Below, piece after piece: positions 1-60,000 of a stretch of DNA of 60,000 nt (positions within the stretch are counted from its first letter, which is position 1; every line of letters begins with the position of its first letter). This stretch comes from Bolinopsis microptera. Its lineage: Eukaryota; Ctenophora; Tentaculata; Lobata; Bolinopsidae. A model generated the notes under the pieces. It was not told the DNA's origin. It worked only from the letters and a program-made list of their open reading frames with translations, and searched no databases. The stretch covers positions 5,196,084 to 5,256,083 of the forward strand of contig NC_087072.1 in NCBI RefSeq assembly GCF_026151205.1, given 5' to 3'. Both the position numbers and the translations under genes were made by a program.

Positions 1-1
1 C

Positions 2-133
2 ACAGAATCACAGCTGGATACAGCTCTGCAAGTCTTGGACACTAACATGGACAATAAAATAAGCTACAAGGAGTTCGCTGACAGTATCCTCTGTAGGCTC
101 CACGCAATTATACTGGAAGAGGAACCGAGTTAG
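2..133 (+). CDS. EF-hand protein, C-terminal exon (partial)
   Basis: An open frame runs from the window edge to a TAG stop and gives 43 residues. It contains one canonical EF-hand loop, DTNMDNKISYKE: Asp at position 1, Asn at 3, Asp at 5, Ile at 8, Ser at 9 and Glu at 12. The loop is flanked by helical segments (LDTALQVL before, FADSIL after), the expected helix-loop-helix calcium-binding fold. The chain ends 21 residues after the Glu, so this is probably the last EF-hand of a longer protein whose earlier exons lie left of the window. The loop alone cannot tell calmodulin-like proteins from calcineurin-B-like ones or a kinase-associated EF-hand. The family call is firm for the motif and open for the protein. 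Confidence 0.7.
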   Translation, partial: TESQLDTALQVLDTNMDNKISYKEFADSILCRLHAIILEEEPS

Positions 134-2571
134 CTTCTATCCAAGTCATAGCTCTTAGAGTCACGAACTAATTGTAGTCGCAGCCGAGATTATATTTATA
201 CCACTGTTGCACTATATTGGAAAAATACATACCAAAATCGCTTATTTTTGGGCGTTATTAGTAACGCGATTAATGTTTTAACGGAATTTCATAGTTTAGC
301 AAATTTGTTCGATCTTGTACAACATTGACCCAACTGTGTGCAACATTTATAAAGTCTTGACAACATTTCGGTCTCAGTTGTTTCAGTTATGGAAGATTTA
401 ATGATTTTTTGGGACAACCGCAGAACCCTGCTGTTGTTTTACTTACATTAATTAATTATGCTACTTTTACGTATGATCAATATTTCATGGATGTTTATCT
501 TTTCTGTTCGGGTTCCGTTATAAATATATTGTGTTTGCTTCTTATGGGCATGCCAGCTTTGTTTCGAAAAAGTAGATTTTAGGTTCAGATAGAGATTTGA
601 CAAATATATCAGTTCTTGTAGTTTTATAATTTGTACGACTTCCATTTTCAGATTACTTTTTTTTAGATAACACAGGGTATAGACTATAGATATTGTTTAA
701 TAAGTAGTATTAGTCATATTTGAAAATTTTAATAAACATAATATCTAGTTTTAAAAAGTGATCTGGAAAGTTCTTTTGGTAATTCGGCATTCCCGTATAA
801 TACAGTGTGACAGTTACATTTTCATCATAGCTTTACAAATAACAAGGATAAGAGGGCCCACAACTGGACAAGTATTACTGATGAAGCCATTTCTATTAAC
901 GAGATTCTCATCGATAAAGCCTTTCGCCTCAATAATTGAACCCATTATAAAAAAAAGGCTGTGAAGTCAATATCTAATGAATTAAGGTCAAGATCGATTT
1001 TGGGATCCGAATACGACGGTACTCTCCATTCTCCAAATAAGTACTAAGTTAAAGTAGTAACATTTATAAACGCAAATGTTGCAACACTACGGAATGATCT
1101 CCTGTCAACTACTCTCTAACACTTTCTAGCACTCCTAACACTGAACACTCCTAGCACTCTCTACAAGTACAAGAGAGCTTCAGTTCCACTTCGTCGTATG
1201 ATGAGTAATCATGGTCGTCTAGGTCGACTGCTTGTGCGATGGACAGTGTCAATGAAGTGACATATTCTGCACTTTACCCGGGTCCGAGACTTCTCAAAGC
1301 AGCCAATAGTCAGAGTTCTTTTACAGTCTGAAAATAAAGCATTAATACAGGTTTGTATTGACGTGGAATTAGGACACATGATCATCTCACGCACAGCTCA
1401 GCTTGAGACAATACAAATTTCAGTTCAATTCAAATCAAGTAGTCGTGATGACGAACAGAAAAGAATAAGATATCCTTGTATCACGTTGCGACTTTAAGTT
1501 TTTTTTTCAGGGTCGTTGTCATATTCGCATAATGAGTCTAACACAAACTGTCGTGAAAACAAGTGCGTCCAAATGCAGTTTGTCAGAAGTAAGATAAACG
1601 TGGTATGTAATATGGTATGTAGTTAGATAAACGTGGTATGTAATATAGTATGTTATAGTTAGATAAACGTGGTATGTAGTTAAATAAACGTGGTATGTAG
1701 TTAGATAAACGTGGTAGTTTAAGTTAGATAATCGTGCGACTCACAAGGACAAGACTTGACTCCAATCTTCCTGCACTTAGCGATACAAAGTACATTGAGG
1801 GGGAGATAGTTGTTTATATCGTACTTATCATAGTTCCTTTTGTCTTTTGACCTGTAATTTAGCGTTCCAATCAAACCACGGAAGTTTAAGCTATCAAAAG
1901 GTGTTACCAGGGCTTTTTACCGACAGTTGCTTAATAATAATACCCAGTTTCCACGCATTAACAGGTTCTCGATCATGATTCATGCCTAATCAGTGACGTA
2001 ATCTGATTCTTTCAGATACTTGCCCATCTGACCCTAATTTAACCCGGGAATTGACGTAGCACCACAACACTTCAGATTAAAAATTAAGATTTACGATAAA
2101 GTCTTAATTCCCATTCAGTAAAGGGAAATAACTTTCCTCATATTGTTATTTAATGCGATAAGAATTCAACAAATCGATTCAGATAATTATCGTGACCAGA
2201 GCTGTTGCCATGATTATGACGTCATGTTACCTGATGACGTCAGAGTATCGAGAAGAGTTGACCCACCAACGTGTCCAATCCGTCACACTAGGATTTCTCC
2301 TCTCAATGTAAGAAAACACACAGTCGTTTATCAAAACAAACAGTCCTCCAACGTCCTCCATTTTCATTTCTTTCTCTCCCTGCACAATTATTAATTAAAT
2401 AACCAACCTTGTGGTTGAGTATATATTCGTATAATAAGGCGAGTCAGTAATTAGTGAACACAGCTCTAAAATCCAAAGCAATTTGGTTGTCCCTCAAAAA
2501 AATCTACCAGGAGTTTGCAAAACAAATAATCGCACGAACTTTTGAATTTGAAAACGTTTCGATCAGCTCAC
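134..2571. other. Gene-free stretch with a short tandem repeat
   Basis: I see no supportable exon here. The short open frames lack splice sites that agree with the neighbouring minus-strand exons. The only structure is a degenerate tandem array around 1590-1735, with about six copies of a unit containing AGATAAACGTGGTATGTA. Part of this may be the 3' flank of the EF-hand gene. Confidence 0.4.
1590..1735. repeat. Degenerate tandem repeat, core AAACGTGGTATGTAGTTAG
   Basis: The phrase AGATAAACGTGGTATGTA recurs about six times with insertions of TATGGTATGTAG-like spacer, so the period varies from about 21 to 35 bp. It lies outside any gene. Confidence 0.7.
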
Positions 2572-3377
2572 CTGCCATATATTGGAAACTAGCCGGCACT
2601 GTTCAGTGAAGCAGCTTTGGGAGCTATCCAAGTCATTACGACGGTGGTAGTTACAGAAATCAACACCCTCTTGGTTATCATGGTTACCGTGGAACTGTAG
2701 CAGGAACTCGCCGATATCTAGAACTTTTGCTGAAACATCGTCCACGGTTTTTCCCTCGCGTGTCATTGCTTCCAGCAACTGAAGATAAAGGGTTTTTATG
2801 ACGGGAAACTAGTGAGCACTCAGTCCAAAGTCGGAGCTGTCCTTCCAAGCTCAATTAATCCCGTTAAAAGTTTCAAAACAGTTTTCGAAGCATAATTGAT
2901 TAAAGGTTTGGCACTTATTTTAACGAGAGAAGATAAATATAATATTTAGCTGCAATAAAGATATACTTTGACCCTAAAGATGTATGCTGTATGAACGGAA
3001 GATTTATGTTATATTTATTTGCACAGGAACCTGGACATCTAGAAAGCTGTTTGCACGACAATTGTAGGTAGACAGGAGAGTGTCAGCAATATATCTGCAG
3101 TCGTAAACCTGTAGTGAAGAAATTCCATCGTTGAGATGTCTGTATACTCGAGTCGCTTTCACTGTTTCAAATTTAGGTGACGTAAAGACAGAAATTTGAA
3201 AACTCCTGAGTTGGTCTAAAATGAATTTATAAGTTGGTCTAAAATATGAGGTTATAAGCTGAAAACATACCACTTTGTCAAGGTATCTGTCCTCGAGAAG
3301 TGGCGACAGTCTTTCCAGCACCTCTTCAGTGCCGATACTGTTCACATCTATCATAAACAGGTTCCGCAGCTGTGTTC
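2572..3377 (-). CDS. Unrecognised protein, two internal exons (partial)
   Basis: Two minus-strand exons fit each other. Exon 3377-3271 (107 nt) follows an acceptor TTTCTGTAG, opens with two leftover bases and ends in phase 0 at GTG|GTATGT. Exon 2778-2572 (207 nt) follows ATCTTCAG, starts in phase 0 and ends at CAG|GTGAGC. Together they give about 104 residues without a stop. The product is acidic and mostly helical in look (for example EEVLERLSPLLEDRYLDKV), then a stretch with FHGNHDNQEGVDFC and three cysteines. I do not recognise the family. Flanking exons were not found with certainty: the upstream exon must end with one leftover base and the downstream one must begin in phase 0. It could be a decayed fragment, but four good splice sites in phase argue for a live gene. 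Confidence 0.45.
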
Positions 3378-3724
3378 CTACAGAAAGCTCGTCACAGTTA
3401 AAACTATGAAGGTTTCACATTTTAGCTTTTGTCTATAATATCTACTTGAGGCTTTTTAGTTTTAAGAGTTTGATTCCATATCCCCAGTTAATGATCGGAA
3501 AAGTTTGGACCAGCGTAAACATGACACAAATGGCTTAGTCCGAGAACAAATCTCATAATCAGCAGTATTTTGAACGGTGCCTTGATCTCTTACCGAGATT
3601 ATATATTTGGTCGAAACTTTAAAACTAGATTAGTCAAAATTGTTCATATATAATGCAGCTTAGGGCTACGAGAATCGATGTAAATAAAAATCATGGCTCA
3701 TAACAGCCTATGCAATTGCAATAG

Positions 3725-4603
3725 TATGTACCTTATCGGACATAATTGTCACGGACAAGTTTTTCACGGACCAAATTTTTCACGGACATAATATTAATTA
3801 TTCACGCTCATGAGTCATGACCACCCAAAAACTTTCAAAAAATTGGAACATTTTTGGTGATTTTTTGATAAGTGTTTTACTCTTTTTCTGAACTCTAGAA
3901 TGTGACTGAGGAGTGATTATATTTGTCCTAGTACACTAATCACAGGAGGGCCAAAGTGCAAAGAAACTGCTGCTAACTGCTGCTAACTGCTGCTAACTGC
4001 TGCTAACTGCTGCTAACTGCTGCTAACTGCTGCTTACTGCTGCTAACTAGGCTGCTAACTGCTGCTAACTAGGCTGCTAACTAGGCTGCTAACTAGGCTG
4101 CTAACTGCTACTAACTGCTGCTAACTGCTGCTAACTGCTGCTAACTGCTGCTAACTGCTGCTAACTGCTGCTAACTGCTGCTAACTGCTGCTAACTGCTG
4201 CTAACTGCTGCTAACTGCTGCTAACTGCTGCTAACTGCTGCTAACTGCTGCTAACTGCTGCTAGCTGCTGCTAACTGCTGCTCTGCAGCAGTTAGCAGCA
4301 GTGAGCAGCAGTTTCTTTGCACTTTTGCCCCCCCCCCTGTGTGATAAGCTAATATAGCAATCGGCTACACACATATCTATGCATATGTAGGGACACACAC
4401 ACACACACAAACATTAATGGAAATAATTACCGGACTTTATTATTCACAGACCTTAATGTCACAGAATTATTAATCACTCCTCAGTCACATTCTAGAGTTC
4501 AGAAAAAGAGTAAAACACTTATTAAAAAATCGCCGGTCATGAGCGTGAAACATTTGGACCGTGAAAAAATTGTCCGTGATAATTATGACCGATAAGGTAT
4601 GTA
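3725..4603. mobile_element. Fold-back (MITE-like) element with satellite core and 6-bp target duplication
   Basis: Bases 3731-3930 and 4462-4597 are inverted copies beginning CCTTATCGG and ending CCGATAAGG. They share TCACGGACAA, TTTTTCACGG, the GTGTTTTACTCTTTTTCTGAACT block and GTGACTGAGGAGTGATTA. The element is flanked on both sides by TATGTA (3725-3730 and 4598-4603), which fits a 6-bp target-site duplication. The centre is a decamer satellite. Inside the arms, a second inverted pair (AAAGTGCAAAGAAACTGCTG, and its complement near 4300) hugs the satellite. No coding capacity is present, so any transposase must act in trans. Confidence 0.8.
3966..4284. repeat. Decamer satellite (GCTGCTAACT)n inside fold-back element
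   Basis: About thirty copies of the 10-bp unit GCTGCTAACT run almost uninterrupted, with a few 12-bp variants carrying an extra AG (…AACTAGGCTGCT…) between 4045 and 4105. It forms the whole core of the surrounding inverted-repeat element. Confidence 0.9.
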
Positions 4604-4668
4604 GATTTGTACCGATAATAATGTGTTTAAGGGGCTGTCCTCGTTGTAGGTTGCTGACGAATGGGTAG

Positions 4669-5086
4669 TAAAACAAAGAGATGTTTGTCTGTTTATCTGT
4701 AGACATGTTAATACTCAGGTAACCCTGAAACAAAAAGATGTTTGTATGTTTATCTGTAGACATGTTAATACTCAGGTAACCCTGAAACAAAAAGATGTTT
4801 GTCTGTTTATCTGTAGACATGTTAATACTCAGGTAACCCTGAAATAATAAAGACATGTTAATACCCAGGTAACCCTGAAACAAAAAGATATTTGTCTGTT
4901 TATCTGTAGACATGTTAATATTCAGGTAACCCTGAAACAAAAAGATGTTTGTCTGTTTATCTGTAGACATGTTAATACTCAGGTAACCCAGAAACAAAAA
5001 GATGTTTGTCTGTTTATCTGTAGACATGTTAATACTCAGGTAACCCTGAAATAATAAAGACATGTTAATACTCAGGTAACCCTGAA
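4669..5086. repeat. 57-bp minisatellite
   Basis: About seven full or shortened copies of a 57-bp unit that includes AAACAAAAAGATGTTTGTCT and GACATGTTAATACTCAGGTA. Two copies are deletion variants that lack the middle (near 4845 and 5050). Because 57 is a multiple of three, the minus strand shows a long open frame with a 19-residue period. I regard that as a repeat artefact and not a protein. Confidence 0.85.
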
Positions 5087-5982
5087 ATATTAACGGAAGG
5101 TTTAATTTGATAAGAAAACCATATTGTAAGAATTACTAGGTTATGCGTATATTTCTTTCACTAGTGGGGTGATACGTTTTATCAACAATTATAATGAGTT
5201 ATCAGCAAGGCATCTTGGCTAAATTTAATAAGCATCATTAAGATAACCATAATTTGAGTGGGAATATTGCTTATTGCATCACAGGAAAACGAAAATAACA
5301 AACTTTTGTCACCAAAAAAACCAAGTTTTAAAATTCAGTACTAATAATAATGAGACAGTGAAAGCAATTATATCCTAGATTTCAATTTTCCTCAGTAATA
5401 AATGCAGCTGTTAAAATTGCAAATTATCGATCTCCAAATCGATTTCCACGTACCCTACTAACTTAAGCGCAAATTTGATTACAAATTTTTTACCCTATCA
5501 GTCACCGATGCAAATAAGTAATTAACGTTCATGATAATTTGTTGAGTTATACTTAATATGTGCACGACCCCGCAGTATCTAAACCCCGTTTATACTCGTT
5601 GGGAGTAGTGTCTCAGTGTAGCTGTCTTTAAGTTTAAGTGGAAGGTTTTTTACAATCGAAAAACAATTTTAGTTGCTTTCCGGCAACACCCTAAAACTAA
5701 TTAAACAAGATGACACTTCGTAGATCTAACTCTAATACAAAATCTGATTGTCTGGCATAACCAAACAGTTATAGTCACGGGCTTTAAAAAAATATATTCG
5801 ACATTTCCGCTCATCCCTTAATCCAATGTTAATGTCTTTGATATCTTATTAATTATAAATAAGATATCTTAAATGTTGCATTATGTTCAAGTTTTCAGTG
5901 ATTCTAGTATTCTAAATACATGAACGACTGAGACTTCTTATGCCTAATCCTTATTTTAATATAGCCGTCACGATTAAACTCT
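5087..5982. other. Upstream region of secreted-protein gene, no feature seen
   Basis: AT-rich DNA with no exon that I can support. A 5' UTR intron of the downstream gene is possible, because a CAATACAG acceptor-like site sits at about 5998, just before the start codon, but no donor was identified. Confidence 0.3.
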
Positions 5983-6015
5983 ATGTATCACAATACAGGT
6001 ATAAAGAAACGAATT

Positions 6016-7122
6016 ATGAAGCTGTTCGCATGTCTCTTCTTTCTTGCATCAATTGCAGGAGTGCAGAGCAGTAAATTTGATGACGAACAACAGTACCTTG
6101 ATATGGCGGGGTTCATCAAAGAAACCATCCCAACAATCTTATCCGACGATGGAACAGATTTCCAGCCTAATGTCAAAGAACTCATAACCCTAGTTGAGTC
6201 TCAGCTCTGTCCAGATGAAGACGCTGAAGATAATGCCGAGTGTGATTCTGGTTCCAACTGGCTGCTTGGATGCAGGTGCACGAGCGAGTTTGCCGGTCTT
6301 GAAGGTCACTGCAAGAACACCCCCTGCAAGATGATTCATTATTTCAAGGACAATGCACCCAAAGAAATGAGCGACTTCATGGCGGCTAACAGTTACGAGG
6401 AGATGATGACGGTGGTCATGAATGTTGTGGAAACGATATGGAAGATTGTCTGTGAGTGTCGGGGTGTTGTCGATGCTACCATCAGCTGTGCTCGTAATTA
6501 CGACGGTTTAGTCTTCATCCTATCTGGTTTTGATAGGACCAACTTCGACGAGATCGTGAACCACGTTGAGTGGGAGACTGCGAGGGGAATAGTACACGGC
6601 TACCTTGATGCAATCTGTGGGGAAGAAAATGGCGAGGACTGTCCGGCAGTGCTGAAAAATTGGCAGGCAGTAAATTTCCGCTTATTTGACAACACCTTCA
6701 ACGGAGTTGACACATGTATCTCTATGATCAGAGTTGAGAAGGAGGCAAAAGCTACCATGGATCCGATGGTGTACGAAGAAGGCATGGACATGCAATCTTA
6801 TGCTGATGGGTGGGTGGATGCGTACTTGAAGATAGAGGAGAAGTTAATGTGTGATGCTGATTGTGCCGGAGAGATGCAGGAACTACTCTACTCCAGTTGT
6901 TGTGTTAAAAGAGCTGGAGAGAGGTTATCTACAAAGAGCATGAAGAAAAAGTACGTGAAGTTCTTCGAGAACAATTGGAGTTTCATCTACCCCGGAGAGG
7001 CTCCAGAACTGAAGAATGCCGTGAATAAGTTCATGGAGATGTACCGACCTGCCAGCTTCTGTGGAGCCAAAACAGATGTCTACAGGGAGATGAACAAGCA
7101 GTGCAATGCTATCAAGGCTTAA
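6016..7122 (+). CDS. Secreted cysteine-rich protein, family unknown
   Basis: A single-exon frame encodes 368 residues from the ATG at 6016. I prefer this start to the in-frame ATG at 5983 because it places a clear signal peptide first (MKLFACLFFLASIAGVQSS). The mature part is acidic and has 18 cysteines, an even number. They include CRC, C-x-C at VCECRG, a CC pair at SSCCV and a last Cys four residues before the end. It has no membrane segment after the leader and no repeat. Helix-rich spacing between cysteines suggests a disulfide-stabilised all-alpha fold. I recognise no named domain and will not assign a function. An AATAAA signal at 7355-7360 suits the 3' end of its transcript. Confidence 0.75.
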   Translation: MKLFACLFFLASIAGVQSSKFDDEQQYLDMAGFIKETIPTILSDDGTDFQPNVKELITLVESQLCPDEDAEDNAECDSGSNWLLGCRCTSEFAGLEGHCKNTPCKMIHYFKDNAPKEMSDFMAANSYEEMMTVVMNVVETIWKIVCECRGVVDATISCARNYDGLVFILSGFDRTNFDEIVNHVEWETARGIVHGYLDAICGEENGEDCPAVLKNWQAVNFRLFDNTFNGVDTCISMIRVEKEAKATMDPMVYEEGMDMQSYADGWVDAYLKIEEKLMCDADCAGEMQELLYSSCCVKRAGERLSTKSMKKKYVKFFENNWSFIYPGEAPELKNAVNKFMEMYRPASFCGAKTDVYREMNKQCNAIKA

Positions 7123-7354
7123 CGTCTCAGGACTGCAAATACTGATATCAAATATTCGATTTTTTTAACTGTTTGTTAAACGATTTTATCATCTCTGTAA
7201 AATTTGGTACAGTGTTTATTTCAAGTTAAAAGAAATTTAGCCAGTATATTTCTTTTCCAGATAACATCGTGTCGATCAAATTACCTTCAGTTTTCAGTTA
7301 GCTATTAATTGTGGCGATGATATTGAAGTTTATAGTTATAGAACACAGCTTTAC

Positions 7355-7360
7355 AATAAA
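7355..7360 (+). terminator. Polyadenylation signal AATAAA
   Basis: Canonical AATAAA 232 bp after the stop codon of the secreted cysteine-rich protein, in the right orientation. It was identified by hexamer only. Confidence 0.45.
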
Positions 7361-8896
7361 GACAGAGTGCTGTCACGAATATCTAACGATCACATCAAAC
7401 GATCTACAATACCCAATCAAATAAACGAACGTGGAACATGTGATCCAATTATAGTGCATATGGGATTGTGGTCGGTTATTAGACAGCATTTGCCATGTTC
7501 GTGGGTACTTTGAGAACTTTGAGAACACCTTGATAGGTTGCATTTCTTTTTGGGTGGCCTAAGTTTTAAAATTCACGCGTCGAACATGCTAGTACAGTCA
7601 GAAATTTTTTATAAGCTAAGTATATAATTTTCCAAAAATACATAAATGATGTGCTGAGATCAGGATCTAGTCAAGCTGGGTTTAAAAATAACCCATCTTA
7701 GAATCAGTAATCAGTTCATGCCCTCTAAAATCTTGCTATTTTCTTTGAAAGAACATTGTGTATGACTATATGAGCAGACTGCGCGTTTCCAGCACGTTTT
7801 TGATGCGTAATACGCCGTACAGGAATATTGCATCGCCACTAGCTAAATTCAGCCAGCTCTATTATTCCCTGCTTCTTTAGACTTGCTCTTACAGCTAGCC
7901 ACTTGTTCTAGTACCATTGTACAGCTAATACAGCTCCCCCACTCGTCCTTTTACGGCTAATGAAGTGCAGAGCAATTATAGCGGGTCCCAGTATTATGGC
8001 TATAAGCAACTCAGCAACTCAGAAGCTCCCTGTCAATCTTTATCTACCGTGTACTGCGGAGAGTATCATGTGCAGAGCCAGCTCTCTTCGGTCCCTTTTT
8101 TTCTCAGCTAGATTTGACTCTTTCCTACAGGTTTAGATTTACCAGGTCATACGTTGAGATTGCTTTTATTTTGGGAAAGAAACCGTAAATGTGGCTAAGT
8201 ACCCGTTACACCTCTGCCCTTTGATAAGTTTTATCGAACTTTTTGCCAGAGATTACAATCAGAATGGCGAGGGAGATGGGGGTGGTCCAATCCAGTGCTA
8301 TTGGGAACATTCAACATGCTTGTAAGAGTTTTAACGAACCTCAAAACGATTCAGCTATACAGTGCTAACTTCTGGACAAGATCAATACTACCGCACCTCT
8401 ACTAATTAATAATTTCCAACGTCCATTATTCAATCGGCTTACGGCTAGCTTACATTTCACTCGGATTTGAAGGACGATGACAACTGCGTAACCAAATCCC
8501 AACGCCTTGACTGTGTACAAAATTAGCGAATATGCAGCAAATATACCATTGTCAAGTCACATGAGTGTACATCTCTCGACGTCAGGCGACCAATCTAGTA
8601 TTGTTAGTATGTAGTGCGTAGGTATGTAGCTATATGGAGTGACCCTTACTAATTACCATGGTAGTCGGTAGATCAGGTGGACCGCGAAACCAGATCTCTC
8701 AGGATTGAAAGTGTGGAAGAAAAATGTATGAAGGAGCAAATTTTGAAAGATAAGCTTTTATTTGATATCGACTCACAATTTGGTTGATGTTTGGTCCTTT
8801 ATATGTTTGGTCTAAACAGTTGCAATTTCGCAATTACCTGCCTAATTACCTGCCATGAAGTCCCGATACAAGGTATGATAATGGCGGCGTGCATGT

Positions 8897-9006
8897 AATT
8901 ACCTGCACTCGACTACCTGCACTCGACTGATTACCTGCACTCGGCAAACTGCAATCGACTAACCTCATTCGACTTCCTGCATTCGATTTATAGCTGCACT
9001 CGACTG
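8897..9006. repeat. Degenerate tandem repeat, core ACCTGCACTCGACT
   Basis: Seven imperfect copies of a 13-18 bp unit (ACCTGCACTCGACT, with TTCCTGCATTCGA and AACCTCATTCGA variants). Confidence 0.6.
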
Positions 9007-9158
9007 TAAGCGATTAAAATTAAAAACGCAATCCTTCAAAACCAATTTAGGACAATAAACAATTACTTACACACAATAATACACAATAAAACAATTATAC
9101 ACAATAAAACAAAAGTGTAGCTGCCAAGAATCTCAAGAATGCCAAGAATTCAGAATAT

Positions 9159-9295
9159 ATAGGGAACCACGTGTGTATAACCTATACTACAGGGAACCGT
9201 GTGTAACCTACAGGTAACCGTGTGTATAAACCTAGGGAACCGCGTGTATAAACCTAGGGAACCGCGTGTATAAACCTAGGGAACTGTGTGTCAGG
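9159..9295. repeat. Tandem repeat, unit GGGAACCGCGTGTATAAACCTA
   Basis: Six copies of a unit near 22 bp. The last three are almost identical and the first three have diverged in length. Confidence 0.75.
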
Positions 9296-12200
9296 GAGAC
9301 CAATGCCAGCTTAACACAGCACAGGACACTGTGTAGTACTTTAACACTCGTCACACTCGATCCCTGTTATGATCCTTTTAGTAACACGTGCGCGCGCCAC
9401 ACGCCATATTATCAGACAGGGAACTTCTTCCTGTCCTGTAGTGTTTATGTAATGGTTTAACTTCAACCCTCCTCTTTCTAGTTTTATTACTACTGCACAG
9501 ACTACCTTCGCCTTGTACAATGTATATCAAGATAACATCTGTATATTTGTCTATCTTACCATATGACGGCTTTTTCACACTCTTACATTAGTTTGTTGTT
9601 CGTCTCCGCGATTCTAATTCTAAATTCAATAATTATCATACTTATTGTCCTACAACAATAAGAGAGTTCCGACTTGCTCATATGATACACGACAAAGTTT
9701 TAAATCATACTCTTTAGCTGACGTTGTAAACAATATCCCAGTGCAGTGATCGTGTATATTCAACGAGAAGCCATATTCGTTAAACTTTAAAGAGTGTGCC
9801 GATTGTTATACTCACTTTCAGTTTTAACCGCTTACTCAAGCAGCTCGCCTTTACTAACGGTTTATAGTTTGTAATACCTTTTCCATTATGAGTTGTGTAA
9901 GTAGTCGATTACCTATCACTTCTCTATAAATAACAATTTCGCGCTGAATGTTTATTAGTATTGTAAGGTTGCAAGATATTTATAGAATTACGTTATTGTA
10001 CTGTTGTATTATTTTTTTCTGGCAGTAAGTTAGCAAATGCCAAATGGTCTAGTCATGTTTCTTCTGATTTGTGATCTATATACACGAATGTATATACAGA
10101 ACGGAAATATTACCTTTCCAGGCTTTTCATTAATTTGTTTGCCAAAATTCCTCTGAATCTAGGACAATAGGCGGGCCACCCTTTGTTTCTGAATTTTTCC
10201 GAAGTACAAGTACATTTGTCATGTCTAGTCTTAAGTATCAATTATATATGTAAGATATGTAACACTAGTCACTAGTAATGACACTAGTCACTAGTGTTGA
10301 CTGGAAGTGGAACATGTTGGGACATGTCCAAATGTCCAATGTGGCTGTGAAACTGATCGCCTGCACTCAATACTATGATGCGATGTGTTTTGAGACTGAG
10401 ACACGTTGCAATAATTGCAACGTGTAGCAAACAGCAAACTGTGTTTCGTAACTTTCGTTGTTGATAGTATGGACATTTATAGTTATAGTAGTATACTTAA
10501 AACTTCGTATTAATCTTATAATGAAGATATACTTCAAAATGACTCGACTTTTAAGGTTAATAGTTTTTTTAAAATTTAATTTTCGATATTCTTGGTCGAT
10601 TAGGGACAAGTGCCCGACAATGTTTACTGAATAGAAATTTATTTTATAAATTTAATAATATACCTTGTCAAATACCTATTACCTGTACAGCAGATTGAAG
10701 CTTCTTTAAATTTGCATTATTTATCATCCTTATTGTATTGCTGTGTAAATTCTATTATAACTATAATGATACCTGACAGATCTGAGATCCTACTCACTTA
10801 ATTAGGAAAATAATATTAATGAGGTATGAATTTATAATTATATGCTACCGAGGTAATCTGAATGGAGAAATTGTTTGTACTATAAAAGGAAATGTAACCC
10901 TTCTTGATATGAGATGTTGCATTTGAATTAATTGCAATATTGACTACATAGTGGCCTCTCATCTATGGAGTGCGCGCGTAGTTTGAACCCTCGTCGTGAT
11001 TCGTGGGGCTGCACTTGTGGTGAAATTGCAATACTATATTATATTGTTTTACTACAACATCGCTTGTATTTGTAAGTTGTTATAACTTATTATGTGCCTT
11101 TGTTTTGTTGGAATGAATGTTTTATTGCCGTCACCTGCTTTGGCTCCACATTTTTTTCGTATGGTATGATTATGTTTATCTTATTTTTATCACTCACTTA
11201 CTCGGTATAAGTATAAAGTATAAGACAAAATCTTTTGTCACAGATTATATATTAGTGATACGAGTAATAATATTATTATAATTATATTATTAAATCAAGC
11301 TTCTAGTTTCGGGATAACCTGTAGCAGGCAACGCCCGATACTAATGCTTCTACAGGCCTACACAAGTGCAAGTAAGTAGGAATTTTTTAATGCTAGGCAT
11401 GTGGCACCCATTATGGTAACCATGAACCATCTATTGAAGTTGTTGCTTTTCGCTGTAATTGCATAATATTAGTAATAATTTTAGTGATATTACTATGCTT
11501 CCAATGACCTTCTTTAGTTCTTGAATGAACACGCAAATTTCGAGTGATCGAATTTTAGGAAGTAGGAAGAAGATGGTAGTGTAACCTGAGTTATGTTATT
11601 GTTACCGATGTTGTGTTAAAGAATCCCCTGTGTGTTCCTAGCTCTGTTTTCCGTATTTGTTTTGATAAGTTAGCTTGGTTTGTCAGACTCTGCCAGACCC
11701 ACCGACCCACTATCTCATCGATGCCAGGCTGGCGAAGGGTCCATGCGCAGCAGCACAAAGCTTGATGTGCCCTGCAGTTAGTCCTAAATTCCGCAGAAAA
11801 TGTATATTTTGTGTTTCATGGCTCATGCCACCGTCAACCGGCAGTTTATGAGTTTACCTCTTTGGTTTATGGTTTATTGGTCGGTTGTGGCACTGCATAC
11901 CAACAGAATACAGTTATTTACTGTACCATTTATCGTTTACCATCAGTCATTTTCTTTTAACTTAGTCATTCTTAAGTTTACCTTTCGGCGGAAGCCACTG
12001 TATGTCAGTGGACTACCTATGTGATCTCTGTTGAATAAGGAGAATTGAGGTCTTCTCAGTTTAGATGTATGAATCCGCTCAAACTGTATCTTACTAAGTT
12101 ACTAACTATAAATAGAAGCAGCTGCCCTCAAGTTTTAATTTTCAATTTCTGTAGTTTACGTGTTTGAAGTCACGACTGCTTGGTTTGCTGTAACGGATGT

Positions 12201-13675
12201 GGTTCTGTTGTAATGTTATTACTTTCAATTACCTCATTATCATGCTAGCTTTTATAATCACATGATTATTAAACTATTGGCATCTAATTATGTTCTAGGC
12301 CATCATGTCACAATATAAAACATGGAAGACTTTGTTAAAGACCTAATCCGTGTGATCTCTGTTTTCATAAAATTTAAAATGTTAAATTACGTAACTAAAC
12401 CAACGAAACTCGCTTCAATCTTTAACCAACTCTAAAAATACTGCAACGCGTTAACGTTCGGTACTTAGCAAGATATATGCCGTGATTATTGCTCAGCTTT
12501 AATGTAATTAGGCTCGATCAATAACAGCTTAATATTAATATCGATGCTTCTTGCTTGCTTTTTGTCTAGTGCTTCGCAAACTGTTCGTTTGCTTCAGCAA
12601 ATCATGTTCAATTTATGTTTACCATGGTTAAAAGTTGGACTCGAAACATATTGCGTGCTATGAAAATTGTCGCATAAAATGCCTTCTAAGATATACATTA
12701 TGCATTCGAGATGAATCTCTTCATTCAAGATTCTCATTGCTTGAGAAGTCAGCAGTTTGCAACTCGCTTTTGTTACAACATAATAAATTAACAAAAGGCT
12801 CCGTTTTCAATTTTACGCTCCAAACTGTGTCGTGGGGACAGTTCAGCTGACGTTACTTACATCATCACAACATTGAACCTGACTAATGAAACTCCACAGC
12901 CGCACGGAAAGTTGTGTCAACCTAATGATAAAGGGACAAGAAAGCACTGTAGTAGCCGGTAATTACTTATGTGCTCACTCTACACAATACTATCTACATT
13001 GTTCTCAGCCAACCAGTTCCACCAGCCATGAGGTTACATTGACTAATCTATCTCGCTGTTCAATATTGATCCTTTTGTCTCTTTGTGCATTCCGAGCCTT
13101 TTGTCATTTTAGCCTATTGTGGAGAATTCAATCATTATAATTATCATAAAACATTTATTTTTATTCGATCATTATTCGGCCAGTCTTAAATAACTCTAAG
13201 TTAATTAAAGACGTTTTATCTTTTAGTCTATTGTTGCTTTCACCGAGACTCTGCCATAATGCTTATAAATGGTGATTTTTTACATCACCAATGTTAAACT
13301 TAATACTTCCCCGCTGAAATTTACAATGTAAGTGGTGGTCGGATGAATGTTGTTCTCGGTAAAGTTAAACAATTGCTGCTCAGGCGATGAGTTGTTTAAC
13401 TCTGGAGCAGTTTGGGTTCACTAAACTGCAGCATTTAAAATGTCATTGAACTAACAGTTATAAAGTTATGATAGTGTGCTGCAAACTAAAAAGCAACAGT
13501 TATGGAGACAAGTGATCTTAACCAGTGTTGTCATATGAAATTGAACTCTCATATTTAACGACTTCTGTTTAAAAATGGCGATATTTTCATTGGACCCACG
13601 TCCCACTTTTAAAAGATCACCTTTCACCAATAATGGTTTTAAATTTCAAATGGTTCATTTTGTTTACAATTGGTT

Positions 13676-13882
13676 AATACTGGTTACTGTAGGTTACTGT
13701 AGGTTACTATTGGTTACTGTAGGTTACTATTGGTTACTTCTGTTCACTATTTGTTAATATTTGTAACTATTGGTTACCACTGGTTACTACTGGTTACTAC
13801 TGGTTACTACTGGTTACTAATGGTTACTAATGGTTACTAATGGTTACTAATGGTTACTAATGGTTATTAATGGTAACTGCTG
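13676..13882. repeat. Tandem repeat, unit GGTTACTaxT (10 bp)
   Basis: About twenty copies of a 10-bp unit GGTTACTNNT. They grade from GGTTACTGTA to GGTTACTACT to GGTTACTAAT in blocks, which suggests several rounds of local expansion. Confidence 0.8.
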
Positions 13883-14935
13883 GTTACTCCACACAATCAC
13901 GGCACACATCACTACCACCACAAATCACTACCACCACAAATCATGGCCCAGTTGATGAGATCGCACACGAATATCCCCCTGATCACTTGTTAAACTCAGT
14001 GCCAGCACATTATCAGCTATTACTGTGATTTGCCCTTCTTGGTAAGACTTGTATTGTAGCGCTTCCTCGCTCTTCTCTGCTCCGCCCTGTTTTTCATGTT
14101 ACCAATACTATTGTTTTCTGGGTGCTATTATATGCATTGTATGTGTGGTGTATTTGATGTTGGTAGAAACCGGCAAGCACAATTGTCGTTCCTTTTGTGT
14201 CTGTGTTACGAACTCGTGGGAACAGGGAAATACCTATTGCTGCAGGGCGACTGATTTTGCCAATTTTACCAACAGTCATGGTCTAATGACTACTGGCACT
14301 CTGAATACGATCGAGTTGTCGATCTTAGCAATAATAATTGTACGCAGATCTTTACTTCCACTTCTCAGATTCGCCAGACGTCTCTCTATTATCTAATTCT
14401 GTGTCGTTGTTACTTTTTATCCATATCAACTCCAGCCCGGGCTAATTTTATTTTATTAGCCAGCTGTTCAGGTTGTGGTTTAAGTTGTCCCCTCCCAAAC
14501 AATTCCTTGTCACACATCCCCGTTTATTGGTACATTAGCGTATTAAACGTGACAAGTCTCTCAACTAAAGTACATAGCACCCAGTGTCACCAGGTTCCCA
14601 GGTGCATTGTTGTTAATGCTCTTAGTGCTCTTACTATGTGCAGCTTGTGCTTTAACCACTTTCTTCTAGTCTCTGTCAAACGGATTACCTTAGTATTTAC
14701 TGGATTTCCCCGAATTAAATGTTTGAATTTGCCGCAATGTGCTGACCTGCAACTCTGCAACTTGTGACCTTTTCACGAGTGACCCGGCTTCTATTATAGT
14801 TTGTATCAAGCTTTAGCTAATCAAACCTTATTTAGGCCGAGTTACTGAGAGTTCAGTGAAAGTTTCTTCTTCAAATTCAATTGATCACGTTGAACCAATG
14901 GTTGGTCTGTCAAGTATTGAATATTCATGCGCCCA

Positions 14936-14986
14936 TTTCTTTGGACAATTTCTTTGGACAATTTCTTTGGACAATTTCTTTGAACA
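14936..14986. repeat. Four tandem copies of TTTCTTTGGACAA
   Basis: Four head-to-tail copies of a 13-bp unit. The last has GAACAA in place of GGACAA. Confidence 0.8.
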
Positions 14987-15227
14987 ATCCCCGTTGTTAA
15001 AGGAATTAACACCCTCGTGAAATGTCACCTGATGCCTTATGAAAGTATCTTTAAAAGGGGAATAAGCCTAGGCTCATAACACCAAGGCCTCGTTCTAATT
15101 TGTATTGAAAAGCACTAATACAGACTGTTGTTTACTCAACACAAATTAGTTGTCTAGGTGATTCCACATTTTTACTTATTATTTTGTACGCTGCTTTTTC
15201 TTTTACCATTTTATTCTCCAAGTGCTA

Positions 15228-15572
15228 ATTGCAGAGCACTTTACTGTGCACCTCACTTTATCAGCTCAGTAACCGGTTGAAAAGCACTTTACTGTGCACC
15301 TCACTTTATCAGCTCAGTAGTCAGTAACCGGTTGCAGAGCACTTTACTGTGCACCTCACTTTATCAGTTCAGTAACCAGTTGCAGAGCACTTTACTGTGC
15401 ACCTCACTTTATCAGCTCAGTAACCAGTTGCAGAGCACTTTACTGTGCACCTCACTTTATCAGCTCAGTAACCGGTTGCAGAGCACTTTACTGTGCACCT
15501 CACTTTATCAGCTCAGTAACCAGTTGCAGAGCACTTTACTGTGCACCTCACTTTATCAGCTCAGTAACCGGT
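15228..15572. repeat. 48-bp minisatellite next to the giant palindrome
   Basis: Seven copies of a 48-bp unit with the fixed core GAGCACTTTACTGTGCACCT and a variable AACCGGTT/AACCAGTT end. The core GCAC-TTTACT-GTGC is a small hairpin. The array ends 59 bp before the left tip of the large inverted-repeat element. The unit is a multiple of three, so a 16-residue repeating frame exists on the plus strand; I treat it as fortuitous. Confidence 0.9.
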
Positions 15573-16257
15573 TATTTTTAACGCTACGAAGAGGTACCGA
15601 TAGTCGGATCCCAACCGTTCTAAAAGGCTATCTCGTTAGCTTTTCGTGTTAAAAGCGATTTCTCAACGGTTATCACCTCTCTAGATGATTCTTAAAACAT
15701 TTGGACTTCATTGCATTTTTGAAATAAATGCAATGAGGGCGTTTTCGGCCACACCCTTTTTCAGGGTTTCGCGGTCACTCGAATTTTTGTATTTCAGCCC
15801 AGGAAGGTCTTAAAGACTATTCCGATACACCAAAATATGCCTAATAGCCACATTTATATACAACTTATGAAGCAAAATATACCTTAAAATGCTTCGTTTC
15901 GGAAATATGGCCGAAAAACGGTTTTTGGCTTGACGCAGTTCATAATTTCCGTGATTTTTGGCATTTCCGTCTAGGAAGGTCGTAGAGACTATTCTGATAC
16001 ACTAAAATGTACATAATGGCCACATTTATATACAACTTATAAAGCAACATATACCCTAAAAGACTTATTTTCGGAAATGTGGCTGAAAAACGGATTTTTG
16101 CCGAGCGAACAATGACAATATTCACAAATGGGCTATTGGACTGTTAACTAGAAAGGTCTTAAAGACTCATGAGCAACACAGCATTTGTCACAAGATGTAA
16201 GATGACTCACTTTGTGTCCAGAAACACCTACAAAAATTGGAGAATGATCTACTTTAT

Positions 16258-16837
16258 TGGGCATCTTTCTTAATGGGCCAGGCCAGCAGCATATTTGTGT
16301 CTTACGAAAGGGCAATTTTACAAAATTACGGTTCTTTAGTAAAGTTCAATGGGTCAGTTGCTAACAGCAAATTGTTCGCAATTGCCGACTCATGCACATC
16401 ATATACTCAAAAACGCTCACTTTAGGAGTCATTAATAAATAACTACTACATGATTTGTGAAAACTCCAACAATTTTTCCTTGGCACCAATTTAAATAAAA
16501 TGTGTGACGTGCCGGACCAAAATTCAACTTCAAACTTTTTATTTATTCATGTCATGAAACCATGATATATGTTCCAAGAATACCGGACCTAAAATAAATC
16601 GACACTGGATCTGGGCCAGATTGTTGCTTGACCGCTGACCAGTACCCCACTTTATAATTATGATTGATTTCGCTGCCTCGACCAATATTGGTCTGTAATC
16701 CCTGGATTGAGATCTGTTGGCCGTAGTTTAATTTAGCTAATTTCCTATAATACCGCAGTGGTTTGGTTCCCACTTCAGAATGACCCCATATTCTTTTTTT
16801 CAGTCGCATAGATTTTCCCATCGTATGATAATGGGCA
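16258..16837. mobile_element. 568-bp insertion inside left arm of the palindrome
   Basis: The left arm is interrupted between TTTATTGGGCA (ending 16263) and GTATCGAGATAGCC (from 16838), whereas the right arm reads straight through the same point. TGGGCA is present on both sides of the extra DNA (16258-16263 and 16832-16837) but once in the right arm, which is what a 6-bp target duplication predicts. The inserted 16264-16831 has no obvious terminal inverted repeat, A-tail or coding frame that I recognise. Confidence 0.7.
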
Positions 16838-17167
16838 GTATCGAGATAGCCCGACCACTGGTCCGCGGACCACTGTCCGCGGACCACTGTCTGCGGACCA
16901 CTGTCTACCAGATCATATTACTGTATAATAACAGTATCCCCTGAATCAAGCAACAGGTGTTTGTGAATAGTTGATTGGTTACCAGATCATATGAATGGTA
17001 TGTATGGTATCTTGGATGCAATTAGTTACGACTAGCATAATTAATTGTAGCGTAGTAAATTACTGGATCAAACTATTGATTACGATTCAAATGTGGTCTC
17101 TCGGATATAATTAGTTACGAATAATATTGATTGCTCAATGAAATAAATGATTACGATTAAAATGTGG

Positions 17168-17174
17168 TATATAA
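17168..17174 (+). promoter_or_regulatory. TATA box of transposase fragment
   Basis: TATATAA lies 69 bp before the ATG of the zinc-ribbon frame in the loop of the large palindrome. Placement suggests the native promoter of the parent transposase gene was kept. Confidence 0.4.
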
Positions 17175-17242
17175 GTCGTTCGTTTTTGGTGAAGTATTAT
17201 CAGTTGCCATCATCAACAACAACAACTATTCCAATTCCTGAC

Positions 17243-17416
17243 ATGGTACTCTTCTGTCTAATGGACGAAATTAATGGACCCACCGCCTCCCTAGAGAATG
17301 CTAGAGACTTCCTATTCCAGAAAAACCTCCTAAAGAGCTCCATGTCCTGTCCTGGGTGTAATGCATCTATGTCCCTGGTTCCCTGCTCGTCCTCGAATAC
17401 TGTTATTATACAGTAA
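17243..17416 (+). pseudogene. ISXO2/Merlin-like transposase, N-terminal zinc-ribbon fragment
   Basis: The 57-residue frame contains DFLFQKNLLKSSMSCPGCNA followed by MSL. This matches the start of ISXO2-like (IS1016/Merlin) transposases: a helix ending in a hydrophobic Leu-Leu, then CPxCxxxMxL, the first knuckle of a zinc ribbon. The usual continuation (a second Cys pair after an Asp-Gly-x-x-Trp stretch, then the DDE nuclease) is missing. The frame instead runs into the right inverted-repeat arm, whose sequence supplies the last six residues and the stop. It is therefore a truncated gene, perhaps a first exon caught by an internal deletion. The family call rests on one motif and should be tested by profile search. 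Confidence 0.6.
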
Positions 17417-18115
17417 TATGATCTGGTAGACAGTGGTCCGCGGACAGTGGTCCGCGGACCAGTGGTCGGGCTATCTCGATACTGCCCAATAAAGTAGATC
17501 AATCTCCAATTTTTGTAGGTGTTTCTGGACACAAAGTGAGTCATCTTACATCTTGTGACAAATGCTGTGTTGCTCATGAGTCTTTAAGACCTTTCTAGTT
17601 AACAGTCCAATAGCCCATTTGTGAATATTGTCATTGTTCGCTCGGCAAAAATCCATTTTTCAGCCACATTTCCGAAGATAAGTCTTTTAGGGTATATGTT
17701 GCTTTATAAGTTGTATATAAATGTGGCCATTATGTACATTTTAGTGTATCAGAATAGTCTCTACGACCTTCCTAGGCGGAAATGCCAAAAATCACGGAAA
17801 TTATGAACTGCGTCAAGCCAAAAACCGTTTTTCGGCCATATTTCCGAAACGAAGCATTTTAAGGTATATGTTGCTTCATAAGTTGTATATAAATGTGGCT
17901 ATTAGGCATATTTTGGTGTATCGGAATAGTCTTTAAGACCTTCCTGTGCTGAAATACAAAAATTCGAGTGACCGAGAAACCCTGAAAAAGGGTGTGGCCG
18001 AAAACGCCCTCATTGCATTTATTTCAAAAATGCAATGAAGTCCAAATGTTTTAAGAATCATCTAGAGAGGTGATAACCGTTGAGAAATCGCTTTTAACAC
18101 GAAAAGCTAACGAGA

Positions 18116-19659
18116 CCGGCCGTTCCTAACTCGACTTCATTGTTAATTCACTGATTCGTTGGGTACAAATTACATTAGCACTCTTTGTAAGTTCTATTCA
18201 TGTCACGGCTATCTTACGTGTAACTTGACACTGGTACTGTGCAGCATATTTTCAAAGTCTTTTATAAGTCTTATATATTCCAAATTTGCCACATCCTTTC
18301 TGTGTAGTACTCACTCGTACCTCTTGCATTCAGACCTTCATGTGTTTCGATGTAACATTAGAAGTATTATCACTTGTTTTCAATACGGTCCACATAGAAC
18401 ACATACCAACTATACCTTATACACGCCTGCTGCTCACCTAGCTGTTTGAGTGGATTGTGTGAATTGTATGGGTGCCAGCTATTTCCTATCGCTAAATATA
18501 CCGATCGCTACGTACGCTCCGCAATCCAATTTGATTACCTTTTAATTTGTGCTTGTACGCTCTTTTGGAGATATACATCAGACAATCACAGAATCTGGTG
18601 TATTTCGGTGCAGTTACACATTATTTTAGCCAGTTTTGTTTTCTCCGACAGTTTTTCACCTTATTTATATTAGTTCATGGTTATAAGGTATGAAGCTCAA
18701 CTCTGAGAGCAGGCTTGTAGGAAGTTTCAACTAGTCTGTCTACACTTTACACTCTGGAATGTGCAGCAACAGCAGCGTGCTAATGCTACTAATAACAGTG
18801 TTTAGCTTATCATATCAGCACTTGAGCTTGTACAATTAGGAGATGACAGTGTGTTGTTGTTTAACAAGGGAAGCACTGATTAGAGCTTACAGGCCTCTTC
18901 ATATCAGTAATTCTTGTTTATCATCTTCCAATATCAAATACTGATGTGCTGACTCTTAGGCCTTTGGCGGGATATGATCGGGCCTGTATTTCTGCGTGTA
19001 AGCACACTAACAACAAAGTGCCGGAGCTGAAGCTCGTTTCTTCCATTTCGACATAGTAGCTTCTCCTAATAGGCAAACTATATATTATAGTGTGTCATAC
19101 TCTCATTATAGACCGACGACTGAGGGTTGTATATAATAGTAAACTTAAAGCTAAGTCACGTGACGTAATAAACGGCAGCGAAAAGTTTGTAATTGAGTAA
19201 TTAGGTAGGTCACATAGGCAGGTAATTGATCTCACGTTTGAAACTTGTGAGGGGGCAAGAAGCGGCTTCTTGAAGAAGCGGCTACATTCTTCTTGAAGAA
19301 GCGGCTACATTCTTCTTGAAGAAGCGGCTACATTCTTCTTGAAGAAGCGGCTACATTATTTTGAGCTGTCTTACGTTGTCACATATCGCTCGGTTTGTTT
19401 AATGTTTGAATAATTACAAACTTTTTTGTTGTTAGTCAATTCGATCTAAGATTGCCCGAATAGAAATTCTAAACTTATATTTATGTATTTAATTTAATTA
19501 ATTGTATCAGGGATGCCTGGTATAGCTCGGATGAATATTTAGAATTCTGAACCAAAAGAACCTGCTGCATGCCCCCAAAAGTGGTAACGAAGCGGCAGAT
19601 TTGATAAGGGTGCTTCTTGAAAGGGAGCACCTTACTCGTCTCAACTTGGTGTTCTTTCG
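18116..19659. other. Gene-free stretch upstream of sulfotransferase gene 1
   Basis: No supportable exon. The only structure is the 23-bp array at 19258-19355. The promoter of the downstream gene should lie near its end, but I see no clear TATA box. Confidence 0.35.
19258..19355. repeat. 23-bp tandem repeat, core CTTCTTGAAGAAGCGGCTACATT
   Basis: Four near-identical head-to-tail copies. Each contains the palindrome TTCTTGAAGAA, which resembles an inverted GAA heat-shock-element triplet (nTTCnnGAAn). It lies about 300 bp upstream of the first sulfotransferase exon. Confidence 0.75.
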
Positions 19660-22600
19660 ATGCAAGCAGCCAAAAGATATGTACTAGTGGCTTTCCTATC
19701 TATACTACTGATTCTAGGTCAGCGATTGGTACTTTTGTTTATTACTTAAACAGCTAGAATTTTAATCAAACATTATCGGTTTTGAGCTTGAGATTTTGGT
19801 TTATACTCCTGTTTAAATACTAAAAACAACAAATGTTAGCCACGATATCCTAACAGCTAACTATCCCAGGTTACCTTTACATACCGGAGGAGACTAGCGT
19901 GTCACTTGGTAGTGAGCTATCACGTGATCATTCACCTGAGACAACCAGAGGAAACGATGAAGCTTTATGGAACCGTATGGGAGAGCCAAATAGGGAAGCT
20001 TTTGCTGGTGCTCAATCTTCCTTAGGTAACTGGTAATATTACCCTACGTCGTTAGAGCTGTCCAAAGTTCCAGATACGCTCCTTAACTGTTTGAAGTTCG
20101 ATCTTAGATTACAAATATATAAACAAAATGTAATGGTTTGTAACCTGCCACATCATAATTAATGACTATGTAAACAGTTCAAATTAATTTTTAAAAACCT
20201 TATCACCACCAGGTTCTAAATATAAACTACAAACACAACCGGAAGAAACGAATACCCAAATCGCTGCAGACAAACAATCCACACCTCTAGAGCAACAACA
20301 ACTAGACTCCAACCCTCAGAAAAACCAACCCTCGAACCCTCAGCCAGCGCCAAACCTCGAAGTCAATAACTATCAGGAAACGAAGAAGCCGGACTCTGCT
20401 GGAGATAGCGAGGATATCACAGCAAATAAACAAGGCCGCCCAATCGAGGGTGGGTTCAAGTATGACGGGCATGACGAAATAGCTACTGATGTTGTACCTC
20501 ACCTGAAGCAGCTAATGATAGATACGGGATTGAAGCTGAAGCAGCTGGATTCGCTGTATAACATATCCAGGGTTACTCACGTGGATCTTCACAATGTCAC
20601 TTACCTTGATAACTACTACAGATACAACTATCAGGTTTTTGTACTTCGAGTTTGTTGGAGATGGACGTCCTCTCTAGAATTGGAAATGTCGCTTTCTTCT
20701 TAAAAGAGCGTTATATTTCTTCCAAGAATTTCTGGGATGATAACGAACTAAATAAATATATTTGTAAATATAAATTTCATTTCAGGTTATTGAAGAGAGG
20801 CTTGCAAAAAGGATGAAAAACGTACGAAATGTTTGCGAGCAGATTAATTTCAAGAGGTCCACTCAGTACAATCTCTATCAATTCAAGTATGTATAGAATG
20901 GTGCACTGGTTTCCTTTTTTGAGCTACAGTCTGTTTGAATATAAATTAACTCTTGTAAACTGCGGAGCCAATTGTATGAAATTGTTTCATAACACAAATA
21001 TGACGTCATGTTTTGCGATATGACGTCACAATTTGTGACGTCACAACTCTAACTAAACCCCCTTCCAGTGATATTGGGCTCACGTGGTGTCCCGTGTTCA
21101 AATCAGGTAGTACCACTTGGAGGAACTACTTCATAGACAAGTACGTGCCCAACCCACCTGAGGAGTACAACCTGAACCTGCTCAAACCTCACCAGCTACC
21201 GGGGGTAAGTAATTGTTTAGAGGAACTTAGTTGTTGGTTCTGTTTTGTTAAAATTATGATGTTATAACGCCATTGATAATGGAGTTTGTTCTTTATACGT
21301 CAGTGGTTAATTATGGTGTTAGATTCGTTTGATACCATTGTGCTCTAGATGCCTATAGGTAATTATATATATATATTGTAAATTTTTATATTTATCGATT
21401 TCCTTTTGCAGTCTACGAAGCGGAGGATCGAAGATATGAAACAGCATTTTCGCGACGAGAATGAAGAGAATATACGTTTTACCATAGTCAGACATCCGTA
21501 CTCAAGGCTGGTTAGTTTGAGAAGCTATTTTTAGACGTGTTAGAACTTAGAGGTCAAAAATATGGTTTCGATAATTGTTACAACATTACACACCATGATG
21601 ATCAGATATGTTTGACAGCTCTGATCTCTACTGTATCTCTCATGAAATGCTATACTTTGATGGAACATAGGAAGATACGAGATGAGCTCCAGTTTTCAAA
21701 TGCTCCCTAATCCCTGATAATCATTATAATAGATAATCTTTATCTGACCTTGACCCATGTCCCCAGGTGAGCCACGTAAAGAGCTCAGGACGAGATCACG
21801 AGATGGTGAACCAGCGAGGACTCTGGATAGAGAGTTCCATAGTGTCCAGCAGAGCTCACCTTGCTGCTAACAATGCTGACTTATTTAGATACAAGTCTGA
21901 GTTCACAATGTACTTTAACTGGGTGAGTTATCAAATTCTGAGGCGTTCCATCATTAAAAATACCAAGTTCTGTTTGATTTTCTGCGCTATAACTGGATCA
22001 TGTTCATACTAATATAATATAACTAGAGTGTAATGGTAACCGTATAACCAGTAAGTAAAATTCATCGTAAAAAGGGCCAAACATGGCAGATTTAAGGCTT
22101 AAAATGCCTATAACTCAAAAAGTATTGATCAGTTTTTTTGAAATAATTTTTACAGGATCGTAATCAGCTTGGTAAGACGAATCTTTTAGTACCAAATTTA
22201 TAATAGTTAAAGACACAAAATTTGTAAAAAAATGTGTACAATTTGTACAAAATTTATATTAGGGGGGACCCTTGTGTTCGAGCTAGAAAATTATTTAAGA
22301 CAATTTGTCTTCTAAAATCACCTATTTGGTACTAAAAGATTCGTCTTCTCAAGCTGATTACGATTCTGTAAAAATTATTTCAAAAAAACTGATACTTTGT
22401 GAGTTATAGGCATTTTAAGCCTTAAATCTGCCATGTTTGGCCCTTTTTACGATGAATTTTACTAAGTCGTTTGAGGCCACATTTCATACCTTAAAACTCA
22501 AAATTGAGAGAAATCCTGTTCCAAAAAGTTGGATATGATCATCAGCTACACTCACAAGAATTTTTGAAGCGATATCTTATGACCTGAGTGAATGGTAAAA

Positions 22601-25600
22601 TATACAACTTTGATTTTTACAAAAATTTCAATTTTGCTTCTCTCGACCTTGTTTGGTCTGTAACTTCTTCATCTATTTTTTAATTATAAAATCCTTTGAA
22701 GGGCTTCTTGTACGGATTATAAATAATGTTCAGTTAAAAAATCAGTCAATAAACGTTTAAAATGACCGAAATATCGGTATTACAGTGACAGACTTCTCAA
22801 AATTTCCAAAAATTTCGAAAAAGAAAATATTTATTTTTTCGAAAGTGCGGGTCCTCAAAAATAATTGTTAATGTACCAAATCTTATTGTTTTTATGTTGG
22901 CCTTGTTAGAAAGTCAAACCCAGGAAGCTCCCAATCAAACAATGATGATGACGAAGACGGCGAGGACGGTGAGGAGCGAAGCAAAACGAAGATCCTCAGT
23001 AGATGTGAATCAGACTCCGAACCGATCAACCCACCGTTGTGTGTGAGTCCGATCCCCCCAACAGGGAAAGTCGAAATGCTGGACAAGACCATTTTAGGAA
23101 GAATATCGCAACAGTTATTTGAAACTCTGGGAAATATGTCCTTATTCGGCAACCACTCAATCAGCTCGGATTTAGATCTAGACGATACAATCGATCTTAG
23201 CGTGAGTATATCCCTAGGTAAAGGAGGTGATCTCGTTATAACCCCGAAACCCAGAAGCAAGCCATCCAGACCACTACCAACGATCGAGATTACCCCCGCC
23301 AAGAAACAAAACGACCCGAATACAGACGGTGAATACTATACAGGAACAGGAAAACCAACGATTACTCCTGTTCTTTTACACAGCCCTAAACATGAACACT
23401 TGCTCTCACCTCGTTCACGAACTCTTCAAATTCGTTCAAGGAGCAAGTCTGTAGGGAGTATCTTTCAACATGAGCAACCTTCTGCGATTTTGAAAAGGAA
23501 GCTCAGAGCACAGACTGAGTATGAGTTTGCAAGTGACACGCCCGTTAAAAGACGGTACCTCTCTGAATCCGCAGCTGACTCACAGGACCTCTTTGAGTCA
23601 CCCCGCAAACTCGAGTGTATCAGAATTGACGACGAAGGGTACCATGACTGCTCTCCAGGTAGGAACACGCTGATCCATATTAAACAAGATTTCCTTAAAG
23701 ATGATGAGATCGTCACGCCAGTCAATCTTGTCGCTGCTCTTGAAAATGCTCTCAATGAGAAATACCAATCAACCAGATTATTCGCGTCTGAAGTACACCT
23801 CCTTGAGCAACAAGCCCACAGCAAATGCATCAGCTTAACCTGGAACCTGTCAGACATAGAGGCTATTGAAAATGATGATAAGGCAGATATTCTGTCAAAA
23901 TTGCTGGTTAAACTCAATCGTCATTACCACGACACAAACCTGGAATCGCCCTCCACTGCCTTTAACTCGCTCAGAGTTACTAGTCTACTTGGAAGGAGCG
24001 ACAAGGTTCCTATCACACTACAGGGAGACGAAGAAGTCACTGATGCACTAGTGTTACTCCATTTAGGCCGAGAGCGTGCAGTTAACATCATACCAAAGAG
24101 ATTCAACAACGACCTGATGGATGTCTTTGACCTATGCCTAGGCAACCTTACAGCCTTATCCGTCCTAGAAAAGACCAGAAGGGATATGAGCATTAGCCTG
24201 GCTATAGAAAAACCCCTCGAGGATGAACTAGATTTTCACTTACTAGTACAACTGCAACGCAAACGACACAGGACGCCAATTGTTCTCCAACCAGCTCCTG
24301 AAAACACCCACTGTAGTCCCCTAACTGACGCAGTACAAGGGATAACTGGTTTAGCAAGCAACGTCCCCGCCCCTGAACAACTTCATTGTGAGGGTGACAA
24401 CGGAAGTCTGCCCGACTTACAAGATAAACAAGACGACACCACCATTGTTGAAAAACAACTGCGATTTTTCTCGAGAGATACCTGCGACAAGATTCTTAAC
24501 AGTGCCTCGTCTAAGAATCTCAACAAGTGGATAGACCTTTGTGGCCTAACCAGTCAGAAAACAAACGAGCGAAGTCAAACTGCAATTAAAGCGTTTTTTA
24601 ACCTTGTGATTGACAACAAATACAGCACGTACCCGTCAGCACCTCTCATAACTAGTCTGGTCGAGAAAATGGCAGTTGATTCGCTAGATCGAGAACTCAA
24701 AAGGTTTGAAATAAACTTCAACCCGCAAACTCCTGTTGACAATAAAAAGAAACTGCTGCGTGACCACGTCAACACTATTGGGCGCGAAGCTAGAAAGGCA
24801 AATCCTCCAGATCTCATTAACTCTGAGACTGACTCTGAGTCAATATCTTCTGAACTCAGCAATGCCTCTAGCAGAAAGGGCTACAAAAGCTGTAACTCGA
24901 ACAACAGCTCCAGTAACAGTGCACAGGGCAAGACGCAGAATACAGAAAAGAAAGTAAAGGTCAAAGTTAAGAAGACGAGGAAAGCAAGACAGATCTTAAC
25001 CCCCGGCAAAATTAAGGTCCCTTGCAGCACTCACGAATCGATAGAAAACTCAATACGACTCCTTGAGCAGAACTTACTAGAATTCCAAGAAAAGCTAGCA
25101 AACCAAGATTCAGTTCTGTCCTCCTTAGCCAGTCAACTCAACTCCAGCGCCCTACTAACCAGCTCGAAATCTCTAGCCACGCTGGTCAACAAAAACAAAA
25201 CAATATTTGATACCCTAAATATTCAGCAAAACTCTATCGACAATATCATGGACAGAATGATAGAAGGAGAAAAAGAACGGAAACGTATCCAAGACCAAGC
25301 TCACAGAGCAACGGCAGAAAAGGTTTTTCGATCCAAGACCCTTGAACTTGAAAAACAGATAGCTGATTCAGCCAAGGAGGTTAACTACTTAAAAAGCGAG
25401 CTCGCAAGAATGAAAAACAACGAGCCGAACCAATCCAATGAGATACGCATAATACAGGCTAGACACAGCGAAGAACTCAGCAAACTCAAATCCGATATCA
25501 TGGGGATGAAGAGTGTACCCGGAAGTCATTCGAACGGGGTCAATTATCCCAACCAATATGATGGAGTCGACGAAAAAAGTGCGATTCTAAGTCATTTGGA

Positions 25601-28600
25601 AAATTTCAATAGACGCGCTACGAATGATTTAGGAGACAAGATTCTCCAAGGACAACGAGAAGGGTTTGAACTTATCAGCCGAGAGATTACAGCGTGTTTC
25701 AAAGATCTGCCTAAAATCAACACAGCAGGTCAAGAAGGTAACATCCAGTCTGCTAACAAACCTCGCGCTAATAGTTTTGAACCGAAACACCAAAACGATG
25801 CCGCCAACAAAACCCCCGAGGACCCCCTTACAAGACCAAACGACAAAAAACGCACGGCACCACACAAAGGAAAGAAAGAGAATATGCCGAGTCAAAAGGC
25901 TGAAGACCCAGTCACCTTTTTGTCCGAGGGAACCACTAAAAGCACGACAACTGCTGGTGCCAATAAACAAAGCAAAAATAACAGTGATGGCACCCCTGTT
26001 AACCGTGAAACGTACCGTCGTGACAACTTCAATCCTCAACATTGGCACACCCGGAAATGTGTAGTCATTCACGACGCACACTTCAATACCTTCGACGAAT
26101 CAAGATTCACGAAACGTTTTGATGTCAAGAGGATAGAATATGATACTGCCGTATCAGCTAGCAGGGACCAAAACTTAGTCAAAAAAGTCTCAGAAATCAA
26201 CCCTGAAGCCATTTATATCCATCTAGGGCAACTTGATGTTCTGATGAATACGCCAGGAAACACGATACTAGATGGTATGAAGAAAATCTTGGATGACCTA
26301 ACAAAAGCAACCTCAGCAAAGATATGTGTTTCGCAGATTATTCCACTCCCCGGCTATCCACAAGTCAGCAGTACCATAAGACAGATAAACTCTGAACTAA
26401 GCGAATACGTCAAATCCAAGATTAATGCTAGCCTAGACATAAAAATATGCACGCAAAACAATGACAATCTCGGAGGATTCATCCAGCGCAGCGTAGGACC
26501 ACATGGAGTCTTGTTGGGTCTCGATGAACGAGGGGCTCGGAAATTGTGGCTTCATCTCCGTGACGGGCTATTTAGATCTCTCGACATTGAGCTATCAAGA
26601 GGGACTAAAAACTCAATCAAACCTCAACAGAAGAAAAACCATAATGGATAGTCCCAAAACAACTGATGTCCTGATCAGATTGCCTTCCCACAACAGGGAG
26701 ACATTGAAAATCCTTTCGTGGAACATACACGATGCTTCAAACGGGAAAGAAGGCAGGAAAATTGATGATACTGAATTTGCTGCCATTGTCACTTCTTGTC
26801 CCATTTTCTGTCTTCAGGAAACCAAGAGTAAAATATTTGTTCCAGACTACAAATGTTTTAATGCTAACAGACCAAACAGTCGCTCAGGTGGACTTTGCAT
26901 TGGTGTCCACAGGTCTATTGCCAAGGATATCAAAGAAATAACATCCAATTGTAGTGACATCCAATCAGTAAGGATAAAACTAGGAAGTGAGAGTGCTGTC
27001 GATGAACTAGTTATCATCAACTTATACGACTCACCTGAGCACTCTTCCTACAAGAAGAGATTGAAATCATGCAAAATTACATCCGATGACGATGCTTCAA
27101 CTCTAGACAACTTACTTGACTTCACCATGAATAGTATTCAAAACGGTAGGAAGGTGATACTAGCAGGTGATTTCAATGCAAGGACCGCAACCTTGAACAA
27201 CACCATCGAGGAAGATACTGAAGCATTATCTGCTGCAAACCCATTTAGCCAACGCAGCCACCCCTGTCTCAATGATCGTTCTAGCAAGGACCAGATGGTT
27301 AATCCTAGAGGAAAGTTACTCCTTGACTTTCTGGCCTGTGCAAATCTAACCATCCTAAACGGCAGCGTACTTGGCGATTCCTTAGGGGAATTCACATCGG
27401 TGAATTATGGCGGAGCTAGCGTTGTAGACTATGTTGCTGTAGGAGCTGACATAAAAGCGATCGTTAAGAGTTTTAGAGTCCTTGATTTGAACAAATTCTC
27501 CGATCACAAACCCTCTGTCACAACACTTAGCCTGAGACACAACATAACCCTTTCAGAAGAAATACTGCGTGACCTCGAGGACGCGCCCAGGAAGTACAAA
27601 TGGCCATGTGAGGATAATGCTGAGCTCAAATTCTTGCTAGCTATGGGTGACCCTAGTATAAAGGAAAAGACGGAAACTCTGGCTACAAGTTCATGCAAAA
27701 CCCCTCAAGACGTTCTTAACCTTAACAACCAAATTGTTGAGCTGTATCATCAGGTTGCTGAACAAGTGATGCCCCGAAAAAACGCCTCAAGTCGTCAGAA
27801 AGGGCCGAGACATAATAAATATGGTAGCACCAAAAAGAAGAGTCGAATGAAGCCAAAAATGGCATGGTTTGACAGTGAATGTATCCGTCTTAAGAGGACA
27901 CTCAACATTCTAGCAAAAAAGTATGGAAGATCCCCATTGGACAAGCTCCTCAGGGACTCTTATTACGACACACGGCGACAATATAGAAAGATGATCAGAC
28001 ATAAGCGATCAGAATTCTTTGAGAAGCTTTGCAAGGACATAGAAACAGGGAACAACATCTGCTGGAAATCCTTCAAAGCTCTTAAAAATACAAAATCGCC
28101 TGCAACCAGTCTTGATGCCTTCGATATGATCAACTTTTGCAAGTTCTTCAGTGAACTTTACGGCAAAAAGAACATCAAAGACTCTAAGATCGCAGAGCTA
28201 CAGTCAAAGATGCAGAAAAACAACATTTGTGACGACCTGACCAAGCTTTTGGATCAAGATATAAAGATGGAAGAGCTGTGTGCTTGCATTAAGGCCACTA
28301 AAAAAGGAAAGGCAGTTTCCGAAGATCTAATTTCTAATGAATTCTTCAAAGCCTCAACACGATCCATGCTCAAAGCAGTCCTCAACCTCTTCAACCACTG
28401 CCTAAGCCTATCAATTTACCCATGGACTTCATCAGTAGTTACACCACTACACAAAAAAGGTGATATCTATGATCCAAACAACTACAGAGCCATCGCTGTA
28501 GCGAGCAATCTCGGAAAGCTCTTTGCAAGCATATTGCTGAAAAGATTGATATCATTCCGTGATCAATGTGATCCTGATACAGCCAACCAACTAGGTTTCT

Positions 28601-31353
28601 GTAAAGACGCACAGACAGCAGACCACATTTTCACACTTTCAACCTGCGTGGAAAAGTATGTCACCAAGAAACGCCAGAGGCTATACACATGCTTTGTCGA
28701 TTATGCCAAAGCGTTTGATTCCATCTGTCGTGAGGCACTCCTATACAAGTTGTGGAAAATGGGTATTCAAGGGAGATTCTTTGAGTGCATTAAGTTCATG
28801 TACTCAAACTCCTCAGCCAAAGTGAAGCTACTAGACAAGCTGTCACAGAAGATCGACATATTATGTGGTACCGAGCAAGGACACCCCATGTCCCCTGAAT
28901 TGTTTAAATGCTTTGTCCACCAGCTTTCACATGATCTCAACAACATCGAAGGAGTGAAAGTCCCTGTCCTAAATGATACAGATATAACTCATCTGCTATG
29001 GGCAGACGACCTTGTCCTTCTAGCCCTCAACAAACACAGTCTTCAACAAATGCTTGATGTCCTAAACAACTACTGCTCAGAATGGGGCCTGACAGTAAAC
29101 ATTGGAAAAACTTCAGTCCTTGTGTTTAACCCAACAGGAAGGCATCTGAAGGAAAGTCATGAGTTCAAACTGGGAGAACAACAGATCCCCTCCGGGAGAG
29201 AGTACTGTTACCTTGGCATTACATTTACTCTGAGCGGATCACTTAAGCTAACACAACAAAAGCTGAGGCAAAAAGCATTAAGAAGTTATTTCTCTTTGAA
29301 AAGCTACATTGATACCCGCCACATCAGGAAATCGATACTGTTCAAGCTATATGATACACTTATTGTACCTGTGGTGTCGTATGGTTGCCAAGTGTGGCTG
29401 CCAAGCACAGCTCTGTTCCGCAACTTCCCCACAAACACGAGCACCACACCAGAAACAGGAAACGTGTGTACACTCATTGCCAGGGACCCTCTAGAGAACT
29501 TTCATCTGTCTCTTTTGAAATGGACCTTAGGGGTGAGGAAGTCAACATCCAATGCTGCGATATGGGGTGACACAGGCAGGCATCCACTAGGCATCACGCT
29601 ATCAAAGCAAGTGTTCAACTACAAAGAAAGACTTGAACAAATGGTTGTAGACGGCCGTGACTGCTTTGCTAGACACGCTTTCGAAGAGCAGGCGACCCTA
29701 AACCTGAGCTGGTTCTCCACTCTCGAGCAGATGCAAGAAACCATCGAGGCATCAGAGAGAAACCAAGGATTAAGACCAAGCCAGATTAGAAAGAGTTTGC
29801 AAAAGTGGTTTATAAACTCATGGGAAACAGAAAGGTCATCTAACAGAAAACTATCATTCTACAACTTAGTGAAGAGAAAGTTTGCTCAAGAGACGTATCT
29901 AGCCCTTGATCTTAAACCTAACTGCTCAAAGAAGATCGCGCAATTCAGAAGCAGCTCCCACCGCTTTAACGTTGAAACTGGTCGCTACGGCAAAAAGCGG
30001 TTTAACATAAAACATCGGGCCTGCAGACATTGCTGCTCAAGTGACGATGACTTGTTAGATCTTCTCTATGAGCTACCAGGGGCCTATCCAGTGATAGAAG
30101 ATGAGCATCACATCCTCTACGAATGCCCCCTATACGAAGACCTACGCAAAAACCTGCATCAACGAACGAGGGACCTGTTAGTAATGAGAGAAGAACCGGG
30201 AGAAATCTTCGACGACTCAACAACTATTAGAGACATTGGACGGTTTTTAAATAAGGTCGATGAACGGAGGTTCCCAAAGAAAAATACTGAATGAATGTCG
30301 TGTTTTGTATATTTTGATAAGTGTGTGGACATTGTATGATACTTTCATTGTCATTTTTGAGTGCTCTTGGCTGAGTTTTTTCTGCATACGACTGTGCTAT
30401 CTGTGCTATATTCTTTTACATGGCTATCTACTTTTACCACCTTGTTTGGTTATTTGTTACATTGGGGTAGTTTTGAATATTAAACCTTCTATTCCTATAT
30501 TGGTCAGACACGGCATCTGCCGTTTGACCCAATTTTGTTTAATTCCTGTTTAATTCCTGTTTAATTCCTGTATAGTTTCTTAATATGACGTTAACAGCGG
30601 GGCCAGGGCATAAAAGATGTTGGTGTATGTCCCCTTAAATAGTAACCGTAGTAACAGTAACCATAGTAACAGTAAATATTTTCAGTTGAAGAGCGGGAAA
30701 CCAGGGGAGGTGTTTAAAGATGGGTCCCCAGATAACCCTTTTCTTAACCCTCCTTACCCCAAACTATCAGAACTAGTCAACCACATTATCAAGTTAGTAT
30801 ACTACTACCGCAGCTACTGAGTTGTTTTATTTTTTACCAATTTAACAATATAAATACCCTGTTGCACATTTATTAGATATTTGATGCGATCACTGATGTA
30901 CTTACTACTCGATAGATTCAACTTTATTTTTAACATTATATTTTAATGATTGCTTTATCCTATGCGAATTTTTAATTTGGAATAATCTCTTCATCTGATA
31001 CAAGTTATTTGAATGTTTGGTATTTCAGGATGAGAAGAAGTGGACGAGACTGGGACGGGCACTGGATGCCAGCTCACGAGTTCTGCAACCTCTGCGTTAA
31101 CAAGTTCAACTACATCATCCGACTAGAAGACGAACCGTTAGAGCTTTGGTATTTAGCAGAAAAGTTGGGTCTTTGGAAAGACAGGACACTGTTTTTAAAT
31201 AGGGCTAATAACTCGACTAAGAAAGAAACTGAGTTGGGCGAAGTTTGGGAGGAAATCAAAAAGTTAAAAAAAGAACACGTCGATTTTTTGAGCAGGCATT
31301 TTGATGTGGATTTCAAAATGTTTGGGTATCGAAGGGACAAAGGTGATTCTTGA
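19660..31353 (+). CDS. Carbohydrate sulfotransferase (CHST8-14 type), nine exons
   Basis: Exons 19660-19717, 19870-20025, 20213-20634, 20786-20886, 21069-21204, 21412-21510, 21767-21922, 30686-30792 and 31029-31353 join in phase to 1560 nt (519 residues). Residues 1-20 hold a signal anchor (YVLVAFLSILLIL), as in type II Golgi enzymes, followed by a long Gln/Asn/Pro-rich stalk. The PAPS 5'-phosphosulfate site is WCPVFKSGSTTW, the 3'-phosphate site is FTIVRHPYSRL, and the C-terminal GHWMPAHEFCNLC with IIRLEDEPLELW is typical of the family. The predicted reaction is transfer of sulfate from PAPS to a glycan in the Golgi lumen; the acceptor sugar cannot be read from sequence. All junctions are GT-AG; the donor at 20635 (GTTTTT) is weak. 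Intron 7 (8.8 kb) holds an intact LINE. A convergent paralogue lies 2.2 kb downstream. Confidence 0.88.
22054..22463. mobile_element. 410-bp fold-back element in sulfotransferase intron 7
   Basis: Arms of about 145 bp (22054-22200 and 22320-22463) are inverted copies. They share AAAATTCATCGTAAAAAGGG, CCAAACATGGCAGATTTAAGGC and ACGAATCTTTTAGTACCAAA, written here in left-arm sense. The spacer of about 120 bp is AT-rich and non-coding. AAGT occurs at both ends, but the exact tips and target duplication are ambiguous. It lies just before the LINE and could have inserted into the LINE 5' region or next to it. Confidence 0.75.
23076..26651 (+). CDS. LINE ORF1 protein with coiled coil and SGNH-like domain
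   Basis: From the first in-frame ATG at 23076 the product has 1191 residues; the frame is open back to 22872 without another ATG. This is long for a LINE ORF1. Residues about 610-640 are rich in basic residues (KKVKVKVKKTRKARQ). Residues about 655-810 form a probable coiled coil (RLLEQNLLEFQEKL, KTLELEKQIADSAKEVNYLK). Residues about 990-1180 look like an SGNH/GDSL esterase fold, a domain known in ORF1 proteins of several CR1-group LINEs. Here, however, the block I Gly-Asp-Ser position reads IHDAHF, the block III GxND position reads GQLD, and the last block reads GPHGVLLGLDERG. The nucleophile Ser seems lost. I see no CCHC knuckle. The likely role is RNA-particle assembly. Confidence 0.75.
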   Translation: MLDKTILGRISQQLFETLGNMSLFGNHSISSDLDLDDTIDLSVSISLGKGGDLVITPKPRSKPSRPLPTIEITPAKKQNDPNTDGEYYTGTGKPTITPVLLHSPKHEHLLSPRSRTLQIRSRSKSVGSIFQHEQPSAILKRKLRAQTEYEFASDTPVKRRYLSESAADSQDLFESPRKLECIRIDDEGYHDCSPGRNTLIHIKQDFLKDDEIVTPVNLVAALENALNEKYQSTRLFASEVHLLEQQAHSKCISLTWNLSDIEAIENDDKADILSKLLVKLNRHYHDTNLESPSTAFNSLRVTSLLGRSDKVPITLQGDEEVTDALVLLHLGRERAVNIIPKRFNNDLMDVFDLCLGNLTALSVLEKTRRDMSISLAIEKPLEDELDFHLLVQLQRKRHRTPIVLQPAPENTHCSPLTDAVQGITGLASNVPAPEQLHCEGDNGSLPDLQDKQDDTTIVEKQLRFFSRDTCDKILNSASSKNLNKWIDLCGLTSQKTNERSQTAIKAFFNLVIDNKYSTYPSAPLITSLVEKMAVDSLDRELKRFEINFNPQTPVDNKKKLLRDHVNTIGREARKANPPDLINSETDSESISSELSNASSRKGYKSCNSNNSSSNSAQGKTQNTEKKVKVKVKKTRKARQILTPGKIKVPCSTHESIENSIRLLEQNLLEFQEKLANQDSVLSSLASQLNSSALLTSSKSLATLVNKNKTIFDTLNIQQNSIDNIMDRMIEGEKERKRIQDQAHRATAEKVFRSKTLELEKQIADSAKEVNYLKSELARMKNNEPNQSNEIRIIQARHSEELSKLKSDIMGMKSVPGSHSNGVNYPNQYDGVDEKSAILSHLENFNRRATNDLGDKILQGQREGFELISREITACFKDLPKINTAGQEGNIQSANKPRANSFEPKHQNDAANKTPEDPLTRPNDKKRTAPHKGKKENMPSQKAEDPVTFLSEGTTKSTTTAGANKQSKNNSDGTPVNRETYRRDNFNPQHWHTRKCVVIHDAHFNTFDESRFTKRFDVKRIEYDTAVSASRDQNLVKKVSEINPEAIYIHLGQLDVLMNTPGNTILDGMKKILDDLTKATSAKICVSQIIPLPGYPQVSSTIRQINSELSEYVKSKINASLDIKICTQNNDNLGGFIQRSVGPHGVLLGLDERGARKLWLHLRDGLFRSLDIELSRGTKNSIKPQQKKNHNG
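26644..30294 (+). CDS. LINE ORF2: APE endonuclease and reverse transcriptase
   Basis: Translation from the ATG at 26644 gives 1216 residues. An in-frame ATG at 26503 exists but would overlap ORF1 much more. The APE-like endonuclease comes first: SWNIHD (about residue 24), CLQETK (57), AGDFNA (173) and SDHKPS (285) carry its Asn, Glu, Asp/Asn and Asp-His signatures. The reverse transcriptase follows, with FVDYAKAFD (684), EQGHPMSPELF (743) and the catalytic box WADD (785), then GKTSVLVF and YCYLGITF. A C-terminal Cys/His cluster (CRHCC near 1126, EDEHHILYECPLY near 1151) fits the zinc-knuckle tail of this class. All catalytic positions I can see are present, so the enzyme may be active. Clade within the CR1/L2/Jockey group was not resolved. 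Confidence 0.9.
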   Translation: MDSPKTTDVLIRLPSHNRETLKILSWNIHDASNGKEGRKIDDTEFAAIVTSCPIFCLQETKSKIFVPDYKCFNANRPNSRSGGLCIGVHRSIAKDIKEITSNCSDIQSVRIKLGSESAVDELVIINLYDSPEHSSYKKRLKSCKITSDDDASTLDNLLDFTMNSIQNGRKVILAGDFNARTATLNNTIEEDTEALSAANPFSQRSHPCLNDRSSKDQMVNPRGKLLLDFLACANLTILNGSVLGDSLGEFTSVNYGGASVVDYVAVGADIKAIVKSFRVLDLNKFSDHKPSVTTLSLRHNITLSEEILRDLEDAPRKYKWPCEDNAELKFLLAMGDPSIKEKTETLATSSCKTPQDVLNLNNQIVELYHQVAEQVMPRKNASSRQKGPRHNKYGSTKKKSRMKPKMAWFDSECIRLKRTLNILAKKYGRSPLDKLLRDSYYDTRRQYRKMIRHKRSEFFEKLCKDIETGNNICWKSFKALKNTKSPATSLDAFDMINFCKFFSELYGKKNIKDSKIAELQSKMQKNNICDDLTKLLDQDIKMEELCACIKATKKGKAVSEDLISNEFFKASTRSMLKAVLNLFNHCLSLSIYPWTSSVVTPLHKKGDIYDPNNYRAIAVASNLGKLFASILLKRLISFRDQCDPDTANQLGFCKDAQTADHIFTLSTCVEKYVTKKRQRLYTCFVDYAKAFDSICREALLYKLWKMGIQGRFFECIKFMYSNSSAKVKLLDKLSQKIDILCGTEQGHPMSPELFKCFVHQLSHDLNNIEGVKVPVLNDTDITHLLWADDLVLLALNKHSLQQMLDVLNNYCSEWGLTVNIGKTSVLVFNPTGRHLKESHEFKLGEQQIPSGREYCYLGITFTLSGSLKLTQQKLRQKALRSYFSLKSYIDTRHIRKSILFKLYDTLIVPVVSYGCQVWLPSTALFRNFPTNTSTTPETGNVCTLIARDPLENFHLSLLKWTLGVRKSTSNAAIWGDTGRHPLGITLSKQVFNYKERLEQMVVDGRDCFARHAFEEQATLNLSWFSTLEQMQETIEASERNQGLRPSQIRKSLQKWFINSWETERSSNRKLSFYNLVKRKFAQETYLALDLKPNCSKKIAQFRSSSHRFNVETGRYGKKRFNIKHRACRHCCSSDDDLLDLLYELPGAYPVIEDEHHILYECPLYEDLRKNLHQRTRDLLVMREEPGEIFDDSTTIRDIGRFLNKVDERRFPKKNTE
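30502..30572 (+). promoter_or_regulatory. LINE 3' end: hairpin plus 11-bp tandem tail
   Basis: GGTCA…TGACC pairs around an inner CGGCA-TC-TGCCG stem (30502-30529). It is followed seven bases later by three copies of TTAATTCCTGT (to about 30572). In CR1/L2-like LINEs such a stem and short repeat are recognised by the element's own reverse transcriptase; that role is inferred here from position. Confidence 0.55.
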
Positions 31354-32100
31354 TGATGTGATATATACAGGGGTTATATTTAATTTATGTTTTATTCAGA
31401 AATTAACATGGATGGATTAATGTTTGTTCTGCCAGTCTTGAAATATACTACATTTTTATTTTTGGTAATTTCAATGTAATTGTTGGTATGTTAAATATTT
31501 ATTTTGTAATCTTAAATTATTGTTCAAAAACTGAAACTCTTGTGTTCAAATAGTGTTATAACTTAAATTACCCCTCAAGTATACAAAAATAACCTTTTTT
31601 TTTAATAATTTACATCAAACAATACAATTTACAATGATAAAATAAGGAATATCAGTAGCATCATCGATATTAATATAATCAATATAATCAATATTCTTAT
31701 CGTTTATTGGTCTCTATAATATAGCCTTGCTAGTTCACTAGTTGCTACCAGCGAGTTGATTTCTACGTTGGCTCTATTTGTCAAGTATGGTTTTGATGAG
31801 GTAGCTGAGATGCATAACTATTGAAGTTGAATCCGTAAGCGGTTAGTGGCATCCCATATAACTGGCCTCATCAATGCCGCAGGAAGTTTTGATTTTGGTC
31901 CTATGTCCAGTTGGTAATCTAGCTAGGCACACCTGGGGCATAAAATTGTGGCTTGTGCTTCAATCAGTGTGTAATCAGTGTAGCTTGTGTTGCAAATATC
32001 GAGCTCTCTTATCTTTTGTAAATTTGCAATAAGTTCAGTTTGCTGCTACCGCGTAGTTTACCTTTGCGTGTGTACTTGTACATTACTATACAAGTACACT
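31354..32100. other. 3' flank of sulfotransferase gene 1, AT-rich
   Basis: No exon seen. It includes the probable 3' UTR of the gene above and, from about 31960, sequence that may be the 5' part of the LINE relic that follows. No canonical AATAAA was found close to the stop. Confidence 0.35.
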
Positions 32101-32994
32101 ATGGGGGATGACCCAACTTTGACCCGATCCCAGGAGTTGATTAAGGAGTTCAACTATGATCAACAGGAAGATGTGGAAGGCTGTGTTGCACGCTGGTCCG
32201 ATCAGTTAGAAAAAGACCTACATATAGACTACCGTGAAATTGACTACGATAGTCGTGAAAAGATCAAGACTAAGGATAAACAGACTCTGTCTGGCTGGAT
32301 TGTGGATGCAGTGGACCTTGTTCGTCGGCAGAGTAGTCAGATGTATCTCTTGAAGGAGATCATCGAGTGCTTCAAGACGGAAGCACTAGCAGACAAAGAA
32401 AAGGTGATCAGACTGCAGGCCGCAGGGCCAGCTGCTGATGCAGAAGGACGAACAACTACAGTTGCTTAAGACGTCTGTTGAGGAGACAGTCCAAACAACG
32501 GTGGAGTCAGGGATTCAGAACTATAGTGCAGCTGTTCAACAGAACAGTGCAAGTGGTACGGTCTGCAACAGTAAAATCCTGAAGAAGGTGTGGCTGCAGA
32601 GGAGGACAGGAGCAAGAACCTGATCGTGTTTGGGCTGAAAGAAGAGGAGGAAGAACAGCTTCCAGCGCTAGTAACCGCAGTTTTGGAGGAGATCGGGGAG
32701 AAACCTCACTTCGAAGCGACTAGAGTCGGTTGGAAGAGGCCAGGTAGTACGGCTATCCGACCAGTCAAGATCACCGTCCCAAGCTCAACAGCGGTTCATC
32801 AGATTCTGATGAAAACAGGGAGACTGAGGGAGAATCACAAAGATGTATGGATATGTCCAGACAGATCCAGCGAAGAACGAGCAACAAGGAAGCATCTGGT
32901 CACTGACCTGAAGAAGAAGAGGGCGGAACAGACTCATCTCGACCACTACATCCGGTACGGGAAGGTATGTAGCCGTGATAAGAAGTCATCATGA
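32101..32994 (+). pseudogene. LINE ORF1 relic with RRM-like domain, frameshifted
   Basis: Three overlapping frames (32101-32469, about 32430-32583 and 32590-32994) together read as one ORF1 protein of the L2/CR1-like type. There is an N-terminal helical part, a coiled-coil segment (QLQLLKTSVEE), then SKNLIVFGL, a long acidic helix, RPVKITVPSS, and DVWICPDRSSEERATRKHLV. The last parts form the familiar RRM-like core and the basic PDR-x-x-EER segment of such proteins. Two frame changes, one at about 32400-32440 and another at about 32585, break it. No endonuclease or reverse transcriptase follows; an AATAAA at 33532-33537 may close the copy. It is not the same ORF1 as the intact LINE nearby, so a second LINE family is represented. 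Confidence 0.72.
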
Positions 32995-33572
32995 GTTACA
33001 TTCTCGGACACTGATCAGTATATGAAGGAGTGATGATTATTTTAAGAATTTTCAGACGTTATCTGTATTTAAGAGACAACTATATATTTTGAATATTTTA
33101 TTATTTGATTGTTTCACACTTTTCATATTTCATAATTTTATTACTAGGTGGAGGTGATGTTATTGAGACTTTGGGCGGCCATAAAACTCCTGTTTTGAAA
33201 GTTGTCCTCTGTACTTGTTTCACTGACCCACGCTTTATAGCATTTATACATTTCGGCCCATTTTATATGTTTGTTCGACTTGCTGTACATTTGTATATTT
33301 GCTATTTTGTAAAAGTTTCAAATCAAATCAACTGTTTTTGCCCGATTGTGCCCCAAGTAACTTTTTGCCCCAGCTGTGCCCCAATGGTGTCCCAAGTGTG
33401 TTTAGTTTCCCAAAACTGTGCTTCAAGTCATATTTTGCCTCGACTGTGCCCCAAGTGTGCCCAACTGTATTTGCCCCGACTATGCCCCAAATGTATAGTC
33501 TTACATTTTTCTAGAGGCTCACAGGCTGATCAATAAAGACAACTAAAACTTCAGCATGCTCTGTACAGACAC

Positions 33573-36500
33573 CTAAAAAATGTTAACTCCCTTATCTAAA
33601 ACATTATCGTTGTAATCTAACTTTAACTTCTCATAGCCGAATAGCTTGAAGTCGTTCTCAAAGTACTTGTTGACCCACTCTCGCTGCTCATTGTCTAACA
33701 TCCTCAGTTCCTTCTCAAAAAGCTCCTGCTCGCTCAATTGGGCTGGGTTCTGGGAGTTGTTAGTCTTAGTGAGGAACTGAGTACGGTCCTCCCACAGTCC
33801 CAGCTTATCCAGCAAGTACCACAGCTCTAGTGGCTGTTCTTCTAGTTTGATGATGTAGTGATAGTCCACTTTGCACAATCTACACCACCTCCACGCAGGG
33901 GTCCAGTGTCCGTTGTGGGACTTAGTTCTGCGGAGGAGCGAGAGTTAGTCAGGGCTAGAGAGTAGTAACTTAGTTCTTTAAGATGCTTGTAGTATACCCC
34001 CCCCCCCCCCCCCCCCCCGTGGTATAGTTATACAACCTACTGACTCACGCTTACAGCCACTTCGTATCTTATCGTATATTTCAAATTCAAATAAATACTA
34101 AATAATACTATAAAATTCATACACAGACAGAAATACTAATAATTGACACATATTTAACAGCTGTCACTGACAGCGATTAAATATTAGAATTATAAACCTC
34201 CGTCACTGTCGGGACAGCTTGGATGTCAGTATAAATTGTTTTTTAAATGGCACCGTCTGTTGTATCAACTACGTAAGTGACAAATATTAAGTATTTCTTT
34301 CGACTGATCTCAAGCATAAGACCTGATAAATAAGACCTGATAAATAAGACATGGTCAATGTTTTGTGTTTGTAAACTTAACGAATCAGCGAAAAATTAAG
34401 TATATAAGAGAAATTAAATGTTGAATGGAGTTATTATCGAAAGCAAAATTAAAAGCAAAATTAAAAGTGAAATGAAAATAGCTTAGTTGTTAAGAACGTT
34501 AGAAACGTCCGTTTCAGTTCTAAACAATAAAAAACAATAAAATATTTTGACTAATTTATTGTTCGTATTATATTAGACAGATTGTGTGATTTACCCACTG
34601 AATAGTTAATTTTATCGCAATTTCCTTTCTATTCAGAAGTTCACTAATGAAAACATAAATACTAACTGTTGAAATGACCAAAATTTTGAAAACATCAACA
34701 ATTTTGAAATTTTTGAAAAGTATAAACTAAAATCTTTTTTATCGTTTTATTTAAAAGGTGGTTAAAAACATTTTTTATTCCGAAATCAACCGTCCATAAC
34801 AACTAAGGAAAAAATTGATAAACCTGATAATGTGGCTGACAAGATCATCTAGCAGGGGATAGGGAGGTTCCAAGAATACGTTCCCTTCAGTTATTTTAAT
34901 TGGCCCTTTTCTTCTACTTCTTAGCTGAAATGTCTTCCATCAGTATCAGCTATATAATGTGTTAACGGAAGCTCTGATCATATTTAATGGAAATTGAAAT
35001 TTTACATGTGCAACTTGCTTAAACTAGAAGTAGAACTCATGGATGAGAACAACTTTATGTATTTTTTTATAAGAAAAAATGTATTGATCGATATGAAATT
35101 GAGATAGGCTTCCCTAGGAGTAGCAGGAAAGACTTCAATCAAATACTACTTGAGTACTGTATGAGTATCTAGCATGAAACCTCATCGTACCCATAAAAAA
35201 TAATTTTTGAACTCTTCTTCGTATTGTTTTTTCTTCCGATTGTCCTTTGGCTTTAACAATTTCAATCTATTGACTAGAATAGCTTTAGAAATCCATTCTT
35301 TCTCCATCGCAACCATTTCTCGATCTTTAGCCGCGTTATGTGCGTGACTAATCTACAAAAACAAAAAATCAGCTCAAGTAATTGCGGGAAATGGTTAACA
35401 GACATTTTGGATCTCGCTAGTGAAAATTGACAAGTGCATTTAGCAGGTAATTGGCTCAAAAGTTTAAACGTGGAACGAATGGGAAATGTAAATTGCTGGA
35501 GAGCTAAATAAATTCACAGCAGAAGAATTCGAGTATATTACTGACCAATCGGGATAAAGGATGTCTGACGACAGTGAATCTTGCGTTACCCTCATTCTCA
35601 GAAAACAGTCTTGTTCTTGTTCTGTCATTATAGCTGAGATATAAATTAGTAATGGGAACAAATCTTTGGAATATGCGAGCAGCAATGCACCAGGAATTAT
35701 TCTAAGTAAGGCTAAAATTAAACGGTTTTTCTTCATATGTTTATGACTATGTTGAAGTCGAAGTTAGAATACTAAACCTACCGAATTTTGAGTTTTCTTC
35801 GGTCTAACTCTTTAAGGTTATACGAGGAGTGATTGGGTACCAGCTTGTTGATGAAATACGTCTTCCAGGTTGTGCTACCAGATTTGAAGACTGGACACCA
35901 ACTTATATTAACTTCACTGAGGGGAGGGGGTTCTCATTTTGGGTAGGATTAAAGTTAGGTTGTAATAATTTGGGTTCGTGTTTATGGAGCTGTGCTATTT
36001 ATAGAGTCAACTTATAAATTCAGTAAAAGAGAAAATTGGGAGCTAAACTCTTTGGTGCTTAATTCATTTTATAGTTCTTTTCAGAATTCAGCTCTGTTTT
36101 AAAACTTTACCTGAAAACCTGAAAACTTACTTCATTTGATAAAGAGGAATCTGAGAAATAATCTGATTGAGGTCCATTTTACAATTGACTTCAAGTAGGG
36201 TTTTTTTGATGTGATCCATTCTTTCCAAGACTCGGTTCTCTATGTCCTGCCCCGTAGAAATTAAGAATCAGCCACGTTTATTTAGAACTTTCTAGAATTT
36301 AAGCCACTGAATTAAAATTAACTAATGCAAACATATCTTTTTATAAACTGGAACTGACCTCTTTATTTATAAAGTACATCTTGTCGATGTTTGCAACATC
36401 AGTAGAATCGTTTTCTGCTGTTTTTGATAACATAAGCTTGTTGGTTTGTGTCGTATTCCTCAATTTCTTGTTGGTCGTGTTAGATTCTTGTACAAGGACT

Positions 36501-36874
36501 CCTATGTCACGTGATCTCATGTCGAAATGATCTGATCTTTCTATTTCCATGTATCCGGCGGATACGGAAAGTTTAGCTGACCGACTTGGTAGACTGGGAA
36601 AACCTGTAAAATTTAAGTGATAAGGAAATTCGAAATTCTGGGCGTGCAGAAATCGGAATAAATTGATAATGTTGCAATATCAAACGAAAAATATGGACAC
36701 TTGTCGCATATGTGAATGTTGATTAAAATATATTAGATTAGAGACGGGGCTCAAACTATGGGAAAGCAAGACCGGCTTGCTGTTGTTACTGAAAATGATT
36801 TTCTGACCTGTAATGAGCACTATCACAGCGATTCCAAGGCAAAACAACAAAACTTTACGTAAACTAAAGAACAT
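33573..36874 (-). CDS. Carbohydrate sulfotransferase paralogue, eight exons
   Basis: Minus-strand exons 36874-36808, 36603-36359, 36246-36131, 35916-35782, 35633-35546, 35352-35191, 34924-34824 and 33927-33573 join in phase to 1269 nt (422 residues). Exon 1 encodes a signal anchor (VLLFCLGIAVIVLI). The 5'-phosphosulfate motif is WCPVFKSGSTTW, identical to the neighbour, the 3'-phosphate motif is RFTVVRHPLSRL, and the end has GHWTPAWRWCRLC and IIKLEEQPLELW. It is therefore a type II Golgi PAPS-dependent glycan sulfotransferase. Its stalk is about 100 residues shorter than in the plus-strand gene. Most intron phases match the paralogue; the fifth junction differs (phase 2 here, phase 0 there), and the long stalk exon is divided differently. 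The last donor (GTTTAT at 34823) is weak. A fold-back element ends 55 bp upstream of the ATG. Confidence 0.85.
33997..34018. repeat. Poly-C tract of 22
   Basis: Twenty-two consecutive C on the plus strand, that is G22 in the last intron of the minus-strand sulfotransferase, 70 bp upstream of its final acceptor. Confidence 0.9.
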
Positions 36875-36928
36875 GCTGCGAAATTAAAATTACACTACTT
36901 GGGGGCAGAGGTACCATAATATTTCAGT

Positions 36929-37512
36929 ACTGTCACCAAAATGTAACTGGGTCGAACGGAAAAATTAGGTCTCACGCAGGAATTAGGTCTCAAGCAGGCG
37001 CGGCTTATAAGTGTATTTTTATATATTAAAGTCACTATTGTGACGGTACATTAGAACCAGACAGAAACAAAGTGTGAAGGGCCTGAACGGAACCCCTCGG
37101 TTTCAGTTCTTTGTTCAACACTGCCGTACAGCAAGGACATCCACCGGGTTCTCCAAGGATGGGCACATAGCTCACTCCACACTATGCTCTGTCAAATGTT
37201 GCTTATATTGTTAATGATGATATAATATGATAATTAAGTACATCATTAAAACCATACTAACTTAATTTAATCTCTTGTAGGAACATGACGTGACCTATAC
37301 GAGTGACGACTTGATCTTGGAAACTGCTGCTCTACCTGACGTTGGAGGCTGCTGTACGGTGTACCAGTGCTGACCAAGAATCTACAGGAAATATTTCCTT
37401 GTAAGTTTAGAGGGCGATCTTTGAACAGATATATATCACGCGCCTGCGTGAGACCTAATTCCTGCGTGAGACCTAATTTCTCCGTTCGACCTAGTTACAT
37501 CTTGGTGACAGT
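36929..37512. mobile_element. 584-bp fold-back element upstream of sulfotransferase gene 2
   Basis: The left end ACTGTCACCAAAATGTAACT and the right end (complement ACTGTCACCAAGATGTAACT) start inverted arms of about 75 bp. Each arm contains GGTCGAACGG and two tandem copies of AATTAGGTCTCACGCAGG. The interior is non-coding. No clear target duplication is visible. Confidence 0.75.
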
Positions 37513-38600
37513 TAGTAGTTACAACTATACACCTGCAGTATAGGTGCAATTTACTGAGCGGCGCTCTGCCTGTCCTCGAAATGACGACTAAAGCCTGGGG
37601 TAAGGTGCAACAAGCTAAATCTAATTGTGAGCTCTCACCCTAGTTCTCTACAAGTTCACTGGATTATGTGACGAGACGGCGTTATCGTTCAATAACAAGG
37701 CTATAATTATATCACGTGACCCACAAAGGAAGTCTTAGTTTAAGCACGTGCAAATTACACTGCTTCGCATCACAAAGAAATGTTCAAAACAATCAGAAAG
37801 CACCAATAATGTGTGAGATCAAACAAAGTGACAACGAGATAAAACGAGGTCAAACTAAGTGACAGCAAGATACGATCTTAGTGGACATCTATCAATATAC
37901 TTTTTAATACTTTCAACACTACTATATAACAAGTAATTTGAAGAGGTTCTCTAAAGATGATATTTTATTTGAAGAATTCAAGATCCTAAACTATGTATGA
38001 TTCGCCTCTCCATACAAATCTAAAATCTATCGATATGTTCCGATCATGATGATATCATGATAATATCATGACCATATATGAAAATGTCTTGTCTGATATT
38101 ACTGTAACTGTTAATTTGCCTGACAGATAATTATAAGACTAGATTAATTTTGAAGCTTGACGATATCTCGAGAACGGAGCAGCAGATTGGAACTACATAA
38201 TATATGAGCAGGTTTCATTAGTTAGGCTTCATCACTTGTCAAATAATCAGTTTTTATAGGCAGCTTAAGAACGTGTTCCAACAGCGTCAAAGTACATTGT
38301 ACATTGTGTAGCAATGTAGCAAAGGAGAGAGGCAACAAGTAACAACATACCATGCCAGCCACTACAATAATATGTAATCAGCATCACACGTAGCAAGACT
38401 CGATACCAGCTAGTTAGTTCAAGTTGCCGTAGGTGGCTAACTGACGGAAATGGCTTGTTTGTGGAGTTCACAGCTCGCGTTGGTTAAGTGTAAATTGTAT
38501 AAATCTAGATACTTGTAGGTATATACTGCATGGTGGTAGGGAGGACCGGGAGGTGAACCATATTATTATTAGATCTAGATACTAAGGTAAAATATAATAA

Positions 38601-38641
38601 TGGCTCAAATGGCATGATGCAGCATCATGCCATTTGAGCCA
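38601..38641. repeat. Perfect 20-bp-arm palindrome with one-base centre
   Basis: TGGCTCAAATGGCATGATGC, one A, then its exact complement. There is no mismatch across 41 bases. Confidence 0.9.
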
Positions 38642-38762
38642 CTTGACCACTTGAACAGCACAGGTAAATGCGTATTTAAACTCTTTGAACGATTAAACTG
38701 TACAATTTAGTGAATGTGCACAATATAAGCATGAATATTCATGCAAAACCTTAGTTGGTCAA

Positions 38763-39337
38763 TACGTATTCGCACCCGGTACAGCGGTACGGGTACGCGT
38801 GTACCAAGTTCTGGCCCCGATAGCGGTACGTGCGTACCCGCACCCGCACCCGAAAACTCAAAAATGAATTTGAGAATTAATATTTAATATTGTCTTTTAT
38901 TTTGTCTCTGAGATAAGTAAATTCTTTTGCCAAATTCGATCAAGGGTTTACCTAATTTCACACGACATTATGGAACTTTTGAACAAATAAATGTTTTAAG
39001 CTGAGATTTTCTCAGGGCGTTCATATAAGTTCTATGAACGCCCTTTATAAATTTCAGCTCAAAACATTTATCTGTTCAAAATTTATGAGAGTTCCAAAAT
39101 GTCGTTTGAAATTCGGTGAACCCTGGAACTTTGCAAAAGAATTCATTGTGAGTAAAATCAATAACAACCTTAGCTTTTCATGGAAATGACAAACTTTACG
39201 TACCCGTATCTGCACTGGGTACGGGTGCGCGTATTTTGCCGTATTTGCGCGTACCGACTGAAATTGTGGTGGTACGCGTACCCAAGTCAGCTTTAATGAC
39301 GTAATGACCCACTTTAAGTGCAAAACATGCGAATACC
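38763..39337. mobile_element. Fold-back element with GTACGCG-rich ends
   Basis: Inner arms (38916-39025 and 39033-39148) are inverted copies that share AAATTCTTTTGC, ACGACATT, GGAACTTT-like and AAATGTTTTAAGCTGA. They close on a hairpin AGGGCGTTCATA / TATGAACGCCCT around a 7-base loop. Outer parts on both sides are rich in GGTACGGGTACGCG-type words, and TATTCGCA occurs near both tips. The boundaries are approximate. Confidence 0.65.
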
Positions 39338-39391
39338 TCTACAAATCACCTATTTTCAAAGTAGTAAAATTTATAAAGAACAGCCACCGTT

Positions 39392-39655
39392 TTGATAATG
39401 TATAAATTGATAATGTATAAATTGATAATGTATAAATTGATAATGTATAAATTGATAATGTATAAATTGATAATGTATAAATTGATAATGTATAAATTGA
39501 TAATGTATAAATTGATAATGTATAAATTGATAATGTATAAATTGATAATGTATAAATTGATAATGTATAAATTGATAATGTATAAATTGATAATGTATAA
39601 ATTGATAATGTATAAATTGATAATGTATAAACTGATAATGTATAAATTGATATTG
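39392..39655. repeat. 15-bp minisatellite, unit TAAATTGATAATGTA
   Basis: About 17 nearly perfect copies. The unit is a multiple of three, so both strands show long open frames with five-residue periods; these are artefacts. Confidence 0.95.
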
Positions 39656-40059
39656 TATATTTCTTGTAACATTTTATCTTTCTAACTCAGTTATTACTTT
39701 TTACTTTTGACACATATACCTTGGGCTGCAGCATTACCAATAGAATATTATTACATTTCCATCCATTTAACTACCACTATCAGTATAAGTAGGCACACAT
39801 TCTTTTTACCATTTTTTATAACTCCCTAAAATTGAAAATGTTCGCCGCCCTTCCGCACTCAAAGTTACAGGAATGAATGATACGAAGACCATTTGTTTCT
39901 TTAAAAATTTTAAGCCGGTCCCAGCATGCAGCTTTTGGCTTTGTGTCACCAGGCTCGGTATTCGGTAAGTATAACGATCCATAATGATACTGGAAACTTC
40001 TGGGGTTTACAAGCTATCATTATGCATCATTAATTATAAAAGCATGAAGACCTTATAGT

Positions 40060-40190
40060 CTTCCGTAAGAGCTGCAATCACCTTGCAGGTTGCATGTCTA
40101 GGTTTTTTCTTCCATGTCGAGGCGGAAAAGGTGCAGGAGATCACCTTCTCCACGATGGCATCTGATACAATACAATACAATATAACGTTG
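40060..40190 (+). repeat. Probable LINE 3' tail with ATACA repeats
   Basis: GGAAAAGGTG and CACCTTCTCC form a stem around CAGGAGAT. They are followed by an (ATACA)n-type tail (GATACAATACAATACAATA) near 40167-40185. The hairpin plus short tandem tail resembles CR1/L2-like LINE 3' ends. No coding part is attached. Confidence 0.4.
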
Positions 40191-40659
40191 AAAACGGGGA
40201 TCAAGGTATTAAAGGGTAATTTATGCCAGTCTTATGGCTAGGAAGCAGTTTCCAGACTGAATTTGGAAATATAAATTTTTGGTTCACTGTTTTTAAGTTA
40301 AAACGCGAGGCTAGATTTCGAGTTAAGATTGCACTCTCTACGGAGGACACGGTTTTCGAAGTATTTAACCTGTCCACCCCTATAAATAATCGATCGTGCT
40401 AAATCACTCTAAACGACTACACTGGAACTTCGAAATTTATCTAAAAGTTGGAACAACCTTAAATGCATTTCTTTTGAATGTTGATTACGATCAGTCACCC
40501 CACAGCCCACATGACACTAGCGTTCAAATGCTTCCCTGAAGAAAAACTGTTTTGATCACGTGATACAGCCATATAAGAAAGTATACCACATCTTCATTTA
40601 GGGAACGTGTTAATCTTAGTCACGTGATAGTCCAGATTAAAGTGATTCATTATCCACAT

Positions 40660-40840
40660 TAATTTGTGAAGACCAATGCAATCCAGTGTCTGATGATTGA
40701 AGATTGACCAATGAATTGGTGAAATGGATTGCATGGTCTTGACCAATTCATTCACCAATCATTCATGACATTGACCAATGCAATCCAGTGTCCAATGCAA
40801 ACGAACAGTCTTCAATCAATGACACTGGATTCAATGCAAT
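40660..40840. repeat. Interspersed CCAATGCAATCCAGTGTC repeat cluster
   Basis: GACCAATGCAATCCAGTGTC and close variants recur in direct and inverted orientation (ATTGACCAATG, GACACTGGATTCAATGCAAT) over about 180 bp. Confidence 0.55.
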
Positions 40841-41098
40841 CATTCATTTCCTCTTGTTCCGGACTGGGACAGCCACTTCATCAAAATGATATCCAGGTAT
40901 GTGCACATGCAGGTATGTGGGGTATGTACATTTTAACTGCTGACCCAAACTTTACAAACTTCTCAGTAAAAAAATACTATTCCCCCGAAGTATTGTTGAG
41001 ACAGGCCTGGCTGTGTGATGTCTTTATACCATACAAGGTGTGGTTCCTTAGTTCACCCTTATTGATTGCTCTTATACTTGCTCTCTGTGTGGTTGTTG

Positions 41099-41497
<399 letters not shown>

Positions 41498-43419
41498 ATT
41501 CATGCCTAAGTGAAATTCTAACGTTATATTGATATCAATATTCCACAATTTATCAAGCCTACAGTCATATCCTAAATCATTCATCTTGTTTAAGCCTACA
41601 AATTAAACATTAAGTACCGTCGAAACCTACAATTTTGCAATTATATATATCTGCAATCAGACCTCCTCTTGAAAAAGGTAATACAATTTAGTCGTTGTAG
41701 ATCTGTGCTAAGATATCAATAAAATGACTACAGATTTAAAAACAGGATAGATTTCACAAATTCTAAATTTAAAATCGGAGCACAGCTTTGATAAGTGAAC
41801 ATAGCGTTGATAAATGATATCGATTATAAGACAGGTTGTGTTCTATTAAACCCATTGACCTCATTACAATATTTGTGTAATCAGAATTCAGAGTCCTTAG
41901 TCGTAAAACTATTTACAGCTCAGCCACTTTATTATCAAGCCGTTTAGGCGATATGTATGATCCATTTAACATGCAGTAATTATCTCCTTTCTGTAAACTT
42001 CTAGTACACTGTGCCTTATGAAGTTGGCATGGTAATCTGTCGATGGTTTAGATTAGACATGTATTAAGCTATTTTAAAATAAAATACGACACTATTTCTA
42101 ATGCATGATATCCTACAAATTTAAATAAAAACCCTTTGCAAACGAAACAAAACACAACAATTTTATTTAAAATTAGACGAGAACTAAACTATTGTTTTTA
42201 AATTAATTTCAAGTAATATAGTAACTGGCATGGTGCTGGTTATTACATTACATGCTAATGGTAACTTTGGATTGCACAGTGAACACGTACTCATTATAAC
42301 ACCGAACACCTGACTACCAGAACACGAACTCTCGTTTACTGATCGTTCGAAATAGAAGCACATAAAAATTATAATGAACAATTGAGATGACGGACTTATG
42401 ACACAAGCTCCACTTAAACCACGATGACTGTAGAGTGGAGGGGACCTAACAATTTAAGGCAGTGGCCAGGGATCAGAATGAGATTTATTGTCGAAGCTAC
42501 AGCAAACATAACAGCTCATATTACATTGCTCTTATTGTATAACAAAAAAGTTAGCTTCACGTGCCACGCCGCCAACTACCATGACTATAAATGATATTAA
42601 TAAAAAAAGATTAATCAATGAATGTAATGTGCTCTTTATTTCACAGCTGCAGTGGCCCTGAGACTAATCGCACAAGAGTTTTACTTGTATAAATACCTCG
42701 TTCTACTTGCTGGACACATACAGCAGGTATCTGTATATGTTTCAAGAACAGTCATAGATTAAATCTAATTCAGGGTAATCCTAGAGCTACGGCTAACTGT
42801 AGGTTCGTATGAACTTTTTACTACGGATTACGGAACTTTTATTAAGCATTATAAGAACCTTCAATTTCTTGCAAAAGTATTATACTGACCGAAAAATTAT
42901 GATAACACCAGGGTTAACCGGGTCACGCACATAACAAACGGTTTCTAACTATAAATGAATTGAAGTGCAAGGTCGCCCTATTCCACAATGTGTGAAAATG
43001 TATGGTATAAGATCATAATAGTTACATGTACAATAGGGTCACCCAGTACAAAGCTAACGGGTTACTGGGGACCTGAGTAAAATCTGATCGAGTGTTGCAC
43101 CACGCTCCCAGAGAGGTCATTTTATTGACAAAATAAAGTCATTTTCGTTGTGTTGATTATGACCAAACAAATTGAGCAAAACATTTAACATTTGGAATAC
43201 CTCATTGCAATGTCATAAAAACTCGGCGGTAAAAATTAACGGAATCGGTCGACACATCTTCGATATCTTTATTAAATTTTAAGTGAAAGGCATATTTAAA
43301 TTTTGCTCCCAGATATAGAACTCATAGTCATAAATCGGACAAATTTACCATGTAAGGTACAAGGTAGGCTTATGAGATTGAGATTTCTAAAACGTGCGAG
43401 AAAGTGTTTCAAATGAGAA

Positions 43420-43535
43420 AGTGCCAGGTGACTGCAAAATGACTGCCAGGTGACTACCGAATGACTGCCAGGTCAATGTAAAATGACTGCTAGGTGAATG
43501 CAAAATGACTACTAGGTGACTGCAGAATGATTCAC
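43420..43535. repeat. Tandem repeat, unit near AATGACTGCCAGGTGACTGCAA
   Basis: Five imperfect copies of a unit of about 22 bp. Confidence 0.7.
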
Positions 43536-44086
43536 CGAGGAATGGTGGGTATATGGTATTTTAATGACTATTCAAATAATTTAAGAGTTTCGGGCCAAAC
43601 TCCGCGACTAGAACCAGAAAATTAGACTTTAAAGTATGCAATTGAAAACAACAATGGTTTCAATATCCAATTCAATTTAAATGCTTCCGTAGACTTTAGA
43701 CCTCACCGTCACGGTGTCAACTCAATATATAAATTTAATGTATAAATTTAATATTTATTTGGAAACCAAAAATAGCTCACACTGCGCTGTATACATCCAA
43801 AATTAGTGCCGGCTTAAATCTAAAATGTTAACCAGTTAACAGGTTTTAGTTCACAATACATTGCTACATCTGGATAGAAATACAATGAACTTGAAACAAA
43901 CCACAACTTAATAACAACAACAATATCATATATAAAGATATAAGCGGAACCAACTTCCACGCACTGTAATCCTGACAGGCACAGTTAAACAGGCTGCGCA
44001 ACTCTGAGACACGAGCACACAACGTGACAGCTTACCTCTATAAAGCGTAGAAAGTCGGTCAGTTTCTGTGGAGTAGTTATGTGTTC

Positions 44087-44092
<6 letters not shown>

Positions 44093-44118
<26 letters not shown>
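44093..44118. repeat. CT microsatellite
   Basis: Thirteen CT dinucleotides in a row. Confidence 0.9.
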
Positions 44119-45225
44119 GGCGTGTCTATCTAATAATCAGTCTGGAGAACCAGCGAGATTACGTTTAAGCTACTAACAAACCCGTCCCCCGGTTTGACGT
44201 AATATTTAGCTAAAACTGAAAGGTCGTTCAGCTCGAGTCGTTTGTTAAAGTTTAAGAAGCTGACAATGCAATCTAATAAAACAGTGCAATGTCTTAGCAG
44301 GTAGCAGGTAGCACTCACAGGCAGTCGTTTAGTCACGTGATGTACTTGTAGTCAGGACTCACGAGACGTCGACCCCCTGGTCTGGTAGGTTATTAGCAGG
44401 TAATATGATGCGTGGGCATGTAATATTGGTGCGGCAACCAGGTATTGATTTCGGACAAGGGAGAGTTGCTTCTTGGATCAGAGGTTATAATGTGGAGTCA
44501 AAAAGGTCGTAAAATATGGCTTACTTACAATTGGATTTCGCAGATTGGTATTTTTATTACTGACGTCTCTTTCAGTCAATCACTCTTTAAAACAATATAG
44601 ACAGTGGCATGAAGAATTCCGAACAAGAGTGTTCGGTTCAAAAATCAATTAATTAGAAAATGTAATACAATTTGTAAGAAATTATAAATATAAACACTGG
44701 GATCAACAGCTTGTCGTTTAACTCTTGATAAAATAGTTTTACAACAGTACAGTTTCCTTGTCAAAACAAAGCGTCACACAATTAAAAACGCACGCTACAT
44801 TCACTTCAATTTGATAAAAATAAAAAAGCAGAATAAAAACCCCGGGCAGCTACTGAATTCAATAAGTTTCGATTAAACAAGAAAAAAAAAACAATGTTAA
44901 CCATGTAAGATGTGCCATGTTTAGTACCCTTCCCATATCCATCCCATCAACCATTAAACTCGGGTCAGAACTCAGAAACCGGATAAAAATCCGATCAAAA
45001 GATCTAAATAGATACAACTTAGTTTAAGCTATGGCGGGAAAAATAATAGACGATAGTTAAATCAAAAACTGTGAAACAACTGGTCATGTCCTGAATAAAT
45101 TAAAAATAATGTTTTGATAATTGAGGTTCAAGCTCTCTTTCATGTTCCTGTTCACAACGTCCTGAACAACCAACAGGACTCGAAATTATAATTCCAAATG
45201 GGGTCCATCTCCCACTCCTCACTCT

Positions 45226-48200
45226 TCAAGACTCTAGAGTGTGATAGTGACAGAAAATAGAGTCCTTGATGAGCTCCTTACTGTGTTTCCTCTTCTCACA
45301 ATCCCTCTCCAAACAGAGATTAACAAAAGCAGCCAGATGTGGAGGAGTCTCCCCAGGTAGAGGCATCTTCAGGGTGTCCCGGTAGATGTGGTACTGGGCT
45401 GTCTCGGAGTCCAGCTCTCCCCAGGGGGTGTCTCCTCGTATCATCTCAAACATGGCTATACCTAGAGACCACACGTCCACCTTCCGTCCCGCTTTTCCTG
45501 AAGTGTTACACTGTTACACTGTTACACTGTTACACTGCTACACTGTTACATTGTTACACTGTTCACGGTTACATTGTTACATTGTTACACTGTTACACTG
45601 TAACACTGTTACACTGTTACTAGTAACACAGTGCTGCACTGTAAGGTTACACGTGTGTTATGCTGGCAACTTGGAAGTGGCAGTAGCAATAAAATGTTCA
45701 ATCAGTACCACTGATACTGTTTAATCAGTGCGATGATTTATAACTCATAAGTTAACTTTACTAAGGCTAAGAAAGGGAAATAGCAATGTACGGTGTACCT
45801 CTCCCTTCGATGAGCTCAGGAGCCCTCCAATGAGGATTCCCGACTTGGCTGCTGAACAGTGAGCAGTGCGTGTCTGTGAACGACTTCGAGATACCGAAGT
45901 CTGCTATTTTTATCACGTTTGCTCTGCTTATCAAGATGTTCTTTGATCGTAAATCCCTGAAGTAATTAAAGTGTTGAGTAAGAGTTAGGGTAAAATACTA
46001 ATAATTGATAATATCATTTATAATCCGGAGGAATTTATTATTATTAAATCAAAGTTCTAAACAAGGGATAGTTAAAAAACAACGCCCAAGTCTAATCTTT
46101 CCCTAAAACAATAATTAAATATCAAAAACTTCATTGTAATTTCTGCCAATATCTCTTGTCATAAGCTAAATTACGGAGATAATACAGATCAAAAATATTA
46201 TTCATATAAAAATGTTTACATAAATCATGCATAATCAGCGAGAATAGATTGCTTTAGCTTTCTGCTTTGGGGTCTTCCTCTTCTCCCTGGTAAGTCCAGT
46301 GTATTGATGGCAAAAATGGGAATTTGTATCTAAAAAATGTATTCTTGGTTAAAAAATTACGATTGGAGTTACATTGTTATCTTATGATACGAGTGAAGGA
46401 AATTTTTTTTTTCTTTTAATTTTTTTTTGAGTGAAGGAAACTTGTATTCTTATTTTCTACCGAAAGCTTCTTTTTTGCCATACGGTTCATTCCTATTTTG
46501 AATAGAATACTACGACAGAGCTGTTAAGATAAGTATTTTTGCACTTCTATCCAAAACCATAACATATGCCTAGAGACTTCTTCATGATCTGGAACTTACG
46601 GCACTTGGCTTGTCGATGAACGGTTTTAAAACGGAGTTTATACCAACATTAATCCCGATGAAGCTAACATCCGTGCTGATGTGCATAAAACGGAAGATCC
46701 TTGGAGCAGGTACAGGCCTTTACATACCTTGGATCCTACATTGCTGACAGCAGTATAAAGTAACACCAAAAAGGTATGGCATGGTCAGCATGTATGAAGC
46801 TTCAAAAAGTGTGGACGTCTGGTATCTCGGATCGTGCTAAAGTTAAGTGTTTCAAAGCGTGCATCTAGCCTGTTCTTCGGCATTCATCAGAGAGTTGGAC
46901 ACTAAACATAAAATGAGAAAAACGTTTAAATGGCTGCTACACGAAACTCCTCATCAAAAACTTACATTAAAAGAAACATCCAAACCTTCGTCAAATCTAT
47001 GGCATGGTGACCTTCCTCAGTTCCTCCCATTACCTCCGTCCTAGCCCAACGAAGAGCTCGCTTTGAGAGTCACTGTAAGAGGGCCGAATCTCGGGCCATA
47101 TCAACAGTCCTGCTTTGTCGCCTGCTTGGGCAGAAAAAACCTTAACCTGGTAACCTTGTTGCCTGCACAAGAGCAATTCTAACTGCACATGTTGTATGCA
47201 CAGTAAACTTTTCTCAAGGCATGGGCGCCTCCCGCAAGTTGGCCGCTGTAGAAAGCCTCTAACATACTTAGAACTTAGAGATACAGAAGTTGATATTGGT
47301 GATCTACGGTTTACTATACTCGATCGTGCTGTTTGGAAGAAACTTTTTGAGGAAATTTCGATGGATAGGTCATTATAGGAGGACCGCCACAAGAAAGTAA
47401 GTAAGATAAGTGTGAGTAGAACTATTGATATAATATTTATGTTAGCCTTGATTCAATTTAGTTAGCTTTGATTCAATTTAGTTAGCTTGATTTACTTTAG
47501 TTTCTTCTAAATAAAAATAGCAGGAATTTAATTTCGGAAGTTAAAATTGTAAATTCAGATCTTGACATCTCTAAGTCTAACACATGTGTTCGTGTCTGCA
47601 GACACCATCGTCACATCTAATGGTGCCACTAGGACAGTCACCGTCATCATCTCCACCATCATCATCTCCACAATCGTTGCAAGTCCTTCTGCAGTACTCT
47701 ATGAGGTCCGCATACTCGCAGTGGATTGCTGAGCAGTATTGAGACGCATCCTGACAGTCTGGGTCGGCTGTTGGGACTGGCTTGTCGTCTTCAGAGGGTA
47801 TGTAAGAGGTAGCATCGTCGGCGGGAGCTGTGTCTGACTTTCCAGTCCTCTTCAGGACGGGGTAGCTGCTGTACTTGAAGAGACCACAGTTGTGGTAGTT
47901 CCTGGCGTACTTGACGAACCCTTGGTCTCCCCAGGCATTTCCCCAGGAGTTCTTTACGAGAACGAATTTCTCTGTGTAACCGACAGCAGTGACAGCGTGG
48001 TTGGGTCGTCCTGAGCAGGTGGTGTCCTTGATGATACCACCGGAGTACTGTTGGAAGTAGTTGGTTACCTCAAAAGCTACAGACAGTGACCCAGAAGCAA
48101 GAGCATTAATATTAGCAGCCTCTGTACCCCCAACATTTTTGTATCCTGTGATTTTGTACGCTACCAGAGCGTTCGGCTTGCTACTTCCTAGACACCTTCC

Positions 48201-51200
48201 GTCTTTCTGTGCGTATTTGTAGTCAGCGGAGGAAGCCAGGCGTCCACCGTTCTTCGAGGAGTAATCGTAACCATCATCTGGCCATCCCCCGTTGCATCCG
48301 TCTCTGCCAGCATTCTCATAAGTACAGTCAAGGTACTCCTGTTCGGCAAAGTCCCTCAGAGTTCCTGAGAGTTGCTTGTATCTAGTCTCCAGTCCTCCAA
48401 CTGCTCCGAATGTCCAGCATGATCCACATCCTCCTTGGTTCTTGACTTCCGTAACTGAACCCTCGTTCGTCCACAGTTTCTTTGCGGGAGCTTTGAGCAG
48501 AGGTGAAGAGAGGAGAACGTCGTTTTCTTTGTGTCCAGTGACGTTGAGTCCGAGATACTGTCTCTTCTCATCACCAGTCATAGCAGAGAAGAAGTTCAGA
48601 GCGAAGACTGCATCTCCTTCTTGTTCGTTGGCGTCAGCTACAAACTCAGCGTTAGATCGGAACATTCTGAATCTCATCCTATCTCACCAGATCCAAAGGC
48701 AAGGTGTTCCTTTGCTTTGTAGTTGGAGTATAGCTTGAGGGTCTCCTTCGGTGATCGGAGGATGCTTCTCAGGTTCTCAGCAGCGACGTAGCTGGCCAGC
48801 AGGCAGATTGCTAGGAAGAACTTCATCTTGGATTTGGAATGGATTCTAAGGGAGGCTGAAACTGTTTTTATAGTGTCGATTTTCGAATTAGCACAATTTT
48901 GTAAAATGCCGCATTGTTTTTGTTTCCAGCCGCTAAATTGATTTGTAGCATTGTTGCACAGCTGTTTCTCCTTTGAAAGTTTCAAGAAGGTTCCAACACG
49001 TGACAGTGATTGTTTGACTAACGAGTTTAGACCCTCACTTTAACTCTTTTTCTAGATCTCTTGACGAATCTCGCAACTATGGGGTACTAGAATCTTAAAA
49101 GTACCTGATTTTCATGTTTCTTGGTCCTGGAGGCTTTTAATTTCGGAAAATGAAATAATTCGAGATAGGTATTAGCATTTTGTAAACAAATTCCGCCATC
49201 TTCTAAATACTTAGTCTTCTCTCAGTCAAAGATAATAAATGATTTTAAAACTCTCTATTTTAATATTGATCGTTCCAGTGACCGAGTATGCCAAGAAGGC
49301 TTTCATATGGACAGTCTTGGAGCACACCCTACTTATTGATAATGAAAGTCCTGTCAGTTTAGCCTCCTGCTATTAATTTGACATGTCAAACAGCCTCAAA
49401 GGTAAGCAAAGTCACCAAGCTGATTTAAAATAACGTGATGTTGGTTTTCACAAAAAATGTCGATGATTGTTAATCTCAAAAGTATTGGAGATAATAGAGC
49501 TTGATGGAGAAAACATCTTCGCTTAGAATATATTGATTTATAACCCACTGTCTTTTATGTAGATGTTAACATTACTAGCAGAAACCCGTCTAACACTAAA
49601 GTGGTGTCAAGATAAAATAATATTTATCAATTTATTTATTTTGTGATTTTGACACCACTTGAGGGTCCAAATTTCGGGACCTAAGGTTCTTATTCCTTGG
49701 CCAATTTTTTATTTCTTCGCACTGGTAAAAAAGCAATAAAAGCATTCGACCCAACCAAAAATGCTCTGATTGTCACCATTTCAGTAGGAATTTAAGAACT
49801 TTCTTCTCCATAACTAGTAATGGCACCCGTTAAATCCTACCATAAAGCACAATGTAACTAGTTTAAATACAGTTTTTCCTGTGTGGAATCAAATAATCTA
49901 CCTCACGTGCACTCTCGACTACCTCTCCCGCTAAACGTTTGAAGTCAAACTGTACAACAAGATTAAACACCTGGTTCTCTAAACACTTGACAACACAAAT
50001 TGTTTAACTTGTCAAATATTAAAGAGTGCCTGTAAAATCACATTAGCAGGCTCGCGAGTAGGGAAAACACCTCCGTGTTAAACTGGTTTTAAGGACGATG
50101 TTTGTAAAGATGACGCTTCAACTTTGAACAATCATCCTATCTGAGAACTATAAGACTTGTTAATTGACTTAGACAGTTCACAGGATGAATTTTAAAAGAT
50201 AGCGGACATAACACGCTACCTACTGCGAAAAGATCAAAAACAATGCGACATTTTACATTGTTTACAAAATTGGGCTAATTTAGCAGCTAAATAACAGACT
50301 ATAAAAACAGTGTCAGCATCCCTTAGAATCCATTCCAAATCCAAGATGAAGTTCTTCCTAGCAATCTGCCTGCTGGCCAGCTACGTCGCTGCTGAGAACC
50401 TGAGAAGCATCCTCCGATCACCGAAGGAGACCCTCAAGCTATACTCCAACTACAAAGCAAAGGAACACCTTGCCTTTGGATCTGGTGAAGATAGGATGAG
50501 ATTCAGAATGTTCCGATCTAACGCTGAGTTTGTAGCTGACGCCAACGAACAAGAGGGTTCCGCCGTCTTCGCTCTGAACTTCTTCTCTGCTATGACTGGT
50601 GATGAAAAGAAACAGTATCTCGGACTCAACATCACCGGACACCAAGCTAACAGCATACCTGGCCCCCTTTCCTCATCTGATCTCCAGGCTGATCCCCCCG
50701 CAAAGAAACTCTGGACTAACGAAGACGCTGTTACCCCCGTGAAGAACCAAGGAAGCTGCGGATCCTGCTGGACATTCGGAGCAGTTGGAGGGCTGGAGAG
50801 CAGGTACAAAGCACTCTCTGGAACACTGAGGAACTTTGCAGAACAGGAGTACCTTGACTGTGTGTATGAGGGCTTCAGAGACGGATGTAACGGAGGGTGG
50901 CCAGATGACTGCTACACGTACTCCCAAAACAACGGAGGACGACTTGCTGCCACCAAGGACTACTGGTACGGACCTGTCGACGTCAAATGTGAAGCTGACA
51001 ACAAGCCTAATGCTCTGATTGCTTACAAAATAACAGGATACGAAAGTCTAAGAATGGGTGAGAGATATAACATCGCAGCTCTTGCTTCTGGGTCACTGGC
51101 TGTAGCTTTTGAGGTAACCAACTACTTCCAACAGTACTCCAGTGGTATCATCAAGGACACCACCTGCACAGGACGACCCAACCACGCTGTAACTGCTGTC

Positions 51201-54200
51201 GGTTACACAGAGAACTTTGTTCTTGTAAAGAACTCCTGGGGAAGTGCCTGGGGAGACCATGGGTTCGTTAAGTTCGCCAGGAACCACGATAACTGCGGTC
51301 TGTTTGATTACAGCACCTACCCCATCCTCAAATCAACTGGTAACCAGGACTCAAACGCTGACGAGGCCACTACTTACAGACCCTCTGAAGACGATGAGGT
51401 CTGTGAGGATGTATCCAGCTACTGCAGACCTGACCACTGCCAGTCCCCTGATCTCATACAGTACTGCAGGAAGACTTGTAACGAGTGCGGAGATGATGAT
51501 GGTGGAGATGATGACGGTGACTGTCCTAGTGGCACCATCAAGTGTGACGATGGTGTCTGCAGACACGAACACATGTGTTAGACTTAGAGACGTATATAAT
51601 AATCTTTACTAAATGGTTTTAAATGTTTATTTTTAATTTGTTACCCTTCAACAAATTTTAGACTGAAAATTCCATTGACGAACTTTGGTGGGCGGTGGCT
51701 GAGCTCCATTTATGGTCTACTGTAACTTCTAGTAACTTCTATTAACTTCTAGTAACTTCTAGTAACTTCTAGTAACTTCTAGTAACTTCTAGTAACTTCT
51801 AGTAACTTCTAGTAACTTCTAGTAACTTCTAGTAACTTCTAGTAACTTTTAAAATAAGCCAATACAGATCGGTAGAAACACATAGCAGTTTCTAGTCATA
51901 GATTACACTTGTGTAAGTGTCAAAGTGTAATCCATGACCAGAAATGTGGTTTTCTTTATAATTTAGGTACAAAACAATGCAAAACTCCACAGTGATTTTA
52001 CTGTTTACGTGGCTGCCGGATCAGTTTCCGGTCCCAAAGCCTCCCAGTGAAACACACAGTAGCAGCTAAGTCGTAGTTGGATTGTAGCGACAAGAGATGA
52101 CATACGATATTGTGTTTGTCTGTCTGTAGTACTGTAGTAATGTGTAGCAAACAGTTTGAATCAAACTGTTTGCTACACATTACTAGTTTGATACATATTA
52201 CAAAGAATGTAGAAGAAATAGGTGATTGTGTAATCTGTTTTTTGAGTAGCACAATTGGCAACGATGGTTTTATTATGGTAAAATTATGTTCCTTAATATA
52301 TTACATTCGTTGGTTCGTTACATGTTTGGTTCGTTGTAATTTCTCAAGAACTGTTTGCAAACATATTATAATTCTGATGGCATCTCGAGATTACAAGTAC
52401 AGCAACAGCACACTTTATGGCATTGAAAGTGATGCTTTAAGGTACACTTGGGCAGGATACTTCCTATTCATCATCATCTCATCTTTGATAGGGGACACAG
52501 CCATTCTTATAGCGTCCATGAAGTACAAAGCTTTCAAATTTCATAGAGCAATCATCATCATAATCGAACACCTAGCAGTCTGTGATCTGATGGTAGTTGC
52601 TACGGACGTTGTCCCAAAACTTGTTTCTCTCATAGCAAATAAGCAGGTGCTCGGGAACTATCTTTGTTTCTTGTCTCCATACGCTAGATTCTACTTCAAC
52701 CTGGCAAGCCTTTTCCTCATCTGCATTATGACATCCGTCAAACTGCTCCTCCTCAAATATCCCCTTAGATTTGGAACGACAACAGAGAAGCAAACACACA
52801 TTATTTGCACGGCAAGTTGGTTGGCAGCTTTCGCTTTCCCTATCACATTTCTTATTGTAGATAGAGATGATATTTACTTTTCATACCGAACCTTTAAATG
52901 CACTTACGGTTTCTCATCAGAGATTTGGATCTTGCTGAAGCATTGCCTCGCTCTCTTCTTCGTTCACATTCCAGTCCTGCTGGTTGTAGCCACAACAGTA
53001 CATTTGCTGATCATAGCCAAACAGTTTGCTCGCCGGAACCGACAAAGTCTAAAGTGGCAAGGAATCACAACTTCTGTGCTGACAGCAACAATTTACTGCA
53101 TATCTGTCCTTCCAGTGACCCTGTACTACATTGGAGAAGCCATCCTAAAGGGAGAGAGCAAGATCCTCTTCCATACCCACTGCTATAGGGTAGCGAATTC
53201 CTTCGTTTTCCTGAACACCATCAGCAACTTCTACATATATAGTCTGACCGTTGACAGCTTTAGAGAGTTTGTCCGGACCAGAATGCTGCAGTGTGCTTCC
53301 ATCAATGGAAATTATGCTAATCGTGGTAAGAGACTTGTCAAATCTAAGTTTAAGCGTTGATTGATTTTATTGATTTTATTTCAACTCTTTATGAATTACC
53401 ATTTTTAACAGGAGATCGGAGATATGGGGTACAAACAAGCAGAACAGACATTACTGAGGGTGATCAACAAACACCGATCTAAGGACTAAGGAGCTTGTTT
53501 TGATACCACAAACTTGCACCAAGAACCCTGATTAGGCGGTAGCCGACCATGATTTTAGAATTTTTAGGGTGTGGTAATGGAATCATGATTGTGACCATTA
53601 CCAAAATTTCAATTTTCAGTGCTCATTCTGGTCAGTTGAGATTTCTAATATTTGACTGTGATAATATTAATTGATAATCAATTAAAAGTTGATACGAGGG
53701 ACCGTATTTAAAGTATGATTTTTTAGTCCTGTCAATGTTTCCCATAAGTTATCTATCCACATTTATTCGATGGATCTTAATAACTCAAGAGATAAAAGTA
53801 GGAGTAGTAGACGTTCTTTTAGTGTCAAGATATTTTCAATACTGTTGATTGAGTTGTGTCTTAGTGAAGTCCATCAAATGCAAAGTGTACAATCGACTTG
53901 CAGTTTTAAATTTATCCTTATACTTTTAGATTTTAGAGCAAAAGTCTACATTGTTAATTGTTATAGATAAAATATTCTCTGATTTCTGAAATTAATTTTG
54001 TTTGCAGCAAAATATGAGTATATTTTGTTAAAATACATTTTAAGACTGTCTATCGGATGATGGAGCCACTGCTTACAACTATCCAGTTCCCCGGTTGAAT
54101 TTATATAGAATCCTTGTTAAGTTGTTACTTTGCTCTTTAATTTGCTGGCTAGACAAAGCATTTTGCGACAGTTCTGATTTATCAACTTAGCAATAATCTT

Positions 54201-57200
54201 TACTAGTGATCCAATAAATGGTGCGGAATTTATTTCAGTAAAATTGGCATTTAATAAAGAAAGTTGGACGGCGGGAGCCCAGACGGTCATGTTCGGGCCT
54301 TACCGGGCGTCATAACCACTAAGCGTAGCGATTATTTAACTTTATAAAAGTATAAATAAGTAACGCATTGCTCATAACAGTAGTTGTAGTATTACTCATC
54401 AAGGTCATATAACCGTCCATTTCAGTCGGCACCCAAATAAAACACCTCTCATGCGACAAACTCTTCGGTACAAACGTATGGATGAACTCTACACCGTGGG
54501 TGCCGGTTCGTTGGACACCACAGGATTATTAATTTCCCTATAAACAAGATGCAAAATCTGTTTTCCTTAGCAATAAGCAATACCCCCATTTAACTAGATC
54601 TCTTACACAGCTATTCCATAAGATTTAAACTCTAAAATCAGAGATTCAAGTGTAACTTCAAAAACATATTGGAGACTTTTTCCCAGCCCCCACTCCCCAG
54701 CATCATTGTTCAAAGGAGAAGGAGTCATCTTTTTAATGACACACCTCATCGGTTGTTACAATTCCGGAACTTATTTTTCCATTCTCGTATTGAGGGATTA
54801 CAGTAAGGGTCAGAAATGTAAATGCCAGTGAACGTAGAATTTCGGCTCACTAAGGCTGATAGGATATTCCTTATACTGTATAATAGCACAACTGTATAAT
54901 AGCACAAATTTTAAAACCACAAGGAGTACTCAAATAAAGATAGTTACAGAGTTATCGCTACTTATACTTGTGAGAATTCACTCGGCCAGACTCCAGAGAA
55001 GTTGACTCCAAGACAACGCTGATATTTATTCAGTATTGCCAGTGGGCAAGCGCCGGGATAAAACTCCTGGACAGCCTTGGATTTCAACAGCCTAGCTGGT
55101 TGGAACTGACAAATCACAGGAAGGGGTTCCTTGGAGGTAAAGGTGAGAAAGGTCAAATGATAAGTCTAAGAACTTGTCTTGAAGGAATAGACAAAAATAG
55201 ATTAATGCGCAGGATCGTCAATATTCGGGCACAAGGACAAGGGAATTTGTTGGGCAGATGACGTTCTTTTAATTTTCTTATAAAGTTCTTATAAAATTCT
55301 TATAAAGTTCTTGTAGCACTGCAGTACGGCTAGAGTTGTGAACTTTATAGTTACTTTAATTGTGTTGCCACTGTAACATTATAGCCACTGTAACATTATA
55401 GAAACGCATTACGCACGTGGCATTCACAGGGTGATTCAGGGTGTATAGTTTCCGAATTTTAGTTTTCTGAGCTGTTATAACATGCTACAGTAGATCATTT
55501 TCTATTTAACATTTGCATTCTCAGCCGAATGATAGGAAACTTGATGCAGGGTTAAATGAGGAGGGGCCCTGCCAAAATGATCCGACAAAAAAGTTTAAGC
55601 ACTGAGTCCAAATTTGTTTTAAATCGTTCGATCAACGACTTGACTCTGAAGGGTATTTATTTCAAATAACACAGAAGGTAAGGAACAAGGACCAATTCTA
55701 ACGACGATGCATTTACCTCATTGTACAACTACTGTTCTATAAAACAGGTGTCACTGATCAATTAAGCTATTAAGGTTTCTCCACTCTTCAGTCCTTCTAC
55801 ATGTCATAGTAAAGTAGTAATTAGGTGGTAAACTCCTAACAATGGTTTCCCAACAGTTTTAACTTTCCTGAGGTCAAAGCTAACCTAATTTTTGTCTCGC
55901 ATCACTCAATCAGTTCGTATTTTGTTGTTGTGACCATCTGTTCATATTGAGTTTTCTCCACTCTGGTAATTAGGTGGTAAACTTTGAACTAGCGGTAAGG
56001 AACTAGCGGTGAGGAGTGAAAGTAATGGTAGTTTCCCGATAGTTTAACTTTCAAAGTTACCGTTCGCGTTAGTTCATGCTCCTTATTTTTGTCTCGCATC
56101 ACTCACTCGGTTTGTATAATATAGTATAATACTATGTTTTCAGTACACTAAAATGTAGATGTACTGAAGAGTGAAGGGGTGTCCTTTAAAGAATATTCTC
56201 AATGGTCTTTTGGCAGGGCCCCTCTTCATTAACCTTCAATCAAGTTTCCTATCATTCGGCTGAGTCGACCGATACATTACACAGAAGTGTATTGTGTAAT
56301 TTCGCATAGATCCATGGATCCTTAGCTACTCCCCAGTCGTGTTTTGTTATTGTGACCATCTGTTCAGTTCATCTTTTGCCGGATTTGTTGCTACCTTCCG
56401 CACCGCATTCGTTGATAGTAAGGCATTCTCCGAGATAGGGAAGGTAGTTGAGTGTGGACCATATTATAGTACCCTGCCTAGATGTCAGGCCATTTCGGAC
56501 ATATGAGGTGGAATGAGTAGAAAAAACCTGATATGAATTATCATATCTGCACAAAATTTTATGCTGTCTGCTAAACTTGCAGGCATGCGTAGATTGCTTG
56601 TCAACGCAGCCCAGTTATGGTCTAGTTGGACACTTTGCACAAAACGTACCAACTACATTAATAATTCTTATAAACATGTTGCAGAAAATGCTTCGTAGAT
56701 TCGAATCTGTTTGACAATCGCAATTCAATTTTATGTTCTTGAAGCAAACCGTCTACAGGTACAAATGTGATAAATTAGAAATAATATAGGTTTTCACAAA
56801 ACAGACTTTTTGTGAAGTTGTGACTCTAAATTCAAAAATTGTCTTCTGAACCTTACCTTCGTTATTTACTCTTTCGTGTTATTTGGTAAGCCCTCGAAGG
56901 ACACATAACGCACGGTTTAGATTTAGATAAATTTCATGTACAATGATTGATCTATGATACTTTGTAATTCAATACTATTATAAGTTAGGTTTCAGTGAGC
57001 ATCTGGTTCCTATTTTTACAAGGATCTTTTCTTTTACTTGTGAAATATAACATGGTTAAGGGTTGAACTGGCAGGTTAAGATCTTAATTTGGAAACAAAG
57101 AGAAACGTTACGTAAGCTACGTTACGTAAGCTAATTAAGCCTTCTATGCGAAAATGAACCATCATTTGTTATCGATGATACGCCATTTGCTAACGGTCTC

Positions 57201-59125
57201 GTTTGTCAAATAGGATATGATTGAGGAAATGTCTACGCTTTACTCGAACAAGACCCTGTTTGGGCTGGAGAATGATGCATCAAGATACGCCTGGGTAGGA
57301 TATGATCTCATACTCCTGCTGTCAACAACGATCGGGAACATCATAGTTTTAATAGCATCTATCAAGTACAAAGCCTTCAAACTGCAGAAGTCCATTATGA
57401 TTATTACCCAACATGTGGCTATAAGCGATATTTTGTGGAGTTGTACATACCAAGTGCCCCAATCCCTCACACTGATCGCTGAAGAGTGGGTTCTTGGAAA
57501 AACAATGTGCAGCACTGTTCCCCATGTAATGAATTACTTTGGAATTGTTAGTATGTATCTCATTTGTACAATGACCACGTGCAAAGCGATCACACTCAAG
57601 TTCCCTTTGAGATCCAGAGCTCTCTCAACCAAATCAGCTCACAAATTGTGTGCAATAACTTGGGCCTTAGCTCTGAATTTGCCAGTTACGCAAGTTGTGC
57701 TAAAGATTGTGGGTGAGGGATACACAACATTCAGCTACATCCGTTACGAATGTGTCTATGTGTCCCATTATTGGTTATATCTAGTGATATGTGGAATCAG
57801 CATGATTACTCCAAATATCATAGTTGTCGCTGCAACTACCTATCTGATCTATAAGGCTTCCAAAGCAGCGCGGCGCAGCAGGAACACTGTAAGGTGGCAA
57901 GGGATTATGACTACCGTTATAGTTGCAGGTGTTTATTGCCTATCCATGCTACCTAACGGGGTGCTGATTCTCAAAGAACTAATCCTGGACGAACACAACC
58001 CATCCCAGAGCTCTGCAACCGAGTACAGGTTAGCAGATTGGGTGTTGCTATTGAACCCCTTCAGCAACTTCTACATCTATATTCTGACGGTGAGAAGTTT
58101 CAGGAATTTCCTCCGGTCAAGAGTGCAACACATTACAGCGAGTATTCGGAAGGATACCATGCAACTGAATACGATTGAGAGACGAGGGTGTTCTGGAAGA
58201 ACTGATCTTACTAACGAACACTAAAGGAGTAAAGCAGTTACGCGGATATAGATATTTTGGATTGAACTAATCATATTTATCAATTGGATTATATTTATCA
58301 ATTGAATTCTTCAAACTATTTTATGATGAATAAAATACATAATAACAGGGTTTATAATAAAGTAGGTAACTTAGCAACTAAACTAGTACTGTCACCAAAC
58401 AAGACTTCTCGGCAGATGACTATGAAATGTAATAACAGTCCTTTTAGAGTTAAACTTGCAATTTCACACCGTTTCCAGGGGCAATAACAAAGGTATTATT
58501 GGTTACTCGAGAACATAAATTCCTTTTTGGACACGGAAAAAGGTATATGATTATTTAACTGAAGCCCTACAACATATTATTGTGAAACAATTTTGCGAAC
58601 TCCCTTTAGTGTTAAGCTTGGCGATATCGGCAGTTTTTATGAGTATTGATGAGTATTTTTGATGAGCACCACGCCAGAATTTTTTGACATAAGCCAATTC
58701 TTGACACGCAAAGTTTTGGTAACTAAGGTATCATGTATAAGTAAAATTTGGAAATATCCTGTAATTCTCACGAGGGATTATCAGTGATGTTATTTAGAGT
58801 GCCGCTGTTCCACTCTCATTCGACAAAAACTGTATTTACTGTATGTATTACTAATAATAAATTTACCTGTGAACTATTTCTTGAGAGTGCATGTAGACCA
58901 ATCCGCTGAGAATCTGATAAGTGTAATCTATAACCACGTTACTATTCAGCGGACCGGTCTTCTCTATCCTGTCGAACATACTGTCCCCCTCAACATACTC
59001 CATAAATATGAGAAATATGTTCTCTACTTGTTTGGTGGTGAAATATTTCACGATATTTGGGTGTGATAATCTCCGGTGTATCGTTATCTCGTTTTGGACG
59101 GTCTTCTTCTCCGTCTCATACTCAT
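45226..59125 (-). CDS. MEKK-like protein kinase, last three exons (partial)
   Basis: Exons 59125-58867, 45956-45799 and 45497-45226 join in phase and encode 228 residues. Exon 1 has the helix C Glu in VQNEITIHRR, HPNIVKYF and YTYQILSGLVYMHSQEIVHR. The join completes the Arg of VHR|DLRSKNIL; exon 2 continues with IADFGISK and GNPHWRAPELI; exon 3 adds VDVWSLGIAMFEM and a TPW segment and ends shortly after the kinase fold. The order of subdomains III to XI is complete, and the style (LIFMEYVEGDSM, YTYQILSGL) is that of the STE11/MEKK group. The Gly loop and ATP-binding Lys must lie in exons beyond the right edge. The Ser/Thr-kinase Lys of HRDLK is Arg here. The first intron (12.9 kb) contains several other genes. 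Confidence 0.82.
45505..45625. repeat. (TGTTACAC)-type tandem repeat in kinase intron
   Basis: About a dozen copies of TGTTACAC/TGTTACAT in ten-base spacing fill much of the short 301-bp last intron of the kinase gene, starting a few bases before the acceptor as read on the minus strand. This crowds the polypyrimidine region. Confidence 0.8.
46590..47390 (+). pseudogene. Decayed LINE reverse transcriptase C-terminal part
   Basis: Reading across frames gives VQAFTYLGSYIADS, then MAWSACMKLQKVWTSGISDR, AKVKCFKACI, a stop, PVLRHSSESWTL, a stop and EKRLNGCYTKLL. A shifted frame follows with AQRRARFESHCKRAESRA, and near the end HGRLPQVGRC with RAVWKKL. This order (YLGS, then GSETWTL-like, then RRxRFxGHC-like, then the HGRR-GRP-DR-W segment) is the C-terminal half of RTE/CR1-like reverse transcriptases. 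Several stops and frame changes show it is dead. It lies in the long kinase intron, antisense to the kinase. It is unrelated in sequence to the intact LINE. Confidence 0.75.
47577..48826 (-). pseudogene. Cathepsin L-like/ShKT protease, broken by one-base deletion
   Basis: This is the minus-strand twin of the plus-strand protease gene. The ATG at 48826 starts the same signal peptide and propeptide. Near 48682 the twin reads GGTGAAGATAGG and this copy GGTGAGATAGG, so one A is missing and the frame runs to a TGA at 48676-48674. Beyond that, the second frame (open 48677-47577) is otherwise complete: NQGGCGSCWTFG, RPNHAVTAVGY, LVKNSWGNAWGD, a six-Cys ShKT domain and the short Cys tail. A TATA box is intact upstream. 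It is either a very young pseudogene or a sequence error. No long alternative start would restore the signal peptide. It lies in the long kinase intron. Confidence 0.8.
48866..48872 (-). promoter_or_regulatory. TATA box of minus-strand protease copy
   Basis: TATAAAA on the minus strand, 40 bp upstream of the ATG, inside a block (ACTATAAAAACAGT) shared with the plus-strand copy. Confidence 0.6.
48873..50299. other. Intergenic spacer between head-to-head protease copies
   Basis: No gene. About 100 bp at each edge belong to the duplicated promoter blocks (AAAACAATGCG and CATTTTACA words on each side). A hairpin AAGTGGTGTCAA / TTGACACCACTT surrounds an AT-rich loop near 49600-49664. Confidence 0.45.
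50300..50306 (+). promoter_or_regulatory. TATA box of plus-strand protease gene
   Basis: TATAAAA 40 bp upstream of the ATG at 50346, in the same sequence context as the minus-strand twin. Confidence 0.6.
50346..51581 (+). CDS. Cathepsin L-like cysteine protease with ShKT domain
   Basis: A single exon encodes 411 residues, a secreted C1A (papain-family) endopeptidase. Signal peptide: 1-16 (MKFFLAICLLASYVAA). The propeptide, about 17-117, has a reduced ERFNIN-like pattern (RMRFRMFRSNAEFV). The mature enzyme starts near 118-125. Catalytic residues are Gln135 and Cys141 (NQGSCGSCW), His280 (RPNHAVTA) and Asn296 (VKNSWGSAWG). After the protease domain, residues about 353-383 form a six-Cys ShKT domain. 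Then follows an Asp/Gly linker (GDDDGGDDDGD) and a four-Cys tail (CPSGTIKCDDGVC) that looks like half of an LDLa repeat. I preferred the ATG at 50346 because it starts the signal peptide, sits 40 bp after the TATA box and matches the twin gene; an in-frame non-ATG extension upstream is ignored. It is nested in the long kinase intron. Confidence 0.9.
   Translation: MKFFLAICLLASYVAAENLRSILRSPKETLKLYSNYKAKEHLAFGSGEDRMRFRMFRSNAEFVADANEQEGSAVFALNFFSAMTGDEKKQYLGLNITGHQANSIPGPLSSSDLQADPPAKKLWTNEDAVTPVKNQGSCGSCWTFGAVGGLESRYKALSGTLRNFAEQEYLDCVYEGFRDGCNGGWPDDCYTYSQNNGGRLAATKDYWYGPVDVKCEADNKPNALIAYKITGYESLRMGERYNIAALASGSLAVAFEVTNYFQQYSSGIIKDTTCTGRPNHAVTAVGYTENFVLVKNSWGSAWGDHGFVKFARNHDNCGLFDYSTYPILKSTGNQDSNADEATTYRPSEDDEVCEDVSSYCRPDHCQSPDLIQYCRKTCNECGDDDGGDDDGDCPSGTIKCDDGVCRHEHMC
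51716..51848. repeat. Decamer tandem repeat AGTAACTTCT
   Basis: About 13 copies, nearly perfect, 135 bp after the protease stop codon. Confidence 0.95.
52135..52185. repeat. Perfect 25-bp-arm palindrome with one-base centre
   Basis: The arm TAGTAATGTGTAGCAAACAG plus TTTGA is followed by one A and the exact complement, with no mismatch across 51 bases. It lies 192 bp upstream of the GPCR start codon and would form a strong hairpin if within the 5' UTR. Confidence 0.92.
52377..53482 (+). CDS. Divergent class-A-like GPCR, paralogue 1
   Basis: Exon 52377-53325 and exon 53412-53482 give 339 residues. The junction (GTAAGA donor, TTTTTAACAG acceptor, phase 1) is chosen because it yields a tail with SRTDITEGD, like GRTDLTNEH in paralogue 2. 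Without splicing the frame stops at 53360 (327 residues). Seven hydrophobic segments are visible. Features are N-terminal NST (glycosylation), HLAVCDL in TM2, Cys at the TM3 top (NYLCFL) and ECL2 Cys (FKCTYG). TM3 ends VKLLLLKYPLR in place of DRYxxIxxPLR, TM6 has YCISVLP and TM7 NTISNFYIY in place of NPxxY. In TM1 the conserved Asn of GN is Asp (IGDTAIL). The start at 52377 fits paralogue 2; upstream in-frame ATGs precede a hydrophobic but unmatched segment. Ligand unknown. Confidence 0.82.
53483..57216. other. Spacer between GPCR paralogues with a fold-back element
   Basis: No gene supported. Short frames have neither motif nor splice context. The fold-back element at 55520-56264 is listed separately. 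Confidence 0.4.
55520..56264. mobile_element. 745-bp fold-back element
   Basis: Terminal inverted repeats of about 60 bp begin CTCAGCCGAATGATAGGAAA at the left and end with the complement at the right; both include GAGGGGCCCTGCCAAAA. The interior has repeated words (TAATTAGGTGGTAAACT at about 55818 and 55967) but no coding frame. No obvious target duplication is present. Confidence 0.72.
57217..58224 (+). CDS. Divergent class-A-like GPCR, paralogue 2
   Basis: A single exon encodes 335 residues. Alignment by eye with paralogue 1 is clear throughout: LFGLENDASRYAWVGYDL against LYGIESDALRYTWAGYFL, IASIKYKAFK against IASMKYKAFK, RRSRNTVRWQGIMTT against RRNRQSLKWQGITTS, and SNFYIYILTVRSFR against SNFYIYSLTVDSFR. 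TM1 keeps the Asn (TIGNIIVL). Cys pairs are at TM3 (GKTMCS) and ECL2 (YECVYV). TM3 ends CKAITLKFPLR, so Arg of DRY is Lys. TM6 has YCLSMLP and TM7 has NPFSNFYIY, where Pro of NPxxY is Phe. An NKT site is in the N-terminus. The ATG at 57217 is first in frame after a stop; an ATG four codons later is an alternative. Ligand unknown. Confidence 0.85.
   Translation: MIEEMSTLYSNKTLFGLENDASRYAWVGYDLILLLSTTIGNIIVLIASIKYKAFKLQKSIMIITQHVAISDILWSCTYQVPQSLTLIAEEWVLGKTMCSTVPHVMNYFGIVSMYLICTMTTCKAITLKFPLRSRALSTKSAHKLCAITWALALNLPVTQVVLKIVGEGYTTFSYIRYECVYVSHYWLYLVICGISMITPNIIVVAATTYLIYKASKAARRSRNTVRWQGIMTTVIVAGVYCLSMLPNGVLILKELILDEHNPSQSSATEYRLADWVLLLNPFSNFYIYILTVRSFRNFLRSRVQHITASIRKDTMQLNTIERRGCSGRTDLTNEH
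58225..58866. other. 3' flank of GPCR 2, no gene seen
   Basis: AT-rich; an AATAAA at about 58328 may end the GPCR transcript. The segment lies in the kinase intron just downstream (in kinase sense) of exon 59125-58867. Confidence 0.35.
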
Positions 59126-60000
59126 CTGCAATAAGTTATCTTTAGTTAATAAATATCTGATGACATTTTATTTGTAGTTTATATTCGATGACATCTTTGC
59201 TTTTTATCAGTGTAATGTTATGTCTTGACTTTGTAAATTGTATGGTAACGATCTAACGCTCTGCAAAGTTAGCACCAATTATCTCATTATAAGCTGTTTA
59301 ATATGGTAATGATCGGATGATCTCCCGCTTTATATACTTAATAGTCGCTTCTAGATCACTATGACGGAAGATCTAGAATGTATCTACTTATCAAGCGGTT
59401 AAATTAAAAACATTGAATTACTGTCAACTGCAGATCTGACCACTAACCGTACTCGGAGGTAGGAATACATTTTATAGCTAGATCTAGACCGGATCCAGGA
59501 TCTCTGTGATGGCAAACGCACCCGAAACTTCCCCTCCCAACATAGGACCAAAGAGTGTGATCGCATGGAAGGCTGTATCTTAGATTAGCGCCACCCACAT
59601 GCACATCGATCAATACATAGTCTTCTTGCGAACTCTGAATGATGGGAAGTTAAGAAATCATGCAGCGGAGTCAAAAGACAGCCAGAATTGGAGAGTTGGA
59701 GAATATCCAAGTAATTTAAAATGCAGAGCGAATCTGGCATAGGATGGAAGGAATGTGATTCGGATCGAGAAATTTGCGTCGCAACGTCGCGTGCTCTACA
59801 AAACAAACTAGTGGGAATGTTACCGCGCGCTACGTTAATAAAATCATGAATTGTGACCGAAATGGAACAACGGCCAACATGTGGCGTAGTCTTATAAACA
59901 ACTGAGACTGTCGAACCTTTGTTTTACTTAACAATAATTTAGGGTATTTTTAATAACATATTCGAATTATGATCGTTCAAATCGATCTGAGTTTATCACA
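59126..60000. other. Upstream kinase intron or 5' region, no exon seen
   Basis: The kinase exon carrying the Gly loop and the ATP-binding Lys is expected further along the minus strand. I could not place it here, so it probably lies beyond the window edge. Confidence 0.35.

Follow-up and report, generated by a model that had tools for sequence, protein, structure and literature searches.

A large inverted repeat that encloses the beginning of a transposase gene raises a simple question: is it one transposable element, or more than one? Such a structure occupies positions 15601-18115 of a 60,000-nucleotide stretch of the genome of the ctenophore Bolinopsis microptera, the whole of which is called the window here. 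The original prediction described one giant palindromic element carrying the front end of an ISXO2/Merlin-like transposase. The inverted repeats are real, but they do not belong to one element. The structure consists of two unrelated nested elements, a short and broken Merlin inside a long palindromic element, which we call INNER and OUTER, respectively. Rather than a Merlin with giant arms, it is very probably the product of an insertion of INNER into OUTER, followed by a deletion.

Features are given below in window positions, and on the plus strand unless stated otherwise. The outer inverted arms, at 15631-16263 and 17483-18115, are 633 nt in length and 99% complementary; a match of this quality over this length is far beyond chance, and it recurs genome-wide. 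Each outer arm contains the two diverged blocks that had been predicted, being 149 nt each with starts 172 nt apart. In the left arm they span 15781-16101 and are 83% alike (repeat family D2), and the right arm is built in the same way (repeat family D3). The inner inverted arms are found at 16829-16937 and 17397-17491, and 459 nt separate the innermost arms, in agreement with the expected loop of about 460 bp. The arms of more than 700 bp ascribed to one element do not stand, as this figure is the sum of two distinct inverted repeats and skips 565 bases of the left side (16264-16828) for which the right side has no counterpart. The roughly concentric layout of the inner and outer repeats around a Merlin-type frame would suit a single Merlin-group element that has an internal deletion and inverted repeats of unusual length; the unpaired 565 bp are a first point against it.

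Just left of OUTER, and not part of the element, lies a tandem repeat of mostly 48-bp spacing (15218-15573, repeat family D1). Rfam gave no match in the window at gathering score. Further along, two overlapping long frames occupy 23037-30294, the second with reverse transcriptase and endonuclease domains of the non-LTR type, and the first with no Pfam match at 0.001. Papain-family cysteine protease frames are present on opposite strands, at 47577-48677 (minus) and 50310-51581 (plus), and a rhodopsin-type receptor frame at 57217-58224.

The two inverted repeats occur apart in the genome. A search with a 663-base INNER query (16829-17491), in which the best 40 of 359 candidates were scored, recovered scattered copies of its own, and a search with the OUTER query 15600-16833 (the best 40 of 1210 candidates scored, its counts being lower bounds) recovered many places that match without the INNER part. 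By BLAST, INNER DNA is absent from 25 OUTER loci, several of them partial and with L002/L039 and L003/L041 being the same places, and OUTER DNA is absent from 29 INNER loci. The ends of the two families are different as well. INNER starts with GGCAGTATCGAG, with a terminal 5'-GG, and ends with CTCGATACTGCC; both tips are present in 22 of the 29 loci (L010-L038), and the other 7, without one or both exact tips, were not counted. Among these 22 tip-to-tip copies, an 8-bp target duplication is exact in 18, has a one-base mismatch in 3 (L012, L019, L029) and is absent in 1 (L016). The true tips of OUTER are TAGTC...GACTA, and a 3-bp target duplication was found in 21 of 21 copies picked from those with exact tips at both ends, while mismatched flank pairings agree in 14 of 420; 19 of these 21 duplications have A or T as the middle base. 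With the repeats occurring apart, the tips differing and the duplications being 8 bp versus 3 bp, the single Merlin element is refuted for the copies examined and keeps almost no probability.

The left part of OUTER in the window (15601-16833) comprises a tip termed E1, TAGTCGGATCCCAACCGTTCTAAAAGG, from 15601, then the arm from 15631 to 16263, and more OUTER sequence up to the junction with INNER. The exact E1 tip at C1:5211684 corresponds to window position 15601, and window 15600-16837 is 99.7% alike in alignment with an independent copy, L039. The sequence TCTCGTTAGC, which had been proposed as the terminus, does occur at other genomic places, as expected of a true family; these are OUTER copies and not Merlin copies, and they extend outward from it by another 20 or 30 bases, starting TAGTC, when complete. 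In the complete copies L039, L040 and L041, the arms measure about 0.94-1.15 kb. The E1 tip has 90 exact matches in the genome, and the other tip, E2 (TAGTCNGAGACGAAACGGA), has 59. When each plus-strand tip was paired with the next minus-strand tip at no more than 12 kb, partnerless tips not being counted, 48 of 49 pairs consisted of one E1 and one E2, and the remaining pair was E1-E1 (the E1 tip at C12:4651463 is used in two of the 49). The commonest tip-to-tip length is 3.4-4.0 kb.

Some OUTER copies stand head-to-tail, at C7:14570820-14577759 (L082-L084) and at C7:16511438 (in L008), with a junction at which the terminal TA is held in common (GACTAGTC); the pair at C7:14570820-14577759 as a whole has TCT on both sides. 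Related tips, TAGTCGGAGACCAACCG, are present in L109 (C4:13162400-13165930) and L108, which are diverged OUTER relatives. At least one of these two seems to span just about 0.6 kb, with an inexact right tip.

INNER itself is a 653-bp internally deleted Merlin element at 16834-17486. Its left inverted repeat (16834-16937, 104 bp) contains subrepeats around GTCCGCGGAC, and its right inverted repeat (17397-17486, 90 bp) follows an internal-deletion join at about 17396. The frame of a longer relative, L018, has the same start as the window peptide and continues into DDE_Tnp_IS1595 (PF12762) at E 1.4e-15, over the cut-off, and the L022 frame also matches this domain (E 2.2e-07); PF12762 has no match in the 236-codon frame of L017 or the 159-codon frame of L024. 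The domain is absent from the window copy. Since longer INNER copies continue the N-terminal frame into DDE_Tnp_IS1595, INNER is a deletion derivative of a Merlin, and the front end in the window is of the ISXO2/Merlin type, as first proposed. The idea of an internally deleted derivative thus holds for the inner piece; it fails for the long arms, which are not Merlin's own but those of a distinct family, with different tips and duplications of 3 bp. Six of the 29 INNER loci have the internal breakpoint seen in the window, exactly in L010, L011, L013, L015 and L026 and with one mismatch in L012, and the other 23 are without it. Folded alone as DNA, INNER is very stable (z -24.7), because its inverted repeats require it.

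The frame left in INNER starts with ATG and reads MVLFC...CPGCNASMSL...VIIQ over 57 codons plus stop (17243-17416). The internal-deletion join and the right inverted repeat supply its final six residues (NTVIIQ) and its stop codon, in line with the prediction that the arm ends the frame. An earlier ATG (17147) opens an 89-codon frame. Upstream are the predicted TATA box, TATATAAG at 17168, and an initiator-like TCAGT at 17200 (together 17168-17204), promoter-like sites whose function is suggested by sequence only. Judged by its longer relatives, the frame is a genuine transposase N-terminus. The relatives read CPGC...RCSPC, as does a second family (L053), and the spacing of these Cys pairs is what the label of a putative zinc ribbon rests on. 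The IS1595 zinc domain model, which we take to be PF12760, has no match at E<=1 in the window peptide, L018, L053 or L058, and other zinc-ribbon models match relatives weakly (E 0.066-0.26, the best being 0.066 in L024).

It had been suggested that this peptide, if expressed, could be a dominant-negative regulator of its parent transposon. The TATA-like and initiator-like sites ahead of the frame are in keeping with this, and so is the fact that the same 57-codon frame is also open in L010, in L013 and, with one residue changed, in L011. However, the frame of L012, which shares the breakpoint, ends ten residues sooner, and open frames persist in young copies without selection. The expected profile match for the 57-residue frame failed, with no Pfam match better than E 0.13, and its identity comes from the longer relatives. 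To call it the DNA-binding half was an overstatement, as the peptide ends after the first CxxC and retains one of the two Cys pairs. Because it stops before the second pair, a DNA-binding repressor is doubtful; a dominant-negative DNA-binding role is unlikely, and the regulator as a whole is highly improbable. The truncated peptide probably has no function.

How the two elements came to be joined can be read from the edges of INNER in the window. INNER is flanked by TGATAATG on the left and CAATAAAG on the right, and the 8-bp duplication is lacking. About 1.54 kb of OUTER, as measured on L039, is missing beside INNER, together with the right 8-bp duplication. At the right join, 4 bp (TGCC, 17483-17486, no strand assigned) are common to the right end of INNER and the complete OUTER arms. 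What remains of the right arm of OUTER (17487-18115, minus strand) lacks the terminal E2 tip, such that only the E1 end is complete, and the 3-bp duplication of OUTER is not visible because its right end is gone. The sequence directly after 18115 was found only at its own place in the genome; the flank from 18116 is unique, and the idea that it is another repeat was rejected on this ground. A recent origin of the right arm by copying of the left arm beside it is not supported: these two arms are 98.9% identical, and the left arm of a different copy reaches 99.2% identity with the right arm.

In the order we favour, OUTER, a DNA transposon with long inverted arms in which no transposase was found, would have inserted first. 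The 653-bp INNER would then have jumped into OUTER, using transposase supplied from another locus. Afterwards, a deletion of about 1.5 kb with its join at TGCC would have taken away the right INNER duplication, the middle of OUTER and a portion of its right arm; the right tip of OUTER would also have been lost. Given the differing flanks, the missing 1.54 kb and the TGCC, a single deletion after insertion suffices, with the caveats that a 4-bp microhomology can arise by chance and that one of the 22 INNER copies, L016, likewise has no duplication. The junction could instead have come from recombination of two INNER copies at different OUTER sites, or from one-ended (adjacent-deletion) transposition of INNER, rather than from simple end-joining. 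Either route predicts what is seen at INNER, with both ends exact and different flanks on the two sides. Neither of them calls for the TGCC at the right join, which would suffice for a single deletion; we regard these routes as the less likely explanation.

A transposase that moves OUTER was not found in the OUTER copies examined. The L059 transposase, searched by tblastn against the 25 OUTER loci, gave no match at 1e-3 that would point to a Merlin transposase, and L039-L041 contain no frame above 133 codons. The copies L042, L061 and L100 are interrupted by different frames of 845-961 codons which appear, by eye, to be reverse-transcriptase-like. That three longer OUTER copies carry such frames instead also counts against a single Merlin element, and an autonomous OUTER copy among the longer copies L042, L045 with L061, and L100 was rejected for the same retroelement-like appearance. 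The 8.1-kb copy L101, which includes about 4.7 kb without match to OUTER, was set aside as an autonomous copy, with no frame of 130 codons or more in a stretch covering most of it. The relatives L108 and L109 show no transposase by eye. PF13359 (DDE_Tnp_4) has 114 matches, counted over the genome as a whole.

Compared with known systems, OUTER resembles PIF/Harbinger and other superfamilies with 3-bp duplications in the length of its duplication and its preferred middle A or T. Unlike PIF/Harbinger, it has no transposase found in it, and TAGTC is not known as a Harbinger tip. The Foldback-type families Tetris, Galileo and Mutator/Foldback Tm1 make longer duplications. In the portions of the published accounts used here, they are like OUTER in long inverted arms, internal subrepeats and the lack of a transposase in the copies seen, and unlike it in that OUTER makes duplications of 3 bp and has short, asymmetric tips beyond its long arms. 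Merlin differs from OUTER by its GG ends, in place of TAGTC, and OUTER duplications were 3 bp throughout. INNER, on the other hand, agrees as a family with Merlin (IS1016/IS1595-related) in its GG ends, its inverted repeats (about 90-104 bp in the window copy), its 8-bp duplications and the DDE_Tnp_IS1595 domain of its relatives. A point of difference is a CPxC...CxxC motif ahead of the catalytic domain. The sections of PMC8101967 used here give Merlin repeats of 24-462 bp, terminal GG and duplications of 8-9 bp, and report Merlin in three ctenophores already (Mnemiopsis, Pleurobrachia, Beroe).

One tip-to-tip relative of INNER is unlike Merlin in having a second gene beside the transposase. 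This 2,666-bp relative, L059 (666-3331), has GAGCACAG on both sides and is the same genomic copy as L018; its transposase frame begins like the window peptide and spans 295 codons from stop to stop, shorter than that of L053 (320). The second frame is convergent with the transposase in L059 and co-directional with it in the putative L053 element (C8:17503093 region). The two second proteins are 41% identical over 160 residues (1e-29). Their matches to CCDC106 are weak (1.2e-4 and 2.5e-5, short of the curated cut-off), and those to helix-turn-helix models are weaker still. The genome has 58 PF12762 matches, of which 12 have a second-protein match within 3 kb and 46 have none, against a mean of 0.125 and a maximum of 1 at random positions in 200 rounds; in one of the 12 pairs, the two matches are separated by 2.9 kb and may belong to different elements. 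Copies of one family are not independent, and therefore the safe count of two-gene Merlins is at least two families. Among the Merlin papers surveyed, as far as their titles and opening lines of abstracts go, and somewhat further for PMC8101967, a two-gene Merlin was not found. The part of PMC8101967 used here describes an extra frame in another Merlin family, which overlaps the transposase and was judged by its authors as probably due to chance.

We tentatively suggest, at somewhat less than an even chance, a two-gene Merlin lineage in which a partner gene with helix-turn-helix and CCDC106-like features would be retained next to the transposase in two or more diverged families, in different relative orientations, and whose product could act with the transposase. 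Separately, and just as tentatively, OUTER may represent an undescribed superfamily in which each element has one E1 and one E2 tip.

The window locus is a case of ordinary genome wear, although the OUTER and INNER families both have unusual features. The apparent giant-armed Merlin can be removed from consideration, and the locus illustrates that the concentric inverted repeats of nested elements can mimic one structure. Two better targets are offered by the same genome: a palindromic family with asymmetric tips and 3-bp duplications, in which no transposase was found, and a Merlin lineage with an accessory gene. If the two-gene reading is true, deletion derivatives reduced to fragments of either gene, the window copy among them, would be moved by a two-protein machine.
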